A stretch of DNA of 64,000 nucleotides, from positions 2,501 through 66,500 of the forward strand of contig JAKACW010000008.1 in the NCBI GenBank assembly GCA_021821045.1. Direction: 5' to 3'. Source of the DNA: Pseudomonadota bacterium (lineage in GTDB: Bacteria > Pseudomonadota > Gammaproteobacteria > JAADHS01). The translations under genes were made by a program, and so were the position numbers. The stretch's first letter is position 1. The number at the start of each line of letters is the position of its first letter. Below are positions 1-64,000 of this stretch, in pieces. The notes beneath the pieces are model-generated. The model saw only the letters and a list, made by a program, of their open reading frames with translations. It had not been told where the DNA came from and searched no databases.

Positions 1-373
1 AGCTTGAGTTGAACATCACCAGTGTGCGCTCGGGATCGAGCACCTTGTAGATCTGCTGCTCGTAGGTGCGCGCATTCTCGATAACCTCGTCCCGCGTGAG
101 CGGCTTGCGAGTGGCGCTTTTGCCGGTGGGGTCGCCGATCATGCCGGTGAAATCCCCGATCAGAAAAATCACCTCGTGACCTAGTTCTTGAAACTGGCGC
201 ATCTTGTGTAATAGAACCGTATGGCCGAGATGAAGGTCCGGCGCGGTCGGGTCAAAACCCGCCTTGACCCGTAGGCGCTTGCCGCTGGCCAGGCGCGACC
301 GCAGATCGTCCGCCACCAACACTTCCTCGACCCCACGGGTAAGCGAGAGAAACGCATCTTGCTTAGAGTGCAT
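1..373 (-). CDS. tyrS: Tyrosyl-tRNA synthetase, N-terminal part
   Basis: Class I aminoacyl-tRNA synthetase that charges tRNA-Tyr in the cytoplasm. Only the first ~124 codons lie in the window; the gene runs off the left edge. The translation shows [15 protein letters not shown], which contains the HIGH-type ATP signature (HLGH), followed by [20 protein letters not shown], typical of TyrRS. Two ATGs stand in tandem (376 and 373). AAGGAA at 384-379 is five bases from the second and only two from the first, so 373 is preferred. Transcribed away from the response-regulator operon to its right. Confidence 0.95.
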
Positions 374-642
374 CATTATTCCTTATTTTCCGTGCCATCA
401 AGGGCGATTATAGCCGTCTGCATGCCGCCAACGAGTTGGATGCCACCGGCTTCCCAGACACCAAATCAACGCATTAATTCAGCGGTTTTTTTTGGCGAAG
501 AGTAGTCGTCATTATGGCGCGCAGAAGGTACCAATTCCACACGCGGTCAGGGAGGGAAACAATGCGAAAGTTTCGAATGGCTTAGCCGTTATATAGAAGC
601 GTTGGAACGATTAACGCGCAACATGGATCGGAACCTTTAGCA

Positions 643-1008
643 ATGGCAACCCCAATCACAATCGTTGACGATTCGGCGATGTCTCGAAAGCTCATGATTC
701 GAGCGCTTCCGCCCGAGTGGGATATCGAGATCACCCAGGCTGCCAACGGCAAAGAAGCCTTGGACGCTTACCACGCCGGAAAAGCCGACGTCATGTTCCT
801 CGATCTGACCATGCCCGTAATGGATGGCTACGAAGTCCTGGAAACACTGAAGAAAGAAGGCCTCAACACGTTCGTGATTGTAGTGTCGGCGGACATACAG
901 CCCAAAGCCCAGGAGCGCGTCATGTCGCTCGGCGCTATGGCGTTTATAAAAAAACCTGTCAACACGGACGAAGTGTCTCGGATCCTGAAAGAGTTTGGAA
1001 TCATATGA
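643..1008 (+). CDS. CheY-like single-domain response regulator
   Basis: A 121-residue stand-alone receiver domain. The acidic pocket D9-D10, phosphoacceptor D54 (in MFLDLTMPVMDGY), S82 and K104 (KKP) are all present, so it should be phosphorylatable. It has no output domain. Its stop overlaps the ATG of a CheC-type phosphatase (ATGA at 1005), and a GGDEF protein follows, so the three form one translationally coupled signalling operon. The simplest reading is that the CheC protein dephosphorylates this receiver and that the pair controls the downstream diguanylate cyclase, but this link is inference. The Shine-Dalgarno is weak (GGAACC). Confidence 0.93.
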   Translation: MATPITIVDDSAMSRKLMIRALPPEWDIEITQAANGKEALDAYHAGKADVMFLDLTMPVMDGYEVLETLKKEGLNTFVIVVSADIQPKAQERVMSLGAMAFIKKPVNTDEVSRILKEFGII

Positions 1009-1619
1009 GCCTGACTCCCTTAACGGAGGATCAACGGGACGCTCTGCAAGAGGTCCTGAATATTGCGATGGGACAAGCCGGGGACTCCCTCGCGCGCATA
1101 CTCGACGCATTCGTCGAACTCTCTGTACCCCGAATTCGCGTCGTCGACGTCAGCCATGTCGCCGACACCGTGCGCGAAATGGTCGGCGACCGCCACGAAG
1201 TCACCGCCGTTCGCCAGTCCTTCTTTGACGATCTGCGCGGTGAAGCGCTGGTCATTTTCGGCGCCAACGGCTGCAAAGACTTGGCGGACCTGATGGGATA
1301 CGCCGAGGAGCTTGACCAACAGTCCGAGCGCGAGCTTTTGCTTGATGTCGCGAACGTATTGGTCGGCGCGATTCTCAACGGCATCACGGAAACGCTGGGC
1401 ACGGAACTGAGCTATTCGGCGCCGTCTATCATGGCCGAGAAGGCCCAAGTCGAAACGCTGATCAATCTTGATCAGTTGTCGTGGTCGCACGCGCTATTGC
1501 TGGAAGTCAACTACAGCCTGGAAAACCGCGATTTCAAGAGCCATCTGCTGTTGCTCATGGCGGAGGAAGCCATCGACGCGCTGCGCGGCGCCATCGACCA
1601 GTTCATGGAATCCATCTGA
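1005..1619 (+). CDS. CheC/CheX-family phosphatase
   Basis: 204 residues. The first phosphatase signature of the CheC family, [DS]-x3-E-x2-N-x22-P, is met exactly by D12, E16, N19 and P42. A second copy is seen as E110, D114, N117, P140 with the same spacing, but with Asp in place of the catalytic Glu, so the second site may be weakened. CheC proteins remove the phosphate from CheY-type receivers. The start at 1005 overlaps the stop of the receiver gene, and a longer reading frame upstream is only a shadow of that gene. The stop overlaps the ATG of the diguanylate cyclase gene (TGATG). Confidence 0.9.
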   Translation: MSLTPLTEDQRDALQEVLNIAMGQAGDSLARILDAFVELSVPRIRVVDVSHVADTVREMVGDRHEVTAVRQSFFDDLRGEALVIFGANGCKDLADLMGYAEELDQQSERELLLDVANVLVGAILNGITETLGTELSYSAPSIMAEKAQVETLINLDQLSWSHALLLEVNYSLENRDFKSHLLLLMAEEAIDALRGAIDQFMESI

Positions 1620-2575
1620 TGTTGTCCAAACTTGACGCGGCCCCGTTGCTCGAGTTCATTCTCGACCGCGTCAACATTGGCGTGTTCGTCCTGAATCGCA
1701 ACATGGAAGTGGTGTTGTGGAATCACTTCATGGAGACCAACAGCCAACGCCCCAGCCAAGACGTCGTCGGGAAGAATCTCTTCGAGCTTTTCCCCGAGCT
1801 GCCAAAGCAATGGCTCGAGCGAAAAATACAAAGCGTGTTCGTTCTGAAAAATTTCGCGTTCACATCATGGGAGCAGCGGCCATATCTGTTTCGGTTTCAG
1901 CACAACCGCCCGGTAACCGGCGGCGTCGACTCCATGCGCCAGAACTGCACGTTTCTCCCAGTAAAAAGCTCCAGCGGCGACGTGGAATTCGTCTGCGTCA
2001 CGCTTATTGATGTAACCGACACCAGCATTTATCAAAGCATGATGCAGGACGCTCTGAACAAGCTGAATGAGGCGAGCAATCGCGACGGCCTAACCGGCAT
2101 CTACAATCGACGTTTCCTGGAAAGCGAACTCAACAAGGAATTCTGTCGGGTCAAACGCTACGACGGCTCGCTGTCCTTTATCCTGCTGGATTTGGATCAT
2201 TTCAAGAACATTAACGATGAGAAGGGCCATTTGGCCGGCGATGAGATACTGCGGCGCACGTCCGAAGTGCTCAGCAGCTGTATCCGGGAGTCCGATTCGC
2301 TCGGCCGCTACGGCGGCGAAGAGTTCGCGGTCATCTGTCCTCAGACCAAACTGAAGGGAGCGATGATCCTGGCCGAACGATTGCGTCAAAGTGTGGAGAA
2401 CGGCAATTTTTCGTTTCACAATGAGCGCGTCCCGCTGACCATCAGCGTCGGCGTGGCGGAACTGTACCCTGACACGCCGACCTACGAACGACTCATCCAT
2501 GAAGCGGACACCGCACTTTACCAATCCAAAGAGGCCGGCCGAAATCGGGTGACGGCCTTTGAGCGACCCGCCTGA
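1619..2575 (+). CDS. PAS-GGDEF diguanylate cyclase
   Basis: 318 residues. An N-terminal PAS-like sensor (about 10-145, with VGKNLFELFP) is followed by a GGDEF domain. The active site reads GGEEF, and an inhibitory RxxD site (RESD) lies five residues before it, so it should be an active cyclase making c-di-GMP with product inhibition. There is no transmembrane segment, so it senses in the cytoplasm. The ATG at 1619 overlaps the stop of the CheC gene, which fixes the start despite upstream in-frame codons. Third gene of the receiver/phosphatase/cyclase operon. Confidence 0.92.
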   Translation: MLSKLDAAPLLEFILDRVNIGVFVLNRNMEVVLWNHFMETNSQRPSQDVVGKNLFELFPELPKQWLERKIQSVFVLKNFAFTSWEQRPYLFRFQHNRPVTGGVDSMRQNCTFLPVKSSSGDVEFVCVTLIDVTDTSIYQSMMQDALNKLNEASNRDGLTGIYNRRFLESELNKEFCRVKRYDGSLSFILLDLDHFKNINDEKGHLAGDEILRRTSEVLSSCIRESDSLGRYGGEEFAVICPQTKLKGAMILAERLRQSVENGNFSFHNERVPLTISVGVAELYPDTPTYERLIHEADTALYQSKEAGRNRVTAFERPA

Positions 2576-2684
2576 AATTTGCCGCTGGCCTCGCGATCGT
2601 TTTTCGTTACAATAGCAACCAGCCAAGGATAGGTGCGGGCTCCCGCGTCATAAACTATTTTGATGAGATCCCGATAGTTAGACC

Positions 2685-4160
2685 ATGGAAACGAAATTTC
2701 GCCGATCACTGCAATTGTCGATTTTTGGGCGCGACTATCGCTACGTCGCCGCGAATGGACGGACCTTCACAGCCGGCTTGAACCGCAACCACGCGCTTTT
2801 GGGCGCGGGCGTACTGTTTGGAATAGCCGTCTTTGGCGCGCTTATGCCGACAGACGACGCCGAAGCGATCCGAGCGGAGGCGCCGTTCACCGCGGGCACG
2901 GACGCACGACCGCTTGCGCTGCCTGAGTTGCCCCCGCAGAACGATGCGGCCGATCTCGAGACGGTCCATCCCGTCACCGCCATTGAACCCCCGAGAGACA
3001 CGCCCCAACCCCCCTTGGCCAAGACGCCGGCGACGGACGCTCCCGGTTTGCTGTGGGAAACAGTGAAGGTCAAATCGGGCGATACATTGGCCGGCATCGC
3101 CAAGCGTGTCGGGCTCACCTCGCAGGAACTCCACCAAATCGTGAATTTGAATCAGGACACCAAGCGCCTGGCCAAGATTTTCCCCGGCGACATCCTCGAG
3201 TTCGGCTTTGACGGCGAGCGCGCCGTTCAGAAAATGCGCTATGCGTTAAGCAACACCGATACGCTCATGGTAAAGCGCACGAACGCCGACTTCAGCAGCG
3301 AAGTCACCCATATTCCGCTCACGCAAGAAAAGCGCTTTGCCGCGGGCAAGATCACCAGCTCGCTTTTCATGGCCGCTCAGGAAGCGGGACTTTCGGATCG
3401 ATTGACGATGGAACTGGCGGGCATTTTTGGCTGGGACGTGGATTTCGCGCTGGATATTCGCGAAGGCGACACCTTCACGGTTCTATATGAAGAGCTATTT
3501 AAGAACGGCGAACGCATCTCCGACGGCAACATTATCGCGGCGGAATTCACCAACCGCGGCGAAACCTACCGCGCGGTCCGCTACACACCCGCGGATGGAC
3601 GAACAGACTACTTCACGCCGGATGGCCACACGCTGCGCAAAACCTTTTTGCGTACTCCCGTGGAGTTTTCTCGCATCAGCTCCGGGTTCAGCCTTGGACG
3701 TAAACATCCGGTCTTGAATCGCATTCGGGCCCATAAAGGCGTCGACTACGCGGCGCCGACCGGAACGCCCATACGCGCAACAGGGGACGGCAAAGTGGTG
3801 ACACGCGGCACCACGGGCGGCTACGGAAAAACGGTGGTGCTGCAGCATGGCAGCCAATACAGCACACTCTATGCCCATCTTTCGAGTTACGCCCGAGGCA
3901 TCAAAGCGGGTAGCCGGGTGCGTCAGGGGCAAGTAATCGGGTATGTCGGGCAAACAGGTCTAGCGACCGGCCCCCACCTGCACTATGAATTCCGCGTGAA
4001 CGGCGTGCATCGCAATCCGCTGACCGTGAAGTTCCCCAATGCGGAACCGCTGCCCAAGCAGCACCGCGCCGCCTTCGAGGAACACGCCCTGCCACTGCTC
4101 GCCGCGCTCGACAGTTTCAAGTCCACCACCGTCGCCTTGGGTGAGCCGTCCAGTCCATGA
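2685..4160 (+). CDS. LysM / M23 murein endopeptidase (MepM/YebA type)
   Basis: 491 residues. A single membrane anchor at about 37-54 is followed by a Pro-rich linker, a LysM/OapA-like domain (about 124-176, VKSGDTLAGIAKRVGL) and a C-terminal M23 zinc metallopeptidase. Zinc ligands are seen as H350 and D354 (HKGVDYAAPTG) and the HLH motif at 431-433 (GLATGPHLHYEF). Family members cut D-Ala-mDAP cross-links so that peptidoglycan can expand. The stop overlaps the anmK ATG by four bases, pairing wall cutting with wall recycling, a linkage common in gammaproteobacteria. Confidence 0.92.
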   Translation: METKFRRSLQLSIFGRDYRYVAANGRTFTAGLNRNHALLGAGVLFGIAVFGALMPTDDAEAIRAEAPFTAGTDARPLALPELPPQNDAADLETVHPVTAIEPPRDTPQPPLAKTPATDAPGLLWETVKVKSGDTLAGIAKRVGLTSQELHQIVNLNQDTKRLAKIFPGDILEFGFDGERAVQKMRYALSNTDTLMVKRTNADFSSEVTHIPLTQEKRFAAGKITSSLFMAAQEAGLSDRLTMELAGIFGWDVDFALDIREGDTFTVLYEELFKNGERISDGNIIAAEFTNRGETYRAVRYTPADGRTDYFTPDGHTLRKTFLRTPVEFSRISSGFSLGRKHPVLNRIRAHKGVDYAAPTGTPIRATGDGKVVTRGTTGGYGKTVVLQHGSQYSTLYAHLSSYARGIKAGSRVRQGQVIGYVGQTGLATGPHLHYEFRVNGVHRNPLTVKFPNAEPLPKQHRAAFEEHALPLLAALDSFKSTTVALGEPSSP

Positions 4161-5260
4161 CCTCGCTGTTCGTCGGCACTATGTCCGGCACCAGCATGGA
4201 CGGCGTTGATGCTGTCTTGGTCGATTTCTCGGCCGCGAAACCCGTCATCCTCGGTCACCATTACGTCCCACTTTCTGACTCGCTCCGCGCTATCCTTCGG
4301 CACGTAGCGCGACCCCAGGGAGGCATCACACTGGCGGAGTTCGCCGCGCTGGACACCGCCATGGGGACGCTCATCGGCACGGCGGTTGTCGATCTTCTCA
4401 AAGCCTGCAATACGAACAGCCGCTCCGTTCGCGCCATCGGCAGTCATGGCCAAACGATATTTCACGCGCCGCAAGCGCCGACCCGAACAAGCCTTCAGAT
4501 CGGCAACCCCAATATCGTGTCCCAAGTCACCGGAATTACCACAGTCGCCGATTTTCGCCGCCGTGATGTCGCCGCAGGCGGCCAAGGCGCGCCGCTGGTA
4601 CCGGCGTTTCATCGCCATGTATTCGCCAGCAACAGCGAAAATCGAGTGATCGTCAATATCGGCGGCATCGGCAATATAACCGTGCTGCCTCGCGGCAGTG
4701 ATCATGTCCTGGGTTTCGACACGGGACCGGGCAATTGTTTTCTAGATATTTGGTGCGAGCGCATCAACAACGCCAAGTACGATGATCAAGGCGCGTGGGC
4801 GCGGACGGGCAAAGCGAATCAAGCATTGCTGTCGACTATGCTGTCTGATCCGTTCATCGCTCAATCTCCGCCCAAAAGCACCGGCAAAGAACACTTCAAC
4901 GCGCAATGGCTGACGAGGCGGCTCGCGACAATCAACGATACGCCTCAGAACGTGCAAGCCACATTAGCCGAATTTACTGCACGCTCCATTGTCGATGCCA
5001 TCCAGCGTTGGGCCCCCGCCACCGACAGAATCTTTGCGTGCGGCGGCGGCGCGTACAACAGGTTCTTGCTCGAGCGCATCGCCGCGCTGTCGAACCTGCC
5101 GGTGGACACCACCGCACAGCTTGGCGTCGAACCGACCCTGGTCGAAGCCGCCGCGTTCGCCTGGCTGGCAATGCAGACATTGGAACGAAAGGCGGGTAAC
5201 TTGGTTTCGGTCACGGGCGCGGCTCAGCCGGTGGTGTTGGGCGGGATCTACTACGCTTGA
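4157..5260 (+). CDS. anmK: Anhydro-N-acetylmuramic acid kinase
   Basis: 367 residues, normal length for AnmK. It phosphorylates 1,6-anhydroMurNAc released during murein turnover and opens the ring to MurNAc-6-phosphate for recycling. The N-terminal ATP-binding signature GTMSGTSMDGVDAVLVDF, DFRRRDVAAGGQGAPLVPAFH, and GFDTGPGN are diagnostic. It starts inside the stop of the M23 gene (ATGA), so the two are coupled, and it is followed at once by a strong bidirectional hairpin. Confidence 0.96.
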   Translation: MTSLFVGTMSGTSMDGVDAVLVDFSAAKPVILGHHYVPLSDSLRAILRHVARPQGGITLAEFAALDTAMGTLIGTAVVDLLKACNTNSRSVRAIGSHGQTIFHAPQAPTRTSLQIGNPNIVSQVTGITTVADFRRRDVAAGGQGAPLVPAFHRHVFASNSENRVIVNIGGIGNITVLPRGSDHVLGFDTGPGNCFLDIWCERINNAKYDDQGAWARTGKANQALLSTMLSDPFIAQSPPKSTGKEHFNAQWLTRRLATINDTPQNVQATLAEFTARSIVDAIQRWAPATDRIFACGGGAYNRFLLERIAALSNLPVDTTAQLGVEPTLVEAAAFAWLAMQTLERKAGNLVSVTGAAQPVVLGGIYYA

Positions 5261-5265
5261 ATACA

Positions 5266-5289
5266 AAAAGGGGCCTAACGGCCCCTTTT
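5266..5289. terminator. Bidirectional intrinsic terminator between anmK and erpA
   Basis: Perfect 10-bp stem AAAAGGGGCC / GGCCCCTTTT with a TAAC loop, between convergent anmK and erpA. The run of four T on the plus side and the A-run giving U on the minus side let it serve both genes. Confidence 0.85.
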
Positions 5290-5315
5290 GCTGGCAAACA
5301 ATTTCTTGGCAGAAA

Positions 5316-5669
5316 CTATACGCTAAACGACGAACCGCACCCGCAGGTTGTCGTGGCGTTTGGATTGCGAATCACGAAATGCGCGCCTTCCAATCCTTCC
5401 GTGTAGTCAATTTCGGCGCCAACCAAATACTGGAAACTCATGGGATCGATGAGCAAGGTTACGCCGCCTTTTTCCACCACGGTATCATCGTCGTTGACGC
5501 TTTCGTCGAACGAAAAGCCATATTGGAATCCTGAACAGCCGCCACCGCTGATAAAAACCCGCAATTTCAACTCGGCGTTGCCCTCTTCCTCGATCAGCGA
5601 CTTCACTTTCGCCGCCGCGCCGTCGGTGAAGATCAAAGGGCTGGCCATTTCCTGAGCTACTTCTGACAT
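5316..5669 (-). CDS. erpA: A-type iron-sulfur carrier ErpA
   Basis: 117 residues. A-type Fe-S scaffold/carrier that delivers clusters to apo-proteins. The three conserved cysteines are C45 ([11 protein letters not shown]), C109 and C111 ([10 protein letters not shown]). GGGAGAG lies five bases before the ATG. The next genes on the strand (bactofilin, DUF6776, argC) match the common gammaproteobacterial order around erpA. ErpA rather than IscA is favoured by length and context, because no isc genes are nearby. Confidence 0.93.
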
Positions 5670-5740
5670 GTTTACTCTCCCAAGGGGACGTCTTATTCAG
5701 ACTTACTGGTTACGAATTCTATAAAACCTGATCAATTTAG

Positions 5741-6133
5741 TCAATTATTGCCCGGCGCGGGCGGAGATTCCGCTTGGACATGAATGAGCTGACCATTTAC
5801 CTCGGCTCCGATGGCCATTTCGATTCTTTTGTAATAGATATTGCCTGAGACGCGGGCGTTGGGCGCAAGTTCCACCAGCTCACTGGCATGCACGTCACCC
5901 GTCACCGTCCCATCCAGTATCGCCCGAGGCACGCGGACGTCACCTTCGATCGCGGCGCCCGCTGCCACCGTCAAGGTTGCCGACTCGACGCCTTCGGTCG
6001 CCGTAACACTGCCCCGCACAACGCCCTCGACCATCAAACCACCGCCAAAAACGATATTGCCCTGAATCTCGGTCTCTTTTCCGATCAGGGTGTCGATCTT
6101 GCTTTCGCGTCCGCGCTTGCGACTCCCAAACAT
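5741..6133 (-). CDS. Bactofilin (polymer-forming cytoskeletal protein)
   Basis: 130 residues, DUF583/bactofilin. The middle is built of short Gly/Val/Ala-rich turns (EGVVRGSVTATEGVESATL, GDVHASELVELAPNARVSGN) as expected for a right-handed beta-helix that self-polymerises. The termini are short and polar. The start at 6133 is chosen because GGGAGGGCGC directly precedes it; an in-frame ATG 39 bases upstream lacks such a site. Bactofilins scaffold wall enzymes or polar structures, and several wall genes are close by. Confidence 0.9.
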   Translation of the reverse strand: MFGSRKRGRESKIDTLIGKETEIQGNIVFGGGLMVEGVVRGSVTATEGVESATLTVAAGAAIEGDVRVPRAILDGTVTGDVHASELVELAPNARVSGNIYYKRIEMAIGAEVNGQLIHVQAESPPAPGNN

Positions 6134-6199
6134 TGCGCCCTCCCTAGAAAAACGTCCTTGCCATCTAAGCATCGGCAGCGACGGGTTTTTAAATAGCGC

Positions 6200-6931
6200 C
6201 TAAAGCGAAGGCGCAACCGACCGCCATTCGTAGGTTTTCTCCAGAGCGCCGCGCACCTTGCCTTTCGGCATGATCTTCACGATGACACTCTCCGGCTTGA
6301 AATCAGCGGGCAGAGCGATCTCTCCTTGAAAGTTCTGATAATACTTGAAGTCATAGCTCAGCCGAGAGAGCTTTTCGCCGGTCAATTCCGACAGCCCAAG
6401 CGCGGTATCACCGCCCTCCGTCTCGCCGTCGATTGAGAAGGTAACGCTTCCCTGAACGCGCTTGGCCCGCGCCGGACCTTGGATCAGAATGAGCTTAAAA
6501 CGCAACGTGTTGGCGCCGGCCCCGGGCTCCAACGCGAACGACTGTATTTGCACGCCCTCCGCCGCATCCTCGGGCGACACGATGCTTTGATAAAAATTCA
6601 GCTGTTGCTTGATCTCGGCGACTTCGCTTTGCGCCTCGGCAAGTGCCTTTTCCACCTGTGCATGCGCTTGCCGATCGATGTTCTTGCCCTGTTCGAGAAA
6701 CGCGGCCCGCTCGCGCAGCTGACGGTTTTCTTCCCTAGACTGATTCAACTGCAGCTCGAGCAGCGTGATGCGACGGTTCGACTCCTCGCTGTCATGGCCG
6801 GCCGCCTTGCGCCCGAGGTCGAAAACCATCCATAACGCCCAAAGCACGAACAACGTCACGAAAGCGGCAAACAAACCGCGGCGCAACGGCGGCTGGCGTC
6901 GGATGACGCGATGCGAACCCCTGGAATTCAT
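6200..6931 (-). CDS. DUF6776-like membrane coiled-coil protein
   Basis: 243 residues: basic N-terminus, one transmembrane helix (about 19-38), a coiled coil (about 50-115, rich in E, Q, R, L) and a C-terminal beta-rich domain with no catalytic motif. The family (DUF6776, recognised by layout and position beside bactofilin/erpA/argC) has no established role. The topology suggests a periplasmic coiled coil anchored in the inner membrane. Confidence 0.75.
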   Translation of the reverse strand: MNSRGSHRVIRRQPPLRRGLFAAFVTLFVLWALWMVFDLGRKAAGHDSEESNRRITLLELQLNQSREENRQLRERAAFLEQGKNIDRQAHAQVEKALAEAQSEVAEIKQQLNFYQSIVSPEDAAEGVQIQSFALEPGAGANTLRFKLILIQGPARAKRVQGSVTFSIDGETEGGDTALGLSELTGEKLSRLSYDFKYYQNFQGEIALPADFKPESVIVKIMPKGKVRGALEKTYEWRSVAPSL

Positions 6932-6996
6932 GCGCGCTTGGGTATCCCTTCTCTAGTTCGACAACAACAGCGCCCGCTGGCACGAGATGGCTGTGG

Positions 6997-8043
6997 CTAC
7001 GGAAACAATGCCGGCTGAGCCAAACCACGATTTTCGTCGAACCCAAACATAATGTTCATGTTTTGAACGGCTTGCCCGGCCGCGCCTTTTACCAGGTTGT
7101 CGATCACCGATAGCACGACAACGGTAGCGCCGCCTTGGGGACGATGTACGGCGATGCGGCACATGTTTGATCCGCGCACAGTTCGCGTTTCCGGGTGGTT
7201 GCCAACCGGCAACACATCCACAAACGGTTCATTGGCATAACGCTTTTCGTAGAGCGCTTGAAGGTCCACGTCCAAGGCCGAAACTCTCGCGTACAACGTG
7301 GCATGGATGCCCCGAATCATCGGCGTTAGATGGGGCACAAAGGTCAGGTCGACCGTTTCGCCGCAGACGGCCGTCAAACCCTGTTTGATTTCCGGCAAGT
7401 GGCGATGCCCCCCGACGCCGTAGGCCTTGAAACTGTCCGTCGCTTCGCTATAAAGGAAACCCACCGCAGCCTTGCGCCCTGCACCGCTGACGCCGGACTT
7501 GCAGTCGGCGACCAGACTGCCGCGATCGGCCAAGCCCGATTCGATCAACGGTAGCAACCCCAATTGAACCGATGTCGGATAGCAACCCGGATTGGCAAGC
7601 AGCTTCGCGCCGCGAATCCGTTCTCGATTAACCTCGGGCAATCCGTACACCGCCTCCTCGAGCAATTCGGGACACGCGTGGGGCATGCCGTACCACTTCT
7701 CCCACAGCACGGCCGATTTGAGACGGAAGTCCGCCGCCAAATCGATGATTCGTGCACCGCGCTCAAGCAGCCCCCGGGCCATGTTCATGGCCGTTCCGTT
7801 GGGCGTGGCAAAAAAAACCACGTCGCATTCTCCCAACACGCCTTCATCGGGAACCGTGAACGCCAGATCGACCAGGCCGCGCAAGGACGGAAACATCTCC
7901 GCCACGGGCATCCCTTCTTCGGAACGGGAGGTGATCACGGCGATATCGACCCCACCGTGCTGCACCAATAACCGCAACAACTCGACGCCGGTGTAACCCG
8001 TCGCCCCGACAATGCCCACCCGTAGGCGTTTATTGATAGTCAT
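6997..8043 (-). CDS. argC: N-acetyl-gamma-glutamyl-phosphate reductase
   Basis: 348 residues. Third step of arginine biosynthesis: NADPH-dependent reduction of N-acetylglutamyl phosphate to the semialdehyde. It carries the N-terminal nucleotide fold ([18 protein letters not shown]) and the active-site Cys in NPGCYPT. The start at 8043 ([13 protein letters not shown]) is preferred over an ATG nine codons upstream because the fold begins directly after it and GGGAACGAG lies just before. Argininosuccinate and other arg genes are not in the window. Confidence 0.95.
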
Positions 8044-8177
8044 CACTCGTTCCCACCATTTTGACGTCACGACCCAATGAGCCGTCTATTGTGCCGCGAA
8101 CCTCGGCTGAAGTCATGTTGGAGGGAAAATTCGGCGAGCAACAGTCGCGAGCGACCGGCAACGTCGGCGACTAGTGG

Positions 8178-9722
8178 TTAAGCACCGAGATGGTTTGCAA
8201 TGGTTCCGATCAACTCTTTGATTACGATCGGCTTTGTGACATAGCCTCGAAAACCGGCCCGCAATCCACGCTCAACTTGCTGCGGCATTGCGTCAGCGGA
8301 CACCGCCACCACTGGAATATGTCGCGTGCGCGGGTCCGCCTGCAGCTGACCCAGAGCCTCGAAACCGTTTGTACCGGGCAGATTGATGTCCATAAGCACG
8401 AGACTTGGGTGATGCTCGCGCACCAGCCGCACACCGTCCATCGCCCCGCTGGCGGACAAGAGTTCTACTTGTTTCAGGTGCCTGGCAAAAATCTGCTGCA
8501 TTAAGCGAAGATTGGCGACATTATCTTCGATATAAACGACCTTCGACGTTGGCACCGATGCTGCCGCGACGCTGCGGCTGGAGGACGCGGGCGTGTGGGT
8601 TTGCTCGGGCGTCCCCCCCTCGATCCGCCCGAGATCGAGCAACTTGTCGACGACGCCCAACAGGTGCTCCGATGCGCTGAGCATCTCGGCAACGAAATCG
8701 CGGGGGCCGTCGTCCAACGCCGACGAATGCAGCACCTGCGCATACCCCAGTATTGCATTCAAAGGCGTGCGCAACTCGTGACTCATGCGGGAGAGAAACT
8801 CAGTCTTGGCACGATTGGCGCGGTCCGCCTCTTCCTTTGCGGCGATGAGCTCAGAGGTGCGCTCGGCGATGCGGAGCTCAAGAGAATCATTGAGCGTCTT
8901 GAGTTCTTGCTTCGCGTGCATCCAGGCCGACATTGTGTTAATTCGGTCGGTAACGTCCAATAGGGACAATACCAGGCCCGTTACCGCGCCGTCCTTGCCC
9001 TTTACGGGCACCAACGTCCAGTCCCAGTGGGAGAGACCGCGCTCGAGATTGTGCTCATACTCAAACGGTTTCGCCATCGCCGAATGCGCTTCGCCTGTGG
9101 CCGCGACGCGGCGAAAAATCGCTTCGTTCTCTTCGTTGGGATACAGAGCGAAGTGGTTCTTGCCGACGAAAAACTCGGTAGATTTGCCATCGGCCGCCGC
9201 GTAAGCGCGATTGACGCGAACGAAATTCATGTCGCGATCAAGATAGGCGATCAGCGTATGGGAACTCTCGAATACGGTGCTCAGGAGTTCATTGGAAGCC
9301 CGCATTCGCTCTTGCGCTTCGAATCGGTCGGAAACGTCCTGAATGATCCCGGCGGCGCGTATTGGTCGACCGTCCACATCGAAGTGTGTGTCGCCGCGCT
9401 CATGAACGTATTTGATGCGGCCGTCGTTCATCCGCAAGCGATGGGTAATCGCATACGGGGCTTTGTTCGTTACCAAATCGGTGTGAGCCCGATTGACCAG
9501 TTCTCGGTCTTGAGGATGGACCACGCTGATGTAAATTTCATAAGACGGAGACATCGCCGGCTGATCCAGCTCGAAGATGCGATACATTTCGTCCGACCAG
9601 AACAAACGCCCCGTTTCGTGATCGAGCTCCCATGATCCGACCTGCGCGATCCGCTGAGCTTCGTTTAATCGCGCAGCGCTTGATCGCAGCGCCGCTGTCA
9701 GGTCATCTTGCTGTTTAGCCAC
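8178..9722 (-). CDS. PAS-PAS-HisKA-receiver protein lacking an ATPase domain
   Basis: 514 residues: two PAS domains (about 20-135 and 140-262), a coiled coil (about 265-305), a HisKA dimerisation helix pair with H315 (SHELRTPLN), and a receiver (about 394-514) with D445 (LMDINLPG) and K497. Between HisKA (end near 368) and the receiver there is only a ~22-residue Thr/Ser/Ala linker where a ~110-residue HATPase_c domain should be. No N, G1 or G2 box is present, so it cannot autophosphorylate by itself. GTG start; an in-frame stop lies two codons upstream. No membrane segment, so cytoplasmic. Confidence 0.9.
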   Translation of the reverse strand: MAKQQDDLTAALRSSAARLNEAQRIAQVGSWELDHETGRLFWSDEMYRIFELDQPAMSPSYEIYISVVHPQDRELVNRAHTDLVTNKAPYAITHRLRMNDGRIKYVHERGDTHFDVDGRPIRAAGIIQDVSDRFEAQERMRASNELLSTVFESSHTLIAYLDRDMNFVRVNRAYAAADGKSTEFFVGKNHFALYPNEENEAIFRRVAATGEAHSAMAKPFEYEHNLERGLSHWDWTLVPVKGKDGAVTGLVLSLLDVTDRINTMSAWMHAKQELKTLNDSLELRIAERTSELIAAKEEADRANRAKTEFLSRMSHELRTPLNAILGYAQVLHSSALDDGPRDFVAEMLSASEHLLGVVDKLLDLGRIEGGTPEQTHTPASSSRSVAAASVPTSKVVYIEDNVANLRLMQQIFARHLKQVELLSASGAMDGVRLVREHHPSLVLMDINLPGTNGFEALGQLQADPRTRHIPVVAVSADAMPQQVERGLRAGFRGYVTKPIVIKELIGTIANHLGA

Positions 9723-9835
9723 TGATCAACACCGTGAGAAGTCCGCTCCAATACCGTGCCAAGTCGCACGGAAGTCATGAGATTAATCGGAATAACCGCG
9801 CAATTTATTAGCACATAAATTAAAAACATACTTAA

Positions 9836-9850
9836 CGAAACCAGGTTTCG
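9836..9850 (-). terminator. Possible weak terminator after the split cytochrome
   Basis: On the minus strand a small CGAAAC/GTTTCG hairpin is followed by an AT-rich tract with five T in a row. It lies 34 bases after the stop of the cytochrome gene. The stem is short, so this is tentative. Confidence 0.3.
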
Positions 9851-9883
9851 CGATGCCGCGAATTTGACGGCGGCGGAATTGCG

Positions 9884-10906
9884 TTAACGAATAGACTCGG
9901 GTGCTGCTTGCGAACGATCCGGAACTGTTGATTGTGGTTCGATCCAAGTAACCCAGACATAATCCGCCACCGCCACCAATTCCTCAGCAGTCAGGACGTT
10001 TTGCCAGGCTGGCATGGTCGTGCCGGGAAGCCCCTGCGCGATGACATCAAGCAAACCGTCGCGCGTGATCCGCGCGCGGAATTCCTCACTGGAAAAGTCG
10101 CGCGGGTGAGGCTGCAAAAAGCTGCCAATCCAGTTTTTGCCCGTCCCGTCCGCGCCGTGACAAAAAGCGCAGTTATCGAGAAACAACTGCTCGCCCCGTG
10201 CGCGCGCTACCGCGGGCGAAACCGGCGCGACGTCATGCTGAGCATAGGGCGTTGCGCCCGACACCGCATCAACCTCATTTTCAACTTCGGCGGCGCGGTG
10301 ATCGTACATCCCCCGCGGAAAGGAAATGGATCGCCGATTCCAGATGTCCGCCGCGCTGGCATCCCGCGCGCGATCATGACAGGTTATGCAGGCCGACATG
10401 TAAAGCTTGCGTCCCTCCCGCTGCGCGGGCGTCAGCGATTCCACCGCCACATCCAACGACAGTTCGCCGCCGACAAAGGGAAACGCGGCGCTGTATCGCT
10501 CGTGATTGGGCCAGCCATTGGCCGCGGTGTGGTAACGGGTTGCTTTGCGTTCTCCGCCCATGAATTCGGCACGCACGAAGTCCACCACCGCGCCGATGTC
10601 ATCCGCCGTCAACACAGACGAAAATCCCATCATCGCCGTACCCGTCTTGCCGTTGGTCACGGCTTCAACCATCGCCTCCCGGCTGAGACGCTGCGGGTCG
10701 GTCGCGGTAAACGCGCGCGGCGGCGGAGACAAATACGTGCTGGCCACCGTCTTGGCATCGCCGCTGTAGCCGTGGCAGAAATAGCAGCGGTAATTGTAAA
10801 TATCGCGGCCGCGTTCATACGGCGTTGTGGCTTGGGAGCCGGCCGCAATGGTCACCGTGGAAGGAATTGCATCCGGCGTGGCGTCAATCGACGCCGGCTC
10901 AGTCAA
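9884..10906 (-). CDS. Triheme c-type cytochrome, distal half of a split hexaheme protein
   Basis: 340 residues with three CXXCH motifs: CYFCH, CITCH and CAFCH. Domains one and three match the cytochrome CBB3-like repeat seen in the gene just upstream (PPPRAFT..., KTGTAMMGFSSVLTADDI; distal Met in the TAMM stretch). The middle domain is degenerate. It has no signal peptide; the only start is TTG at 10906, which overlaps the upstream stop. A c-type cytochrome needs export for haem attachment, so independent expression makes little sense. It most likely is the C-terminal half of one protein joined by a -1 shift at the A9 run in 10912-10920, or is separated by a homopolymer sequencing error. Confidence 0.85.
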   Translation of the reverse strand: MTEPASIDATPDAIPSTVTIAAGSQATTPYERGRDIYNYRCYFCHGYSGDAKTVASTYLSPPPRAFTATDPQRLSREAMVEAVTNGKTGTAMMGFSSVLTADDIGAVVDFVRAEFMGGERKATRYHTAANGWPNHERYSAAFPFVGGELSLDVAVESLTPAQREGRKLYMSACITCHDRARDASAADIWNRRSISFPRGMYDHRAAEVENEVDAVSGATPYAQHDVAPVSPAVARARGEQLFLDNCAFCHGADGTGKNWIGSFLQPHPRDFSSEEFRARITRDGLLDVIAQGLPGTTMPAWQNVLTAEELVAVADYVWVTWIEPQSTVPDRSQAAPESIR

Positions 10907-11967
10907 TTGGCTTTTTTTTTACTCGCGTCGGCGCTGATGAAGGCCTGAAACACATATTCGGCCACGTCGGCGATCTGCTGGGGCTCCAGAACCTTGCCCC
11001 ATGCCGGCATCACCGTTCCCGTCTTGCCTTTCGTTATGGCCGAAAACAATGCGGGACGATTAAGTGACTCGCGCGAACGCGGATCGAGAAAATTGCGGGG
11101 TGCGGGACGATTAAATTGCGCCCGAGGGCCTTGGCCGTCTCCGTTCTTCCCGTGACAGGTGAAGCAGTTGGATTGATAAAACACCTCGCCCTTCGACGGA
11201 TCACCCACGAGCCCGCTGGGCATTGCCGCGTTCATGTCGACAGGCACCGCAGCGGCAGGCGGTGGCATTGCCGCGCCGGCATGCGGACTGTGTGATGGCG
11301 CCCTATTTGCGGTCATCGCCTTGCCTAAGAACGTCCCACGAACATAGTCGACGACGATCTCGATTTCATCGGCGGTCAGTCGATCGCTGAACGACATCAT
11401 CGCCGTTCCGGGTCGACCATGGGTCACCGACGTCAGCATGCGCTCGCGAGTCAACTCGCTCATCGCCTGGGCGGTAGTGAAATCCCGGGGCGGCGGATTC
11501 AAACTCGATATCGTCCACATCGCGCCGTTGCCGTCGTCGCCGTGACAGACGGCGCAATTGCTGACATACAACTGCTGGCCTTGCGACCGGCGCAGCATGG
11601 CCGCGTCGACGGTGACATCTTCCTTGATCATGAAGTTGTCTCGAATGTAATCGACAACGGCCGCGATTTCCTCGCTCGACAGGCGCGGCTCAAACGCCAT
11701 CATGGCCGTGCCGGGCCGGCCCTTAGACACCGACGCCAACATGCGGGCCCTATCCAGCTCGGCTCGCGCAACCGGCGTGGTGAAATCCCGCGGCGGTGGA
11801 TTCAACCCGCGCCGCGCTCGGGTCATGGCATCGCCACGATCGCCATGACACACGGCGCAGTGTTCCTTGTACAGCGCCGCGCCGTCGGGCGTTGCCGCGA
11901 CAGCCGCCGCCGTTGAAAGCCACAACAACACGACTGGAATTATCAAGAGGCTGATCGCTTCACGCAT
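10903..11967 (-). CDS. Triheme c-type cytochrome, proximal half with signal peptide
   Basis: 354 residues. Signal peptide MREAISLLIIPVVLLWLSTA, then three tandem cytochrome domains with CAVCH, CAVCH and CFTCH. Each is followed by a PPPRDFTT-like strand, a RPGTAMM-like distal-Met loop and a SSEEIAAVVDYIR-like C-terminal helix. The repeats are clearly internal duplications. The start at 11967 is set by the signal peptide; an open frame continues 45 codons upstream but has no export signal. The last codons are AAA AAA AAA GCC AAT TGA and run into the next cytochrome gene (-1 frame). Likely a periplasmic electron carrier. Confidence 0.9.
   Translation of the reverse strand: MREAISLLIIPVVLLWLSTAAAVAATPDGAALYKEHCAVCHGDRGDAMTRARRGLNPPPRDFTTPVARAELDRARMLASVSKGRPGTAMMAFEPRLSSEEIAAVVDYIRDNFMIKEDVTVDAAMLRRSQGQQLYVSNCAVCHGDDGNGAMWTISSLNPPPRDFTTAQAMSELTRERMLTSVTHGRPGTAMMSFSDRLTADEIEIVVDYVRGTFLGKAMTANRAPSHSPHAGAAMPPPAAAVPVDMNAAMPSGLVGDPSKGEVFYQSNCFTCHGKNGDGQGPRAQFNRPAPRNFLDPRSRESLNRPALFSAITKGKTGTVMPAWGKVLEPQQIADVAEYVFQAFISADASKKKAN
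10912..10920 (-). other. A9 homopolymer at the junction of two cytochrome frames
   Basis: On the coding (minus) strand nine A follow AGT at the end of the upstream cytochrome frame. In the -1 frame the run is preceded by a stop (TAA) and continues AGC CAA TTG ACT straight into the downstream frame. Either -1 ribosomal slippage, RNA polymerase slippage, or one missing A in the assembly would fuse the two. Confidence 0.7.
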
Positions 11968-12353
11968 ATTCAAACTGCCAAATGTCCGTCTCAAAAAGTA
12001 CCGCCGCGACCAGTATGACCGCCGCTGGACGGTCGAATTCACCTGCCTGCCGCGCCCATCCGGCAAGTTGGAGTTTTTCACCCTATTGGGTTTAGAATAC
12101 AACCGGTGAGCCGGGGAATTACGGACAATTATAAAGAACCAAGGGGCCGCTTACTAACGAATTGAAAGCGAAAACCTCTGGGGCGGAACGAAGGATTACC
12201 TGCAGGAGCGGATTTATCCGCGATTGAATGGGTGCGGGCGAAAAATCGCGTTTCAAGCCGCTTCTACGGTAGCGTCGCCGGACCGGTCAAGTCCGCGATG
12301 TGAATTGAATCGCGCGCAAGCTCGCCCCCATACAGCGCATTTGCTGATCAAAG
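11968..12353. other. Divergent intergenic region between cytochrome genes
   Basis: 386 bases between the start of the split cytochrome (minus) and the pentaheme cytochrome (plus). It must hold both promoters. No gene is convincing; the only structured element is the REP-like pair at 12202-12268. The pentaheme ATG has no strong Shine-Dalgarno. Confidence 0.6.
12202..12268. repeat. REP-like palindrome pair
   Basis: Two ~25-base units in opposite orientation: GCAGGAGCGGATTTATCCGC followed by GATT, and the reverse of GTAGAAGCGGCTTGAAACGC followed by GATT. Same unit type as at 39627-39738 and 56369-56471: (G)TRGGAGCGG, a short imperfect palindrome, then CCGCGATT. No REP-associated transposase is in the window. 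Confidence 0.75.
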
Positions 12354-13091
12354 ATGCTACGGACAACGTTAAAAACAATCCTGGGCGCGATGGTGGCCCT
12401 GTTCGTGTTAGCCGCCGATGCGGGCACGATTTTGGGCACGAAGCATGATTTCACCGGCCTCAATCGACGAGTAGGCGTTGTGGCCATGTCGGGGGTGGCA
12501 TTTTCCGACTACGGTTCACCCTGTGTTTATTGCCACATTCCGCCTGAGAAAGAGGGCGCCGACACCGGTGACAAAGGTGGCATTCCGGGCTGGAATCGCT
12601 ATATCCCCGCCTCCACAACCTACGATCTGTACGACAGCCGAACGCTGGATAACAAAGTCAAAACCCCCAGCCCCATTAGCCTGCTGTGCCTGTCGTGCCA
12701 CGACGGCACCATGGCTGTCGACATGACCGTGTTCAAGCCCGACGCGTTCAACAGCGCCGAGGACGCCGCCCTCCACCTGCGAATCAACGGCGCGGATACC
12801 TTGATGAACTGCGGCAAGTGCCATAACGGCCAGGCTGCGCACAGTATCGAAATCAAACACCTGGGCACCGATCTGCAAAACGATCACCCCATCTCCATGA
12901 CCTACGCCGGCTTGACCCACAAGGATCCGGACTTTTGGCCGCCCGACGGTCCCTACGGCTTCAACAACGGGGTCAAGCTTTACGAAGGCAAAGTCGAATG
13001 CGCGACCTGCCACAACGTGCATAACCCAGATATAAACTTGCTGTTGCGCGAGACCTCTGACCGGCTTTGCGAAACGTGCCATATCAAATAA
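12354..13091 (+). CDS. Pentaheme c-type cytochrome (doubled-CXXCH type)
   Basis: 245 residues with an N-terminal signal peptide (cleavage near residue 22) and five haem motifs: CVYCH, CLSCH, CGKCH, CATCH and CETCH. Seven other His (for example TKHDF, NDHPIS, CHNVH) allow bis-His ligation. The opening GTKHDF, the NDHPIS motif and the ending CETCHIK are shared with the 11-haem (NTKHNF, NDHPIS) and tetraheme (NTKHNL, NDHPIG, CLTCHAK) cytochromes of the 37-52 kb cluster, so it is a paralog. An NHL lipoprotein follows, as in that cluster. Periplasmic or cell-surface electron carrier; partner unknown. Confidence 0.92.
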   Translation: MLRTTLKTILGAMVALFVLAADAGTILGTKHDFTGLNRRVGVVAMSGVAFSDYGSPCVYCHIPPEKEGADTGDKGGIPGWNRYIPASTTYDLYDSRTLDNKVKTPSPISLLCLSCHDGTMAVDMTVFKPDAFNSAEDAALHLRINGADTLMNCGKCHNGQAAHSIEIKHLGTDLQNDHPISMTYAGLTHKDPDFWPPDGPYGFNNGVKLYEGKVECATCHNVHNPDINLLLRETSDRLCETCHIK

Positions 13092-13142
13092 CCCGTGGAA
13101 AGAAGCGCCAGGCGCGCCTCGGCGGGACTGACAACGACCAAC

Positions 13143-14213
13143 ATGCGCAAAACTAGGCGTTATCCAACAACGTCCGCGATTGCTTGCGTGGGACTTGCGG
13201 CGTGCGGCTTACTCCTGGGCGCATGCACCACCACGCCGCCGCAAGAACCTGTTCAGGATATCGTCTACCCCCCGCCGCCGGCGGACCCTCGCTACCGTTT
13301 CGAACGCAGCTTGCGATTCAGCAGCAATGTGCAGCTTCCCACGGCCGCGGACAAATTGAAGAAGTTTGCCACCGGCGAATCCACCGAATTCCAGGGGCTC
13401 GTCAAGCCGTTCGATGTCGCGGTCTGGCAAGGCCGCGTGTATGTCACGGACTCCGTGCAGAACCGCGTTGTCGTTTTTGATATCCCCGGTGGCCGTTACT
13501 TCGAGTTTGGGCTCGAAGAACCGGGAGCGTTGAGCAAACCGCTCGGCATTGATGCCGGACCCAGCGGCGAAATTTATGTCATCGATGCATCCGCCAAGCG
13601 CATCCAAATCTATAATGCCGACGGGCAGTTCCTGCGCTCGATTACAAGAACAGGCTTGTTCCACCGCCCATCGGATGTCGCCGTCGACGCGGTCCGAGAT
13701 CGCATTTACGTCGTTGACACCGGCGGCGTGGAAAGCGACCAACATGGCGTGCATGTTTTCGCCCTCTCGACAGGGGAGCACCTCCGCACCCTCGGCAGCC
13801 GCGGCGAACAGGATGAGCAATTCAACCTTCCGCTGCAAATCGCGGTCGGTCCCGACGGCGCCGTCCATGTCGTCGACGGCGGCAATTTTCGCGTCGTCAC
13901 CTATGATGCGGACGGCCGCTTCCGGTCAAAGCTGGGCAAACTCGGACGTTATCCCGGACAATTCGCCCGACCCAAGGGCATCGCCGTGGACAACGGAGGA
14001 CGCGTCTATGTCGTCGACACCGCTTTCGGCAATTTTCAAATCTTTTCCACCGAAGGCGAGCTGTTGCTGTTTGTCGGTCAACGCGGTCAATCCAGCAAAC
14101 CGGGGAACTATATGTTGCCGTCCGGGATTGACGTGGATGAACAAGGCAAGGTCTATGTCGTCGACCAGTTTTTCCGAAAGGTCGACGTCTACACGCCGGT
14201 TGTGCAACCCTAA
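13143..14213 (+). CDS. NHL-repeat beta-propeller lipoprotein
   Basis: 356 residues. Lipoprotein signal with lipobox LLLGAC (C28), then repeated NHL blades such as GEIYVIDASAKRIQIYNADG and GRVYVVDTAFGNFQIFSTEG, about six, making a propeller. The N-terminal YPPPPADPRYRFE motif matches WPQPPETPRFRYV in the NHL lipoprotein at 42449-43525. The start at 13143 is chosen because it gives a proper lipoprotein leader; a GTG at 13095 is the alternative. It lies 51 bases after the pentaheme cytochrome and is likely co-transcribed. NHL propellers usually bind protein or ligand and have no enzyme motif here. Its end overlaps the convergent GGDEF-EAL gene by four bases. Confidence 0.88.
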   Translation: MRKTRRYPTTSAIACVGLAACGLLLGACTTTPPQEPVQDIVYPPPPADPRYRFERSLRFSSNVQLPTAADKLKKFATGESTEFQGLVKPFDVAVWQGRVYVTDSVQNRVVVFDIPGGRYFEFGLEEPGALSKPLGIDAGPSGEIYVIDASAKRIQIYNADGQFLRSITRTGLFHRPSDVAVDAVRDRIYVVDTGGVESDQHGVHVFALSTGEHLRTLGSRGEQDEQFNLPLQIAVGPDGAVHVVDGGNFRVVTYDADGRFRSKLGKLGRYPGQFARPKGIAVDNGGRVYVVDTAFGNFQIFSTEGELLLFVGQRGQSSKPGNYMLPSGIDVDEQGKVYVVDQFFRKVDVYTPVVQP

Positions 14214-16687
14214 GCGGCGCCGCGGGCCGGCCAGCGGCATTTTTCGAGCCAGGCGGTCAAATCGTCAGCGGACAACGGCTCGCTGACGTAGAATCCCTGG
14301 ACCGCATCGGCGCCCAGTTCCTTCAACCGCTCGTATGTATCCTCCGTTTCAACCCCTTCGGCGATTACCGTCATGCCGACATTGTGGGCCAGATCGACAA
14401 TGGAGCGAACGATAACCGCGTCGTTGTCGTTCTTGTCCATTGCCGTCACGAAGGACTTGTCGATTTTTAGCTCCTTGACCGGCAGTTGCCGCAAATATGC
14501 GAGCGACGAATGACCGGTACCGAAATCGTCGATCGACAGCCTCACCAGCATGTTGCTCAAATCCGCCAAAACTTCGTGCGCGCGTCGCGGATCGGCCATG
14601 ATCGCCGTTTCGGTGATCTCCATAAACAACTTCTCGGGCGCCCGCCCCATTGCTTCGACAATCTTGGCGACCCGCTCGGGAAACTGCATGTCCTGCAAAT
14701 TACGAACGGACATGTTGACCGACATTTCCAGGTCCAGCCCGCTCTGGCGCCATTGAACCTGTTGCCGCAAGGCTTCCTTGAGCACCCACAGCGTGAGCGG
14801 TTTGATTAATCCCGTTTGCTCGGCGAGTGGAATGAACTCATCGGGCAGCATCAGCCCATGCTCGGGATGACGCCAACGCACCAGCGCTTCGACAGCATGA
14901 ACCCGCTCCGTGCGCAGATCCACTTTTGGCTGATAGAACAGCACAAGCTCGTCGAGATCGATCGCGTTGCGCAAGTCGCCGAGAAGCGCAAGCGTGCGGG
15001 GATTGTGCTCGTCCTTTGCCGGGTCATACAACGCATAACCGCGGGTTGCCCGCTTGGCCACGTACATCGCCACATCCGCCAAACGCAGCAGCGTAACCTC
15101 ATCCTCGCCATGTTCGGGGAACAGCGCGATGCCGATGCTGCCGCCGACGTGCAAGCTCTGCCCCTCCAGTATGAACGGCCGATCCAGCGACTTAAGCAAT
15201 TTTTCGGCGACTTGAACGGCATGATCCCGGTCGGAGGTATTCAGCAGCACGGCGAACTCGTCTCCGCCCAGACGCGCCACAGTATCCGATTCCCGCAGCG
15301 CCTCACGCATTCGCTTGGCCACCTGCTGCAATATCAGATCGCCGTAGTGATGGCCTAACGTGTCATTGATTTCTTTAAAGTGATCCAGATCCATCAGCAG
15401 CAAAGCAAACTGCTCCTTGTTGCGCTGCGCCCGCAAGACAGTTTGTTTCAGACGATCCGCGAGCAATGATCGGTTTGGCAAATCGGTAAGCGCGTCGTGA
15501 AGGGCCTGGTGCTCGATGGCGGCGGATTGTTTCTTGCGCTCGGTGATGTCGCGCACCACGCCGATGAAGTGCCGGTGATCGTCGGTGCGCATCTCGCTCA
15601 AACCGAGCTCGAGCGGAAAAGTTTCGCCACTCTTGCGCAAACCGACAAACTCCGTCGCTCGACGCCCAAGAATGTTGCCTTTGCCGGTGCGCAGATAGTT
15701 CTCGATATAGCGGTCGTGCATGCTCTTGTAGGGCTCAGGCATCAAAATGGACACATTCTGCCCAACCAGTTCATGGGCCGTGTAACCGAAGATTTCCAAC
15801 GCCGCCGGATTGACTGATTCGATGCGCCCTTTCTCGTCGATAATTATGATCGCCTCCATGACGTTATCCATCACGGAGCGAATGCGGGTTTCGGTGGCGT
15901 GCAGGCTGCGCTGCATGCGGTTGAATCCCTGCGCCAGCTCGCCCAACTCGTCCTTCCACTCCACGGGCAGCCGGGCGTCGCGATCGCCCTGCCCCACGCG
16001 ATTGATTGCCTCGCGCAGCAGGTTGATCGGGGCGAGCACGTTGACCCGCAAGGTAAGCAACAACGCCGCGGACAACACCAGCACTAGGATGAACGCGATA
16101 ACCCACAAGCTGTGGCGCATCTCCGAAATCCGGCGTTCCCGCACCTCGGTGGACAGCGATAGCTTCAGAATGCCGCGCAACATGGAGGGATCGTAGCCAT
16201 GGCAGGCCATGCACTCGGTCTGGGTGGCGATGGGCATGAATACGGTTATTTGATCGACTTGCTCGGTGTCGAACGCGATCATGCCGCCGGCAGCCTTGGA
16301 CAGAGCAGTCCCGTTTTTAACCGCCTGACCGCGACCGCGAACAGGCTCACGGGAAAACCGGGGCATCTTCAGAAACTCGTTCACTGAGTTAACGGTGTCC
16401 AGATCCGTAAACGCTTCTTCGCCGGTGGTGCGCAAGACCTGGATGTCGGCGATGCCTTCCGCATCTTTCATGCGGTCGAGCCACTCGCGGGCAAGAGTGC
16501 CCTGGCCGTTGAGCATTAACGTTTGCAGACTGGCCAAGAGCGTCTTGGCATGGGTTTCGGCTTGACTGATTTCCTCGTCATGAATGGCATGGGTCAACTG
16601 CCGTTCAATCCAAAACCCCGCCAGAAGCATGAGCGCAAACAGCACCCCGGCCAAGACCAACGCAAGTCGCGTTCCCAAGCTACGCAT
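14210..16687 (-). CDS. Membrane GGDEF-EAL protein with a periplasmic c-haem motif
   Basis: 825 residues: TM1 (8-26), a periplasmic sensor (27-193), TM2 (194-213), HAMP (215-265), PAS (268-385), GGDEF (about 395-550; intact GGDEF at 474-478 and I-site RESD) and EAL (about 565-810; EALVRW, and DDFGTGHSSL of the phosphodiesterase site). The sensor contains CMACH at 159-163 (bases 16199-16213), a c-type haem attachment site placed where Ccm acts. So it probably is a redox or gas sensor that sets c-di-GMP. Both catalytic domains look intact. It lies 126 bases downstream of the propeller genes and could share their transcript. Confidence 0.93.
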   Translation of the reverse strand: MRSLGTRLALVLAGVLFALMLLAGFWIERQLTHAIHDEEISQAETHAKTLLASLQTLMLNGQGTLAREWLDRMKDAEGIADIQVLRTTGEEAFTDLDTVNSVNEFLKMPRFSREPVRGRGQAVKNGTALSKAAGGMIAFDTEQVDQITVFMPIATQTECMACHGYDPSMLRGILKLSLSTEVRERRISEMRHSLWVIAFILVLVLSAALLLTLRVNVLAPINLLREAINRVGQGDRDARLPVEWKDELGELAQGFNRMQRSLHATETRIRSVMDNVMEAIIIIDEKGRIESVNPAALEIFGYTAHELVGQNVSILMPEPYKSMHDRYIENYLRTGKGNILGRRATEFVGLRKSGETFPLELGLSEMRTDDHRHFIGVVRDITERKKQSAAIEHQALHDALTDLPNRSLLADRLKQTVLRAQRNKEQFALLLMDLDHFKEINDTLGHHYGDLILQQVAKRMREALRESDTVARLGGDEFAVLLNTSDRDHAVQVAEKLLKSLDRPFILEGQSLHVGGSIGIALFPEHGEDEVTLLRLADVAMYVAKRATRGYALYDPAKDEHNPRTLALLGDLRNAIDLDELVLFYQPKVDLRTERVHAVEALVRWRHPEHGLMLPDEFIPLAEQTGLIKPLTLWVLKEALRQQVQWRQSGLDLEMSVNMSVRNLQDMQFPERVAKIVEAMGRAPEKLFMEITETAIMADPRRAHEVLADLSNMLVRLSIDDFGTGHSSLAYLRQLPVKELKIDKSFVTAMDKNDNDAVIVRSIVDLAHNVGMTVIAEGVETEDTYERLKELGADAVQGFYVSEPLSADDLTAWLEKCRWPARGAA

Positions 16688-16813
16688 TTGCGCGCCCTGG
16701 CGGCCGACGGGTTGGCGATCGCGGAGCAGTCATCATGTCATTGGAATTGTTCGCCACACACATGACCATACACCTTTTCGCCGCACCACAACAGCGCATG
16801 ACAAGTGTCGCGA

Positions 16814-18073
16814 TCAGCCCGAGAAGAGATCCCTCGCCAGGCGTGCGACACCGCCAAAACTTCCGACCCAAAGGCTGCCGTCCTTCGCTTTGGCCATGGA
16901 AAAGACATTGTCGGCATACAGGCCGTCGTTAACCGTAAAGACCTTGAAGCGCTTCGCCTTGCGATCGACGCGAGCCAACCCCTTGCTGGTGCCTGCCCAC
17001 AGCACGCCCTCGCCGTCGAGATGCAGCATGAAGATATGATTTCCCGGCAAGCCGTCCAGAGTGGTGAAGTTCTCCCATTTCTGACCGTCGAAACGTGCGA
17101 GGCCGCCGCCCCAGGTGCCGCACCAGACAATGCCGTCCTCATCGACCGCCAACGAAATGATGTAGTTGGGGTTGAACGCGACATCCACATCCTCCAGCCC
17201 TTGGGCGAGCTTTTGCTCCGCATGATGCTTGGAGGCCTTGGCGGGGTCGTTGGTAAACTGAATGGCGTCTTTGACAAGATCGAACTGTGCGCCGAGCCCG
17301 TCCTTGTGCTGCCAGTTTGTCCACTTCCCGTTTTCGAACCGCGCCAGCCCCGCTTCGGTGGCAAACCACAGCGCGCCGTCTTTTCCGACCTCGACGCCGT
17401 AAACCCAGGGATTGGGCAATCCGCCTTGGGTATTCTCGACGGAGAATGTTTCCCAACTCGCCGGATCGGCAAAGTTGCCGCCTTTCACGCGATTTACACC
17501 CGACCACGTCGCGATCCACACGTCGCCGTCGGGCGCGCGCTCGACGTCGTACACGAATTGATCGGCCAAACCGTGGGGTATGTTGTAGTTGCGCCACTCG
17601 CCCGTCGCGGTGTCGAGCACGGACATGCCGCCGCCGTAACTGCCGACAATGAGCTGATGATCAAGTTTGCTGACGTGAAATATACCATTGGACAAAATGC
17701 CGGGAGTCATATTGTCAAACACTTTGTATTGGTCCGTTTTCGACTCGTAGCGAATAACACCGCCGGAGGTTCCCAACCACACGATGTCGTCTTCGGCGAA
17801 AAGGGCTTTGACGTTGCGGTTGCCGATCTCAAAGTGGGCGATGCCGCCGCTACCGTGAAAACCTGTCGCACCCGCCGATGCTCCTGTGCCCATGGCGTGT
17901 TTAGCCGGCGATGACGCGGACGATGGCACTGCGGTCCGTTGCTCGCCGTCAGTGCTTGCGGTCTGGACCTCGGGCGACTGGGAACGACGGGAACTTTCTT
18001 GGCCCAACTCGTAAAACAATACCGCGACCACCGCACAGACAATGACCACAACACCGACTAAACGCGCATTCAT
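16814..18073 (-). CDS. Membrane-anchored Reg_prop beta-propeller protein
   Basis: 419 residues. One N-terminal transmembrane anchor (about 5-22), a Ser/Thr-rich linker, then two-component-regulator-propeller (Reg_prop) blades, for example DGIVWCGTWGGGLARFDGQ, GVLWAGTSKGLARVDR and GSLWVGSFGGVARLAR. Such blades normally form the sensor of hybrid histidine kinases, but here there is no kinase part. The start at 18073 has GAGG upstream and follows the stop of the paralogous gene by ten bases; an ATG 20 codons upstream would overlap it. Acts on the periplasmic face; ligand unknown. Confidence 0.87.
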   Translation of the reverse strand: MNARLVGVVVIVCAVVAVLFYELGQESSRRSQSPEVQTASTDGEQRTAVPSSASSPAKHAMGTGASAGATGFHGSGGIAHFEIGNRNVKALFAEDDIVWLGTSGGVIRYESKTDQYKVFDNMTPGILSNGIFHVSKLDHQLIVGSYGGGMSVLDTATGEWRNYNIPHGLADQFVYDVERAPDGDVWIATWSGVNRVKGGNFADPASWETFSVENTQGGLPNPWVYGVEVGKDGALWFATEAGLARFENGKWTNWQHKDGLGAQFDLVKDAIQFTNDPAKASKHHAEQKLAQGLEDVDVAFNPNYIISLAVDEDGIVWCGTWGGGLARFDGQKWENFTTLDGLPGNHIFMLHLDGEGVLWAGTSKGLARVDRKAKRFKVFTVNDGLYADNVFSMAKAKDGSLWVGSFGGVARLARDLFSG

Positions 18074-18083
18074 TTCGTCATCC

Positions 18084-19223
18084 TCACTTGCCCACGCCCG
18101 GGGTCTCCGCGTCGACACCCACGCGCGCCACACCCGATCGCGTGCCTACCCATACGTCCGCTCCGACAGCCGCGACCGCATAAACGTGATTATCCAGAAG
18201 CCCGTCTCGCTTGGCGTAGGTGAACCAGGTGCGCCCGTCGTAGCGCGACAAGCCCTGATTGGTGCCGAACCAGAAAACACCCTTATCATCCTGCGCGACC
18301 GCATAAACGATATCGCCTGCCAAGCCATCCTTGGTTGTCAGGTTGCGCCACCCTTTGCCATCGAACACACTGACGCCGCCGCCCCATGTGCCGGCCCAAA
18401 CCGTTCCGTCGGCAGCCGCGTGCAGTGCGAATACATAAGACGGATTGTAGGTTTCCTCGCCCTCACGCAACACGTTCAAATCGTGGCGCGAGCGCGTGCC
18501 CAGTCCGGTATTCACGCTGGCGGGAAGGTTGCGCTGATTGGGCGCGCCCAGACCGTCGGCGTGGGTCCAGCTTTGCCATGCCTTGCCGTCAAACATCGAT
18601 ACGCCGCCTTCCGTGCCAAACCAGACATTGCCGCTTCTGTCGACGTCGATTCCGTACACCCACTCGTTGATCAGCTCCTTCACATAGGTCTCGAAGGACG
18701 CACTGCCCCGCGCAAGGCGGTTTACACCCGCCCAGGTGCCAATCCATAAATTTCCGTCCGCCTGCTCGCCGAAGGAGTAGACCCAGTAGTCGGCAAGACC
18801 GTGCATGGGAAAGTAGGTGCGCCACTGGTTGTCGACAAATCGCGTGACGCCGCCGCCGTTGGTCCCGAACCACGTGGCACCCTGTTTGTCGACATGGATG
18901 GCGAATACATATTCATTGGCGAGACCCGCCTCGCGGGTAAACGTGTTCTTGAGATTGGATGTCGCAAGATCGACTTCCAGTACGCCGCCCGAGGTCCCTA
19001 CCCACAGCGACCCACGTTTAGCGTCGACAGCAAGCGACCTCACGTATATATCGCGACCGACGTTGAAGGCGTCCAGGACTCGATGCTGCGAATCGGTCGA
19101 GGGACTCTCCTGTGTCGCGACGGGCGCCGTTGCGCTGGCCGGGTCATCGCTATGCGAGCTGCACCCAAAAAGCAGTGCGCCCGCAATGACTGCGCCGAAC
19201 CGCGCTGGAGAGTGAAGACTCAC
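18084..19223 (-). CDS. Reg_prop beta-propeller lipoprotein
   Basis: 379 residues. Lipobox LLFGC (C21) then Reg_prop blades (GSLWVGTSGGVLEVDL, GATWFGTNGGGVTRF, GNLWIGTWAGVNRLA, GTVWAGTWGGGVSVFDGKGW). Clearly a paralog of the next gene (shared TWGGG, DGLGA and NPSYVFALH/NPNYIISLA segments). The ATG overlaps the stop of the small cytochrome gene (ATGA), so the cytochrome and both propellers are translationally linked. No catalytic motif; a binding or sensing scaffold at the periplasmic or outer membrane is the best guess. Confidence 0.88.
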   Translation of the reverse strand: MSLHSPARFGAVIAGALLFGCSSHSDDPASATAPVATQESPSTDSQHRVLDAFNVGRDIYVRSLAVDAKRGSLWVGTSGGVLEVDLATSNLKNTFTREAGLANEYVFAIHVDKQGATWFGTNGGGVTRFVDNQWRTYFPMHGLADYWVYSFGEQADGNLWIGTWAGVNRLARGSASFETYVKELINEWVYGIDVDRSGNVWFGTEGGVSMFDGKAWQSWTHADGLGAPNQRNLPASVNTGLGTRSRHDLNVLREGEETYNPSYVFALHAAADGTVWAGTWGGGVSVFDGKGWRNLTTKDGLAGDIVYAVAQDDKGVFWFGTNQGLSRYDGRTWFTYAKRDGLLDNHVYAVAAVGADVWVGTRSGVARVGVDAETPGVGK

Positions 19224-19531
19224 TGAAATGTCCGCAAGAACGCCACGACGTCGAGGATTTCTTGTTCGGTCAAGAGGCCGTCGAACGCGGGCATGACGCG
19301 CACGCCGTCGCGGATCGACTGCGCCAGTTCACTGTCGGGCGCAAACAGTTTTTCGCCGCGACTGAAATCGGGCGCACCCGGCATCACACCGAAACCCGTG
19401 TCGCCGTGGCAAGAGATGCAGTGCCGTTGATACAACGCGCCGCCGTTAGCGACATCCGCAGCGTGGGTCGCGGCACTCAAAAACAATGCCATGCCCAGCA
19501 GGGTCCTAAAACAAATTTTCGTTCTCGCCAT
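19220..19531 (-). CDS. Small monoheme cytochrome c (class I)
   Basis: 103 residues: signal peptide (about 1-24), CISCH at 38-42, and a distal Met in RVMPAFDGLLTEQEI, a class I / cytochrome c5-like layout. The start at 19531 has GGAGGGG five bases upstream; the open frame continues far upstream without a signal. Located between the TlpA-like lipoprotein and a propeller lipoprotein with a four-base overlap to the latter. Probably a soluble periplasmic electron carrier, perhaps the redox partner of the neighbouring propellers. Confidence 0.9.
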   Translation of the reverse strand: MARTKICFRTLLGMALFLSAATHAADVANGGALYQRHCISCHGDTGFGVMPGAPDFSRGEKLFAPDSELAQSIRDGVRVMPAFDGLLTEQEILDVVAFLRTFQ

Positions 19532-19614
19532 GCCATCCCCTCCCATAGGAATACCGCCTCGACCTGTGACCGCGTCACTACTAAGCAGACTTTTCGCCGG
19601 GCAAATTTCGGCGC

Positions 19615-20190
19615 CTATTCTAGCAAAATCGGCTGCCCGTCCCGCCACGCTTGTTCGAGCAGCGCAACGGTCTGCGCCGTGTGCCAGGTCCGCTCGCCCA
19701 AGACCACCGCCAGAATCGTGCCGTCGCGACCGACAACCACCGTAGCCGGATAGGTCTGAATCCAACCCAGTTGCTTTACCCACTCTCCGCCGCGATCGAT
19801 CAAATTCGGATAACTCACGCCCTTGTTCGCCAAATACTCGCCGACTTGGCGCGGGTCATCGTCGATGGATAAGCCCACCACGGCAAAGCGGCTGTTGTTT
19901 AGTGCATCATGCAGTTTTTCCAGACTGGGCAGTTCGCGACGGCAGGGCGGGCACCACGTCGCCCAAATGTTGAGCACAACCACGCGGCCCGCGTCGTCGA
20001 ACGTTTGCGCCGGCGCGCCGGCAAGGGTTTGCAGCCCCTGTGGCGCAGGCATCTTGCTGCCCACCAGTGCGGGGGGCTCGACCTCGGAACATGCGCCAAG
20101 GAAGCTCGATATACCGACAATCAACAAAGCGGCGAGAACGCTGCGCACTCGCGCCGAATCACACTCACCCGAATTACGGCACCATTTCAT
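19615..20190 (-). CDS. TlpA/ResA-like thiol-disulfide lipoprotein
   Basis: 191 residues. Lipobox SFLGAC (C34), then a thioredoxin fold with WCPPC (C80, C83) in NIWATWCPPCRRELPSLEKL. It starts 17 bases inside the end of ccmI, so it belongs to the ccm operon. A periplasmic reductant is needed to keep apocytochrome CXXCH thiols reduced, so this is probably a second reductase beside CcmG. Its cis-Pro loop (TYPATVVV) is also present. Confidence 0.88.
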   Translation of the reverse strand: MKWCRNSGECDSARVRSVLAALLIVGISSFLGACSEVEPPALVGSKMPAPQGLQTLAGAPAQTFDDAGRVVVLNIWATWCPPCRRELPSLEKLHDALNNSRFAVVGLSIDDDPRQVGEYLANKGVSYPNLIDRGGEWVKQLGWIQTYPATVVVGRDGTILAVVLGERTWHTAQTVALLEQAWRDGQPILLE

Positions 20191-21577
20191 CGATGACGAT
20201 ATCGAGACCCGTCGCGCCGACTTTCACAGTCTGACTGAAGCCTTGCAGATCGCCGCTCTGCGGCATGGCGTTGCCCGACTTAGAAACACGCGCGCCGACG
20301 ACGACGTCAGAGACGGTTGCCAGCGACATTCCCGGCGCCATGGACATGGATGAGTCAAGAGTGAACGAAATCGGCAACTCGTTCGCCTGCTTCTTGATGA
20401 TTGCCAGCGGCATGCGCGGCCCGCTCGCGGCGCGGGCAAACACGAATACCGTATCCGAAGGATCGACTTTGTCTTGCAGTTGCGCGCTCAAGGTCACCGT
20501 TCCCGCTAACGTAGCGTTCGCAGCCTCGGGCTGCGCCGTCACAGCAATCTGCGTCGATGCCGGCACTGCCTGACCGGCGGCGCGCATCTTGGCTTCGATT
20601 TCTTGAATGTTGCCCGCCATGATCTGTGCTTCCTCGGAATCCGGCGGAACGATCGCCGCGATACGCCGCCAATACGTCAAAGCGGTGGCGAACTCGCCCG
20701 CTTCATAGGCATGGGTCCCGAGCAACCAGAGTGCGCGAACATGATTCGGCTGCACTTCGAGCGCTTTATGAATCACCCGCAAAGGCTCGCCTTCGAGAAT
20801 GCCATTGCTCGCCAGGGCCAAGCTGTCGGCATAATCGGCCATCAAGTCGGCGAAACCTTCGCCGGCCATCTGCGGATTGGCCTCGATCATCGGCATCACT
20901 TTTTTATACGCCGCCGCGGCTTCGACATGCTTTTTATCCATGCGGTAAGCCGTCGCCAACAACAGGTTGGCTTGCATGTCATTGGGATCCTGGCTCAACA
21001 AAGCCATCAGCCGGCCGCGCATCTTAGCCAACGCCTTGGACGCTTCGTCGTTCTTTTGCATGAACTGATAGGATCGCGCCAGCATCAGCCAACCTTCCCA
21101 ATCGTCGGGGTTGGAGTCCAAACGCGCGACGAGCTGTCCCACCATCGCTTCGATTTGCGCACCCGTGTCCTTGTGGTCGCCGCTGCCGGCTTGCGAGACA
21201 ATGGGTCCCTGCCCGGTGATCGCATTGGGACTGCCCAAATGGTTGTACAAAGCAACTGACGCAACCGGAACGGCAATCAACAGCGCGACCGCCGTAGCCC
21301 GCGCCCCGCCGGACTTTTCCGCCTTGCTCTTTGCGCCCGCGGTGTCTTGCAGCAATCGGCGCTCGATCTCGTGTCGCGTGCGCTCGTAATGCTCTTCGGT
21401 GATAACTTTGTTGGCGCGATCCTGTTCCAGCTCGGCCAACTGGTTCCTGTAAACCGCGATATTCAACTCCGTGTGATCAACGCCGGGCTCGGCGACGGAC
21501 TCTTTCAAAAGCGGGGGAACAATAAACAACAAGGCAGCGATGACTAAGCAAATCGCAACCAACCAAAAAATTGTCAT
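20174..21577 (-). CDS. ccmI: Cytochrome c maturation protein CcmI (CycH)
   Basis: 467 residues. Two transmembrane helices (about 4-22 and 95-113) flank a cytoplasmic leucine-zipper-like stretch; then periplasmic TPR repeats (about 150-330) and a C-terminal domain of CycH type. CcmI binds the apocytochrome C-terminus and presents it to the CcmFH haem lyase. Its ATG overlaps the ccmH stop. Length is in the upper range for two-domain CcmI. Confidence 0.9.
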   Translation of the reverse strand: MTIFWLVAICLVIAALLFIVPPLLKESVAEPGVDHTELNIAVYRNQLAELEQDRANKVITEEHYERTRHEIERRLLQDTAGAKSKAEKSGGARATAVALLIAVPVASVALYNHLGSPNAITGQGPIVSQAGSGDHKDTGAQIEAMVGQLVARLDSNPDDWEGWLMLARSYQFMQKNDEASKALAKMRGRLMALLSQDPNDMQANLLLATAYRMDKKHVEAAAAYKKVMPMIEANPQMAGEGFADLMADYADSLALASNGILEGEPLRVIHKALEVQPNHVRALWLLGTHAYEAGEFATALTYWRRIAAIVPPDSEEAQIMAGNIQEIEAKMRAAGQAVPASTQIAVTAQPEAANATLAGTVTLSAQLQDKVDPSDTVFVFARAASGPRMPLAIIKKQANELPISFTLDSSMSMAPGMSLATVSDVVVGARVSKSGNAMPQSGDLQGFSQTVKVGATGLDIVIDEMVP

Positions 21578-22068
21578 GAATTAGGTTTCTCCGATGAGGC
21601 GGAATCGGCGAGCAAGGCCGCGACCCGCTGTTGTTCTTCTTGTGACAGAGGCGATCGCTCGTCAACCGCTCGGCGGCGACGGCGCGCTAAATTGAACAGC
21701 AATAACGCCAGGGCACCGGCCATGAGCACAAAGGGGCCGATCCAAAGCAACGCCGTCGAGGCTTTGAACGCCGGCATGTAGCGCACAAAATCGCCGTAGC
21801 GAACCTCCATGAACTCGACGATCTCGGCCTGGTCCTTTCCGGCCGCCACCATTTCCCTCACCTCGCGCCGCAGGTCCAGCGCCAACGGTGCATGAGAATC
21901 GGCAATGGTTTGATTTTGGCAAACCAGGCAACGCAGTTCTTTGGAAATTTCCATCGTCTTGTGTTCGATGTCGGGATCCGCCGCCATGGGCAGCGCTTCC
22001 TTGGCCTGCGCGGCGATCGCGCATGACACGGCAAAAACAGCAGTCGACATCAATGCAATTAAGCGCAT
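21574..22068 (-). CDS. ccmH: Cytochrome c maturation protein CcmH
   Basis: 164 residues. Signal peptide, the LRCLVCQNQTIADS thioredoxin-like motif (C47, C50) and a C-terminal transmembrane helix (about 105-126). It acts in the haem lyase complex on the apocytochrome CXXCH thiols. The start at 22068 is internal to a longer open frame that only shadows ccmG; it overlaps the ccmG end by ten bases. Short CcmH form, with CcmI separate. Confidence 0.93.
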   Translation of the reverse strand: MRLIALMSTAVFAVSCAIAAQAKEALPMAADPDIEHKTMEISKELRCLVCQNQTIADSHAPLALDLRREVREMVAAGKDQAEIVEFMEVRYGDFVRYMPAFKASTALLWIGPFVLMAGALALLLFNLARRRRRAVDERSPLSQEEQQRVAALLADSASSEKPNS

Positions 22069-22622
22069 GCTTTCACTACCTCTTCCGCAACGGGCTGGTC
22101 CTGCTTCAGCGCCCTCACCATCGGCAAAAGGCAGTTCTGCACCCGCGAGGGCGACACTGGACCGATCACTTTGTGTCGAATGACGCCCTCTTTGTCGATG
22201 ACGAACGTTTCCGGCACGCCGTAAACGCCGAAATCGATACCGACGCGACCGTCCAGATCGAAAGCGCTGAGGACATAAGGATCGCCAAACTGTTTGAGCC
22301 AACGCAGGCCGTCTTGCCGTTCGTCTTTGTAATTCAAACCGTAGATCGGCACTTCCTTCATACGGGAAAGATTGACGAGCACCGGATGCTCCTCCCGGCA
22401 CGATACGCACCAAGACGCCCAGACGTTGAACAACCAGACTTGGCCCCGCATATTTTCCGGGCCGAAGCTCGCCTCGGGATCGTGCAGTTGGGGCAACGTG
22501 AATGCCGGGGCCGGTTTGTTGATCAGCGGCGAACTCACCACCGTCGGGTTTTGGCCCAACCCCACGTACAACAAAACTGCCAGCGCGATAAAAATGATAA
22601 GTGGCGCAAGATACCGAACCAT
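22059..22622 (-). CDS. ccmG: Thiol-disulfide reductase CcmG (DsbE)
   Basis: 187 residues. N-terminal membrane anchor (about 4-22) and a periplasmic thioredoxin fold with WASWCVSCREEHP. The active site is WCVSC rather than the usual WCPTC/WCxPC, a slight departure. The glycine-valine-proline cis-Pro loop GVYGVPETFVID is normal. It reduces CcmH or the apocytochrome. The ATG at 22622 overlaps the ccmF stop by one base. Confidence 0.93.
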   Translation of the reverse strand: MVRYLAPLIIFIALAVLLYVGLGQNPTVVSSPLINKPAPAFTLPQLHDPEASFGPENMRGQVWLFNVWASWCVSCREEHPVLVNLSRMKEVPIYGLNYKDERQDGLRWLKQFGDPYVLSAFDLDGRVGIDFGVYGVPETFVIDKEGVIRHKVIGPVSPSRVQNCLLPMVRALKQDQPVAEEVVKACA

Positions 22623-24604
22623 CAGCGAGACGCCTCCAGCGCCGCGCCATGAGCCGTTTCCTGCGCGGCACGCCGCGCCACACGATAGCGCCGATCGCTC
22701 ATCGCCAACATGCCGCCCAACGCCATAATCGCGCAGCCGCTCCAAATCCAGGTGACGAACGGTTTGTAGTACACGCGCACGCTCCAAGCGCTGCCCCCAA
22801 GCGGTTCACCCAGCGCCACGTAGAGCTGACTGAAAAACCCGGATTCGATGGCCGCTTCCGTCATGGGATTTTGCTGAACGTTGTAAATACGCTTCTCCGG
22901 ACGCAAGACCACGAAAGGCTGTCCGTCTTTGCTGACGGTGATCGCGCCCTGATCGGCCCGATAGTTCGGCCCCTGTACGCGGATCGTGCCATCGAAGCGA
23001 AACACGTAATCATTCATGACCAAGGTATCGCCGATATCCATTCGGACGTCTTTTTCTTGGTCGTAACCTTCGACGAAAGTCACGCCGAGAATGAAAATCC
23101 CGACACCGCAATGCGCCAGCAACATACCCCAGTAGTGGCGCGGCTGCTTGAGCATTTTTGCGCCCAGCGAGTCATTGCCGCTCATGGACTGGAGGCGAGT
23201 CACCAAGTTGGTAAGGCTGGAGGAGAAGATCCAGAACGCGAGGAACAACCCGACCGGCACCACCCAGCGCCAGCCGCCCATCACGAACGGCAGCACCAAG
23301 GCCGCAACAATGGCGGCGACGAACGCCGGCACGAGTCGACGTGCGATTTCCGACGGATTGCCCTGTTTCCATCGCACCAGCGGACCGACACCCATCATCA
23401 AAATCACCGGCGCCATGAGAATCGCAAAAAACATGTCAAACCACGGCTTGCCGACGGACAGATTCGCGCCGGTTAGCCACTGGTGGGCGATGGGGTAGAT
23501 GGTGCCGAGCAATACCGCACCGCACGTTGCGGTGAGCATGACGTTCCCCATGAGCAACAAACTTTCGCGGGAAAACAATTCGAAATCCCCACCGAAACCC
23601 ACTTTGGGCGCGCGCCAGGCATAGAGCACCAGCGAAACGATGATCACAATGGCCAGAAACGCCAAGATGAACGAGCCGCGCTCGGGATCGTTGGCGAACG
23701 CGTGAACCGAAACGAGCACACCCGAACGAACAAGGAAGGTTCCCAACAAGCTCAGCGAAAAAGCCATCAACGCCAGCAAAATTGTCCAGTTGCGGAATGT
23801 GCCGCGCTTGTCGGTGACCGCCAGGGAGTGCATCAACGCGGTGCCGATCAACCACGGCATGAACGACGCATTTTCAACCGGATCCCAGAACCACCAGCCG
23901 CCCCAGCCGAGTTCGTAATATGCCCACCAACTGCCCAAGGCGATGCCGGCGGTAAGAAAAACCCACGCCGCCGTCGTCCAGGGGCGAGACCAGCGCGCCC
24001 ACGCGGCATCAACTTTGCCACCCAACAACGCGGCGATGGCAAACGCGAAGGCGACCGAAAAACCCACATAGCCCATGTACAACATCGGCGGATGAATCGC
24101 CAAGCCAGGATCTTGCAGCAGAGGATTCAGGTCGCGTCCATCCGGCTGCATGGGGATGCGCTCGAACGGGTTGGAGGTCAGCAACATGAACAGATGGAAT
24201 CCGATGGCGACAAAACCCATTACGCCGATCACCCGCGCCACGGTCGCTTGATCCAAATGCCGGCTAAACCAGGCTACGGCCACCGTCCAGACATTCAGCA
24301 TGAGCACCCACAACAGCAGCGAGCCCTCATGGCCGCCCCACACGCCGGATACTTTATAGAGCGTGGGAAGCTGGGAGTTGGAGTGGGATACGGCATACAG
24401 AACGGAGTAGTCATTATTCAGAAAGGCGTAAGTCAGACAGGCGAAAGACAAGGCGACGAACACGAATTGTCCTTGCGCCACCGGACGGGCCGTGGCCATC
24501 CACGACGCCTTACCCAGTCCGGCGCCCGCGATCGGCAATACGGTCTGTACAACGGCCAAGCACAGCGCAATGATCAACGCGAAATGTCCTATTTCTGGCA
24601 CCAT
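22622..24604 (-). CDS. ccmF: Haem lyase subunit CcmF
   Basis: 660 residues, standard length, with many transmembrane helices. The tryptophan-rich haem-binding WWD segment reads GWGGWWFWDPVENASFMPW. CcmF with CcmH and CcmI joins haem from holo-CcmE to CXXCH thiols in the periplasm. It begins 34 bases after ccmE. Confidence 0.96.
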   Translation of the reverse strand: MVPEIGHFALIIALCLAVVQTVLPIAGAGLGKASWMATARPVAQGQFVFVALSFACLTYAFLNNDYSVLYAVSHSNSQLPTLYKVSGVWGGHEGSLLLWVLMLNVWTVAVAWFSRHLDQATVARVIGVMGFVAIGFHLFMLLTSNPFERIPMQPDGRDLNPLLQDPGLAIHPPMLYMGYVGFSVAFAFAIAALLGGKVDAAWARWSRPWTTAAWVFLTAGIALGSWWAYYELGWGGWWFWDPVENASFMPWLIGTALMHSLAVTDKRGTFRNWTILLALMAFSLSLLGTFLVRSGVLVSVHAFANDPERGSFILAFLAIVIIVSLVLYAWRAPKVGFGGDFELFSRESLLLMGNVMLTATCGAVLLGTIYPIAHQWLTGANLSVGKPWFDMFFAILMAPVILMMGVGPLVRWKQGNPSEIARRLVPAFVAAIVAALVLPFVMGGWRWVVPVGLFLAFWIFSSSLTNLVTRLQSMSGNDSLGAKMLKQPRHYWGMLLAHCGVGIFILGVTFVEGYDQEKDVRMDIGDTLVMNDYVFRFDGTIRVQGPNYRADQGAITVSKDGQPFVVLRPEKRIYNVQQNPMTEAAIESGFFSQLYVALGEPLGGSAWSVRVYYKPFVTWIWSGCAIMALGGMLAMSDRRYRVARRAAQETAHGAALEASR

Positions 24605-24638
24605 ACTTGGGTCCCCCGTGAGTTGTTCTAGTTACGGA

Positions 24639-25106
24639 TTATGGAATGACGGTCGTTTGATTCACGTTCTGCATCGCGGCGGCGGCTTTTCCTTGTTCGA
24701 GTGCTTTCGCGACCTCCGGCGGCATATATGTCTCGTCATGCTTGGCCAGAACTTCGTCGGCGATGAAAACGCCGGCGCCATCCAGCTTGCCTTGTGCGAC
24801 CACGCCCTGCCCTTCCTTGAAAAGGTCGGGAAGAATGCCGGTGTACATCACCGTGACTTCCTCGGCATTGTCGGTGACGGTAAAGGCGACGGTTAAGCCG
24901 TCGGCGACGCGCTGCATCGACCCCTCTTTCACCATGCCACCCAAACGGAAGGCCTTGGCAACCGGGGCCTCTTTGGCGGCCACTTGCGACGGACTGAAGA
25001 AGAACATCATGTTTTGTTGGAAGGCGAACAGGACTAACGTCGCGGCGATGCCGATACCGACCACACCCGCTGCCACAAACACCAATCTTTTTTGTCTCGG
25101 TTTCAC
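24639..25106 (-). CDS. ccmE: Haem chaperone CcmE
   Basis: 155 residues: N-terminal anchor (about 8-29) and an OB-fold periplasmic domain. The covalent haem ligand is H123, with Y127, in [15 protein letters not shown] start, overlapping the ccmD stop (GTGA). Carries haem from CcmABCD to CcmF. Confidence 0.95.
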
Positions 25107-25270
25107 GCCGACTCCCTCTCTTTGATTCTTATCATTCGACTAAGCTGATGCAGGATGGTTCGGCGGCGGCGGCGCAACATTAACACCTCAACCAAAAGGC
25201 AAACCGCGACCATACCGTAGGAGCCCCACACGAAAAAGGCGTATTTTCCCATGTCGAAGTATTCGGCCAC
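25103..25270 (-). CDS. ccmD: Small membrane protein CcmD
   Basis: 55 residues, found by translating the gap between ccmC and ccmE. GTG start three bases after the ccmC stop; the stop overlaps the ccmE start. It has one transmembrane helix ([20 protein letters not shown]) followed by a basic RRRRR stretch, the CcmD layout. It helps release holo-CcmE from the CcmABC complex. An internal ATG at 25252 is an alternative start. Confidence 0.9.
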
Positions 25271-25273
25271 CGC

Positions 25274-26038
25274 TTACGCATCCCCGCTTTTGACTAAGTC
25301 TTGCACCCAATCGTTGTTTTTCTCGCGCTCCACCATCTCGCAGCGAACCCGATACAACGCAACCGCAATCGTGTAACACCAAAAACAAAAAGTCATTAGA
25401 AGCATTGCGACAAACATGCTGTCGGTCATGCTCAAGGCGCGTTGATCGGCGCCCGCCGGGTTGAAGTTAATGCTCGAGCCTTGATGAAGCGTGCTCCACC
25501 ACTTAACGGAAAAGTAAATGATCGGCACATTGACGACGCCGACGATGGCCAGCAAACCCGTGGCGCGATCCGCCCGCCGTGGATCCTCGATAGCCGAGGC
25601 CAACGCGATGTAGCCAATATATAGAAAGAAGAGGATAAGCTGGGAGGTCAAGCGTGCGTCCCACACCCAGTAGGTGCCCCAGGTGGGTTTCCCCCACAGG
25701 GCGCCAGTCCACAACCCAAGAAACGCAAAGATCGCCCCCGTCGGCGCCAACGCACTGCCCATCATGAAGGACAAGCGGGTCTTGAAAATCATGCCGACGA
25801 TGGCCCAAAACGCCATGACGACGTAAATAAACATGGACATCCAGGCCGCCGGCACGTGGATAAACATGATTTTGTAGGACTGACCCTGCTGCCAGTCCGC
25901 CAGCGGCGCGACGAAGAAGCTCACGTACAGCCCCACCAATCCGAACAGCACCGCCGCCGCGGTGAACCAAGGAATCATGCTGCCGGCAAGGGGGTAGAAG
26001 CTTGCAGGGGATGAATACTTAAACCAGTTGATAGACAC
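25274..26038 (-). CDS. ccmC: Haem exporter/handling protein CcmC
   Basis: 254 residues with six predicted membrane helices and the WWD-type segment WGTYWVWDARLTSQL plus conserved external His (IFIHVP-like MFIHVPAAW). CcmC attaches haem to CcmE. 119 bases separate it from ccmB with no gene in between, so an internal promoter is possible. Confidence 0.95.
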   Translation of the reverse strand: MSINWFKYSSPASFYPLAGSMIPWFTAAAVLFGLVGLYVSFFVAPLADWQQGQSYKIMFIHVPAAWMSMFIYVVMAFWAIVGMIFKTRLSFMMGSALAPTGAIFAFLGLWTGALWGKPTWGTYWVWDARLTSQLILFFLYIGYIALASAIEDPRRADRATGLLAIVGVVNVPIIYFSVKWWSTLHQGSSINFNPAGADQRALSMTDSMFVAMLLMTFCFWCYTIAVALYRVRCEMVEREKNNDWVQDLVKSGDA

Positions 26039-26157
26039 GGGACGTTGTTCTCATTATTTGATCGACGCGCTCAGGCCGGTACGGTCCGCGCGGGAGAATC
26101 ACTGCTCGTTTTCGACGTCATCATAACGATACGAAACACTCTCACTACATAAACGCA

Positions 26158-26823
26158 TCATTCGAAGGCGATACGCAGGGCCGCGGCAGTTGCCCACGGC
26201 GCCAACACCAGGGACAGCAACAGACCGGCCCCAAGCAGAGCCAGATGGGCCTCGGCGCCTAAGCCCGACACCGTCGCGTCGACGGCTCCGGCGCCAAAAA
26301 CCAGCACCGGAATATACAGGGGCAGCACCAACAACGACACCAACGCGCCGCCGCCGCGCAGGCCCAAGGTCAACGCCGCGCCAATTGCACCCAAAAAACT
26401 CAATATGGGCGTGCCCAACAGCAGCGCTGCCACCAACACCAGCAAAGCGTCTGCCGACAAATCGTACTGCAGCCCCAGCAATGGTGTGATCAACACCAAG
26501 GGCACACCCGACAACAGCCAGTGCGCGATGATCTTGCCCATTACAAGCAGACCAAGAGGCTGGGGAGCAATCAGCATCTGCTCCAAGGTCCCGTCCATGT
26601 AATCGTTATAAAACAACCGCCCGAGGGACAGCATGGAAGCCAAAAGCGCGGCTACCCACATGACTCCTGGAGCGATCGTACGCAGCGTATCTGCTTCGGG
26701 ACCGATGCCTAAGGGAAACAGGCTGACGACGATTATAAAGAAAAACAAGACGGTTAGAACATCCGCCTTGCGCCGCATCGCGATGGTTAGATCCCGAACC
26801 AAAATGCTGCGGAGCGCGCCCAC
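26158..26823 (-). CDS. ccmB: Haem ABC exporter permease CcmB
   Basis: 221 residues, six membrane helices, with the family motif DGTLEQMLIAPQPL. It forms the CcmAB transporter that releases holo-CcmE from CcmCD. It starts two bases after the ccmA stop. Confidence 0.94.
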   Translation of the reverse strand: MGALRSILVRDLTIAMRRKADVLTVLFFFIIVVSLFPLGIGPEADTLRTIAPGVMWVAALLASMLSLGRLFYNDYMDGTLEQMLIAPQPLGLLVMGKIIAHWLLSGVPLVLITPLLGLQYDLSADALLVLVAALLLGTPILSFLGAIGAALTLGLRGGGALVSLLVLPLYIPVLVFGAGAVDATVSGLGAEAHLALLGAGLLLSLVLAPWATAAALRIAFE

Positions 26824-26825
26824 CT

Positions 26826-27449
26826 TTAGCCTCGCTTCCCTAAATGAATATGTCGCACCTGGCTCAGGTCCAAACCCACATCTTGGTGAGTGGTTAAAAC
26901 CGCCATGCCCCCGTTGGTTACATGCTCCACGATCATGCGGCTCAGCACGTCCACCGCGTGGACATCCAGCGCGGTAAAGGGCTCATCGAGAATCCACAGG
27001 GGCGTCCCGGCGAGCATGATGCGGGCCAGTGCGACCCGTTTTTTCTGGCCTTGCGACAAGACTTTAACGGGAAGATCCTGGCATATTTCGACGCCGAGCC
27101 GCGCCAGCATTTCACTCACCGCGGCTTCCTCTACCGCATGACCGGCCAGACCCAGCCCGAGGACGACATTCTCCAAGCCGGTCAGCTCATCCTTCAGGGC
27201 ATTGAGATGTCCGAAATAGCTCACTTTGCGGAAATAATCTTCCCGCAGGTCATGGATATCTTCGCCATCCCAGCAGATCCGGCCCGCCGCCGGCGCGACC
27301 AACCCGCACAGCGCCCGCAACAGCGTGGTCTTGCCGGCGCCGTTGGGTCCGTGGACGTGCAACGCGTGACCCGCCTCCACCTCGAACGACAGGTTATCGA
27401 ACAACTTTTTGTCGCCCCGCTCGCAGGCAAGCGCTTGAACACTTAACAT
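26826..27449 (-). CDS. ccmA: Haem ABC exporter ATPase CcmA
   Basis: 207 residues. Walker A GPNGAGKTTL, signature LSQGQKKRVALAR and Walker B LWILDEPFTALD are all present. Energises release of haem-loaded CcmE. It follows the FGE-like gene by 33 bases on the same strand, so the ccm operon may begin with that gene. Confidence 0.95.
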   Translation of the reverse strand: MLSVQALACERGDKKLFDNLSFEVEAGHALHVHGPNGAGKTTLLRALCGLVAPAAGRICWDGEDIHDLREDYFRKVSYFGHLNALKDELTGLENVVLGLGLAGHAVEEAAVSEMLARLGVEICQDLPVKVLSQGQKKRVALARIMLAGTPLWILDEPFTALDVHAVDVLSRMIVEHVTNGGMAVLTTHQDVGLDLSQVRHIHLGKRG

Positions 27450-27482
27450 TTGTCGCGACTCGAAAAAAGGGCCAAGTATAAC

Positions 27483-28331
27483 CTACCGCGGGCGGGCAGC
27501 TTGTTTATCCCTAACGCCGCCGCGGGCCAAGCGAAATCCGCTGCCGACGTCGTTTAAATCAGCAGGGTAGCTGCCACGGGATGCTGAGCGGGCGAGATCG
27601 GGCGGAGTGTTCCAGCCGCCGCCCCGCATCACGCGGCGGCGGCATTCCTGGCGCTCGTCGACCCAAGGCCGGGCATCCCGCGGTCGCCCGGCGTAGTCAT
27701 CGTGCCAACAGTCGGCGGTCCACTCCCATACGTTGCCGTACAGGTCGAAAAATCCCCACGGATTGGCGTCGTGGAGCCCCACCGGCCGTGTTCCCACGTT
27801 GCCAGCCTGGTCGACCCAGCCGTGACGCGGCAACGCGCCCTGATCGTCGCCGAAAAAGTAGCGCGTTGCTGTGCCGGCCCTGGCCGCATATTCCCATTCC
27901 GCTTCGGACGGCAGTCGATACACTCGGTCTTTAACGCGCTCGTTCAGTCGTTTAATGAAATCCTGCACGTCATACCAGGTCACCGAGTCCACCGGTCGCC
28001 GGGGATCTTTGTACTGCGACGGATTGGTGCCCATCACCCGGAACCACTGGGCCTGAGTGACCTCGAAGCGGCCCAGCCAGAACTCGCCGATCGCCACGGT
28101 GGTTGCCGGCAGTTCCTCTGAATTCGCCGCGGACCCAGAGGAATCGCCCATCACGAAAGTGCCGCCGCCGACTTTGATGAACTCGATCCCGAACGGGTCG
28201 ACTTCGATGCCAAAAGGCGCTGAGCGGCTACCGGCATTCGGATCGCCGCCGAATCGGCTCAGCATCCACGCCAGCAACAGCACGCCCAATACGGGCAAAG
28301 CCAGTAGTTTAAAGGTCTCGTCGAGCTTCAT
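27483..28331 (-). CDS. Membrane-anchored SUMF1/FGE-like protein
   Basis: 282 residues. One transmembrane anchor (about 8-25) then a formylglycine-generating-enzyme/sulfatase-modifying domain (about 48-272): GGTFVMGDSSG, FEVTQAQWFRVM, YRLPSEAEWEYAARAG, DLYGNVWEWTADCW, RRVMRGGGWN and GSGFRLAR. Only two Cys (C208, C230) are seen, not in the classical FGE pair context, so formylglycine activity is doubtful; the family also covers EgtB/PvdO-like and structural members. Placed 33 bases before ccmA, suggesting a periplasmic role tied to cytochrome maturation. The start at 28331 precedes the anchor; AGGGAA is adjacent. Confidence 0.85.
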   Translation of the reverse strand: MKLDETFKLLALPVLGVLLLAWMLSRFGGDPNAGSRSAPFGIEVDPFGIEFIKVGGGTFVMGDSSGSAANSEELPATTVAIGEFWLGRFEVTQAQWFRVMGTNPSQYKDPRRPVDSVTWYDVQDFIKRLNERVKDRVYRLPSEAEWEYAARAGTATRYFFGDDQGALPRHGWVDQAGNVGTRPVGLHDANPWGFFDLYGNVWEWTADCWHDDYAGRPRDARPWVDERQECRRRVMRGGGWNTPPDLARSASRGSYPADLNDVGSGFRLARGGVRDKQAARPR

Positions 28332-28433
28332 TTCCCTGATGGACTCGCCAGTCTCAATTTCTTCGATGTTATGACTTGGGCGGATGCGTTGGCGGCCAAC
28401 ACAGCATTCCGGCGCAAAACCGGGTGAAAGAAT

Positions 28434-28459
28434 GCCCGCCAATGGTACCATTGGCGGGC
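28434..28459. promoter_or_regulatory. Perfect 26-bp palindrome in the FGE/moxR divergent region
   Basis: GCCCGCCAATGGT joined to its exact reverse complement with no spacer, 22 bases before the moxR ATG. It may be an operator for the divergent genes or a hairpin in the moxR leader. Too GC-rich and too close to the start to be an ordinary terminator. Confidence 0.6.
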
Positions 28460-28481
28460 CTCGGGAGGACAAATAACAACG

Positions 28482-29435
28482 ATGAACCAGCTGTTTACGC
28501 AATTACGCGAGCATCTGGCGCGAGCCATTGTCGGCCAGGACGCGCTGCTCGACCAGCTTTTGATCGCCCTGCTCGCCCAAGGGCACGTTTTGATTGAAGG
28601 CATGCCCGGGCTGGCCAAAACCCGCAGCGTGGCGTCCCTGGCCGAAGGGCTTGCGCTCGGATTTCAACGGATCCAATTCACGCCCGACCTGATTCCCGGC
28701 GACATTACGGGAACGGATATTTTTCGTCCCGAGCAGGCGCGGTTCGAGTTTTTGCCGGGCCCGATCTTTCATGAAATCATTCTCGCCGATGAAATCAATC
28801 GGGCGCCCCCCAAGGTGCAATCCGCCCTGCTGGAGGCCATGCAGGAAGGCCAAGTCACTGTCGGCAGCGTCACCCGCAAGCTGCCGCCCGTATTCATGGT
28901 GATCGCGACGCAGAACCCCGTCGACAGCGAAGGCACTTATCCGTTACCGGAAGCCCAGCTGGACCGCTTTCTGCTGAAAATTCAATTGGACTATCCCTCC
29001 GCCGACGAGGAATTGGAAATCCTGCATCGCGAGGAGCAACGCTGGCGCAATCCGGGACCCGCCGCGCCCAAGGTGGCAGTCACGCAGGAGCACCTGCTTG
29101 CGGCGCGCACCGCCGTGGATGCCATTTACCTCGACGAGATGCTGGCGCGATACATCGTCGCCATTGTGCAAGGCACGCGTCATCTCGCACAGTGGATCGA
29201 CGGCGCCGACTGGCTCAGTTACGGCGCCTCGCCGCGGGCAACTCTCGGCTTGGCGCGAGCGGCGCGGGCCCGCGCGTTTCTGCGCGGCCACGAGTTCGTC
29301 GAGCCGGGCGACATCGCCTTCGTGGCGCCGGCCGTGCTGTCCCACCGCGTCCAATTGAATTTCGCCGCGCGCGCCGAGGGTCTGACCCCTGCCGCAATCA
29401 TTAGCCGGCTGCTCGATGTCGTGCCCGTGCCATGA
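28482..29435 (+). CDS. moxR: MoxR-family AAA+ ATPase
   Basis: 317 residues. Walker A is MPGLAKTRS; Walker B is ILADEINRAPPKVQSALLEAMQE; sensor region ATQNPVDSEGTYPLPEAQLDRF is typical of MoxR. These chaperone-like ATPases work with VWA-domain proteins. GGGAGGA precedes the ATG. The stop overlaps the ATG of the DUF58 gene, the usual MoxR-DUF58-VWA order. Confidence 0.94.
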   Translation: MNQLFTQLREHLARAIVGQDALLDQLLIALLAQGHVLIEGMPGLAKTRSVASLAEGLALGFQRIQFTPDLIPGDITGTDIFRPEQARFEFLPGPIFHEIILADEINRAPPKVQSALLEAMQEGQVTVGSVTRKLPPVFMVIATQNPVDSEGTYPLPEAQLDRFLLKIQLDYPSADEELEILHREEQRWRNPGPAAPKVAVTQEHLLAARTAVDAIYLDEMLARYIVAIVQGTRHLAQWIDGADWLSYGASPRATLGLARAARARAFLRGHEFVEPGDIAFVAPAVLSHRVQLNFAARAEGLTPAAIISRLLDVVPVP

Positions 29436-30325
29436 ATACGTTCCCGTCGAACGCTTTGCTGGGTTCGCGCGAGCTGGCAGCGCTTCTGGCCCACGCCAAA
29501 TCCCACCGCAGCCAGCACCGCCGCCGGGACATACGGCGCGAAGGGCCGCTGCCGATACGCCGCCGCGGCATGGGCCTGGACGTCGAAGAATCCCGGCCCT
29601 ATCAGCCAGGCGACGATCCGCGCCACATGGACTGGCGCGCCACCGCACGCAGCGGCCGCCCGATGACCAAAACATTTCACGACGAGAAAGCCAAACATGT
29701 CTGGATCTGGCTGGATCGCGGGCCGTACATGACTTTCGGCTCGGGTGCGCAAAGCAAAGCCGCGACCGCGTCCCGGCTGGCCGTGTTCACGGCATTTTCC
29801 GCGGCCCTGCGCCAAGGCGAAGTCAACGCAATTGTCGTCGAACAGCATTCAAATGTATTCACGCGCCTGACGGGGCTGGATCCGGTGTTGCGCTTCGTGG
29901 CCTGCGCCGTCGCGCCGATGCGCCTGCCCCAACCCGGCTACGACCCGCTGCGCGCACTTGAAACGCTGAACCAACGGGCGCCCCGACAAGCGGCGTTGGT
30001 GCTGATTTCCGACTTTCTCTGGCTGGACGGCGCCATGGAAGACAAGATCAGCGAACTTAGCCGCCAGCGCAGCGTTGTTGCCGTCCATATCTTTGACGCG
30101 GCGGAAAATCGCCTGCCGGAGCGCGGCCGCTGGCGATTTCAAGATCCGGCGGGCGGCGCGCAAATTACCGTCGACGTCACGGACGAGCGGCTGCGCCACG
30201 CGTTCGACGACGCAGTCGCGCGCCACAATGCTCTGGTGCGCCGCAGTTGGGAACGCTGCGGCGCCACCCATCTGCACTTGGCCGCCGACGGCCACCACTT
30301 GGACACCCTCGCGCACTATTTGTAA
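29432..30325 (+). CDS. DUF58 domain protein
   Basis: 297 residues. The DUF58 hallmark EESRPYQPGDDPRHMDWRATARSG is present (about 50-75), followed by a vWA-like fold with VWIWLDRG. It is the standard partner of MoxR ATPases, function unproven. Soluble by sequence. Overlaps moxR by four bases. Confidence 0.92.
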   Translation: MNTFPSNALLGSRELAALLAHAKSHRSQHRRRDIRREGPLPIRRRGMGLDVEESRPYQPGDDPRHMDWRATARSGRPMTKTFHDEKAKHVWIWLDRGPYMTFGSGAQSKAATASRLAVFTAFSAALRQGEVNAIVVEQHSNVFTRLTGLDPVLRFVACAVAPMRLPQPGYDPLRALETLNQRAPRQAALVLISDFLWLDGAMEDKISELSRQRSVVAVHIFDAAENRLPERGRWRFQDPAGGAQITVDVTDERLRHAFDDAVARHNALVRRSWERCGATHLHLAADGHHLDTLAHYL

Positions 30326-30343
30326 GGGCCACGTTAGCCAGCC

Positions 30344-30796
30344 ATGCTCGACCTGCACGCCGACATCGAACTTCCCGCGGCACCCGGCTTACCGGGAGAA
30401 ATCGTTGTCGCGATTATCTTCGTTATCGCTGTTGCCGCTACTGCGATTGTGCTGGTGCGCCGCCTTTCACCGGCAGCGGACGCCGACCAAAACGCGGCCC
30501 AATCGCCCGTCGCCGAACTGGATCGACTGAGGAGCCGACTGCAGTCAGGCCAGTGTTCGCCGCGCGATACCGCATATCGATTGGCCATGCTATTGCGCGC
30601 GCATTTTCAGGTAACCGAACTCGACCCCGCCTCTCCTCCCGCGGGCATTGAAAATCCGCGCGAGTGGGCGCAGGTCGTTCGTCAGTTGAGCGCCAACCGC
30701 TACGCACCGGACGCGCCGTCCACTTTGCCCGATGACTCCTTCGCCCACGCGCGCAGCTGGCTAAAGCAGGCGATCGCTGCAACGGTAGAACGCTGA
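30344..30796 (+). CDS. DUF4381 membrane protein
   Basis: 150 residues: a short N-terminal segment, one transmembrane helix (about 20-38) and a cytoplasmic helical domain. The position between DUF58 and BatA and the layout match DUF4381, an accessory of MoxR/Bat operons. The stop overlaps the BatA start by one base. No catalytic motif. Confidence 0.85.
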   Translation: MLDLHADIELPAAPGLPGEIVVAIIFVIAVAATAIVLVRRLSPAADADQNAAQSPVAELDRLRSRLQSGQCSPRDTAYRLAMLLRAHFQVTELDPASPPAGIENPREWAQVVRQLSANRYAPDAPSTLPDDSFAHARSWLKQAIAATVER

Positions 30797-31770
30797 TGTG
30801 GGACCTGGCTGCGCCAATGTGGATACTGGCCGCGCCGCTGCCGTGGATCGTTTGGTGGCTGCGACGCTACCACCCACCACAGCAGCAAGCCCTGCTGCAT
30901 CCTCGAACCTTGCTGATCGCCGAACTGTCACGGGCGCGCAACATACCCCAGCCTTGGCTCGGCTTGGCAGGCATCACCATTCTTATCCTGGGACTCAGCG
31001 GGCCGCGCTGGTTCGATCCCGCCCAGGTGCGCGACATTAATGGCCGCGACATCATCATCGCGCTGGACATGTCGGCCTCCATGCGCGCCGAAGATTTCCA
31101 GCGCGACGGCAAGGCGGTCACTCGGTTCGAGGCGGTGCGCGCTGTCGCCGGCGACTTCATCGCCCTGCGCCCCAACGACCGCATCGGAATCATCGTCTTC
31201 GCCGACGACGCCTACACGCTGGTGCCGCTGACTCACGACCACGCGCTGGCGACGCAACTCCTCAATAGCGTCGAAATCGGCATGGCGGGCGACAAGACCG
31301 CATTGGGCGACGCGCTGGCGCTATCCCTCGCGCGTTTCGAGCGGCAACCCGAGCGCGAACGGGTTGTTGTACTGTTTACCGACGGTGCAGCGACAGGGGG
31401 ACAGACCCATCCGGACAGCGCCTTGGCGAAGGCTGTTGCCACGGGCGTGCGCGTGCATGCGGTTGGAATCGGCGGCGATCGCCAATCGGCGGTTTCCCGC
31501 GGCCCGGTCAACGCGCCGGAATTCGTTGCCATCCCGTTCGACGAGGCACGGCTGCAAACGATTGCCGCGCGCACCAACGGCAAGTATTTCCGCGGCGACG
31601 CAAGCAATGCGCTTGTCGAGATCAGCCGGGAAATCGATCGCATCGAGCAAACCGACGAACCCTTGGAGTTGCCCGAGCAGGGCAATGAACTGTATTGGCT
31701 GCCATTGGTTTTTGGATTGCTGTTCATCGCGGCGCAGCACTGGCGCGACGCCATCGGAACGAGACCGTAG
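30796..31770 (+). CDS. batA: BatA-like VWA membrane protein
   Basis: 324 residues. Membrane helices at about 8-22 and 55-70 and near the C-terminus (LYWLPLVFGLLFIA). The VWA domain keeps the MIDAS motif D91-M-S93-A-S95 and later VLFTDGAATGG. Bat proteins are linked to aerotolerance and stress in other bacteria; here likely an envelope assembly part acted on by MoxR. Confidence 0.92.
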   Translation: MWDLAAPMWILAAPLPWIVWWLRRYHPPQQQALLHPRTLLIAELSRARNIPQPWLGLAGITILILGLSGPRWFDPAQVRDINGRDIIIALDMSASMRAEDFQRDGKAVTRFEAVRAVAGDFIALRPNDRIGIIVFADDAYTLVPLTHDHALATQLLNSVEIGMAGDKTALGDALALSLARFERQPERERVVVLFTDGAATGGQTHPDSALAKAVATGVRVHAVGIGGDRQSAVSRGPVNAPEFVAIPFDEARLQTIAARTNGKYFRGDASNALVEISREIDRIEQTDEPLELPEQGNELYWLPLVFGLLFIAAQHWRDAIGTRP

Positions 31771-31783
31771 CGGGTAATTCAGC

Positions 31784-33406
31784 ATGGAAGAGCTGCGCCT
31801 TTACCTCATCTGGCAAACCCCCTGGCTCGGCATCGCCGCCGCGCTGGTGCTGGGCTTGCTGTACGCTCTGCGCGCGATGCACCGATCCAAGTCGTCGTTT
31901 GCCGCCCCCGTGAACCGCTCGCTCGTTGCTACACAGGCAACCGATCGCCATCGCCATTTTTTTCCCGTGGCTTGGCTGTGCGCGGCGTGCGCGCTGGGTT
32001 CACCGATATTGTCCCGCGAGGACTCGGCACCCTCCGCCAGCCGGGTGCGGGACGTTGCCCTGGTCGTCGACATCTCTCCGTCCATGGCCTTGAGCGACGT
32101 TGCTCCCACGCGCCTCAAGCGCGCGCAATGGAAAATCGAACAACTCACTCAAAACGCCGCAGCGACCCGTTTCGGCTTGATCGCGTTCTCCGCCAATGCT
32201 TACGTCGCCTTGCCGTTGACTGTCGACACGGCGGCCATCACCCAGTTTGGCAACGCCCTCGATCCGCAGATGGTCGCGCGCAAGGGATCGAATTTACCGC
32301 GCGCCCTGGAACTCGCGGCGCGCCTGTTGACGGAGTCCGCCAATCACAGCCGAGCCATCGTCGTGTTTTCCGACGGCGACGTTGATCCTGCGCTTGCCCT
32401 GACACCGCTGCAGGCAAACATCCCGATCATTGCCGTCGGCATCGGCACGACCAGCGGTGCGCCGGTCATGACCTCTAGCGGCCAAACGCTGCTCGAGGGC
32501 GGTCAGGCGGTCATATCGCGCCTGAACCGCGACGCATTGCGCGATCTTGCCCTCGCGAGCGGCGGGTTCTACCAAGACGCCGCGACCGATGACAGCGACA
32601 TGCGCCAAGTAAACGCATGGCTAAGCGAACTCGCCGCACGGCAAGCCGTGGTCACGCCGCGCAAGAGCGACCTTGCCCTTGCACCGCCGCTGTTGGCCGC
32701 AAGCGCGGTGCTGTTTATGCTGGCGCAGTTCGGACTGCCGCGCCGAGTCACGCGTGCCGGCGCCATCGCTCTGGCTCTAACCGCGGCCGAACCGGCCCAC
32801 GCCGCGCCGTGGTCGGAATTGCTCGCCTGGCAAGCTCTGCAACAAGGCGATTACGCGCGGGCACTGGATCACTACGCCGATGTCGACGGCTATGAGGGAC
32901 GCATGGGTCACGGCGCCGCGGCTTATCGACTGGGCGAGTGGCAAGCGAGTTTGACTGCGTTTCAACAAGCGGAAGCCGCGGCGGCATCGAATGAGCAACG
33001 GGCGCGGGCCGCATTCAACCAGGGCAACGCGTGGGCCCAACTGGGCGACATCGACAATGCTGTCGCCGCGTATCGCAGCGCGTTGCGTTATGCGCCGGGG
33101 CACTCTCGAGCCGGCATCAATCTCAACCAACTCACACTGGAAAAGCAGGCCCGCGCCGATAGCACGGGCGAAGCGAACATGCCGACGAGCGGCGAGAGTG
33201 AACCGCAAACCAACGATGGCCGGACGGACTGCGCTCAACCGCCTTGCGCCGCGCCTATCGCCAAGCAATCAATCAGCGGTGTTGTTTCGCCCGGCACAGA
33301 CACTGCTCTAACGCCGAACGCTCCGGTGGCGACACTGCTCCAGCGCCGGTTTTCCCGCCATGACTACCTGGATGGGCTGTCCCGAATCGAGACGCGCCCA
33401 TGGTAG
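31784..33406 (+). CDS. batB: BatB-like VWA protein with C-terminal TPR (BatB-BatC fusion)
   Basis: 540 residues. Two membrane helices near the N-terminus, a VWA domain with intact MIDAS D96-I-S98-P-S100, a membrane helix near 300, then TPR repeats (about 350-450; ARAAFNQGNAWAQLGDIDNAV) and a polar low-complexity tail. The TPR part equals the separate BatC of other operons. The stop overlaps the BatD start by seven bases. Confidence 0.91.
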   Translation: MEELRLYLIWQTPWLGIAAALVLGLLYALRAMHRSKSSFAAPVNRSLVATQATDRHRHFFPVAWLCAACALGSPILSREDSAPSASRVRDVALVVDISPSMALSDVAPTRLKRAQWKIEQLTQNAAATRFGLIAFSANAYVALPLTVDTAAITQFGNALDPQMVARKGSNLPRALELAARLLTESANHSRAIVVFSDGDVDPALALTPLQANIPIIAVGIGTTSGAPVMTSSGQTLLEGGQAVISRLNRDALRDLALASGGFYQDAATDDSDMRQVNAWLSELAARQAVVTPRKSDLALAPPLLAASAVLFMLAQFGLPRRVTRAGAIALALTAAEPAHAAPWSELLAWQALQQGDYARALDHYADVDGYEGRMGHGAAAYRLGEWQASLTAFQQAEAAAASNEQRARAAFNQGNAWAQLGDIDNAVAAYRSALRYAPGHSRAGINLNQLTLEKQARADSTGEANMPTSGESEPQTNDGRTDCAQPPCAAPIAKQSISGVVSPGTDTALTPNAPVATLLQRRFSRHDYLDGLSRIETRPW

Positions 33407-35019
33407 GCCGACTGATCCATCGCGCATTGATCGCCATCGCGCTGCTAGCACTCGCGTCGCCGGCATGGTCGGCGCGGTTGGTCGCCGCCACCGACCGTGC
33501 CCAGTTGGCCGTCACCGAACATCTGTCGCTGACGTTATCTTTGTACGACAGCGACACCCGACTGCGCGCCGAAGGCGTCGCGCCCAACGTCGACCTCACC
33601 CTGTTGACCCCCGATTTCCACGTCGGATCAATCAACGGCGGCTTCCGCTACAACGCCTTTCGCAACCGGGGGCGCGCGTCGTCCGAACTCATTGTCGAAC
33701 TGTTCCCGCGCCGGCAAGGCATACTTACCATCCCGTCCTTCCAAATCGACGACACCACGAGCGCACCCATAGAGATTGAAGTGCGCGCCGCCGCCGACGC
33801 CGCGGCGCCCTTGGTGTTCTCCCGCTCCGGCATCACACCGGATGCCCCTTACGAGCAGCAGCAAGTCATCGCCTATGTGGATATGTACTACCGCGTCGAA
33901 TTAGAGAGCGCCAAACTGGGCGGCGACCTTGAAACCGAACCGCCGGCCCTCGAACTGCTGGAGCACTACCGCCTGCCCAACAGCGAACGCCAAGAAAGCG
34001 TCGAGGGCATCCAGTACAACGTATTGCGCAGCGCCTGGGCGCTCTTTCCCAAAGGCACCGAACCGCTGCGCCTGTACTTCCCCGATGTGTGGGTGGTCAC
34101 GCGTCAAGGCGAAAAACGGCGCCTGCCCCATGATATCGCCACGATCGCGCCGCGCGACCTGCCGGCCGCCGCGCAGGGCCTGCCCGTGGGCGAAGTGACC
34201 GCCGAAGTAACCGCGCCTTCCGCAACGCTCGCCTTCGGCCAAGCCGCGTCATGGCAAATTCGACTACGCGGCGCCGTTTCCAGTCGCGCGCTGCCGCAGC
34301 GACTGGCAATCGCTACATCGGCGGGTGCCGCGCCGTTCCAAGATCAAGCCGAAATTACCCGGCAAGACTCTCCGACTGAAGTCCAGCACAGCGCGACCTA
34401 CACCGCGACCGTGGTGGGCGCCACGGCGGGCCCCATCGATCTAGCGCCGCTGCGCTTCCGTTTCTTCAACCCGCGAACGGGAACAGTCGAACAGCGCGAA
34501 CAGGCCCTCGGCGGCGTCAACGTCGAAGTCAAATCCGACACTCAAACGACCAACGCGGCGGCCCCACCCGTCGCGACAACGACCCAGAATGGAGGACTGC
34601 TTTGGCCGGCATTGACAGCGATGTTTGGTGGCCTGTGGTTGGCAACGGTCGTGGCTGCGCTAGCGATGTGGGTGCGTTTGCAGCGCGTGGAATCGCAAAA
34701 CACGCCGATACAGCCCACACCACGCCCATCGACCCGACCGCTGCTCGACCGCTTGGCGAACCTGCTGCACTCCCAGAATCTTGACGAAGGCATCCGGACC
34801 CTTGAGCGAGAGCGCGGCCCGCAGGCAGAGTTGCGAACGATCGTGCGCGACGTTCAAACGTACTACTTCGGCGCGGAAAAGGCGGGGAACGAAACCGAGC
34901 TACTGCAACGAATCGAAGCGTGGGCGCGCAGCAATCCGACCCAGCAGACGCGGACCAACGGCAGCGATGCTTGGGATCCGCGCAACGCGCTTGAACCGCG
35001 GTCTCGAGCGAAACATTAG
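33400..35019 (+). CDS. batD: BatD-like membrane protein
   Basis: 539 residues: signal peptide (about 1-22), large periplasmic BatD beta-rich region with repeated immunoglobulin-like segments, one membrane helix (about 400-420, LLWPALTAMFGGLWLATVVA) and a cytoplasmic tail. Last gene of the moxR-DUF58-DUF4381-batA-batBC-batD operon. Converges with the next gene; no clear terminator in the 65-base gap. Confidence 0.9.
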   Translation: MVGRLIHRALIAIALLALASPAWSARLVAATDRAQLAVTEHLSLTLSLYDSDTRLRAEGVAPNVDLTLLTPDFHVGSINGGFRYNAFRNRGRASSELIVELFPRRQGILTIPSFQIDDTTSAPIEIEVRAAADAAAPLVFSRSGITPDAPYEQQQVIAYVDMYYRVELESAKLGGDLETEPPALELLEHYRLPNSERQESVEGIQYNVLRSAWALFPKGTEPLRLYFPDVWVVTRQGEKRRLPHDIATIAPRDLPAAAQGLPVGEVTAEVTAPSATLAFGQAASWQIRLRGAVSSRALPQRLAIATSAGAAPFQDQAEITRQDSPTEVQHSATYTATVVGATAGPIDLAPLRFRFFNPRTGTVEQREQALGGVNVEVKSDTQTTNAAAPPVATTTQNGGLLWPALTAMFGGLWLATVVAALAMWVRLQRVESQNTPIQPTPRPSTRPLLDRLANLLHSQNLDEGIRTLERERGPQAELRTIVRDVQTYYFGAEKAGNETELLQRIEAWARSNPTQQTRTNGSDAWDPRNALEPRSRAKH

Positions 35020-35084
35020 GTAATCTCTTCCGCTCCCACATTGGTCACGCCGCTGCCGGTCAATTGATCAGAGAGACGTTCGAA

Positions 35085-36830
35085 TCATTCGGTGGGTGAG
35101 AACTTGCTGTAAAACACGGCTTCGACCTTATTGCCCGGCGGCTCGTAGCGCAGCGACTCGCACAGGGCGGCGACCAAGGCGATACCGCGTCCCGAGTGCT
35201 CCGGAGTCGACCGCGCCGTCGCATCGCTCGCGTAGTCGAAGCCAGGACCGCTGTCCTCCACCGATACGGTTACCCGCACGCCGGACAAGAACGCTTTAAC
35301 CAGCAAACGAATACTCACATATCCGGAAACCAGCGCGGCGAGCTTCTCCTGGCGTTGATTCAGGTAGTTTATGAATCCGTCTTCCGATTCCTTGTCGACC
35401 GAGCTGAGGCCGAGCACGCCATGATCGACCGCGTTCGCGTAGAGTTCCGTCAGAATGGTGTACAGCACCTGGTAATCCACCTGCTCGCCGACGAGTTCGC
35501 GAATATTTCCCAACAGCAGCGGCACCGGATCCGCCTTCGCCAAACGCGCGCCATGCACCGTGACCTGCAACTCGACGGCATCGTGAGTGGCGCTCGTTTT
35601 CGAGTCCACCAGCAGGTCGCCCAACTCTTTGGGGTCGCGACCGGACAAGATGCTGTCCCAAATGGGCAGGATCTCGGGCTTGCACGGGATCTCCACCAAA
35701 CTGATATCGTCGCGCTGTTCGACGCCGGCGCAGAACGCCTGCAACTCCCGAGCGACGGCATCGACCGCAGACATTCCGCTGTCTCGGCGCGTAATCGCAT
35801 CGACAACGCGATCCGATCCGAAGTCGTCGCCCTCGGCGCCGCGCGCTTCCCAGACGCCGTCCGAGCAGATCACCAATGAATCGCCCCAATCCAGTTTTAC
35901 GGTCTCGCCGATCTGCGCAATGGGGATGAGGGAATCGATTCCCAAGGGGGCGAACTGGGAGTCGATGCGGCGCTTGATTTCCCGCGTCGATCCCGCAATG
36001 TGGTAAATCTCCGGCATGGCGAAGTTGAAAACCCGGGCATAGCGCAGATTCGAGGAGAGCTGCACATAGCCGGCGGTCAGGAACATTCCGGAGGGCAGCA
36101 GTTGATGGAGTTGGGTGTTGATGCGCGCGAGAATTTCGTCGCCCGTGTGGCCTTTCGCCACCATGTCCCGAAAGATCTGCGCGGTCGGGACGGCGCCGAG
36201 CGCCGCCGCGAGGCCGTGGCCAGTGAAATCGCCGAGCAAAACGTGTAAGTCACGACCGGGCCCATATGCTGTCAACAGCACATCGCCAGAGAATGTTCCG
36301 GCCGGCTTCAAGATATGGGGAAGCTTGTTCAGCGCGACGTTTCCCGCCATCACGACGCCGCTAAACACCTCTTCCGCTATTTCTTCGTCACGCCGCGACC
36401 GATCGTATAAGCGCGTTACTTCCTCGTGCAAGCTGCGAATCCGCATCATGGCATTGATCTTCGAGGTCAAGATCAATTCATCGAAGGGTTTAGTCAGAAC
36501 GTCGTCACCGCCAACCTCCAGACAGCGGGCCAAGCTTTCCTCGTCGGCCATTGCGGTGAGTACGATGACGGGAACGAAATGGCGCCCGCAAAGCGCCTTG
36601 ATGCGGCGGGTCGCCTCATAGCCGTCCATCCGCGGCATCATGACGTCCATGAAGACGATGTCGGGCGCCAGCGCCTCGAATTTGTCCACGGCCTCGACAC
36701 CATTGGCCGCTTCAGCCACCACGAAGCCGTTCTGCTTGAGCAGGGCGGCAAGCACCAGGCGATTGATATCCTCGTCATCAACCACCAGCGCCGTCGGCTT
36801 GGAGTGCGGATGTTTCGTGGCGGAGTTCAC
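35085..36830 (-). CDS. Receiver / PP2C (SpoIIE-type) phosphatase / HATPase regulator
   Basis: 581 residues: a receiver (about 12-130, phosphoacceptor D62 in FMDVMMPRMDGY), a coiled linker, a PP2C-type serine phosphatase (about 175-400; GDFTGHGLAAALG, CSDGVWE, RDDISLVEI) and a C-terminal HATPase_c anti-sigma-like module (about 440-575; ELYANAVDHGVLGL, DSGPGFD, GRGIALV). The layout resembles RsbU/HsbR-type partner-switching regulators, where the phosphatase and kinase act on a STAS anti-sigma antagonist. No STAS protein is in the window, so its partner is elsewhere. Single gene. Confidence 0.92.
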   Translation of the reverse strand: MNSATKHPHSKPTALVVDDEDINRLVLAALLKQNGFVVAEAANGVEAVDKFEALAPDIVFMDVMMPRMDGYEATRRIKALCGRHFVPVIVLTAMADEESLARCLEVGGDDVLTKPFDELILTSKINAMMRIRSLHEEVTRLYDRSRRDEEIAEEVFSGVVMAGNVALNKLPHILKPAGTFSGDVLLTAYGPGRDLHVLLGDFTGHGLAAALGAVPTAQIFRDMVAKGHTGDEILARINTQLHQLLPSGMFLTAGYVQLSSNLRYARVFNFAMPEIYHIAGSTREIKRRIDSQFAPLGIDSLIPIAQIGETVKLDWGDSLVICSDGVWEARGAEGDDFGSDRVVDAITRRDSGMSAVDAVARELQAFCAGVEQRDDISLVEIPCKPEILPIWDSILSGRDPKELGDLLVDSKTSATHDAVELQVTVHGARLAKADPVPLLLGNIRELVGEQVDYQVLYTILTELYANAVDHGVLGLSSVDKESEDGFINYLNQRQEKLAALVSGYVSIRLLVKAFLSGVRVTVSVEDSGPGFDYASDATARSTPEHSGRGIALVAALCESLRYEPPGNKVEAVFYSKFSPTE

Positions 36831-36970
36831 GGCGCCCCTTCAGAACAAAAGTTGGAAGTGCAACACTGGGTTAACGGCGGCGGGAATCCTCCGCAAGAGG
36901 CTGAAAACAGGGGGCGAATGTAAAATTCGAGCAAATCCGCCTGCGAGGGGGCGAATCGGCCCGCGTCGTG

Positions 36971-37696
36971 TCAGCGAATCGTCGAGGGCGACGGCGCGAT
37001 CAGATCGTGATTAGGTTGAGTGGCCGAAGGAAAATCCGCATTTAAACTATTACGATCCTCCCAACGCTGCCCTTGCTCGGCGAGCCATTGGGCTTCGGCC
37101 TTGGGCAACGGTCCGCGCTTTAGCTCCTCCCCCCACTCCCACAATGCCGAGCGCGCCTTTTTGACGTAGGGGTCATCCGGCGGCGCGAGGTGGATGTAAC
37201 TGCGCATTGCACCCAGGGCCGCCTCTTTGTCGCCCAGTTTCTCCAACGCCACGGCCAGGCCCCAATAGGCATTGCCTTGATAGGCATTGAGTCGAATCGC
37301 ATTGGCGAAAAAGTCTCCGGCCGCCTTATATTTGTTCAGTCCCAACAATGCAAAGCCCATGTTGACGTGGGCTTCGGGCATGTTTGGCGAAAGCTCGATC
37401 ACACGGTGCAGGGCCGTCACCGCAAACTCGTACTGCTTGGCGTGCAACATCGCCACGGCCTGCTCGAACCGCGTATTGAGCTGGTTCATGCGCGCTTGTT
37501 TGGCGTGGCCTTGGGGGTCGAGGGCGGGATCGATTGCCTGAACTCCCGCCACCGTTGCGCTCGGGGTGCTGAACGCAAACTCGGGACGCTGGACGAAACC
37601 GAATAGCATGGCCAGTGCGGCAACCAACAGTCCAAGGCCGATCACGCCCGCGTAGCGTTCTTGTTTTGACTCCATTGCCAGTACGCTATTCATCAC
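36971..37696 (-). CDS. Membrane-anchored TPR protein
   Basis: 241 residues: N-terminal transmembrane helix (about 17-36) and TPR repeats (about 75-185; AHVNMGFALLGLNKYKAAGDF, AYWGLAVALEKLGDKEAAL). Last gene of the 15-kb cytochrome cluster; its ATG overlaps the ccsA stop. By analogy with CcmI it may present apocytochromes to the ResB/CcsA pair, which is inference. Confidence 0.87.
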   Translation of the reverse strand: MMNSVLAMESKQERYAGVIGLGLLVAALAMLFGFVQRPEFAFSTPSATVAGVQAIDPALDPQGHAKQARMNQLNTRFEQAVAMLHAKQYEFAVTALHRVIELSPNMPEAHVNMGFALLGLNKYKAAGDFFANAIRLNAYQGNAYWGLAVALEKLGDKEAALGAMRSYIHLAPPDDPYVKKARSALWEWGEELKRGPLPKAEAQWLAEQGQRWEDRNSLNADFPSATQPNHDLIAPSPSTIR

Positions 37697-38547
37697 ACCA
37701 CGCCCTTGTGCGCCGCTTCACTGTAAAACGGAAAACCGAAATAAGTAAAAAATGCGAATACGAACAATCCGACAATCGCGGCGGAACTCCACAGCGTCGG
37801 GACGCGATAAGTGAAGCGAATGTGCAACGCCATCCCCAGAGCCAGCCAGTTGATGAACGCCGACGTCTCCAGGGGATCCCAAGCCCAGTAGCGTCCCCAT
37901 GCATCCTGCGCCCACACCGCGCCAGCGATCAACATCAGACTTTCGAACACCAAAGCCAGCAGCATGAAGCGCCACGCGTGGTTGTCCAATACATCGTCGT
38001 CCGGCAGTACCCGCAAATACGGCGCAAGGCGCTTGACTCGACGCAACAAGACGATACCGGCGAAACCGGTTCCGATCAGGCAAAACGCCAGGAAAAACTT
38101 GCCGAAGCCGACATGAGCCCATTTCCAATTGTTGAAGTATGTCGGCGGATTGGGCACGGCGGTCGGCTCGAGAACGAGCACCCAGAGGCCCAACACCCAA
38201 AGTATCGGCAATACGACAACCGAGGTGGGGCGCAACACCGGGAAACGCCAATAGGCAACGACGTAAACCAGCCCAAGGCTGAACAACTGACTGACGATCA
38301 GCTCAAAAAGATTTACGAAAGGTCCGTGGCCGATGCGAATCCAGCGCTCGGCCAGCGAAATCGTCAACAATGCCACGCCGACGACAAGCAGCGTCAGGAC
38401 AGCATTTTCTTGCCCCCGCACCGCCATAGCACCTGCCGAGCGGGCATGGGCGACCTGGACGCTGCGAAACGCCGCGAAGGTCGCCAGCGCATACGCGGCC
38501 AGTCCCGCCCACAACCACGGCAATTCTGTCGCGTGACCGTCCATCAT
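37693..38547 (-). CDS. ccsA: CcsA/ResC-like haem-handling protein (System II)
   Basis: 284 residues, about eight membrane helices. The haem-binding WWD-type motif is WGRYWAWDPLETSAFINWL, with conserved His around. CcsA and ResB form the System II haem transporter/synthetase. It is coupled at both ends: its start overlaps the ResB stop and its stop overlaps the TPR gene. The genome therefore carries System II parts as well as a full Ccm system. Confidence 0.9.
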   Translation of the reverse strand: MMDGHATELPWLWAGLAAYALATFAAFRSVQVAHARSAGAMAVRGQENAVLTLLVVGVALLTISLAERWIRIGHGPFVNLFELIVSQLFSLGLVYVVAYWRFPVLRPTSVVVLPILWVLGLWVLVLEPTAVPNPPTYFNNWKWAHVGFGKFFLAFCLIGTGFAGIVLLRRVKRLAPYLRVLPDDDVLDNHAWRFMLLALVFESLMLIAGAVWAQDAWGRYWAWDPLETSAFINWLALGMALHIRFTYRVPTLWSSAAIVGLFVFAFFTYFGFPFYSEAAHKGVV

Positions 38548-39590
38548 CAGACCACCCTTCCCGTCGTCGGACGGGGATCGTCCGCAACCGGCACTCGTCC
38601 GCCGACCGGATCGGCGGCGCGCAACGGCTGCAGGGAAAACTTGCGCCGAAAGTGGATGAACAAACCAAGCACGCTCAGCATGGACGCGCCGAACAGCGCA
38701 TGCAGCGTGGGGTCATAAAAAATCTTATAGCCCATCCAGGTCGCCAAGTGATCGTAAGTCAGATCGCCGCCGCCGACGGCGGCCGTTTCGCCGGGCCGCA
38801 GTTCGATTCTGCTGTCGCCAACAAACACCACCAAGGTACTCTCCGGCGTCTTCTCGTTAAGTATCCACGCATTTTTTTCATCGAGCCCGGTATCCATGCG
38901 CAGCCACAATCGCACGGTTTCCCCTGTAGGCGTCGTCCAATCGTTTTCTTGTTTGTGCTCGAACAAGGGATAGGACGGCATATGCACGGCGCCCTGCATG
39001 CTCGAACCATCGATGCCCTTCCAGGTCAGCACCGGCGCGAACCCCTTGTTGAATGACGTATAGAAACGATAGCCGTCGATGACGAGGGGGCGATCGTCGC
39101 CGACGACTTTGTCTTGCCAAGAACCGTCGTCACCTTTCACGCGCACATAGCTGTGGGTCAAGCCGCGTACCATTCCCGGGTGATACTCCACGGTGTAACG
39201 TCCTTGCACGAATTCGATGTGATGCAGATCGTCTGAGTGCAGCGGCCCCTTCTTAACGTTGAGAGTATCCTCCACGCCGAACACGTTGCCCTCCAGCATC
39301 TCGACATGGGCCTCGAAGAACGTCAGTCGTCCAACGGCGGCGAGAACGGCTATGGACAGCAAGCCCACATGGAACACCAACAAGCCGCCTCGGCGGTAAA
39401 TCCGCGAGTTGGTGGTGATGGCCACCAGCAGGCTCACCGCAAGAAAGGCCAGCGGCCCGGCGAGGTACCAAGCCGAGACCGATTCCGGATTGCCGTAGCT
39501 CATCACCGAACCGACGCCCAGCGCAACCATGCCAATGATGGCTGTCTTGGGCGAGCCGAGAGACTTAATCGATTTGACAAAAGTGTTCAT
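38547..39590 (-). CDS. resB: ResB/Ccs1-like protein (System II)
   Basis: 347 residues. Three N-terminal membrane helices (about 15-32, 45-60, 70-88), a large periplasmic domain (about 95-285), and a C-terminal helix (about 290-310), a compact ResB layout. Conserved features include RGGLLVFHVGLLSI near the third helix, with a His that may bind haem, and FYDPTLHALFGASML. Works with CcsA in haem attachment. Confidence 0.88.
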   Translation of the reverse strand: MNTFVKSIKSLGSPKTAIIGMVALGVGSVMSYGNPESVSAWYLAGPLAFLAVSLLVAITTNSRIYRRGGLLVFHVGLLSIAVLAAVGRLTFFEAHVEMLEGNVFGVEDTLNVKKGPLHSDDLHHIEFVQGRYTVEYHPGMVRGLTHSYVRVKGDDGSWQDKVVGDDRPLVIDGYRFYTSFNKGFAPVLTWKGIDGSSMQGAVHMPSYPLFEHKQENDWTTPTGETVRLWLRMDTGLDEKNAWILNEKTPESTLVVFVGDSRIELRPGETAAVGGGDLTYDHLATWMGYKIFYDPTLHALFGASMLSVLGLFIHFRRKFSLQPLRAADPVGGRVPVADDPRPTTGRVV

Positions 39591-39626
39591 ACAAAAATCG
39601 GGTTAATCCGACCTCAAGACTTACCT

Positions 39627-39738
39627 TGTGGGAGCGATTTCCTACCGCGATTCTTCGCCGATTCAACCGCGGAACGATTCGCTCCCACACATAAAAAGCC
39701 GAACTAGCGTGGTGTAGGAGCGATTTCCAACCGCGATT
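39627..39738. repeat. Three REP-like units
   Basis: TGTGGGAGCGATTTCCTACC + GCGATT (39627-39652), an inverted copy ending in CGCTCCCAC (about 39659-39689), and a third direct copy GTGTAGGAGCGATTTCCAAC + CGCGATT (39712-39738). They fill the gap between the 11-haem cytochrome and resB and could form strong mRNA hairpins that separate their expression. Confidence 0.8.
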
Positions 39739-39755
39739 GTGAGCGCCTCCAATCC

Positions 39756-42452
39756 CTACGGCGGATTGGTACACGCCTCGTTGGAGGCCTGCATCCAAGT
39801 GGCGCCGACCGCCGCATTGCCCGGCGCACCCGCCGATCCGCAGTTCGCGGCCATCCACTCGCCGCTACGGGCGAAATTCTTCACCTTTACCGTCGCACCG
39901 TTGTAGTAAGGATACTTGTAATAGCGGCTGACCGTCTGGTTGCGCACCTGGGTGCCAGCGGGCAAACCACCTTCGGCACCGACGTCGTTCAAATTGGCCA
40001 GGAACACTTTGTTCTTCCAGCCATGGGGCACGGCGATATGACAATACGTGCAGCGCAGCGGCGCCAAGCCGGGCGTGTTGCCAAGATACTGCGCATGGGC
40101 AACGTGCGCATTGGTCTCGACGGCCGTACCAATACACGATCCCGGAGACCCCGTCTGGACGCGCTTGAATCCGCTTTGCAGCGCACCGATCAACGGACCC
40201 GGAGGATAAATCTCACCGTACTGACTGTAATCATGGCACTTGAAGCACAAGTGCTCGCCCGCGTTCGCGTCTTCGCCGCCCCGCGGCGTCACGATGGTGG
40301 ATCCGGTTTGATCGCTCCACGGACCTTTCAGCAAGAACACATTCTCCGAACCGTGCGGACCCCACACATTGCCTTGCGCACCGCCCGTTGGCACAGCCGT
40401 CCCTGCCTCGGTGTCGTTGCCATGGCAATCGGTGCAGTACATGGTTTGGATGCCCACGCCCATATTGAACGGCGTCAACCAAACATTCGGGCTCGAAATG
40501 CCGCGCACCGATTCGGTACGGCCGGTCGTTTCCATGACCGGATGCCAAGAACGATGGTTGTTAGCTTGGAAGTCCACAGTGTAGCTTTGACCGTCGGGCA
40601 AACCGCGGAACGCGCCGCTGGGTGTGGGCGACGTTCCCTCGCCTTTATGATCCGCCGGCGATTGGAACTCCATGCCTTGGTTGGTGTAGTACGTCATCAC
40701 TTCGCCGCCAGAGGCGGTGACACCGGTAATGCCCGGCAGCGTTTGTCCCGACGTTCCGCCCAGCGGCGGCGGCGTGTCGTAGCCGTAGTTGGAGTGACAC
40801 TTCATGCAGACTTGGTACTCGCGGGTAACGTGGGACGCGGTCACGGCAGTGCTGCCCGCCGTTCCCGGATCGCCGCGCTTGACCTCGAACACCGTCGGAT
40901 TGGCGCCAAACTCGGTTGATTCCCACGCCACCGGTTGCACGCCGAAAATTCCGCGCAGCACGCCGGAAGCAATGTTGGTGTGAGTGCCTTCTGGATTGTT
41001 GGCCAGAATATCGGCGGAAGAATGGGGATGGGTGCCTTCCTCGGCGTCGGGAACGGTGTTGTCCTGCCAGAACAGCCGATTGCGCGATACCCGGTGTGGG
41101 TTGTGGCAATCGGTGCACTCGACGTGACGATTGACAATCGTGCCCTGGGTACCGCTCTTGTTGACGGCGCTGGCCTTGCCCATGTTGGCCGGCGACTCGA
41201 CGAAGTCCTTGCCGCCTTGATGAATGTCGAGACTGCCGATGTCGTGAATCTGAGGGCCGACGAGTTGTTCGTCATTGGTGATGGGCATGTGCCGGTTGCC
41301 CACGGTCGTGAAGTCCGTCTTGATATCGGGAACGCCGAAACCAGGCCGCGTCGCCTGACCCTGCAGCACATCGCCATCGGCGGAGTGACAGGCATAGCAC
41401 GTTTCTTCAATAGCGGGATCGCCTCCCAGTTTATAGAACGCGCCCTCTGCGGTTTGCGCTGTGCTGCCGTCCACGCCTTCGCGCAGGATGCGCCGCGAAC
41501 CCTGCACCGTGTGAGGATCGTGGCAATTCAAGCACGCGGCCTGCCAGACCTGGGTGCCCTGAGGAAACTCGCGCAGATTCGCCGCAGCGCTAGTGTAGGT
41601 GTAGGTTGCGACGTTGGGGTTGGCGTGGGCCGAACCCACCCAGCCGGCTTTGTCATGACATCCCAAGCAAATGATGTCGTTCTCGGCGCTGAACTGTTTG
41701 TCTACCGGCGGTCCTTGCTGGAAGCGGTTCACGCGCAAAAACTTGATGTTCTCACCGGAGGTGTCGCGAATGTGTGGATCGTGACATGAAATGCATTCCA
41801 CTTTGTTGTCCTCAAGCGGCAACAACGGTCGGTCGACGCCGCGCGCACGCACGCCCAGGTGGCTCACTGCATTCGGATCGTACAACTCGCCGTCCCGCTC
41901 CGCTTGAGCGGAATCGAAAGTGAATGAAATGGGGTGATCGTTGCTCAGATCAACACCTAAACGACGCGTGTATCCGGTATTAGCGCCCAAACCCGCGGGA
42001 ATGGTGTCATCCGCGCCGATGCCAGGCCCGGTGAAATCGACCGTTGGATTTTCGACGCGATTGAGCACATTCACCGAACCCAAGGCCAGCGTGCCGTCAT
42101 GACAGGACAAACACAGTTTCGATTTACCGCCCGGCTGACCCAAGTCAACGGCGTCGAGCGATCCCGAGTCATATGTCGTATAAGTGGCGTTGGAGAGTGT
42201 GCGATTCCAAATCGGCGCCTTCGGCTCCAACGTGCCGCCGTGGGGCGTGTGACAAAATGCGCAAATCTGCGACTCGCTGGTGGCGTGCGCGTCGCGCTGC
42301 GCCGTACCGGGCAGATCGGGAATGATGGTCGCCGAAAAATTATGCTTGGTGTTGCGAATATCGGAAATGCGCTCAGCCAACGCGGAGGAACCCACCGCGC
42401 CGCCCAGCCACAACATCAACGCAACCATGACCCGCTTGCGCAGCGCTGTCAT
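39756..42452 (-). CDS. Secreted undecaheme c-type cytochrome
   Basis: 898 residues with a signal peptide (MTALRKRVMVALMLWLGGAV...) and eleven CXXCH motifs: CAFCH, CLSCH, CISCH, CLGCH, CLNCH, CYACH, CTDCH, CMKCH, CTDCH, CFKCH and CTYCH. Several read CxxCH-DPH/NPH, giving nearby His ligands. At ~80 residues per haem it is sparse, so large non-haem segments separate haem groups. It shares NTKHNF and NDHPISFTF with the pentaheme and tetraheme paralogs. The start at 42452 (GGGGGAGAGGC upstream) overlaps the NHL gene stop. Best guess: a cell-surface or outer-membrane terminal electron acceptor or donor. Confidence 0.93.
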   Translation of the reverse strand: MTALRKRVMVALMLWLGGAVGSSALAERISDIRNTKHNFSATIIPDLPGTAQRDAHATSESQICAFCHTPHGGTLEPKAPIWNRTLSNATYTTYDSGSLDAVDLGQPGGKSKLCLSCHDGTLALGSVNVLNRVENPTVDFTGPGIGADDTIPAGLGANTGYTRRLGVDLSNDHPISFTFDSAQAERDGELYDPNAVSHLGVRARGVDRPLLPLEDNKVECISCHDPHIRDTSGENIKFLRVNRFQQGPPVDKQFSAENDIICLGCHDKAGWVGSAHANPNVATYTYTSAAANLREFPQGTQVWQAACLNCHDPHTVQGSRRILREGVDGSTAQTAEGAFYKLGGDPAIEETCYACHSADGDVLQGQATRPGFGVPDIKTDFTTVGNRHMPITNDEQLVGPQIHDIGSLDIHQGGKDFVESPANMGKASAVNKSGTQGTIVNRHVECTDCHNPHRVSRNRLFWQDNTVPDAEEGTHPHSSADILANNPEGTHTNIASGVLRGIFGVQPVAWESTEFGANPTVFEVKRGDPGTAGSTAVTASHVTREYQVCMKCHSNYGYDTPPPLGGTSGQTLPGITGVTASGGEVMTYYTNQGMEFQSPADHKGEGTSPTPSGAFRGLPDGQSYTVDFQANNHRSWHPVMETTGRTESVRGISSPNVWLTPFNMGVGIQTMYCTDCHGNDTEAGTAVPTGGAQGNVWGPHGSENVFLLKGPWSDQTGSTIVTPRGGEDANAGEHLCFKCHDYSQYGEIYPPGPLIGALQSGFKRVQTGSPGSCIGTAVETNAHVAHAQYLGNTPGLAPLRCTYCHIAVPHGWKNKVFLANLNDVGAEGGLPAGTQVRNQTVSRYYKYPYYNGATVKVKNFARSGEWMAANCGSAGAPGNAAVGATWMQASNEACTNPP

Positions 42453-43525
42453 GCCTCTCCCCCTTGCCCCAAAAACTCCAAAACGACCACGCGGCCGTTG
42501 AACATATCTGCGATGTACACCCAGTTGCGTGAATCGACCCACACGCCCGCCGGCAAATAAAACTGACCCGGCGCCGGCCCTTCACCACCAATGGGCAGCA
42601 GAAATTCTCCTTTGGAATTGAATACTAACAAATGATCGTAATAGGATTCTACCACGTAAATCAGGCCGTTTTCGGCGGCTGCCACGCCCTTGGGTCGGGG
42701 CAAGTTGCCGACGAATATGCCGCGTTCGCCGAAGGTCGACACGAACTTGCCCGCCGGCCCAAAAATCTGTATGCGCGAGTTAAGCGTATCGGCGACGAAC
42801 AGTTGACCGCCCGTAAAACTCAAATGGGTGGGCGAATTCAATTTCCCCGGGGTCTCGCCGTGCTCGCCGAACTGCGCGACAAATCGCCCGTCCGCCTCGA
42901 AAATCTTGATGGCGTGTTCGCGGGTGTCGGAAACGTACAATCGTCCGGTGGCCGGATCGCGAGCAATGCCGGTGGGATGGGTTAAATGATCTTTGCCAAA
43001 GCGCCCCTTGGGCTCACCGTCGCGATCCAAGCGAAACACTTCGCCGTGGCTCGAGTCGGTCACCAACAGCTCCCCTTGCTCGCCGACTGCCACGGCAATG
43101 GGCGTCAGAAAGCGCAAGAACTCGGCCGCGAACTCGAATTCGCGGAATTGGCCGGCCACTGGATCGAACACGCAAACGGCTTGCTTGCTGACGTCGGTGA
43201 CGATGACACGACCGTCTTGGTCGACCACCACACCCTGCGGCCGCTGGAGAATGCGCGGCTGGCGCGGCCCCGTGAAGACACCGGCCACCCATTTCAAGAA
43301 CCGAACCGGAGCGGATTCGGACATTCGATCGACAGGGAAATTATCCTCGCCGGTCAATTGCCCCACATAGCGAAACCGCGGCGTCTCGGGCGGCTGGGGC
43401 CAAACCAGGCTGGCAGGCGAAGCTTCATAAACAAAATTGGGTTTAGTGGTCGCGCAACCCGTCAGGACGGCACCGAAACAAACCAATGCCCAAAGGCGGG
43501 CGGACGCCACCCTCGTCAGTGTCAT
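42449..43525 (-). CDS. NHL-repeat beta-propeller lipoprotein
   Basis: 358 residues. Lipobox VLTGC (C24), then NHL blades (GELLVTDSSHGEVFRLDRDG, GRLYVSDTREHAIKIFEADG, GQLFVADTLNSRIQIFGPAG, NWVYIADMFNGRVVVLE). Overlaps its neighbours by four bases on each side, so it is made together with the second NHL lipoprotein and the 11-haem cytochrome. Shares its N-terminal Pro-rich motif with the lipoprotein at 13143-14213. Confidence 0.9.
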   Translation of the reverse strand: MTLTRVASARLWALVCFGAVLTGCATTKPNFVYEASPASLVWPQPPETPRFRYVGQLTGEDNFPVDRMSESAPVRFLKWVAGVFTGPRQPRILQRPQGVVVDQDGRVIVTDVSKQAVCVFDPVAGQFREFEFAAEFLRFLTPIAVAVGEQGELLVTDSSHGEVFRLDRDGEPKGRFGKDHLTHPTGIARDPATGRLYVSDTREHAIKIFEADGRFVAQFGEHGETPGKLNSPTHLSFTGGQLFVADTLNSRIQIFGPAGKFVSTFGERGIFVGNLPRPKGVAAAENGLIYVVESYYDHLLVFNSKGEFLLPIGGEGPAPGQFYLPAGVWVDSRNWVYIADMFNGRVVVLEFLGQGGEA

Positions 43526-44667
43526 TGCGTCGGCTGTTCTTGCTGGGCCGAAACCGGCAGGAGCGGCGCGGGCTCGACCACACGCAACACTTGAATGCGC
43601 CCGTTCAGACTATCGGCGACATATAAAAACTCGCCGCCAACCCACAAATCCGTGATTCGCTTGAATTGCCCGGGTCCGACCCCGGTACGGCCAATACTGG
43701 ATAGAAACTTGCCGCGCGTGTAGACCTTGATCGAGTTGTCGATGTAGTCGCCCAAGAACACATGAAAGTTCTCGTCCACCGCCATGGCAAAGGGAAACAC
43801 GACACCCATTTGATCGAGCGAATACAGATAATCGCCGTTGCCGGACAACACCTGAACATGCTGCCCCACCCGGGCGCCAACATAAAAACCATCCGGCCCG
43901 ACCGCCATTGTCGTGATGTTCAAAAACTGGCCCGGCTCTTGTCCACGGCCGCCGACCGCGCCGATCAGTTCACCCGGCTCTGTGAACACCAGGACATGAT
44001 CAAAATGGGCATCGGCCACCAAGATATTGCCCGTGGCCGAATCTTGGGCGATAGCCACCGGGCGCGCAAGATTGAGCTTGTTCTGAAAAGTGCGTAGCAG
44101 CCTGCCCTTGGGACTGAAATGAAGCACCCGGGATCCAAAGGTGTCGGCGACATAAAAGGAGAAGTCCTTGGCGACATAGATATCCGCGGGTTCACCCGCG
44201 GTGACGCCGTGCAACTCGACGATGCGATCCATGCGGGCGGTGGTCTTGTCGTAGCGCAACACCAAGCCCAGTCCCTCGTCGACGATATAGAGATACTGCT
44301 CTCGAACGGATATCGCGATGGGATTGATCAGTTCGATGTAGTCGCCGCCGGTAATCATGTCGGCGACGCTCATAGCTCGGGAATCGGGACCGCTGAAACC
44401 ACCGCGTATGGTCTCCCAGTACACCAACATTTCGGATGTCTCTGGCAAGACCGGCAGGGGCTCCAGCTCCGGCACGACGAGTTCCTCGCCGAGACGGGTT
44501 TCGTCGCTGGCGACCTCAAGGGACGTTTGATCTTCCTCTTTGTCCCAGGGCCAGATTTTTTTTGCGGTCTGCTGAATGCTGGCGCAACCGGACAGCGCCA
44601 GCACGACGCACACACACAGTCCCGCGGTTAACGCAGCCCGGGACTTTGTCGCGGAACTGAATGGCAT
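43522..44667 (-). CDS. NHL-repeat beta-propeller lipoprotein
   Basis: 381 residues. Lipobox LALSGC (C28), an acidic spacer, then NHL blades (SFYVADTFGSRVLHFSPKGR, GNILVADAHFDHVLVFTEPG, EFLYVADSLNGRIQVLRVVE). The ATG at 44667 is preferred over a TTG at 44676. Its first 40 bases overlap the end of the triheme cytochrome gene. Function not known; propellers of this kind recur beside multiheme cytochromes here. Confidence 0.88.
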   Translation of the reverse strand: MPFSSATKSRAALTAGLCVCVVLALSGCASIQQTAKKIWPWDKEEDQTSLEVASDETRLGEELVVPELEPLPVLPETSEMLVYWETIRGGFSGPDSRAMSVADMITGGDYIELINPIAISVREQYLYIVDEGLGLVLRYDKTTARMDRIVELHGVTAGEPADIYVAKDFSFYVADTFGSRVLHFSPKGRLLRTFQNKLNLARPVAIAQDSATGNILVADAHFDHVLVFTEPGELIGAVGGRGQEPGQFLNITTMAVGPDGFYVGARVGQHVQVLSGNGDYLYSLDQMGVVFPFAMAVDENFHVFLGDYIDNSIKVYTRGKFLSSIGRTGVGPGQFKRITDLWVGGEFLYVADSLNGRIQVLRVVEPAPLLPVSAQQEQPTQ

Positions 44668-45236
44668 CGTCCACAATTCATTGTTGGAGGAAACGCGACT
44701 TTACCGTGGCACACGCCGCAGTATTTACCTTCGATGATCGCCGACATGGTGATGGGGTTGCCACCCTTCTGCGGCAAAAATATCGCCGGATGACAATTGG
44801 CGCAGGTCAGCCACTCGGTATGGGGTTTGTGGGGAAAGCGCACGTTCGGCATCGAACCGGTATTGGTGAACACGATGTCGAAGTCCGTCGGGAACATTTC
44901 CTCATCGCCCTTAAGACTCTTGCGCGGATTGATCATCCCCTGATCCAAGACCTTGACCCAATCGATGATGCCCTTATCATCGCGCGGAAAGTCGGCCATC
45001 GCCTCTACGGGCTCCTGCAACACTTTCACCACGGCCTGGTTGGTGGGATCGTGAATGCCGTCTTCCGCCAGTGGCACGACATCACCCTCGGTCTGGAAAT
45101 GGAGCCCGCGGGACCACAGGGCCTCGTTCGCAACCGCAGGGGAAGCCCATGCTATCGCGAGCAGCCCGACCGCCAGCAGCCGGCCCATGACGGAGCGCGG
45201 CAACCGGAACCACGCTCCGCGTCGTTCGATGTTCAT
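44628..45236 (-). CDS. c7-type triheme cytochrome
   Basis: 202 residues: signal peptide, about 100 residues without haem (GIHDPTNQAVVKVLQEP...), then a compact triheme domain with CANCH, CGVCH and CGRCH and bis-His candidates (VRFPHKPHTEWL). The core PAIFLPQKGGNPITMSAI/EGKYCGVCHGKVAF is shared with the two other triheme genes at 47-48.4 kb. This is the c(7)-type (nanowire 3-haem) domain known from metal reducers. The start at 45236 follows a run of A and precedes a normal signal peptide. Probably periplasmic. Confidence 0.9.
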   Translation of the reverse strand: MNIERRGAWFRLPRSVMGRLLAVGLLAIAWASPAVANEALWSRGLHFQTEGDVVPLAEDGIHDPTNQAVVKVLQEPVEAMADFPRDDKGIIDWVKVLDQGMINPRKSLKGDEEMFPTDFDIVFTNTGSMPNVRFPHKPHTEWLTCANCHPAIFLPQKGGNPITMSAIIEGKYCGVCHGKVAFPPTMNCGRCHSVPRQSPGLR

Positions 45237-45416
45237 GTTTTTTTTACCCCCCGAAACCCGGCGACTGAATCGTCGGCGCTTCACCCCTCGTGAGGTGTCA
45301 ATTTACTACAATTTGCGACGTGCTAGAAAGGTTACTTCAAGTGTGACCCGCAGCGCGGCGGGAAGATCCATTGTCGTTTTATTAATATCTACACTTTTTG
45401 TAAGTGACTGCCTGCG

Positions 45417-45443
45417 CCCACGGAGCGGCTGCCGCTCCGTGGG
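45417..45443. repeat. GC-rich 13-bp inverted repeat downstream of the cupredoxin gene
   Basis: CCCACGGAGCGGC and its exact complement around a single T. It lies just after the stop of the cupredoxin lipoprotein on the minus strand. No T-run follows, so it is more likely an mRNA-stabilising or attenuating hairpin than a full terminator. Confidence 0.55.
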
Positions 45444-45453
45444 GCGGTGCGAT

Positions 45454-47013
45454 TTACCGCACGCCGGCAATCATCAGCGCGCGCTTCAAGTTATCCGTTG
45501 CGGCCTGCAACGCTTGGATCGCGGTGGCATAGTCGCCACGCTCGGCATACGGCTTGCCTTCGCCGACGATGCGCTCCGCCTTGGCGACGAACTCATTCAT
45601 TATCTCGACTTGCTGAGCGGTCGGATGCCTCTGCTCGATGGCCAGCGGAATGAGTTCATGATAGCTCTCGTAGCGCGCCTGCTCGAACTCATACTCGTCT
45701 TGCGGCGATGCAAAATCCTGCTCATACACCACCGTGGACGACTCCATCACCACCGACAATGCCCCGGTGACCATGGCGGATGCCTTGTGCATACCTTCCG
45801 ACGCGGCTTTGTAATCGCCGCGCGCCGCGGCGTTCTCGGCGTCGCCAACCAGCTTGTTGAATTTGGCATCGTCGAACTTGGCGGTCAATTTGTCCGAACT
45901 CTGGTTTTTTACATTCCGTTGATACGACTTGTAGTAACCCTTCACTTCCTTGGAAAGTCCCTCGTAGTCGGCTTTATAGTCCTTCTCCACCAGCGTGGTC
46001 GCTGTCAGTCGAGTGGCTGCATTGAGCAACCGCAAGCCTTCGTCAACGGCAGCCATGGCCTGCGGATTGTCACCCTTATCCAGCAAAGTCTTGGCGGTTG
46101 TGAATTGGTTGGTTGCCTCGGTGACCAGCCCCTTGGCTTCCGCGTTGTCGCTAGCGCCGACCTTCTTGACGGAATCGGAACCGAGCAACATCTGGCCGTA
46201 GGCCATCTTCTGCTTCACTTGCTGCGCAGTTACCTTGAACGCGGGGCCGGACGTGTCGCCGACCGAATGCTGCTTGATCTTCGGCTTTTCACCCTTGTTG
46301 ACCACGTAGATCGCACCACCCATGAATTTGTGGTTGCGGCAGCCGTAATACAGCACATCCGGCGTGGTCGCGGTGGGTTTGAAGCCGACCAAACCCTGAT
46401 AGGTGAATTGGCCAGTCACACCGTCGGTATAGGTCGCGGCGCCCCATCCGGCCGGGGTGGTCGATAGATAAAAATCGTGTTGGACGCCTGTTTCAACATC
46501 GAATGTGTATGTCTCGCCACGGGTCACAACGACGTCCTTGCCCGCCACACCGTCAACATAGAATCCATGCTCGCTGCCCTGACCGAAAAAGGGGTGGGAT
46601 TTATCCTTGGGCGCGGACGTCACAAGGAACGTATTGGGGGAAGACGACTTCTTCGGAGCAGGTGTGTCGGCTTTCGCGGGTGCCGTCGGTTTTGCCGCCG
46701 TCACTGGCGGAGGGGCGGGCGCGGTCTCCGGCTTTTTAGCGGGCGCTGCTTCCGGTTCACCCATCGGCGCGGCATCGGCAACCGGTTTCACCGGTTCGGC
46801 CTTTGGCGCGGGGGTAACGATCGGCGCTTCAGGTTCGGGTTGCTTTGCGGCTGCCGCCGGCGCCGGCTGCACCGCCGGGCTTTCTTGTTTCGCTGGAGAG
46901 GGAGCGGCGGTAGGCTCGGGCGGCGCACTCGCGCACCCTGCCGCCAATGCGACAACGCACAACGTGCTCGCAAGCTTGAAGCAACCACTACCGTGTATCA
47001 CGCGTACCTTCAT
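45454..47013 (-). CDS. Lipoprotein with cupredoxin domain and helical C-terminus
   Basis: 519 residues: lipobox LAAGC (C27), a ~100-residue Pro/Ala/Lys linker (28-125), a cupredoxin-like beta domain (about 127-240), and a long helical region (about 255-519, including TPR-like LLDKGDNPQAMAAVDEGLRLL). A type 1 copper site is suggested by H179 (QHDFYL), C225, H228 and M231 (YYGCRNHKFMGG); the spacing C-x2-H-x2-M is tighter than in plastocyanin. Sits between triheme cytochrome genes, so it is a candidate copper electron-transfer link tethered to a membrane. No known family fits the whole protein. Confidence 0.85.
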   Translation of the reverse strand: MKVRVIHGSGCFKLASTLCVVALAAGCASAPPEPTAAPSPAKQESPAVQPAPAAAAKQPEPEAPIVTPAPKAEPVKPVADAAPMGEPEAAPAKKPETAPAPPPVTAAKPTAPAKADTPAPKKSSSPNTFLVTSAPKDKSHPFFGQGSEHGFYVDGVAGKDVVVTRGETYTFDVETGVQHDFYLSTTPAGWGAATYTDGVTGQFTYQGLVGFKPTATTPDVLYYGCRNHKFMGGAIYVVNKGEKPKIKQHSVGDTSGPAFKVTAQQVKQKMAYGQMLLGSDSVKKVGASDNAEAKGLVTEATNQFTTAKTLLDKGDNPQAMAAVDEGLRLLNAATRLTATTLVEKDYKADYEGLSKEVKGYYKSYQRNVKNQSSDKLTAKFDDAKFNKLVGDAENAAARGDYKAASEGMHKASAMVTGALSVVMESSTVVYEQDFASPQDEYEFEQARYESYHELIPLAIEQRHPTAQQVEIMNEFVAKAERIVGEGKPYAERGDYATAIQALQAATDNLKRALMIAGVR

Positions 47014-47260
47014 GACTCGCCCTCAACAGTTGTCGGCGCCGTTTCCGCCACAAAACGCCCCAAATGACGAACAACGCAACGTCGCCCGTGGAAACCAGTG
47101 ATTTAGGAATCGGACCGTTTGGCGCTTAGATAAGGGCATACTGATAATGGGCAGAGACAATGCTCTGCCAACCTGCGACATCGGCTGGTTTGCCCTGGCT
47201 GTTCTGCAACGCGGCCGATTCGCCAAATCCGCGAACCACTCAAGCGATCCCTAAGCGGAC

Positions 47261-47282
47261 ACCGCGGCCCGGAGGCCGCGGT
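47261..47282. repeat. Hairpin between triheme cytochrome and cupredoxin genes
   Basis: Perfect 9-bp stem ACCGCGGCC / GGCCGCGGT with a CGGA loop, 28 bases after the triheme stop on the minus strand. No U-run follows. The surrounding 296-base gap (47014-47309) otherwise shows nothing gene-like and may hold a promoter for the cupredoxin gene. Confidence 0.55.
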
Positions 47283-47309
47283 AATCCCAAAGACTGCTAA
47301 CTCTATCGC

Positions 47310-47981
47310 TTATTTCCACGGATTCTTTAACGTCGCCTCGCTCAACGGCGGTTTCCAGTCCGCAGGCTTCGGCTTAGAGTGGCATTTACGACAGGATTTT
47401 GTCGTGATCGGGAAAGAGACCTTGCCGTGGCAAACACCGCACTTTTGTCCCAGCAGGATCGCCGACATGCTGATCTGATTCGCGCCCTTCTGCGGTACGA
47501 AAATCGCAGGGTGGCAGTTCGAACACTCCAGCCACAGCGTATGCTGACGGTGCGGGAAGACAACATCCGGAACCGATGCTTTCACCGGGCGAACGATGTC
47601 GAGGTCAAGAACGAACGGTTCCGCGGTCGGGTCCAAGCGTTCCCAGCGCGGGTTCAACAAACCATCGTCCAGCGCCTTAACCCAGTCGACATGATTGCCG
47701 AACTCGGTTGTCGGCAAACCAACATAAGACTCTTTCGGCGCCTGAAGGATGTGCGTACCCGGATTCTCCGCGTCGTGGATGCCGTCTTCCGGCGGTGGCG
47801 CGTTCGGATCCTTGTCCTTTTTGAGGTTTCGGTTGAATGTATTGGCCGTGGAAACATCGGCCACCATCCAACTGCCCTCAGACTGAAACACACTCCCCTC
47901 GTCGGAGGCAATGGCCGCCGAAGAGCCGAATGCAAGCAGAAGAGCGCCTAAGGCGTAACTAGAAATCGATTTACGTACCAT
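47310..47981 (-). CDS. c7-type triheme cytochrome
   Basis: 223 residues: signal peptide (MVRKSISSYALGALLLAFGS...), an N-terminal spacer with GIHDAENPGTHILQAP (like the GIHDPTNQ spacer of the 44.6-kb gene), then haem motifs CSNCH, CGVCH and CRKCH with FPHRQHTLWL His ligands. Closest in layout to the gene at 44628-45236, so the two are duplicates. Follows the next triheme gene by 15 bases. Confidence 0.9.
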   Translation of the reverse strand: MVRKSISSYALGALLLAFGSSAAIASDEGSVFQSEGSWMVADVSTANTFNRNLKKDKDPNAPPPEDGIHDAENPGTHILQAPKESYVGLPTTEFGNHVDWVKALDDGLLNPRWERLDPTAEPFVLDLDIVRPVKASVPDVVFPHRQHTLWLECSNCHPAIFVPQKGANQISMSAILLGQKCGVCHGKVSFPITTKSCRKCHSKPKPADWKPPLSEATLKNPWK

Positions 47982-47996
47982 GGTCTGCTCCTCCCC

Positions 47997-48437
47997 TTAT
48001 TTCACTTGCTTCGTCGCGTCCAGCCCTTTGTAGGGCGGGGCAACTAGGCGCTGTACTGTGCTGCCGTGAAAGTGGGTTGGCGTGCCAGGAATACCCGAGT
48101 GGCACATATCGCAGTTTTCGACCGACCACGCGACCTCGCCGTTATGGCAGGCGCCGCAAAACTGGCCTTCGATGATTTTCGCCATGGTGATTTGATTTCC
48201 ACCGGCTTTGAACTTGAACCCAAGGTCCGCGTGGCAAACCTTGCAACGGAAGCGAATACGGTGAAACCAATGCGGAAATACCGCGGGGCGCATACCGGCC
48301 GCATCAGCATAATTGTTAATCACAACGTCCGCATATTCCGCTTTCGCTGGTCCAGACAACATGGCTGCAGCGAAAAACGCCGCAAGACCAAATGCCGCGA
48401 CCCTCCCTAAGCGTATGTGTCGGGCTATGCCTTTCAT
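47997..48437 (-). CDS. Short c7-type triheme cytochrome
   Basis: 146 residues: signal peptide, then CKVCH, CGACH and CDMCH with VFPHWFHRIRFRC His ligands. It lacks the long spacer of its two paralogs, but shares the GGNQITMAKI/EGQFCGACH core. The start at 48437 has GGGAGAT directly before it; an in-frame ATG 11 codons upstream is less good. Lies between the outer-membrane barrel gene and the second triheme gene. Confidence 0.9.
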   Translation of the reverse strand: MKGIARHIRLGRVAAFGLAAFFAAAMLSGPAKAEYADVVINNYADAAGMRPAVFPHWFHRIRFRCKVCHADLGFKFKAGGNQITMAKIIEGQFCGACHNGEVAWSVENCDMCHSGIPGTPTHFHGSTVQRLVAPPYKGLDATKQVK

Positions 48438-48577
48438 ATCTCCCACCTTCTCCTCGTTATTTACAAACAAATGGCAACTACATCAAGAACGCAGAATCGA
48501 CATACGCCTTGACGTTCCCGCACCCCTCCAGGCGCGTTGCCGTCCCATAGTATGCCAGATTCCATCCACAATAAATT

Positions 48578-50398
48578 CTAAAAGTGACGTTCGATTCGGA
48601 AAAATGTCAACCAGTAATCGAGATCTTCGTAATCAATATACCGAACCGAGAGGTTCGAAGTCAGCTGTCCGATCTGGTAGTCAAGTCGGTTTTCCCACTC
48701 GACCCGATCGAGTCCCTGCTCATCCGAAGCTATCGACCCGAGTACGCTAGACATAAACCCTAATTTCGGGATCCCGAAAATTGCGCTATCGCGATAATCG
48801 ATGCGGCCCGTCGTCGTCGTCACGCTCGAATCTTGTTTAACTCTTGTAAAGTCTTGCTCGACATGCTGAACCGTTAAATTTCCCGTTAAGGAACTGCGAC
48901 GAGTGATCTGCTGGGTTCGGTTTGCCTGAAAATTGTAGAACTGCTGGTCACCTTCGTCCCAGCCGAACCCGCGGCGGTCGGAAATCGTCAACCGGACATA
49001 GGACGCTGCCCCGCCGACATTGCGACTCCACCCCGCCGACACCGTGTGATCCAACCGCGTTTGCTGATCCTCGAACTCCGTGAAGTAACTTTCGGTCAGT
49101 GATTGGCTGCCGCTGATGCGGTAAATATGACCGCTTTCCTGGGCCCAGGACCGGGCAATGGTATGGGATGCGCCGCCGGCATAGGTCTGAAAAGCATCCG
49201 TGTTGCTGTCGTCCACGTTGTCCACGGTGCCGGTGCCAAACCAGTTATAGGTAAAGCCGCGCCACAGAATCAGGTCGGATTGATACAGCACGCCCGCATG
49301 CTGGCGGGTAACGTCCGATTCGATGTTGTTGCTGTCAATGGTTGAATAGGCGGCGCTGCCGTCGAAACGCAACCGTTTGTTGTATTGATAAAAGCCGCCG
49401 CCGGTGAGGCTGAGGTTCTGCGAGTCGTTCTTCAGCCCGTCATTCTCTCCGCTCATATCAAAGAGGCGCACGCCGCCGCTCAAACTCCAGCGGCTGTTGT
49501 CGGGCCGGAAGAAGATGAAACTCGACGCCTGGCTGATATCCGTCGTTCCTGTGCCGCTCTGGGTATTGGAACTGGGCACCTGGAATTCCCGCTCTGTGGC
49601 GTAGACGTTGGCCCGAGTGTCGATGCGAAAATCGCGGTTGGGCGTGAAGTAATGAGTCACATCCACCAAGCTGCTGTTGTTTTCTTCGGAGGAGACCGAG
49701 CGGCTGGCGCGCTGCATGCGGCCGTTAGCCGTCAAGCGCTGATTCTTTCCCTTGACGTCCAACTCGACGCCGCCGGCCTCGTCGCTGTAGTAGCCGCTGC
49801 GTTCGGAACTCCAGCGATTGTTGTCGTAGGTGGCATAGGCGCGGTGTCCGCCGTCGAACAGGTAACTCTGGCGCATCGCAAGCTTGTGCGTTTTGGAGTC
49901 GGCGTCACCAAGGATGATGAACGCGTCCGAGTCCAGCGCCGTGTTGTCGACGCGCGTATCGGAAACCGAGTAGCGCATGTAAAACGGGGCGCGGCTTTGC
50001 GGCAACACGTTGAGGTTAAAAACACCGGTAAGAATGCTGCTGTCCGTTTGATTGTATGTGGTCCCGTCTCCCGGATCGGGATCGGTGCTGGCCGAATCGT
50101 CCAGGGACAGCGTAAAACTGCCATCGGTCGTCGCGAACCACGGGCGATATATATAAGAGTTGCCGTGCACGGAACCGAGCAACTGTCGGCTCAAACTGCG
50201 CTGCCCCTCAGAGCCGTCCAGCAGCCGAAAATTGTACCCAAGACTTCCGGACCAATTCACCGGCGCCCACTCAACCGCATGGGTTGGACGGGCAAGCAGC
50301 GAACCAAACGCCATAGCGCATAGCATCATGCGCCGACGCGTTGGTCCTGAAGTCAGGATGTCAAATATCAACCGCTGCCCCTCCCGCACAAGCGCCAT
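48578..50398 (-). CDS. Putative outer-membrane beta-barrel protein
   Basis: 606 residues: an N-terminal export signal ending near RPTHA, then alternating amphipathic strands rich in aromatic, Ser, Thr, Asn and Asp (FRIDTRANVYATEREFQV, GGFYQYNKRLRFDGSAAYST) to a C-terminal ...RIERHF with terminal Phe, the OMP signature. No Cys and no haem. In porin-cytochrome complexes such a barrel sheathes a cytochrome; its place among five cytochrome genes suits that. It cannot be assigned to MtrB/PioB from sequence alone. The leader is long, so the true start could be M24 or M25. Confidence 0.8.
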   Translation of the reverse strand: MALVREGQRLIFDILTSGPTRRRMMLCAMAFGSLLARPTHAVEWAPVNWSGSLGYNFRLLDGSEGQRSLSRQLLGSVHGNSYIYRPWFATTDGSFTLSLDDSASTDPDPGDGTTYNQTDSSILTGVFNLNVLPQSRAPFYMRYSVSDTRVDNTALDSDAFIILGDADSKTHKLAMRQSYLFDGGHRAYATYDNNRWSSERSGYYSDEAGGVELDVKGKNQRLTANGRMQRASRSVSSEENNSSLVDVTHYFTPNRDFRIDTRANVYATEREFQVPSSNTQSGTGTTDISQASSFIFFRPDNSRWSLSGGVRLFDMSGENDGLKNDSQNLSLTGGGFYQYNKRLRFDGSAAYSTIDSNNIESDVTRQHAGVLYQSDLILWRGFTYNWFGTGTVDNVDDSNTDAFQTYAGGASHTIARSWAQESGHIYRISGSQSLTESYFTEFEDQQTRLDHTVSAGWSRNVGGAASYVRLTISDRRGFGWDEGDQQFYNFQANRTQQITRRSSLTGNLTVQHVEQDFTRVKQDSSVTTTTGRIDYRDSAIFGIPKLGFMSSVLGSIASDEQGLDRVEWENRLDYQIGQLTSNLSVRYIDYEDLDYWLTFFRIERHF

Positions 50399-50476
50399 GG
50401 CGGCGCCTGTTCCCCAAATCTATCCCCATTTACCGGCGCGAGTGGAACCCCATTCACTCCGCGCCTTGCGCCTAGA

Positions 50477-51430
50477 TCACAGCGCCCCTTCAGCGACCGC
50501 AATTGGCGTCGTTTGTCGTAATTTGTCGATTAATGCCTGCCACGCCGCTTGTGATCGTTCATTCACCAACAGGACGCGCGCGCGATCCGCAACGTTCTCG
50601 AATGGATTGAGGTGCGACGGCTTTCTCTCCTCGACCCGAAACAACGCAACGCCCTGGAGCAGCGGCACCGGCTCGGATACCGTTCCGAGCGCCAGTTGCT
50701 CGACAACCCCTTCCACCTCCGGCGCCAGACGACCCTTGTGGACAAAACCCAGATCGCCCCCCTTGGCCGCACTCTCGTGCTTCGAATACTCCCGCGCCAC
50801 CACATCAAATGCGTCGCCCTGATCCACAATGCGCTTGCGCAGTCCGACAGCCTGGTCATGGGCGGTCTGCCACTCCTCTTTCGGCGCATAAGGCGGCACG
50901 CCGAGCAGTATCACCGACAAGCGCAACTGCTCGGGCGCGGTGAACTTGTCCGGGTACTGCGCATAAAACGCCTTGACGTCGGCATCCGACACCACGACTT
51001 GCGTCCGTAATTGCTCACGCAACGCGGCCATGTGCTCGGCCAAGATCTGCGGCGTGGATGCGCCACTCTCAGCGTGTTGCGCTACCAAACCGCGGCGCGC
51101 CGCCTCCTGAGCCGCCAAGTAGTGGTCAATCAATTCTTGAGTGATCTCCCGCTGGGCCCGGGCCATTTCCTCGTGAATTAGTCGACCATGAAAATACTTC
51201 TGTCGTAAGCGCTGAGCCAAAAAGCCGTGATACTCGTCGAGCGTAATCTCTTGGCCGCCAATTCGCGCGAAGATCCCTTCGGGCAGCTTGTCCGCCACGG
51301 CCGCCATCGCCGGGCCGACCAACAACGCCAACCCAAACGCCCAGCCTCCCAGCCAGCGGAAACGTCGGACGCGCCGCTGCACACGCCGGCAATCGTTATG
51401 AACAATGCAGCCGACCCGGTTTAATGTCAT
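50477..51430 (-). CDS. Parvulin-type peptidyl-prolyl isomerase (SurA/PrsA-like)
   Basis: 317 residues: export signal (about 25-45), an N-terminal helical SurA-like chaperone part, and a parvulin domain (about 160-270; GGDLGFVHKGRLAPEVEGVV). GGGGGAG sits upstream of the ATG. It sits between the barrel and the tetraheme cytochrome, so it likely folds one of these exported proteins. Similar isomerases occur next to secreted multiheme cytochromes in metal reducers (from memory, to be checked). Confidence 0.9.
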   Translation of the reverse strand: MTLNRVGCIVHNDCRRVQRRVRRFRWLGGWAFGLALLVGPAMAAVADKLPEGIFARIGGQEITLDEYHGFLAQRLRQKYFHGRLIHEEMARAQREITQELIDHYLAAQEAARRGLVAQHAESGASTPQILAEHMAALREQLRTQVVVSDADVKAFYAQYPDKFTAPEQLRLSVILLGVPPYAPKEEWQTAHDQAVGLRKRIVDQGDAFDVVAREYSKHESAAKGGDLGFVHKGRLAPEVEGVVEQLALGTVSEPVPLLQGVALFRVEERKPSHLNPFENVADRARVLLVNERSQAAWQALIDKLRQTTPIAVAEGAL

Positions 51431-51446
51431 ACGTCCGCTCCCCCCG

Positions 51447-52283
51447 CTACTTCGCGTGGCAGGTTAAACAAACGGCGCTGCCCGCCGGATCCACACGCAA
51501 AAACGTGGGATTGTAATCCACATGGGGGTCATGACAGGACGCACACTCCACGAACGGCTGGGGCTCACCGGCATAGGCACCCGCCGAGCCGACGCGCGTA
51601 TAGAGCTTCATATCCGTGCGCTCGAATCCGGCGGAACCGCCGGCGTTCAGCGTATTAACCCACCAGACGCGATTCGTTCCCATGATCTCCGAATCGGCTC
51701 GATTGAAATCCGGATCCTTGCCCGGTCCTTCCGGGTTGGTGAGCGAATAACCTCCGCCGGCATACTGGATCCCGATGGGGTGGTCATTGGTGAGATCTTT
51801 GCCGAGATTGGTAATGACGTCCGGTGGGCCGATTCGACCGTCGACCGTCGAGGCTTGTCCGCTCCACCGTCCGGCCGAGAACCCGGGATGATCGCGCCCG
51901 GACCCCGGCTCGTTGAGCAGCGCGTCCATGGCCTGGGTACCGTCGTGACAAGACAAACACGCCAGCGACACCGACCCAACCTCCTCGACGTTGGCATCGA
52001 GGGTGGTGGTGCCCATTTGATCGTAAGTCTGAAAGCCGTTGGGATCTAAGTGACGATTCCAGATCGGAACCGCCGCTTCGCCGTCGCCGCCATGCGGGGT
52101 GTGGCAGAAGACGCAAATCTCGCGCGTGCCGCTGAAGTTGCTCGCGGCGTTGACTCCCGTGGAGCCAAGATTATGTTTCGTATTGAAAATACCCGCAACG
52201 GCGCCGCCGGCTGCCCAAAAAAACAACAGCCCCGCGATCCCCACCCGTACCGCTGGGATTCTTGCGCTCCAACTCGTTTTCAT
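51447..52283 (-). CDS. Secreted tetraheme c-type cytochrome
   Basis: 278 residues: signal peptide (about 1-30) and CVFCH, CLSCH, CASCH and CLTCH. Six extra His (NTKHNL, CHTPHGG, NRHLD, RDHPG, NDHPIG, CHDPH) suffice for bis-His ligation of all four. It begins with NTKHNL and ends with CLTCHAK, like its paralogs. First gene of the 15-kb cluster. Four haems, a CHDPH motif and a terminal CHAK resemble extracellular filament cytochromes, but that is only a hypothesis. Confidence 0.92.
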   Translation of the reverse strand: MKTSWSARIPAVRVGIAGLLFFWAAGGAVAGIFNTKHNLGSTGVNAASNFSGTREICVFCHTPHGGDGEAAVPIWNRHLDPNGFQTYDQMGTTTLDANVEEVGSVSLACLSCHDGTQAMDALLNEPGSGRDHPGFSAGRWSGQASTVDGRIGPPDVITNLGKDLTNDHPIGIQYAGGGYSLTNPEGPGKDPDFNRADSEIMGTNRVWWVNTLNAGGSAGFERTDMKLYTRVGSAGAYAGEPQPFVECASCHDPHVDYNPTFLRVDPAGSAVCLTCHAK

Positions 52284-52464
52284 TATTAGACGTCCTGATC
52301 GAGTTCTAACACACGCCTTTTTCCACTGTCAACGCGATGTTTCAGCTCGAATTTGTCACCGACAGCCGCCCCCACTCACGGCCGCCGCGTCGTTATTCTA
52401 CATATATTTATTGCGCGGTTGGAGCACCATTTATACGGCGAACGCCGACGGCCGGTCCGTTCGC

Positions 52465-53235
52465 TCAGAAATCGAACTCCGCCACCACCGGCGCATGGTC
52501 CGATGGCCGCTCCAGTTTGCGCGGTGCCTTATCCACCGACGAGACCCGACAAGCTTCCGCCGCCGCCCCACTGACCAGAATCAAGTCGATGCGCAAACCA
52601 AGGTTGCGCCGAAAGGCCGCCATGCGATAGTCCCACCAGCTGTACACGCCCTCGGGTTGGTCGAACAGTCGAAACGTGTCCCGCAAACCCAACTCCAACA
52701 ACGCATTAAGCGCATCGCGCTCGGGTGTACTGCACAGAATCTTCTCCCGCCATGCGTCCGGATCGTGCACGTCTCGATCCTGCGGTGCGATATTGAAATC
52801 GCCGATCAGCGCCACTCGGGGATAGCGTTTGAGTTCATCGCGCACCGCCGAGCGCAATGCCTCGAGCCAGGCCAGCTTATATTGGAATTTGTCCGACCCG
52901 ACGCTTTCGCCGTTGGGCACATAGACATCGATCACACGGCACGGCCCAACGGTGGCCGCGATCACCCGTTGCTGCGGATCGTCGTAACCCGGAATGCCGC
53001 GCGACACCTCGGACGGCGGAAGTTTGCTTAAGATCGCCACGCCGTTGTAGGTTTTCTGACCGGCGAACACGGCGTGGTAGCCGACCTTGGTAAACGCATC
53101 GACGGGAAATTGCTCGTCCGCCAGCTTAAGCTCTTGCAGTCCGACCACGTCCGGCTGATTGGCTTCCAGCCATTGCAGCACATGATCGAGGCGCACGCGC
53201 AGCGAATTGACGTTCCAGCTTGCGACCTTGAACAT
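52465..53235 (-). CDS. xthA: Exodeoxyribonuclease III
   Basis: 256 residues, exonuclease III/AP endonuclease family. Catalytic motifs: SWNVNSLR, LQELK, VYVPNGE, GDFNIAPQDRDVH, RIDLILVS and SDHAPVVAEF. Repairs abasic sites and trims 3' ends. Located 18 bases after prlC on the same strand. Confidence 0.95.
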   Translation of the reverse strand: MFKVASWNVNSLRVRLDHVLQWLEANQPDVVGLQELKLADEQFPVDAFTKVGYHAVFAGQKTYNGVAILSKLPPSEVSRGIPGYDDPQQRVIAATVGPCRVIDVYVPNGESVGSDKFQYKLAWLEALRSAVRDELKRYPRVALIGDFNIAPQDRDVHDPDAWREKILCSTPERDALNALLELGLRDTFRLFDQPEGVYSWWDYRMAAFRRNLGLRIDLILVSGAAAEACRVSSVDKAPRKLERPSDHAPVVAEFDF

Positions 53236-53253
53236 GAGACCCGACTGAAAGGT

Positions 53254-55293
53254 CTAGGCGGCGATGCCGCTGTGACGCAGCAGCGCGTCGATTTGCGGTT
53301 CGCGACCGCGGAACTCGATGAACAACTCCATGGGATCGCGGGAGCCGCCCTGTTCCAGAATGGTCGACAAAAAGCGCAGACCGGTCTCGCGATCGAAAAT
53401 GCCCTTTTCCTCGAAAGCGCTGAACGCGTCCGAGGACAACACCTCCGCCCATTTGTAGCTGTAATAACCTGCCGCATAGCCGCCGGCGAAGATGTGCGAA
53501 AAGCTGTGCGGAAAGCGGTTGAACGACGGCGGATTCATCACCGCCACCTCCTTGCGCACCTCCGCCAGTAGATCGAGCACGCGCGCGCCTTGTTCGGGCT
53601 TGAATTCCAAATGCATGCGAAAATCGAACAGTGCGAATTCCAACTGGCGCACCATCTGCATGCCCGATTGGAAATTCTTCGCGGCGATCATTTTTTGAAA
53701 CATGTCGTCGGGCAGCGGCTCGTTGGACTGATAGTGGGCAGCGATCATGTCCACCACTTCCCGCTGCCAGCACCAGTTTTCCATGAACTGGCTTGGCAGC
53801 TCCACCGCGTCCCACGGCACGCCGCTGATGCCCGCCACGCTGAGATAATCCACTTGCGTCAACATGTGGTGCAGCCCGTGACCGAACTCGTGAAACAGCG
53901 TCAGCACTTCATCGTGGGTCAACAGCGCCGGATCTTTGCCCACCGGCGGCGAGAAGTTGCACGTCAGGTAGGCCACCGGCGTCTGCACGCCTTGCTCATT
54001 GCGCCGCCGTCCCATGCAGTCGTCCATCCATGCGCCGCCGCGCTTATGGGGCCGCGCGAATAAATCGAGATAGAACTGACCGCGCAGCTGGCCTTTGCTG
54101 TCGAAAATCTCGAAGAACCGCACGTCCTTGTGCCAGATGTCGATGGTCGTTTGCTCTCGAATCGACATGCCGTAGATGCGCTCAACCAGGGCGAACATGC
54201 CCTGCAGAACCCGATCTTCCGGAAAGTAGGGCTTGAGCGCTTCGTCCGAAATCGCATAGCGGTGTTCGCGCAGTTTCTCGCTGAAATAGAGCACGTCCCA
54301 CGCTTCCAGCCCGGCGTGACCGTAGTGCTCCTTGGCGTACGCGCGCAGCTCATCCAAGTCCTTTTTGGCGAACGGCAGGGAACGCAGGGCCAAGTCGCGC
54401 AGAAAGCGCACGACCTGGTCCGGCGAGGTGGCCATTTTGGTCGCCAAGGAGTACTCGGCATAATTGCCAAATCCCAGCAGCCGCGCTTTTTCATGTCGCA
54501 GCTCAAGGATGCGCGCCATCAAAGGCGTGTTATCCCACTTGCCGGCGTGGGGACCTTGATCCGAGGCGCGAGTGACATAGGCTTCATACATTCGTGCGCG
54601 CAGAGCGCGGTCGTCCGCATACGTCATCACCGCCAAATAGCTGGGAAACTCCAGCGTGAGCAACCATCCCTCTTTGCCTTCGCGCTGCGCCGCCTGCTTG
54701 GCCAAGGCCAATGCGCTGGGTGGCAATCCCTTCAGACGCGACTCGTCGGCAATGTGGTCTTTCCAGGCATCGGTCGCATCCAGCACGTTTTCGCTGAACT
54801 TGCTGCTGAGCGTCGACAGCTCTTGCACAATCGCCTTGTAGCGCTTTTTGTCATCGTCCGACAGCGCCACGCCCGACAGACGAAAGTCGCGCAGTCCGTT
54901 GTCGACGATCTTGCGTTGCGCCGGCGTAAGGCGCTTGTATTCCGGGCCCTGCGCGATGGACTCGAACGCGCGAAAGAGCTGTTCGTTCTGCCCCATCTCG
55001 GTGCTGTAATCGCTCAACTTCGGCAAGCAGGCGTTGTAGGCGTTGCGCCAGCTTTCCGAATTGACGACGGAGTTCATGTGGCTCACCGGCGACCACACGC
55101 GATTCAAGCGGTCTTCCATCTCTTCGAGGGGATGCAACAAATTATCCCAAGTATAAGATTGATTTGTCGCCAGCAGTCTGGCAAGCTCGGTGCGACTTTC
55201 GGCGAGGATCTTGTCGATCGCGGGCTCGACATGTTCCGGCTTGATGCGGCTAAACGGCGGCAAGCCGCGCATTTTGAGCAATGGATTGTCCAT
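53254..55293 (-). CDS. prlC: Oligopeptidase A (M3 metallopeptidase)
   Basis: 679 residues, normal length. Zinc motif HEFGH at 468-472 in LTLFHEFGHGLHHML. Cytoplasmic; degrades signal peptides and other short peptides. Divergent from srkA across 43 bases, so both promoters must be compact or overlap. Confidence 0.95.
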   Translation of the reverse strand: MDNPLLKMRGLPPFSRIKPEHVEPAIDKILAESRTELARLLATNQSYTWDNLLHPLEEMEDRLNRVWSPVSHMNSVVNSESWRNAYNACLPKLSDYSTEMGQNEQLFRAFESIAQGPEYKRLTPAQRKIVDNGLRDFRLSGVALSDDDKKRYKAIVQELSTLSSKFSENVLDATDAWKDHIADESRLKGLPPSALALAKQAAQREGKEGWLLTLEFPSYLAVMTYADDRALRARMYEAYVTRASDQGPHAGKWDNTPLMARILELRHEKARLLGFGNYAEYSLATKMATSPDQVVRFLRDLALRSLPFAKKDLDELRAYAKEHYGHAGLEAWDVLYFSEKLREHRYAISDEALKPYFPEDRVLQGMFALVERIYGMSIREQTTIDIWHKDVRFFEIFDSKGQLRGQFYLDLFARPHKRGGAWMDDCMGRRRNEQGVQTPVAYLTCNFSPPVGKDPALLTHDEVLTLFHEFGHGLHHMLTQVDYLSVAGISGVPWDAVELPSQFMENWCWQREVVDMIAAHYQSNEPLPDDMFQKMIAAKNFQSGMQMVRQLEFALFDFRMHLEFKPEQGARVLDLLAEVRKEVAVMNPPSFNRFPHSFSHIFAGGYAAGYYSYKWAEVLSSDAFSAFEEKGIFDRETGLRFLSTILEQGGSRDPMELFIEFRGREPQIDALLRHSGIAA

Positions 55294-55336
55294 AACACCT
55301 CAATAGCTGCGTCAACAAAGTGTAATCACATTTTAC

Positions 55337-56350
55337 ATGACCCCAAGCAACACGCCACACCCGTACGATGCGCTGACCCCGGAGGTCGTGCTCGATGCCG
55401 TCGAGTCTTTTGGCGTGCGTTGCGACGGGCGAATACTCGCACTCAATAGCTATGAAAACAGGGTTTATCAGATCGGTATCGAAGACAGCGCGCCGCTGAT
55501 CGCCAAATTCTACCGCCCCGAGCGCTGGAGCGACGCAGCCATTCTGGAAGAACACGCATTCAGTCTTGAACTCAGCGAGCGAGAAATTCCGGTCGTCGCG
55601 CCGCTGCGCAACGAACACGGGGAAACCCTATTCAATCATGACAATTTTCGCTTCGCTCTTTTTCCGCGCTACGGCGGCCATGCGCCGGAATTCGAAGATC
55701 CGGAACATCTGCGCGTCATCGGCCGCTTTCTTGGGCGCATCCATGGGGTGGGCGGCACGAAGCAATTCAAGCACCGCCCGCGCCTCAACGTGCAGCGTTT
55801 TGGCTGGGAAAGCATCGCGACGCTGGAAGCGAGCCCTCACGTTCCGCGCGAAACCTGCAAGACCTATGTTGCGATCGCCCGCGCCTGCTTGGAAAGGATC
55901 GAGTCGCTCCCTGTGACGCTGAACGATGTTCGGATGCTGCGCATTCACGGCGACTGTCATCAGGGCAACATCTTGTGGCGCGACGATCGCGCCCATTTCG
56001 TCGACCTTGACGACAGCCTCACCGGCCCGGCGATTCAGGATTTCTGGATGCTGTTATGCGGCGCGCGGGACGAGATGATGCGTCAACTGGATCATCTGCT
56101 GGCCGGATACGAAATGTTTCAGCTGTTCGACCCCCGCGAAATCGCACTGATCGAACCATTGCGCACCCTGCGCCTCATTCACTACAACGCCTGGCTGGCG
56201 CGGCGCTGGGATGACCCGGCGTTTCCGCCGACGTTCCCGTGGTTCACGGGCCCAGGATACTGGAATCAACAAATCGCCATACTGCAGGAGCAGCTCGCGC
56301 AAATGAGCGATGCTCCGCCGGCCGTGGAAGAAGATTTCGAGTGGGACTAA
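55337..56350 (+). CDS. srkA: Stress response kinase A (YihE family)
   Basis: 337 residues, APH-type kinase fold. RVYQIGIEDSAPLIAKFYRP at the start, catalytic RIHGDCHQGNILW, and metal-binding FVDLDDSLTGPAIQD identify SrkA/RdoA. It phosphorylates Ser/Thr and counters stress-induced death in E. coli. Followed by REP-like repeats. Confidence 0.94.
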   Translation: MTPSNTPHPYDALTPEVVLDAVESFGVRCDGRILALNSYENRVYQIGIEDSAPLIAKFYRPERWSDAAILEEHAFSLELSEREIPVVAPLRNEHGETLFNHDNFRFALFPRYGGHAPEFEDPEHLRVIGRFLGRIHGVGGTKQFKHRPRLNVQRFGWESIATLEASPHVPRETCKTYVAIARACLERIESLPVTLNDVRMLRIHGDCHQGNILWRDDRAHFVDLDDSLTGPAIQDFWMLLCGARDEMMRQLDHLLAGYEMFQLFDPREIALIEPLRTLRLIHYNAWLARRWDDPAFPPTFPWFTGPGYWNQQIAILQEQLAQMSDAPPAVEEDFEWD

Positions 56351-56368
56351 GTGATTCGTCGCACGAGG

Positions 56369-56471
56369 AATCGCGGTAGGAAACCGCTCCCACAGTGCTA
56401 ACGGCCGTAGTGGGAGCGGATCATTCCGCGATTGAGCCAGACGAAGAACTGCGGAAACACTCCGCTCCCAA
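56369..56471. repeat. Three REP-like units
   Basis: An inverted unit AATCGCGGTAGGAAACCGCT + CCCAC (56369-56393), a direct unit TAGTGGGAGCGGATCATTCC + GCGATT (56408-56433), and a third inverted unit ending CCGCTCCCA (to 56471). They fill the gap between convergent srkA and the XRE gene and may help end both transcripts. Confidence 0.8.
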
Positions 56472-56500
56472 ATCGCCGACCCAACCCCGGCACGACCTAC

Positions 56501-56809
56501 TCACCCGCTTCCGCGCGAGCGCGTGCGCACGCGATGATAGCCGCTCGCCGCGCCGCCCGACGTCCCGTCGATCTCGGGCCGAAAAAGCCGCGGAATGTCT
56601 TCCGACATGCCAAGCAAATACAGCGCCCGAATCCAATAGCCGATCGGAACGGCCGCGTTTCCCTGCTCCATTCTGCGATAGGTCGGCACGGATACTCCGA
56701 TCCGCTCAGCGAAGCCGGCCTGACACAACTGGTGTTCGATGCGCGCCCGCCGCAAGCCCGCGCCCAACAGCATCAACACCTGGGACTCTCTCGCATTTGC
56801 CAAAAACAT
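56501..56809 (-). CDS. XRE-family helix-turn-helix regulator
   Basis: 102 residues. An HTH_XRE core (about 12-60): LGAGLRRARIEHQLCQAGFA, ERIGVSVPTYRRMEQGN. The rest is a short helical, then basic tail. The start at 56809 is taken because the upstream frame overlaps fmdB. It follows fmdB by 47 bases on the same strand, so it may regulate the formamidase genes, which is inference. The gene is compositionally similar to its neighbours. Confidence 0.75.
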   Translation of the reverse strand: MFLANARESQVLMLLGAGLRRARIEHQLCQAGFAERIGVSVPTYRRMEQGNAAVPIGYWIRALYLLGMSEDIPRLFRPEIDGTSGGAASGYHRVRTRSRGSG

Positions 56810-56856
56810 CGCCGTTACACCCCGCTTTGTTTTCTCGCACAGCCGCTGTCTTCTCC

Positions 56857-57189
56857 TCAGTGTCCCAGCATCCACGGTCGACTTCCAAGTTTGCCTGCTT
56901 GCTGTAGCGCGGGCTTGGCGGGTGAATCCTGGCTCTTGCTTGAGCCGCAGGTATGCGACCCCGCGCAGCTGCAAGGCTTACGCTTGAGCGACGGCTCATG
57001 GGCGCTGCGTTCGTTACGCTCCCAGGCGCGGCGGTTGTCCGCCGACATGCACGCCAGGTTGGGCGCACTAAGGATTCGCCGCCCAAGATCGCCGCACTCT
57101 GGACACGCCATGGGCTCGCCGCAGCGGCTCATGGCGTTGAACGCCGTAAACCCACCGCAACGCTCGCACATATAGTCATACAGTGGCAT
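56857..57189 (-). CDS. fmdB: FmdB-family zinc-ribbon protein
   Basis: 110 residues. MPLYDYMCERCGGF and CPECGD form the N-terminal zinc ribbon of FmdB; a second Cys-rich part (CSCAGSHTCGSSKS) is at the C-terminus. AAGGAG lies before the ATG. FmdB genes accompany fmdA and are thought to regulate or support the amidase. 82 bases after fmdA. Confidence 0.9.
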   Translation of the reverse strand: MPLYDYMCERCGGFTAFNAMSRCGEPMACPECGDLGRRILSAPNLACMSADNRRAWERNERSAHEPSLKRKPCSCAGSHTCGSSKSQDSPAKPALQQAGKLGSRPWMLGH

Positions 57190-57271
57190 GATTTTTCTCC
57201 TTGAAACAGATTCGCCCAATTCACGCCGGCCAAGCGCCGCTGGCGCGGATTGCCCCGCCTATTCCGCCGCT

Positions 57272-58498
57272 TCAGCCGCACCTCGCCAAATCGATGCCAG
57301 ACGTCGGCATCCGCACCGGTCCGCTGGCGTTGGGTTTGATGTCGAAGCTGAAGATCTCCGTCGGCAGGCACAATGTCGCGCACACATTTGGAATGTCGAC
57401 GATGCCGGCGATGTGCCCTTCCACCGGCGCGGTTCCCAATATGGCGTAGGCCTGCTCGCCGGTGTAGCCGAACTTTTTCAGATACTCGATGGCATTGAGA
57501 CAAGCGCGGCGATACGCGATGTGGGCATCCAAATAGTGCTGTTTGCCATCCTCGTCAACCGAAATGCCCTCGAATATCAAGAAGTCGCGGTAACCCGGAT
57601 CGATCGGACTGGGCTGGAAAATCGGATTGGTAATGCCGTACTTGAGCACGCCGTTTTTGATCAGACTCACACCGATGTCGATATAACCGGCCATCTCGAT
57701 GGCGCCGCAGAATGTAATTTCGCCGTCCCCCTGGGAGAAGTGAATGTCGCCCATGGACAGCCCGCCGCCTTTGACGTAAACGGGAAAGTACACTTTCGAA
57801 CCCCGGGACAAATTCTTGATGTCGCAGTTGCCGCCGTGCTCGCGGGGCGGCACGGTGCGAGCCGCCTCCTTCGCCGCCGCTTTCGCCGCATCGCCCTTCA
57901 TGGCGCCGAGCAGCGCGGTCTCCGCATAGGGCAGCGTCGCCAACGGCGGCACACGGTTGGGATCCGTTTCCACCAACGCCCCTTCGCGGGCATTCCATCT
58001 GCGCAGCAGGTCCATCGACGGCAAACAGCCGATCAATCCCGGATGCATGGTCCCGGCGAAACGCACATGGGGGATATGACGCGAGCTGGTGTAGATGCCG
58101 TGAAAGTCCCACACGGACTTGCGCGCCTCGGGAAAATGTTCCGTTAAAAATCCGCCTCCGTTTTCCTTGGCGAACAACCCGTTGAACCCCCACTCCGAAT
58201 TGGGAAGCGCGCCGATGTCGAGAATATCCACCACCAGCAGATCGCCGGGTTCGGCGCCTTCAACGCCGACCGGTCCGCTCAGATAGTGAACCTTCGAAAG
58301 ATCCACATCGCGCACGTCGTTGGCGCTGTCGTTGTTGCCGATCTGCCCGCCGGTCCAATCGGCGCACTCGATGCGAAACTCGTCGCCGGGCTTGACCATG
58401 GCCACCATGGGAATGTCGGGATGCCAGCGGTTGTGCGGCTTAACGTCCTGCTCTTCCGGCAGCTTCGAAAGATCGTAAGCTATTAGTGTCTTCGGCAT
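57272..58498 (-). CDS. fmdA: Formamidase
   Basis: 408 residues, acetamidase/formamidase family, typical length. Hydrolyses formamide to formate and ammonia. It shows HNRWHPDIPMVAMVKPGDEF, ADWTGGQIGNNDSANDVRDV, FAGTMHPGLIGCLPS, REHGGNCDIKNL and GDIHFSQGDGEITFCGAIEM. GGAAGGAG precedes the ATG at 58498; the frame extends upstream without a plausible start. The unit is probably driven by a sigma-54 promoter at 58568-58582 and reads fmdA-fmdB-XRE. Confidence 0.94.
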   Translation of the reverse strand: MPKTLIAYDLSKLPEEQDVKPHNRWHPDIPMVAMVKPGDEFRIECADWTGGQIGNNDSANDVRDVDLSKVHYLSGPVGVEGAEPGDLLVVDILDIGALPNSEWGFNGLFAKENGGGFLTEHFPEARKSVWDFHGIYTSSRHIPHVRFAGTMHPGLIGCLPSMDLLRRWNAREGALVETDPNRVPPLATLPYAETALLGAMKGDAAKAAAKEAARTVPPREHGGNCDIKNLSRGSKVYFPVYVKGGGLSMGDIHFSQGDGEITFCGAIEMAGYIDIGVSLIKNGVLKYGITNPIFQPSPIDPGYRDFLIFEGISVDEDGKQHYLDAHIAYRRACLNAIEYLKKFGYTGEQAYAILGTAPVEGHIAGIVDIPNVCATLCLPTEIFSFDIKPNASGPVRMPTSGIDLARCG

Positions 58499-58567
58499 GT
58501 CATTTCTCCTTCCAGGTTGATCGCTGATTCCGCCGGGAACGCGTGCGCGCCCCACACTTGGGCCAGA

Positions 58568-58582
58568 GCAATCACCGTGCCA
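58568..58582 (-). promoter_or_regulatory. Sigma-54 promoter for fmdA
   Basis: Minus-strand TGGCAC-GGTGA-TTGC: exact -24/-12 consensus, with ten bases between GG and GC. Predicted start of RNA near 58556, giving a leader of about 58 bases before the fmdA ATG. Confidence 0.8.
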
Positions 58583-58820
58583 TTTCATTCGCTGCTGACG
58601 ATTCGAACGCGACTGTCCGCCTCCGAAAAATGGCACATGCGCCACGCACCGCATAAGACCGTCACCGCTTCGCTTGCCTTCATTTCGATCGTCGCCGCCC
58701 ATGTCGAGCCGGGCGCGAAGCATAAACGACAAACGCGAGGACGCAATCCAAAGCATCCTTTCCGATTTCGGTGCGGGAATGCCCTTCGATCATCGCGTCC
58801 AAACCCAAACGATGCACCAA

Positions 58821-58855
58821 CTTTTCCCACACCAAGCGCAGCCGTGTGGGAAAAG
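58821..58855. promoter_or_regulatory. 12-bp inverted repeat between two sigma-54 promoters
   Basis: CTTTTCCCACAC, 11-base spacer, GTGTGGGAAAAG. Perfect arms, about 240 bases from the fmdA -24 element and 295 from that of urtA, a normal distance for an activator (enhancer) site. It does not match the NtrC consensus. Confidence 0.6.
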
Positions 58856-59023
58856 CGCTTTGCATTCCCAGCTAGCCGGGGCAAACAGCCGGACCGGAGA
58901 TCCCGTTCACGCCACACCATTTTTATCGCGCTATCCGAGGACAACGTCGCGCCGTGCACTGAATCGTTTCCAACAAAGAATTTTTTGCACTACTTTCGTC
59001 CTTGCATTTCATTTTTCCAATAA

Positions 59024-59038
59024 CCGAGAATTTCTCGG
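59024..59038. promoter_or_regulatory. 15-bp palindrome upstream of urtA
   Basis: CCGAGAA-T-TTCTCGG, 113 bases before the urtA -24 element. Could be a second regulator site; no RNA hairpin role is evident. Confidence 0.45.
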
Positions 59039-59150
59039 CGACTTGGCTTCGCCATATATAAGCATCCCTAGACCACACTCCTACTCACACCATTCCACCC
59101 ATCCTGATCGGATTCCATTAACGCCAAGAATGCTTGCGTTTAGCCTGGCG

Positions 59151-59165
59151 TGGCACACCGCTTGC
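59151..59165 (+). promoter_or_regulatory. Sigma-54 promoter for urtABCDE
   Basis: TGGCAC-ACCGC-TTGC: exact -24/-12 consensus with correct spacing. Predicted start of RNA near 59177, about 95 bases before the urtA ATG. Confidence 0.8.
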
Positions 59166-59271
59166 GTTGAGACAAGTACGACGATGTCGGATGCCGACCG
59201 CGGAGCGGGAGCGAAGCAAATCGTCCAAAACAGCTCGTTAATTTTGGTTTACCACAAAAGGGGAAGTCGTC

Positions 59272-60516
59272 ATGAAGAACTTGCCGAACAGGATGGCGTT
59301 AACAAAACGTCGAATATCTAAGCTTCTTGCCGCGCTATCGTTAACGTGCGCGACCGCGTCGTTCGCCGCCGCGCCGCCGACCGCGCAAGTCAACACCACC
59401 AATCTCGCTGTCACCGACGACACGGTAACAGTGGGCATTCTGCACTCGTTGACGGGCACCATGGCCATCAGCGAGACAGGGTCGGTGGAAGCGGAAAAAC
59501 TGGCCATCGATCAGATCAACGCCATGGGCGGCGTCCTCGGACGCCAGATCAATGTCATCGTCGAAGACGGCGCCAGCGATTGGCCGACGTTCGCGGAAAA
59601 GTCGAAAAAGCTTTTGGTGAACGACAAGGTCGCCGCTGTGTTCGGTTGCTGGACATCGGCATCGCGCAAGGCGGTGCTCCCGGTATTCGAGAAAGAAAAC
59701 GGGATGCTCTATTACCCGACGTTCTACGAAGGACTGGAGCAATCGAAAAACGTCATCTATACCGGCCAGGAAGCCACCCAGCAAATCATCGCCGGGCTGG
59801 ACTGGATAGCAAAGGAGAAAGGCGCCAAGACTTTCTATCTCATCGGCTCGGACTACATCTGGCCCCGCACGTCCAACAAGATCGCCCGCAAGCACATTGA
59901 AAACGTGCTCAAGGGTGAAGTTGTCGGCGAAGAGTACTATCCCCTGGGTCACACCAACTTTCGATCTCTCATCAACAAGATCAAAGTCAAAAAGCCCGAT
60001 GTGATCTACAGCATCGTCGTGGGCGGCAGCAACGTGTCCTGGTACAAGCAACTGCGCAGCGCGGGCATAACGCCCGACAAGTGGAACCTACTGACAATCT
60101 CCGTCACGGAAGACGAAGTCTTGGGCATCGGCGGCGAGAACGTGGAAGGCTTTTACTCCATGATGAAATACTTCCAGAGCCTCGACAATCCCAACAACCA
60201 GGAATTCGTCAAAGCGTTCAAGACCAAGTGGGGCGAGGACAGCGTCATCGGCGATGTCACCCAGGCCGCGTACCTTGGCCCATGGCTTTGGAAGGCGGCG
60301 GTCGAGAAGGCTGGCAGCTTCGACATCGACAAAGTCGCGGCCGCCTCGCCCGGCATCGAACTCAATACGGCGCCCGAGGGCTACGTCAAGGTCCATGAGA
60401 ATCACCACTTGGTGACCAAGGCCCGCGTAGGCAAATGGAACAAGAGCGGCCAAGCGGAGGTGATTTATACGTCGGATCTGATCGAACCGAATCCGTTTCC
60501 TGAAGGTTACCAATAA
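59272..60516 (+). CDS. urtA: Urea ABC transporter substrate-binding protein
   Basis: 414 residues. Signal peptide (about 1-33), then a type I periplasmic binding fold of the amide-urea group: VGILHSLTGTMAISETG, DGASDWPTFAEKSKKLL, GCWTSASRKAVLPVFE and YPTFYEGLEQSKNV. Captures urea in the periplasm. AAAGGGGAAG precedes the ATG. First gene of urtABCDE. Confidence 0.95.
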   Translation: MKNLPNRMALTKRRISKLLAALSLTCATASFAAAPPTAQVNTTNLAVTDDTVTVGILHSLTGTMAISETGSVEAEKLAIDQINAMGGVLGRQINVIVEDGASDWPTFAEKSKKLLVNDKVAAVFGCWTSASRKAVLPVFEKENGMLYYPTFYEGLEQSKNVIYTGQEATQQIIAGLDWIAKEKGAKTFYLIGSDYIWPRTSNKIARKHIENVLKGEVVGEEYYPLGHTNFRSLINKIKVKKPDVIYSIVVGGSNVSWYKQLRSAGITPDKWNLLTISVTEDEVLGIGGENVEGFYSMMKYFQSLDNPNNQEFVKAFKTKWGEDSVIGDVTQAAYLGPWLWKAAVEKAGSFDIDKVAAASPGIELNTAPEGYVKVHENHHLVTKARVGKWNKSGQAEVIYTSDLIEPNPFPEGYQ

Positions 60517-60621
60517 TACGAGGGTTGGTCGTGGGGCGGTGTGCGCGCATAGAACGCATGCCGTCCCGCCGCCCGCCCACAAAGGCTGTTGTCGACACTC
60601 CAATCCGAGGAGCACGTAAAA

Positions 60622-61545
60622 ATGGAAGGCATGTCGTTGTCAGAATGGGGCTCCATCATTGCAATGCAGGGCTTCGCGGGCATCAGCTTGTTCAGCGTAC
60701 TGCTGCTCATGGCCCTGGGCCTCGCAATCATTTTTGGACAAATGGGCGTCATCAACATGGCGCACGGCGAGTTCATGGCCATCGGCGCCTATACCTCATA
60801 CATGATCGCCATGTTCGTAGAGAGCTACGCCGGCTGGTTCATGGACTACTATTTCTTCTTCGCCATTGTCGCGGCGTTCTTCGTCGCGTTCCTAGCGGGC
60901 TATGCGGCGGAGTATCTGCTCATCCGCCATCTGTATAAGCGCCCGCTGGACACCCTTCTAGCCACCTGGGGCTTGAGCCTCATCCTGCAGCAGATTCTGC
61001 GCTCGAGTTTCGGCGCGCGCGAGGTCAGCCCGCCGCTACCGGAATGGCTGATCGGGTCCATCGAAATTGCCGAAGGTCTTGAGATTCCCATCAACGGCCT
61101 GGTGGTTCTCGGACTGACCGCCGCGGTAACGGCCGGCGTGTTTTATCTCCTGTTCAAGTCGCGCTGGGGTCTGCGGGTTCGCGCCACCACGCAGAACCGC
61201 GTAATGAGCGGCGCGGTCGGGATCAACACCCAAAAGGTGGACCGCGTAACGTTCGCCCTGGGCTGCGGCATCGCGGGCATCGCCGGCGCGGCGTTCACCA
61301 CCATCGCGTCCACGGGCCCCACCAGCGGCTCACTCTACATCGTCGACACGTTCCTGGTGGTGGTTTTCGGCGGTGCGGCATCCTTGCTCGGTACTATCGC
61401 CTCGGCGTTTTCCATCGCCCAAGCGCAGTCGATCATGGAGTTCTTCATGAATGGCTCCATGGCCAAAGTGCTGACTCTCCTGACGATCATCGCCATTCTG
61501 ATGTTTCGTCCCGAGGGATTGTTCGCCTCCAAGATTAGAAAGTAA
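60622..61545 (+). CDS. urtB: Urea ABC transporter permease UrtB
   Basis: 307 residues, LivH-type permease with about eight helices; NMAHGEFMAIGAYTSYMIAM and the EAA-like AVGINTQKVDRVTFALGCGI region are typical. The ATG at 60622 with GAGGAG nine bases upstream is preferred over a TTG at 60589. 105 bases after urtA. Confidence 0.94.
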   Translation: MEGMSLSEWGSIIAMQGFAGISLFSVLLLMALGLAIIFGQMGVINMAHGEFMAIGAYTSYMIAMFVESYAGWFMDYYFFFAIVAAFFVAFLAGYAAEYLLIRHLYKRPLDTLLATWGLSLILQQILRSSFGAREVSPPLPEWLIGSIEIAEGLEIPINGLVVLGLTAAVTAGVFYLLFKSRWGLRVRATTQNRVMSGAVGINTQKVDRVTFALGCGIAGIAGAAFTTIASTGPTSGSLYIVDTFLVVVFGGAASLLGTIASAFSIAQAQSIMEFFMNGSMAKVLTLLTIIAILMFRPEGLFASKIRK

Positions 61546-61566
61546 TCACCCCAAGAGGACACCGGT

Positions 61567-62802
61567 ATGCAAGCTATATATAGGAATGTGTTTGGCGGAA
61601 AGTCGGGGCTCATCGGGTTACTGATCCTGGCGGCTTTGATCTTCGTCGTAATGCCTCTGTCCATGGATATCTTCCGGCTGAACCTTGTCGGCAAGTACCT
61701 GACGTACGCCTTCGTCGCCGTAGGCTTGGTACTGATCTGGGGTTACGGCGGAATATTAAGCTTGGGGCAAGGCGTATTCTTCGGCCTCGGCGGTTACTGC
61801 ATGGCGATGTTCCTCAAACTGGAAGCGTCGGATCCCCAGAGCACGGCCATTCAATCCACGCCGGGCATCCCGGACTTCATGGATTGGAACCAGATTACGG
61901 AACTGCCGTTTTTCTGGGAGCCGTTCCACAGTCTCACGTTTACGCTGCTCGCCATTATCGTGGTGCCGTCCATCTTCGCCTATCTCATCGGTGTGACGAT
62001 GTTCAAACGGCGGGTGAGCGGCGTCTACTTTGCCATTATTACCCAGGCGGTCGCCGCTATTCTCACCATCCTCATCATCGGCCAGCAAGGGTTCACCGGC
62101 GGCGTCAACGGCATCACCGACCTCAAGACGTTACTGGGTTGGGATATCCGAACCGACTCCGCCAAGTACGTTCTCTACTATGTCAATGGCGCCCTGCTGT
62201 TGCTTTGCATCCTGATCGCCCGCCTGATCCTTGCCACCAAGTTCGGCCGTCTCCTCCTCGCCATGCGCGATAAAGAAGATCGCGTGCGTTTCTCCGGCTA
62301 TGACGTTGCCAATTTCAAGATTTTCATCTTCTGCGTGGCGGCGGCCTTTTCGGCCATCGGCGGCGCCATGTTCACCCTGCAAGTGGGGTTCATGTCGCCG
62401 TCGTTCGTCGGCATCGTACCGTCCATCGAGATGGTCATCTTCGCCGCGGTCGGAGGTCGCCTGTCCCTGATCGGAGCGGTCTACGGAACGTTGTTGGTCA
62501 ACTGGGGCAAGACGACCTTCTCCGAAAGTTTCCCCGAGCTGTGGCTGTTCTTGATGGGAGGCTTGTTTATCGCCGTGGTGATGCTGTTCCCCAACGGATT
62601 GGCCGGACTGTATGACAAGTACGCTAAGCGCTTCATTGTGAGCATAAGGAACATGGGCAGCGGATTCCTTGACAAAAGAACGTTTCAGAAACCGGCTTTT
62701 ATGGATCGCGTGTTGATGCAGGCCAAGCTACAAGCCATCGCAACGTGGTTGGGTCAGATTCGCCCCCAGCGGGACGACCTTAAGCACAAACAACCGGCCT
62801 GA
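61567..62802 (+). CDS. urtC: Urea ABC transporter permease UrtC
   Basis: 411 residues, LivM-type permease with about ten helices and the UrtC segment LVLIWGYGGILSLGQGVFFG. Pairs with UrtB. AAGAGGAC lies upstream; 21 bases after urtB. Confidence 0.94.
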   Translation: MQAIYRNVFGGKSGLIGLLILAALIFVVMPLSMDIFRLNLVGKYLTYAFVAVGLVLIWGYGGILSLGQGVFFGLGGYCMAMFLKLEASDPQSTAIQSTPGIPDFMDWNQITELPFFWEPFHSLTFTLLAIIVVPSIFAYLIGVTMFKRRVSGVYFAIITQAVAAILTILIIGQQGFTGGVNGITDLKTLLGWDIRTDSAKYVLYYVNGALLLLCILIARLILATKFGRLLLAMRDKEDRVRFSGYDVANFKIFIFCVAAAFSAIGGAMFTLQVGFMSPSFVGIVPSIEMVIFAAVGGRLSLIGAVYGTLLVNWGKTTFSESFPELWLFLMGGLFIAVVMLFPNGLAGLYDKYAKRFIVSIRNMGSGFLDKRTFQKPAFMDRVLMQAKLQAIATWLGQIRPQRDDLKHKQPA

Positions 62803-62828
62803 GCCGCAGCCCCCAAGAGGACATTGCA

Positions 62829-63575
62829 ATGGATACAAACACCTCAGTCGCCCTCGCCGTGGAGGACCTCACCGTCTCTTTCGACGGCTTCAAGGCCGTG
62901 GACGGTCTCAACTTCTATGTCGAAAAGGATGAACTGCGAGTCGTTATCGGCCCTAACGGCGCCGGCAAAACCACGTTGCTCGACCTGATCTGCGGCAAGA
63001 CCAAGGCCACCAGCGGCAGCATCAAATTCATGAACAAGGAATTGACCAAACTCGCCGAGCACAACATCGTGCGGGCCGGCGTGGGACGGAAGTTTCAAAC
63101 GCCGTCGATCTATGAAAACCTCACCGTGTTCGAGAACTTGGAAGTCTCTTTCCCACGCGGACGCGGCGTGCTCGGCTGCCTCGGCTTCCGGCGCACGCCG
63201 GATGTGATTCAGCGGGTCGAGGAAGTCGCGGAACAGATTTTCCTCAAGGACTTGCTGCACAGCGAAGCAGGGCTGCTCAGTCACGGCCAGAAGCAATGGC
63301 TGGAAATAGGCATGCTGCTGATCCAAGATCCCGAACTCTTGATGCTCGATGAACCCGTGGCCGGCATGAGCGTCAAGGAGCGGGAGCAAACGGCGGAACT
63401 GCTCAAGCGGATCTGCAAAGGCCGCTCCGTCATCGTCATCGAGCACGATATGGAGTTCGTGCAGCGCATCGCGCACCGCGTCACCGTGCTTCACCAAGGC
63501 AAAATTCTCGCCGAAGGCCGGATGGAGAAAGTGCAAAGTGATCCCAAGGTCGTCGAGGTCTATCTTGGTCATTGA
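62829..63575 (+). CDS. urtD: Urea ABC transporter ATPase UrtD
   Basis: 248 residues, LivG-type ATPase. Walker A GPNGAGKTT, signature LLSHGQKQWLEIG (the UrtD form), Walker B LLMLDEPVAGM and switch His in VIVIEHDMEF. AAGAGGAC before the ATG. Confidence 0.95.
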   Translation: MDTNTSVALAVEDLTVSFDGFKAVDGLNFYVEKDELRVVIGPNGAGKTTLLDLICGKTKATSGSIKFMNKELTKLAEHNIVRAGVGRKFQTPSIYENLTVFENLEVSFPRGRGVLGCLGFRRTPDVIQRVEEVAEQIFLKDLLHSEAGLLSHGQKQWLEIGMLLIQDPELLMLDEPVAGMSVKEREQTAELLKRICKGRSVIVIEHDMEFVQRIAHRVTVLHQGKILAEGRMEKVQSDPKVVEVYLGH

Positions 63576-63594
63576 TAATAGCGAGGACTCTCCC

Positions 63595-64000
63595 ATGCTC
63601 AACGTCAACAATCTCACCGTCTCCTACGGCCAAAGCGAAGTGATTCATGGCATCAACTTCGAGGCCAAACCCAACGAAACCTTAGCCATCATGGGTCGCA
63701 ACGGCATGGGCAAGACAACCCTGTTCAAAGCCATGATGGGCATTTTGCCCAACGGCGCCGGCTCGGTCGCGGTCGACAACAAGCGCATCAGCGGCATGCC
63801 AAGTCACCAACGCGTAGCGAGCGGCCTGGCTTACGTGCCGCAAGGGCGCATGATCTTCCCCAACATGACCGTGAAGGAAAACATCGAAACCGGCTTGGAG
63901 ACGTCCAATCACAAAACCGTCCCCATGGAGATCTACGATTTGTTTCCCGTGCTGCACGACATGCGCCACCGCAAAGGCGGCAACCTGTCCGGGGGTCAGC
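63595..64000 (+). CDS. urtE: Urea ABC transporter ATPase UrtE, N-terminal part
   Basis: 135 codons visible; the gene runs off the right edge at the signature motif (NLSGGQ). LivF-type ATPase: Walker A GRNGMGKTT and YVPQGRMIFPNMTVKENIETG, typical of UrtE. 19 bases after urtD, with GCGAGGA before the ATG. Confidence 0.94.
   Translation, partial: MLNVNNLTVSYGQSEVIHGINFEAKPNETLAIMGRNGMGKTTLFKAMMGILPNGAGSVAVDNKRISGMPSHQRVASGLAYVPQGRMIFPNMTVKENIETGLETSNHKTVPMEIYDLFPVLHDMRHRKGGNLSGGQ

Follow-up and report, generated by a model that had tools for sequence, protein, structure and literature searches.

The locus analysed here raises the question of how two adjacent open reading frames, each coding for three haem-binding cytochrome c domains, are expressed when they meet out of frame at a run of nine adenines (A9). 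The original prediction saw two possibilities: slippage on the run, programmed or transcriptional, would give both a three-haem and a six-haem product; otherwise one A is missing from the assembly. The window, i.e. the whole stretch of DNA analysed, comprises 64,000 nucleotides of a gammaproteobacterial genome of 4.5 Mb in 140 contigs. The pair lies on its minus strand, with the following features:

10903..11967, minus strand: ORF1, starting with the ATG at 11967 and encoding three monohaem cytochrome c domains behind a signal peptide
11845-11859, 11542-11556 and 11152-11166, minus strand: CXXCH motifs of ORF1
10912..10920, minus strand: A9 run, the proposed slip site (AAA AAA AAA in the ORF1 frame; T9 on the plus strand)
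10919..10921, minus strand: -1-frame TAA that shares bases with the 5' end of the A9 run, read from the sequence
10903..10905, minus strand: ORF1 stop codon TGA, where the three-haem product ends
9884..10918, minus strand: ORF2, -1-frame extension with three further haem domains and no signal peptide
10772-10786, 10376-10390 and 10157-10171, minus strand: CXXCH motifs of ORF2

The split gene and its homologues

The coordinates and the -1 relation of the two ORFs, as read from the sequence, bear out the prediction of a six-haem cytochrome divided between two frames at an A9 run. Its description of the halves is equally accurate. ORF1 has a signal peptide and three haem motifs and ends in AGT AAA AAA AAA GCC AAT TGA, with the stop three codons past the run. 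ORF2 contributes three more CXXCH motifs; its -1 frame is free of stops from within the run as far as 9884, where it terminates. Since the first bases of the run belong to a -1-frame TAA, the change of frame must fall within the run itself. The earliest possible start for ORF2 in the window is a TTG overlapping the TGA of ORF1, and no signal-peptide-like segment was found after it in the window sequence. Both ORFs contain, in addition to CXXCH, regions that score above the curated cut-offs of the Pfam profiles PF13442/PF00034 (Cytochrome_CBB3/Cytochrom_C). In sequence the domains are similar to cytochrome c6/c552, which a moderate-confidence model of ORF2 also matches in Foldseek.

Four relatives recovered at the outset, two from the same family and two from other families of the class, possess both ORFs, with protein identities of 51-60%. 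In all four, ORF1 has a run of exactly nine A's close to its end and ORF2 lies in the -1 frame, and in two of them (L003 and L005) there is no ATG, GTG or TTG ahead of the first haem of ORF2. An argC-like gene lies downstream of the pair in three of the four. A scan of 84,980 species genomes yielded 241 relatives, of which 80 were kept, and further whole-genome searches raised the sample to 137 distinct loci. The largest class, hereafter the slip type, comprises 83 loci, nearly all from metagenome-assembled genomes, in which ORF2 has no signal peptide: 67 have A9, eight have A10, three combine an A-run with G_GGA_AAR and five have G_GGA_AAG only. The remainder are 47 loci whose ORF2 is equipped with a start and a signal peptide of its own, two in-frame fusions and five truncated loci. 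In this classification a signal peptide denotes a hydropathy call with a cut-off of 1.9 rather than the output of a trained predictor; the maximum after any start codon reaches at most 1.28 in the slip type and is at least 1.96 in the signal-peptide type called by the cut-off. One locus (L204), at 1.86, was assigned by eye to the latter on account of its GTG start and hydrophobic N-terminus.

In each of the 83 slip-type loci the ORFs are in the -1 relation and their overlap contains a slip site, and 49 of the loci have no ATG, GTG or TTG within the 75 codons before haem 4. Given the conservation of this arrangement and of the slip site, the lack of a signal peptide in ORF2 and the frequent absence of a start codon, a conserved recoding event very probably makes a joined six-haem protein, as judged from comparative sequence data. 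Under this proposal a single gene would give rise to two exported proteins. Standard reading would produce a three-haem cytochrome with a signal peptide, ending a few codons past the A9, while in a fraction of expression events a -1 change at the run would let reading continue through the three further haem domains, the six-haem product being exported by means of the ORF1 signal peptide. We infer that both the three-haem and the six-haem proteins are produced.

The overlap of TGA and TTG in the window could instead mean that ORF2 is a separate gene with its own start, coupled to the stop of ORF1, and relatives such as Aromatoleum do have ATGA-coupled genes with signal peptides. However, a signal-peptide-like segment is present in none of the 83 slip-type loci, and 49 of these offer no start codon. 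In c-type cytochrome maturation the haem is attached in the periplasm, so a separate ORF2 product devoid of a signal peptide could not acquire it. Independent translation of ORF2 is therefore highly improbable.

The loci of the signal-peptide type supply a further line of evidence for the joined reading. They are found in many Betaproteobacteria and in Magnetococcales (members include Aromatoleum, Azoarcus, Herbaspirillum, Rhodoferax and Magnetococcales), and several have ATGA overlaps. Homologues with a signal peptide on the second half had been named beforehand as evidence against slippage; 47 loci do have them, but none of these has a slip site, a pattern that supports the slippage idea. 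Changes between the slip type and the signal-peptide type number about 3-5 on the unrooted tree, so few that the mutual exclusion of slip site and signal peptide does not amount to an independent-contrast test; in an independent-pairs test the changes were likewise too few to be informative. The homologues also include two natural single-ORF fusions (L131 in G191 and L177 in G420), in which all six haems lie in one frame with no A-run at the junction. These fusions indicate that the joined six-haem protein is viable; like the heptamer that replaces the run in one subclade and the lack of stimulators around the A-run, both described below, they go beyond the original prediction.

Two other features of ORF2 homologues with their own signal are of note. 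At seven loci, several of them betaproteobacterial (L045, L049, L058, L059, L061, L080 and L095), ORF2 begins with a lipoprotein-type signal with a lipobox pattern, and as a separate gene with such a signal the second half may be membrane-anchored. At eight others (L044, L063, L096, L117, L124, L127, L132 and L133) a signal-peptide-bearing ORF2 homologue has no ORF1 partner detected directly upstream.

Conservation of the A-run

An A-run is present at the junction in 78 of the 83 slip-type loci, as A9 or A10 with a single A8, and the other five have G_GGA_AAG. Only 14 A9 sites exist on both strands of the window's whole 4.5 Mb genome, and such a background makes a chance origin of the A9 at the junction very unlikely when runs of A8-A10 mark 78 of 83 homologous junctions and the heptamer the other five. 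The 397 kb of the homologous loci contain six other A9/T9 runs, and lysine elsewhere in these genes is encoded by AAA in only 50.5% of cases. The linkers flanking the run on either side differ in length among loci while the run itself is kept, and the protein tree of the slip-type loci spans about 28 substitutions per site in total; thus the run has persisted despite extensive change in the protein and its linkers. Examination of the other A9 sites in the window's genome as further slippage candidates found none convincing. One of these (L211; G000:C60, about 33217-33225) lies near the 3' end of an ORF resembling a membrane protein; its in-frame reading ends 15 codons later, and it looks tolerated rather than used.

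The same comparison bears on the proposal that one A has merely been lost in sequencing or assembly and that the gene is a plain single ORF. Homopolymers are prone to such errors and most of the genomes are draft assemblies; yet the same run and the same -1 relation recur in independent assemblies from different groups and many families, including a near-finished genome of two contigs (G242, L109), and none of the 78 A-run loci is in frame. Moreover, the single-ORF fusions have no run, and the five loci devoid of one nevertheless keep the -1 relation. An error is thus exceedingly unlikely and, in the choice originally posed between slippage and a missing A, the data support the former, with no 'repaired' in-frame run encountered. 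Phase variation, in which replication slippage within the run would toggle the long form in a population, has in its favour that tracts of A9-A10 can mutate. It predicts the in-frame state in some genomes, against which stand the zero of 78, the A10 loci, where other changes compensate so that the -1 relation is kept, and the subclade with a heptamer, which cannot vary in this manner. We consider it just as implausible as an error, both being rejected principally because no A-run is in frame.

Decoding at the A-run and at a second slip site

At the A-run loci neither of the usual stimulators of ribosomal frameshifting was detected: anti-Shine-Dalgarno pairing upstream of the run equals that of controls, and the 50 nt downstream fold no more strongly than sequence elsewhere (mean z about -0.4). 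All three codon phases of the run occur, phase 0 predominating. A length of at least about nine is retained among homologues, with 67 A9 and eight A10 in addition to three runs of A8-A9 accompanied by a second site; a ribosomal heptamer of seven bases would not need nine A's. The lack of stimulators, the mixed phases and the conserved length together favour transcriptional slippage, and the change of frame at A9/A10 is probably due to RNA polymerase adding an extra A in some mRNAs.

It is also conceivable, though we regard it as rather doubtful, that the ribosome rather than RNA polymerase shifts at the A9, as an alternative or a contributor, through a -1 slip of two lysyl-tRNAs on A_AAA_AAA; the protein outcome would be the same. 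This heptamer is present in the ORF1 frame of every A-run, a few runs terminate in AAG or AAC, and a related subclade clearly has a ribosomal-type heptamer. Against it are the lack of Shine-Dalgarno enrichment and of downstream structure, the retention of at least nine A's where seven suffice, and the rarity of AAG endings, given that E. coli shifts far less readily on A_AAA_AAA than on A_AAA_AAG (PMC5009743).

The five loci with no A-run (L047, L084, L089, L116 and L169), which form one subclade with a truncated sixth member (L056), keep the -1 arrangement and have no start codon. Read in the ORF1 frame, their junction sequence GCC GGG AAA G contains the heptamer G_GGA_AAG, which is also where the frame shifts in the g-t genes of phage lambda. 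Upstream of the heptamer is a Shine-Dalgarno-like GGAG, at 14 nt in most loci and 11 nt in L047, replaced by GGGG in L169; the mean pairing is -6.5 kcal/mol as against -2.0 in controls. In E. coli G_GGA_AAG is highly prone to shifting, and Shine-Dalgarno stimulators of -1 shifts act at 9-14 nt (PMC5009743). No consistent downstream structure was seen in this subclade, the z statistic given above covering A-run loci only. In these organisms the ribosome would shift at G_GGA_AAG, aided by the upstream element. A C_CCA_AAA in L032 was considered as another second site and dropped, being far from the junction.

Two loci (L024 and L037) carry both an A-run and G_GGA_AAG; L054, of the same clade, keeps A9 with no heptamer, and L087, elsewhere in the tree, combines A9 with G_GGA_AAA. 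The G_GGA_AAG loci nest within the A-run part of the tree, with a modest support of 73 for their group, and this nesting suggests that one slip site was handed over to the other, from A-run to G_GGA_AAG. A broader scenario, which we hold to be moderately likely, is that a class-wide, conserved recoding device governs the proportions in which three-haem and six-haem exported cytochromes are made and replaces the start and signal peptide of a second gene, one lineage having passed from RNA-polymerase slippage on A9 to ribosomal frameshifting at G_GGA_AAG with a Shine-Dalgarno-like element via forms with both sites.

Relation to known systems and genomic context

The closest parallel is dnaX, in which Thermus thermophilus uses transcriptional slippage on A9 and E. 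coli a ribosomal frameshift at A_AAA_AAG (PMC3711429, PMC5009743). There, as proposed here, a nine-A run or a -1 heptamer with a Shine-Dalgarno stimulator yields a short and a long product within one gene family. However, in both dnaX systems the zero frame gives the long form and slippage the short one, whereas slippage here would give the long form, and the protein is an unrelated, exported cytochrome. In tssM1 of Citrobacter rodentium, transcriptional slippage on an A-run just before a stop similarly produces a longer envelope protein, and both forms are needed (PMC4256274), but there the run is an A11 and the interrupted gene is present in few species, as opposed to A9-A10 across many families. 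Overlapping ORFs with a conserved 9A in the overlap constituted the criterion of purposeful use in the survey of Baranov et al. (2005), which the IS elements share with the present gene; those are mobile elements, and this is a chromosomal cytochrome gene. The 108 genomes of that survey yielded a conserved 9A in seven cases, of which all but one are IS elements (PMC1088944). The g-t genes of virus HCTV-5 use the same G_GGA_AAG shift site (PMC5009743), but the g-t genes of phages and archaeal viruses are unrelated to these cytochromes, in which an upstream Shine-Dalgarno-like element accompanies the site.

The phenomenon is thus of a known type, and no report appears to exist for this cytochrome family: none on slippage or frameshifting in bacterial c-type cytochromes was found in the main text of open-licence papers, although supplementary tables such as the GeneTack cluster lists may include such a cluster undiscussed, and the recoding surveys and review consulted make no mention of these proteins. 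Purposeful conserved slippage in cellular bacterial genes looks rare, and the present gene, if correctly interpreted, would be a case from electron transfer that many families retain. Such a case suggests that a decoding ratio can determine how many haems a cytochrome carries, and that an automatic annotation pipeline would record the long form as a pair of cytochromes, one lacking an export signal. Loci with A9, with both sites and with G_GGA_AAG alone together form a natural series in which to study how recoding mechanisms succeed one another.

Divergent neighbours in the window (12354-14213, plus strand) code for a multihaem cytochrome with doubled CXXCH motifs and an NHL-repeat protein. 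From these adjoining genes we infer a periplasmic or cell-surface electron-transfer module. Neighbours of similar appearance, the Pfam comparison having covered the pair in the window only, adjoin loci of both the slip type and the signal-peptide type.

Follow-up and report, generated by a model that had tools for sequence, protein, structure and literature searches.

We describe an 825–amino acid c-di-GMP enzyme that, judging from its sequence and its modeled fold, almost certainly carries a covalently bound heme outside the inner membrane. The enzyme is encoded in a 64,000-nucleotide stretch of gammaproteobacterial DNA (hereafter, the window), and its sensor domain probably reads the periplasmic redox state or nitric oxide (NO). 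The explanation that we favor, and consider likely, is a c-type heme held by His163 and Met58, whose redox- or NO-driven ligand switch sets c-di-GMP turnover, most likely on the EAL side of the enzyme.

The gene lies on the reverse strand at positions 14210 to 16687 (open reading frame and Pfam assignments), and its start codon (MxSLG) is kept in the alignment of orthologues. The protein is of the sCache_heme-HAMP-PAS-GGDEF-EAL type: a short N-terminus and a first transmembrane helix (TM1) precede approximately 165 periplasmic residues, which are followed by a second transmembrane helix (TM2) and the four remaining domains. TM1 (residues about 8 to 28; 16604 to 16666) is a hydrophobic stretch within a long helix of the model (residues 4 to 59), and TM2 (residues about 193 to 213; 16049 to 16111), recognized from the sequence, falls within the model helix 181 to 224. 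The sensor domain between them (residues about 29 to 192; 16112 to 16603) has a heme-binding single Cache fold according to profile, model, and structure matches. It contains the motif CMACH (residues 159 to 163; 16199 to 16213), the predicted c-type heme attachment site, with Cys159 and Cys162 as attachment residues and His163 as proximal ligand. Since the two long model helices flank the sensor domain, the CXXCH is expected on the periplasmic side, in the loop and at the exact coordinates where a sequence-only reading of this DNA had placed it.

On the other side of TM2 are the HAMP domain (residues 216 to 264; 15896 to 16042; PF00672), a cytoplasmic PAS domain (residues 268 to 381; 15545 to 15886; PF00989/PF13426), the GGDEF domain (residues 395 to 549; 15041 to 15505; PF00990), and the EAL domain (residues 571 to 804; 14276 to 14977; PF00563), all on the reverse strand. 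The GGDEF active site and I-site (RESDTVARLGGDEF) are intact, as are all catalytic motifs of the EAL domain, which bears out the earlier description of a catalytically equipped GGDEF-EAL protein. Promoter and terminator scans around the gene stayed at shuffle level and carry no information on operon structure.

The CXXCH is a conserved property of this sensor. We searched at class level, in 94 and then 369 genomes, and found strong matches in 20 (the window's own genome included), with 39 to 61% identity over the sensor, plus a few distant ones. In the resulting alignment of 24 sequences (A1), C159, C162, H163, and G164 are invariant. A wider alignment (n = 53) includes a further 29 sensors that come from outside the class but within the phylum. 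Here, C159, C162, and H163 are present in 53 of 53 sequences, at identities down to about 25%, and so are G61, R86, A92, F93, D95, T98, V102, N103, F111, P152, and G172; M58 is present in 52. Loss of the motif from close homologues had been named beforehand as the observation that would count against a heme sensor, and the motif was kept first in 24 of 24 and then in 53 of 53. Because the query or profile used to collect homologues includes the motif, the sample may be mildly biased; the matches span the full domain. A CXXCH appeared in 73 of 200,000 shuffles of residues 28 to 193, and on this rate together with the 53/53 conservation we rejected a chance origin. Seven other GGDEF/EAL proteins of the same genome were inspected, and all lack a CXXCH. 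A scan of genome contigs (genome_contigs) turned up a single relative.

The sensor belongs to the structural family of the known c-heme sensors. The A1 profile, searched against the Protein Data Bank, retrieved 3B42 (GSU0935; E = 8e-7) and 3B47 (GSU0582; E = 1e-6), both solved c-heme sensors; 5B82 (Tll0287) was reached with an E value of only 1.3, and a search with the single sequence gave chance matches only. The AlphaFold2 model of the sensor (pLDDT 85.5, pTM 0.74) is a single Cache domain in which helix 157 to 163 holds the CXXCH, between strand 146 to 154 and the last strand, 170 to 179. Foldseek searches with this model placed 3B42/3B47 at ranks 1, 3, and 4, with 14 to 16% identity, so that the fold prediction proposed as a check agrees with a heme sensor. 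The large rmsd of these matches fits the domain-swapped dimers reported for the crystals (PMC8396549). VIA-align returned WalK, CitA, TlpB, and other Cache domains (Z about 9 to 11). 5B82 was not among the best 50 Foldseek or VIA matches, which is no evidence of a different fold.

No Pfam model covers the sensor domain above its cut-off. The closest are PF21563 (Mcp40H-20_sensor, Geobacter type), with 15.9 to 17.1 bits against a cut-off of 27, and PF11845 (Tll0287-like), with 14.9 to 15.7 bits against a curated cut-off of 24.1; some A1 homologues match PF21563 better than the 825–amino acid protein does (best E = 4e-9). A whole-genome search with PF11845 misses the protein. In the same genome, two short open reading frames (238 to 243 amino acids; G000:C140:3149-3598 and G000:C109:24103-24564) do exceed the PF11845 cut-off and, from their sequences, are probable stand-alone heme Cache proteins. 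The family sCache_heme (DUF3365/Tll0287-like, PF11845; Deshpande et al. 2026, PMC12889525) is defined by a single Cache domain with a short CXXCH helix inserted after the third strand and before the fourth. Our sensor has the CXXCH, this fold with the helix in this place, a relation to solved members, and an extracytoplasmic location. It is thus a member of the wider structural family sCache_heme that is not captured by the PF11845 model. It also differs from PF11845 proteins in its predicted ligands, having no axial Cys of the Tll0287 type and a near-invariant Met instead.

These results bear on a reading without a signaling heme, in which the CXXCH forms a disulfide or binds a metal, or carries a heme with a purely structural role, and the domain responds to a small ligand as an ordinary Cache domain would. 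Cache domains do usually bind small ligands (PMC12889525). Against this, homologous domains with the same motif have been solved with covalent heme (3B42 and 3B47), the CXXCH never varies and the distal Met almost never, and cytochrome c maturation (ccm) genes are adjacent in most orthologues. We consider this reading very improbable.

Met58 (16514 to 16516, reverse strand) is the predicted distal ligand. Residue counts in the profile alignments show that Met60 of GSU0935 and Met60 of GSU0582 both align with position 58; the match rests on a low-scoring N-terminal alignment segment (5.5 and 10.2 bits) and is the same in both Geobacter proteins. Met60 binds the reduced heme of the Geobacter sensors and is displaced by NO and CO, and redox-linked release was proposed as the signal (PMC8396549). 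A third Cys is absent from our sensor, which is therefore not Cys-ligated like Tll0287. For a tested sCache_heme relative, the proposed occupant of the sixth site is water rather than Met (PMC12889525). The conserved Met of the sensor described here favors a redox-linked ligand switch.

The sequence-only reading had offered redox state, NO, or O2 as the signal. Homology to c-heme sensors supports such a reading, but the three candidates deserve unequal weight. In P. azotoformans, an sCache_heme protein with a HAMP domain bound NO tightly (koff 6e-4 per s) and gave no stable complex with O2 (PMC12889525); by analogy O2 would be the least likely signal. A dedicated NO sensor, in which NO binds ferrous heme, displaces Met58, and lowers or raises c-di-GMP, draws support from the same protein and from the displacement of Met60 by NO in the Geobacter sensors. 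Yet no endogenous source of NO was found with the cd1 nitrite reductase and NirK families in 20 cluster-bearing genomes. The cd1 search gave only short, weak hits (G053, G076, and G242) and no clear full-length match, and no NirK exceeded its cut-off, with divergent multicopper matches present. In a search bearing on the metabolism of the lineage, dsrA remained under its cut-off. Furthermore, the neighborhood consists of respiratory cytochromes and ccm genes, not nitrogen-oxide genes. The lack of a clear cd1 nitrite reductase or NirK in the sensor-bearing genomes slightly, and indirectly, favors redox over NO, and we regard a dedicated NO sensor as possible, if rather unlikely.

The motif, its conservation, the family and fold, the Met58–Met60 correspondence, the intact catalytic motifs, and the fixed gene position are computed observations, from which we infer how heme attachment, ligation, signal, direction of response, and main output could be connected in the favored ligand switch. 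The Ccm system would attach heme to Cys159 and Cys162, and the iron would be ligated by His163 on the proximal and Met58 on the distal side. Met58 would be bound in the reduced heme and released on oxidation or on binding of NO or CO. Its release would cause movement in a dimer, transmitted through TM2 and HAMP to PAS-GGDEF-EAL, and alter c-di-GMP turnover. The EAL phosphodiesterase is most likely the activity that is switched, with GGDEF as a regulator or a second activity. The sensor would thereby report the redox state of the periplasmic pathway whose cytochromes are encoded in its surroundings, or else NO.

Natural variants are informative about the output. All the EAL-bearing orthologues that were checked retain the EAL motifs. 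In one orthologue (L053, which shares its record with L009), GGDEF has degenerated to GGDKY and the I-site is broken, with the EAL motifs intact, and the L058 and L131 orthologues lack the I-site Arg. Because EAL motifs persist while GGDEF and I-site decay in some orthologues, the sequences lean, weakly, toward phosphodiesterase as the conserved output. The best NCBIfam similarity of residues 259 to 811 is to the phosphodiesterase DibA, well below cut-off. In G203 (same genus as G076), an orthologue at the same place (L131:10541-12517) has lost the entire sensor by an in-frame change: TM1 is joined directly to TM2, and PAS, GGDEF, and EAL are kept open.

The sensor gene has a fixed neighborhood, with cytochrome genes on both sides, as had been noted. 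On the same strand and in order toward it are the cytochrome c maturation operon (ccmA, B, C, E, F, G-like, H, and I; 20174 to 27449), a thioredoxin-like lipoprotein of Redoxin/TlpA type (19615 to 20190), a mono-heme cytochrome c (19220 to 19783, its true start probably within the open reading frame), propeller 2, a lipoprotein Reg_prop β-propeller (18084 to 19223), and propeller 1, a membrane-anchored periplasmic Reg_prop β-propeller (16814 to 18073). The sensor gene had been described as lying just downstream of ccm; the operon is indeed nearby on the same strand, but the thioredoxin-like gene, the mono-heme cytochrome, and the two propeller genes lie between. On the forward strand, a convergent pentaheme c7-like cytochrome (12354 to 13091) and an NHL-repeat lipoprotein (13095 to 14213) approach from the other side, the 3′ end of the latter overlapping that of the sensor gene by 4 bases. 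Two tri-heme cytochromes (9884 to 10906 and 10903 to 12102) follow on the reverse strand. Of the 18 cluster neighborhoods fetched, 13 have ccm genes within reach, as does the window; four have no ccm in the stretch, and a contig end truncates the remaining one.

In all 20 sensor-bearing genomes, which represent eight families, propeller 1 lies immediately upstream of the sensor gene and on the same strand. It is anchored by one helix, and the best solved matches of its model are periplasmic sensing propellers of Bacteroides hybrid two-component systems. Both observations support a multiprotein periplasmic complex, compatible with the ligand switch, in which propeller 1, together with propeller 2 and the mono-heme cytochrome, passes electrons or a ligand signal on to the heme Cache domain. 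Against it, co-location does not show contact, and 23 other genomes (G203 counted) have propeller 1 with no sensor beside it; we judge such a complex to be unlikely. A constant association of the propellers with the sensor was rejected on the same 23 genomes, which also indicate that the propellers serve a separate function. In its broadest form, also a doubtful proposition, the mono-heme cytochrome and the two anchored propellers encoded with ccm would form one sensing complex with the heme Cache domain, report the state of a periplasmic electron pathway (pentaheme and tri-heme cytochromes, NHL lipoprotein), and couple respiration to attachment or dispersal.

In the sensor-less clusters that we looked at, the slot beside propeller 1 is often filled by a Kelch-like lipoprotein and a second pentaheme cytochrome (L126, L129, L134, and L136). 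The cluster of ccm, mono-heme cytochrome, two propellers, NHL lipoprotein, pentaheme, and tri-heme genes is itself kept over many families, with or without the sensor (window 6200 to 27449; L040-L058, L120-L139). We found no published function for this cluster, and nothing in the literature on propellers combined with cytochrome c maturation.

In the sensor gene tree, the cluster sensors mostly group by family (SH-aLRT support only, with several weak forks), a pattern consistent with prolonged vertical inheritance at a single site. Other classes of the phylum (G369-G620) have sensor relatives in several copies per genome, with up to nine matches. Outside the lineage, the sensor did not adjoin ccm, propeller, or cytochrome genes in the 15 stretches checked. 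Most of the other-class relatives inspected join the sensor to GGDEF without EAL or to a histidine kinase; thus, EAL is not its general output.

The sequence-only reading considered c-type periplasmic sensors of GGDEF proteins to be much less known than cytoplasmic ones. As a kind, c-heme sensors on c-di-GMP enzymes are already published, and a stricter reader could see here a mere new member. The 2026 sCache_heme preprint names GGDEF/EAL output fusions and a HAMP-linked member that binds NO (PMC12889525). A 2023 survey of Gallionellaceae lists a cluster of CXXCH-bearing GGDEF/EAL proteins (cluster 400, count 36, “diguanylate cyclase with PAS/PAC sensor; cyclic di-GMP phosphodiesterase Gmr”), which, compared by the table listing alone, shares one CXXCH on a GGDEF/EAL-type protein (PMC10734462). 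The table of c-di-GMP heme and NO sensors in a 2022 review gives PAS, globin, HNOB, or NosP types, and we came across no covalent periplasmic heme there (PMC8846402). We found no assay of a c-heme c-di-GMP enzyme in the open-access literature.

The closest solved relatives, GSU0935 and GSU0582, are methyl-accepting chemotaxis proteins of Geobacter sulfurreducens that share the periplasmic location, the CXXCH, the Cache/PAS-like fold, and the Met60 equivalent to Met58. One covalent c-heme was solved there and is predicted here; their output is chemotaxis signaling, whereas ours is c-di-GMP, and the identity of the structural matches is only 14 to 16%. Escherichia coli DosP (EcDOS), a heme-regulated c-di-GMP phosphodiesterase, has a His/Met heme, as predicted for our protein, and release of its Met95 switches EAL activity (PMC4263535), so that Met release controls a GGDEF-EAL enzyme. 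In contrast, DosP is a soluble enzyme that binds its heme noncovalently in a PAS domain, while ours is a predicted covalent heme c in a periplasmic Cache domain.

The new elements are a branch of Met-bearing sensors that score below Pfam thresholds, the ccm/propeller/cytochrome setting conserved around them, and an orthologue that has lost the sensor. The conserved Met, the fixed neighborhood, and the sensor-less orthologue in G203 make both the signal and the switched activity directly testable. If our explanation is true, a covalent periplasmic heme would give the enzyme direct access to respiration on the outer side of the inner membrane.

Follow-up and report, generated by a model that had tools for sequence, protein, structure and literature searches.

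Background

The closest described relative of the locus analysed here is the Uet system, a gene cluster named uetABCDEFGHIJ for 'undecaheme electron transfer' (PMC12575090). The cluster comes from cathode-oxidising Tenderiales and is also present in six Gallionella genomes, and its products have been described as an undecaheme cytochrome (UetJ), an extracellular tetraheme cytochrome (UetA), periplasmic triheme cytochromes (UetDEG), a peptidylprolyl isomerase (UetB), NHL proteins (UetHI) and a beta-barrel (UetC) (PMC10734462). Leptothrix-group genomes with UetJ and its associated porin have also been reported (PMC13386937). In Ca. Tenderia electrophaga, the triheme cytochrome genes Tel_16515, Tel_16520 and Tel_16530 lie around a gene for a TPR protein (Tel_16525), and an undecaheme cytochrome is encoded by Tel_16545. 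The triheme genes were among the top expressed at a cathode and, together with the TPR-protein gene and Tel_16545, were discussed as possible components of electron transfer (PMC5371394). In the published descriptions the Uet system is a predicted one.

Other systems with which the locus can be compared are the cytochrome OmcE of Geobacter sulfurreducens, the MtrCAB/MtoAB porin–cytochrome systems and PCC3 of the Gallionellaceae. OmcE forms a filament (PDB 7TFS; PMC12954529) in which one haem ligand is inter-subunit (PMC12307469, PMC12954529), and it has a role in metal reduction in Geobacter (PMC12307469). PCC3 is found in iron oxidisers and brings together a predicted porin with periplasmic subunits that have 21–27 haems and extracellular ones that have 10–35 (PMC10734462).

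Gene content and order

The locus occupies positions 36971–52283 of the window, i.e. the whole stretch of 64,000 nucleotides that was analysed. It is made up of 13 co-directional ORFs on the minus strand, with gene ends that are nearly contiguous or overlap (e.g. uetG/uetH, uetH/uetI, resB/ccsA and ccsA/TPR), and all of the ORFs listed in an earlier note on this DNA were recovered at the same coordinates. From the uetA end, the features are:

51447..52283, minus strand: UetA, a secreted tetraheme cytochrome and OmcE-type homologue (4 CXXCH, paired-CXXCH family, profile matches in the PDB, 8 invariant His)
50477..51430, minus strand: UetB, a periplasmic parvulin-type prolyl isomerase (PpiC rotamase; PF00639, E 1.6e-16)
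48578..50398, minus strand: UetC, a predicted 28-strand outer-membrane barrel (AlphaFold and Foldseek)
47997..48470, minus strand: UetD, a triheme c7-type cytochrome (TIGR04257, E 1.5e-18)
47310..47981, minus strand: UetE, a triheme c7-type cytochrome with a long N-terminal extension (TIGR04257, E 8.7e-17)
45454..47013, minus strand: UetF, a lipoprotein (lipobox AAGC) with a Pro/Ala-rich linker, a putative cupredoxin-like domain with conserved ligands and a helical, TPR-like C-terminal part
44628..45284, minus strand: UetG, a triheme c7-type cytochrome (TIGR04257, E 1.8e-19)
43522..44676, minus strand: UetH, an NHL/six-bladed propeller lipoprotein (PF17170/PF01436, lipobox LSGC)
42449..43525, minus strand: UetI, an NHL propeller lipoprotein (PF01436, E 1.7e-31, lipobox LTGC)
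39756..42542, minus strand: UetJ, a secreted undecaheme cytochrome (11 CXXCH, paired-CXXCH family, OmcE-like N-terminal module)
38547..39590, minus strand: ResB, System II cytochrome c maturation (PF05140, 40.6 bits, cut-off 24.6)
37693..38547, minus strand: CcsA, System II haem handling (PF01578, 71.7 bits, cut-off 29.9, E 8.8e-20; WWD-type motif WGRYWAWDP)
36971..37696, minus strand: TPR protein linked to ResB–CcsA (TPR families; same order in relatives)

The CXXCH motifs number four in UetA, three each in UetD, UetE and UetG and 11 in UetJ, for which the likely start lies near 42452, and by eye the N-termini of these cytochromes resemble signal peptides. TIGR04257 ('nanowire_3heme') scored above its cut-off in all three triheme cytochromes, in agreement with the tetraheme, three triheme c7-type and 11-haem cytochromes recognised earlier. 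The parvulin and the two NHL lipoproteins that had also been proposed are likewise borne out, the former by the PpiC rotamase match and the latter by the NHL/beta-propeller families and lipoboxes of UetH and UetI.

Gene order follows the published uetA–J letter for letter (tetraheme, isomerase, barrel, two trihemes, TPR-type, triheme, two NHL, undecaheme), the same ten gene types being present as in the Tenderiales and Gallionella clusters, and here ResB, CcsA and the TPR protein come after UetJ. The locus is a uetA–J operon with its own System II haem-attachment genes. The earlier note had regarded the set as unusual and as matching no system that could be named; this view, and with it the idea of an unnamed new system, had to be dropped because the literature names uetA–J with the same content and order (PMC10734462, PMC12575090). 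The Uet operon is already known and the locus is a further, complete copy of it.

Conservation and distribution

Public genome contigs were scanned using UetD as the marker, which yielded 256 relatives, and 80 loci were kept. The A–J order was found in essentially all of these loci, as far as each contig reaches, and because it recurs in about 80 loci of different species the clustering is far beyond chance. Hence, the genes are conserved together. UetD itself is highly conserved and has three haems in all 80 homologues. In an even draw of genomes of the class, a UetD match (E ≤1e-20) was present in 45 of 369.

The loci include ones from a Ca. Tenderia MAG, Magnetococcales, Rhodocyclaceae and Nitrosomonadales. 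The locus in the Candidatus Tenderia sp. MAG (L045) is directly homologous to the one described here, with identities of 78 % for UetA, 38 % for UetB, 34 % for UetC, 76 % for UetD, 79 % for UetE and 49 % for UetF, within which the contig ends. Five relatives belonging to the same class have A–J either in full or interrupted only by the end of the contig, and ResB and CcsA are next in four of them. Two loci (L093 and L094) pass directly from uetI to resB with no recognised uetJ. Overall, 48 of the homologous loci extend far enough downstream to be assessed for ResB; it was found in 33 of them, and in 13 of the 15 that lack it an additional NHL gene lies upstream of the uetA gene.

UetA and UetJ resemble the filament cytochrome OmcE

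When a UetA profile was searched against the PDB, the best match was the OmcE filament 7TFS (E 4e-38), with the alignment covering the full length and all four haem motifs. It was followed by 9YUQ, a 16-chain entry annotated as 'putative multiheme cytochrome c' (E 1.5e-37), and, as the third best, by OmcS (E 4e-5); no enzyme was matched at a meaningful E-value. The 39 UetA sequences compared have exactly eight invariant His residues, four of them in the CXXCH motifs and four elsewhere, and in the alignments OmcE and 9YUQ have His at all eight of these positions as well. On this comparison UetA is homologous along its full length to OmcE, which forms filaments. It differs from OmcE in being longer (278 vs 232 residues) and in sharing its operon with genes for a barrel and an undecaheme cytochrome, and it may polymerise in the same way.

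UetJ also opens with an OmcE-like module, as the N-terminal ~230 residues match OmcE in a profile search against the PDB (E 9e-32). The number of haem motifs is well kept, with 11 CXXCH in 53 of 57 homologues. UetJ scored 35 bits against TIGR03508, below the cut-off of 192, and is thus not a member of the DmsE/MtrA decaheme family. The AlphaFold model of UetJ had a pLDDT of 48.5 and was discarded. In the Uet papers cited above, we found no mention of the homology between UetA and OmcE, of the OmcE-like module in UetJ or of the cupredoxin-like domain of UetF and its uneven distribution, both described below.

The UetC barrel and other porin–cytochrome systems

UetC matched no Pfam or NCBIfam family, its profile retrieved nothing from the PDB sequences, and nothing was found in PHROGs. 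The AlphaFold model, built from a 59-sequence alignment, is all-beta with 28 long strands (mean pLDDT 90.5), and a Foldseek search of the PDB placed MtrB first (6r2q_B, E 1.7e-8), ahead of many other outer-membrane barrels. The model upholds the outer-membrane barrel that had been suggested from sequence, and UetC is predicted to be a large barrel that, among solved structures, is most like MtrB but by sequence lies outside the MtrB family.

Though MtrB is the nearest solved structure, the TM score is only ~0.44 and UetC is not a member of PF11854 (MtrB_PioB), of which no member was found genome-wide. The locus also differs from MtrCAB/MtoAB in having no MtrA-type decaheme cytochrome and several small triheme cytochromes instead. 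The PF11854 and DmsE (TIGR03508) tests together rule out membership of the MtrAB/MtoAB group despite the MtrB-like fold. Like PCC3, the locus combines a predicted porin with multiheme cytochromes, but the gene set is different from that of PCC3. A separate cluster for giant cytochromes, on contig C126 of the same genome, is closer to the PCC3 class than the uet locus is.

The earlier note had taken the locus to be a trans-envelope electron conduit. Considering the barrel, for which MtrB is the best match among solved structures, the secreted multiheme cytochromes, the retention of gene order across loci and the role already proposed in the literature for uet, we regard it as very probable that the locus encodes a Uet-type surface conduit that connects the cell surface and the periplasm, whichever way the electrons flow. 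A periplasmic multiheme redox system, such as a reductase of nitrogen or sulfur oxyanions or a haem store, would fit the resemblance of the c7 domains to periplasmic cytochromes, and the localisation of the locus proteins is predicted. It does not account for the UetC barrel prediction with its MtrB match, nor for UetA, which matches an extracellular filament cytochrome rather than any enzyme and in which every conserved His residue can be assigned to a bis-His pair, so that no open catalytic haem is evident. Hence, a purely periplasmic role appears very unlikely, and UetA does not look like a periplasmic reductase.

UetF and two architectures of the Uet family

The cupredoxin-like domain of UetF spans approximately residues 126–241. 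Among aligned homologues long enough to cover this region, the potential copper ligands are retained in nearly all (H179 in 61, C225 in 63, H228 in 62 and M231 in 62), and the Cys, His and Met are spaced C-x2-H-x2-M, which is an amicyanin-like spacing. UetF matched none of the curated copper families. The PDB matches to amicyanin (E 0.3) and pseudoazurin (E 0.31) in profile searches were marginal and not significant, and a profile of the whole of UetF found only chance matches to designed or helical proteins in the PDB. The earlier proposal of a cupredoxin lipoprotein is backed by the lipobox and by the ligands, conserved in nearly all gammaproteobacterial homologues that extend to them. A type-1 copper (cupredoxin-like) domain with His/Cys/His/Met ligands in the UetF of gammaproteobacteria is, on the conservation of these residues, well supported, though not proven.

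The segment is present in 62 of the 80 uet loci. Among the remaining 18, seven are gammaproteobacterial contigs that end before it, and the other 11 (L096 and L098–L107) are all from Magnetococcales or betaproteobacteria. Where a UetF was recognised in these 11, its length is only about 300–317 aa, and an extra triheme gene accompanies it. Judged by these alignments, the Uet family is cleanly split into two architectures, one with a cupredoxin UetF in the gammaproteobacteria and one with a short UetF in the Magnetococcales and betaproteobacteria.

Direction of electron flow

No NapC/CymA protein scored above the family cut-off genome-wide, and the locus contains no obvious gene for a quinone-linked inner-membrane partner. 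The host genome has four RuBisCO-family matches. Because such matches can include RuBisCO-like proteins, autotrophy of the host is, from the gene content, likely rather than shown.

The inward direction is favoured by the published Uet hosts, the RuBisCO-family genes and the failure to find an MtrB/PioB-family barrel, and electron uptake that feeds autotrophic growth, with a mineral or another solid as the donor, is predicted as the likeliest direction, a reading we hold to be fairly probable. The same conduit could be run outward, with Fe(III) or Mn oxides outside the cell, or partner cells, as the electron acceptors. The closest solved relative of UetA, OmcE, has its role in metal reduction by Geobacter (PMC12307469), and an undecaheme cytochrome is cited for a Mn-reducing Dechloromonas (PMC13264449); therefore, flow through Uet may be reversible or opposite to inward. 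As most of the described Uet hosts are cathode or iron oxidisers and the host here encodes RuBisCO-family proteins, we consider outward flow rather unlikely.

For electron uptake, UetA and UetJ would form the outer, surface-exposed chain that makes contact with the external electron source, and UetC would be the outer-membrane channel carrying the haem chain. UetD, UetE and UetG would then relay electrons through the periplasm, joined in gammaproteobacteria by the putative copper domain of UetF, with UetB assisting the folding of the secreted cytochromes and UetH and UetI acting as propeller scaffolds. A more specific version can be put forward tentatively, and we would not yet expect it to hold in full. 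In this version UetA would polymerise outside the cell as an OmcE-type nanowire, which would be docked to the barrel via the OmcE-like N-terminus of UetJ. Autotrophic iron and cathode oxidisers would take electrons in through the filament, with a UetF copper relay in the gammaproteobacterial branch and a short UetF plus an extra triheme cytochrome in the Magnetococcales/betaproteobacterial branch.

The Uet system is a widespread, uncharacterised candidate for electron uptake that can now be tied to a structurally solved nanowire family, and this bears on how electroautotrophs and neutrophilic iron oxidisers draw electrons from solids. A vague 'porin–cytochrome' prediction is replaced by testable ones, namely polymerisation of UetA, the UetJ N-terminus as cap or base, and copper binding by UetF.

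Haem attachment genes

The adjacent ResB and CcsA, both above their curated cut-offs, identify a System II set, and the products of resB, ccsA and the TPR gene would load haem onto the large set of cytochromes. The set had been called 'private' in the earlier description, and the term is apt in that the ResB of the locus is the only one found in the genome, though System I genes (CcmF-size and CcmC-size) are also present in the window, at about 23723–26011.

Further cytochrome and maturation genes

Several such genes lie outside the uet operon, in the window and elsewhere in the host genome (G000):

Window 12354–14213, plus strand: second OmcE/UetA-like secreted cytochrome (five CXXCH motifs, C-terminal end CETCHIK) and NHL lipoprotein
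Window 9884–12102, minus strand: two adjacent proteins in which CXXCH cytochrome c domains of class-I type are repeated
Window about 23723–26011, minus strand: System I (Ccm) genes, with CcmF-size and CcmC-size Cytochrom_C_asm matches
G000 contig C126, about 4.8–22.7 kb (loci L127 and L128): cluster of giant multiheme cytochrome ORFs
G000 contig C73, 37805–38008 (locus L121): fourth TIGR04257 triheme protein

The second OmcE/UetA-like gene, which is directly followed by the NHL lipoprotein gene and adjoined by the class-I-type pair, lies approximately 25 kb from the uet operon, and relatives (L018–L021) also have weaker UetJ-like matches in the same size class. Two Uet loci (L093 and L094) have ResB next after UetI and no recognised UetJ, and the undecaheme cytochrome may have been lost, replaced or become too divergent.

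As the Ccm genes share one window with the uet ResB–CcsA pair, the host has both maturation systems, near each other. The L121 triheme protein is encoded among response-regulator-type genes. The C126 cluster, which resembles the PCC3-type giant-cytochrome loci (porin–cytochrome complex of Gallionellaceae), includes ORFs with 73, 37, 33 and 21 CXXCH motifs, plus further ones, and the ORF sizes given are 1833, 1022, 869 and 566 aa; 73 haem motifs within a single ORF is a very high count.
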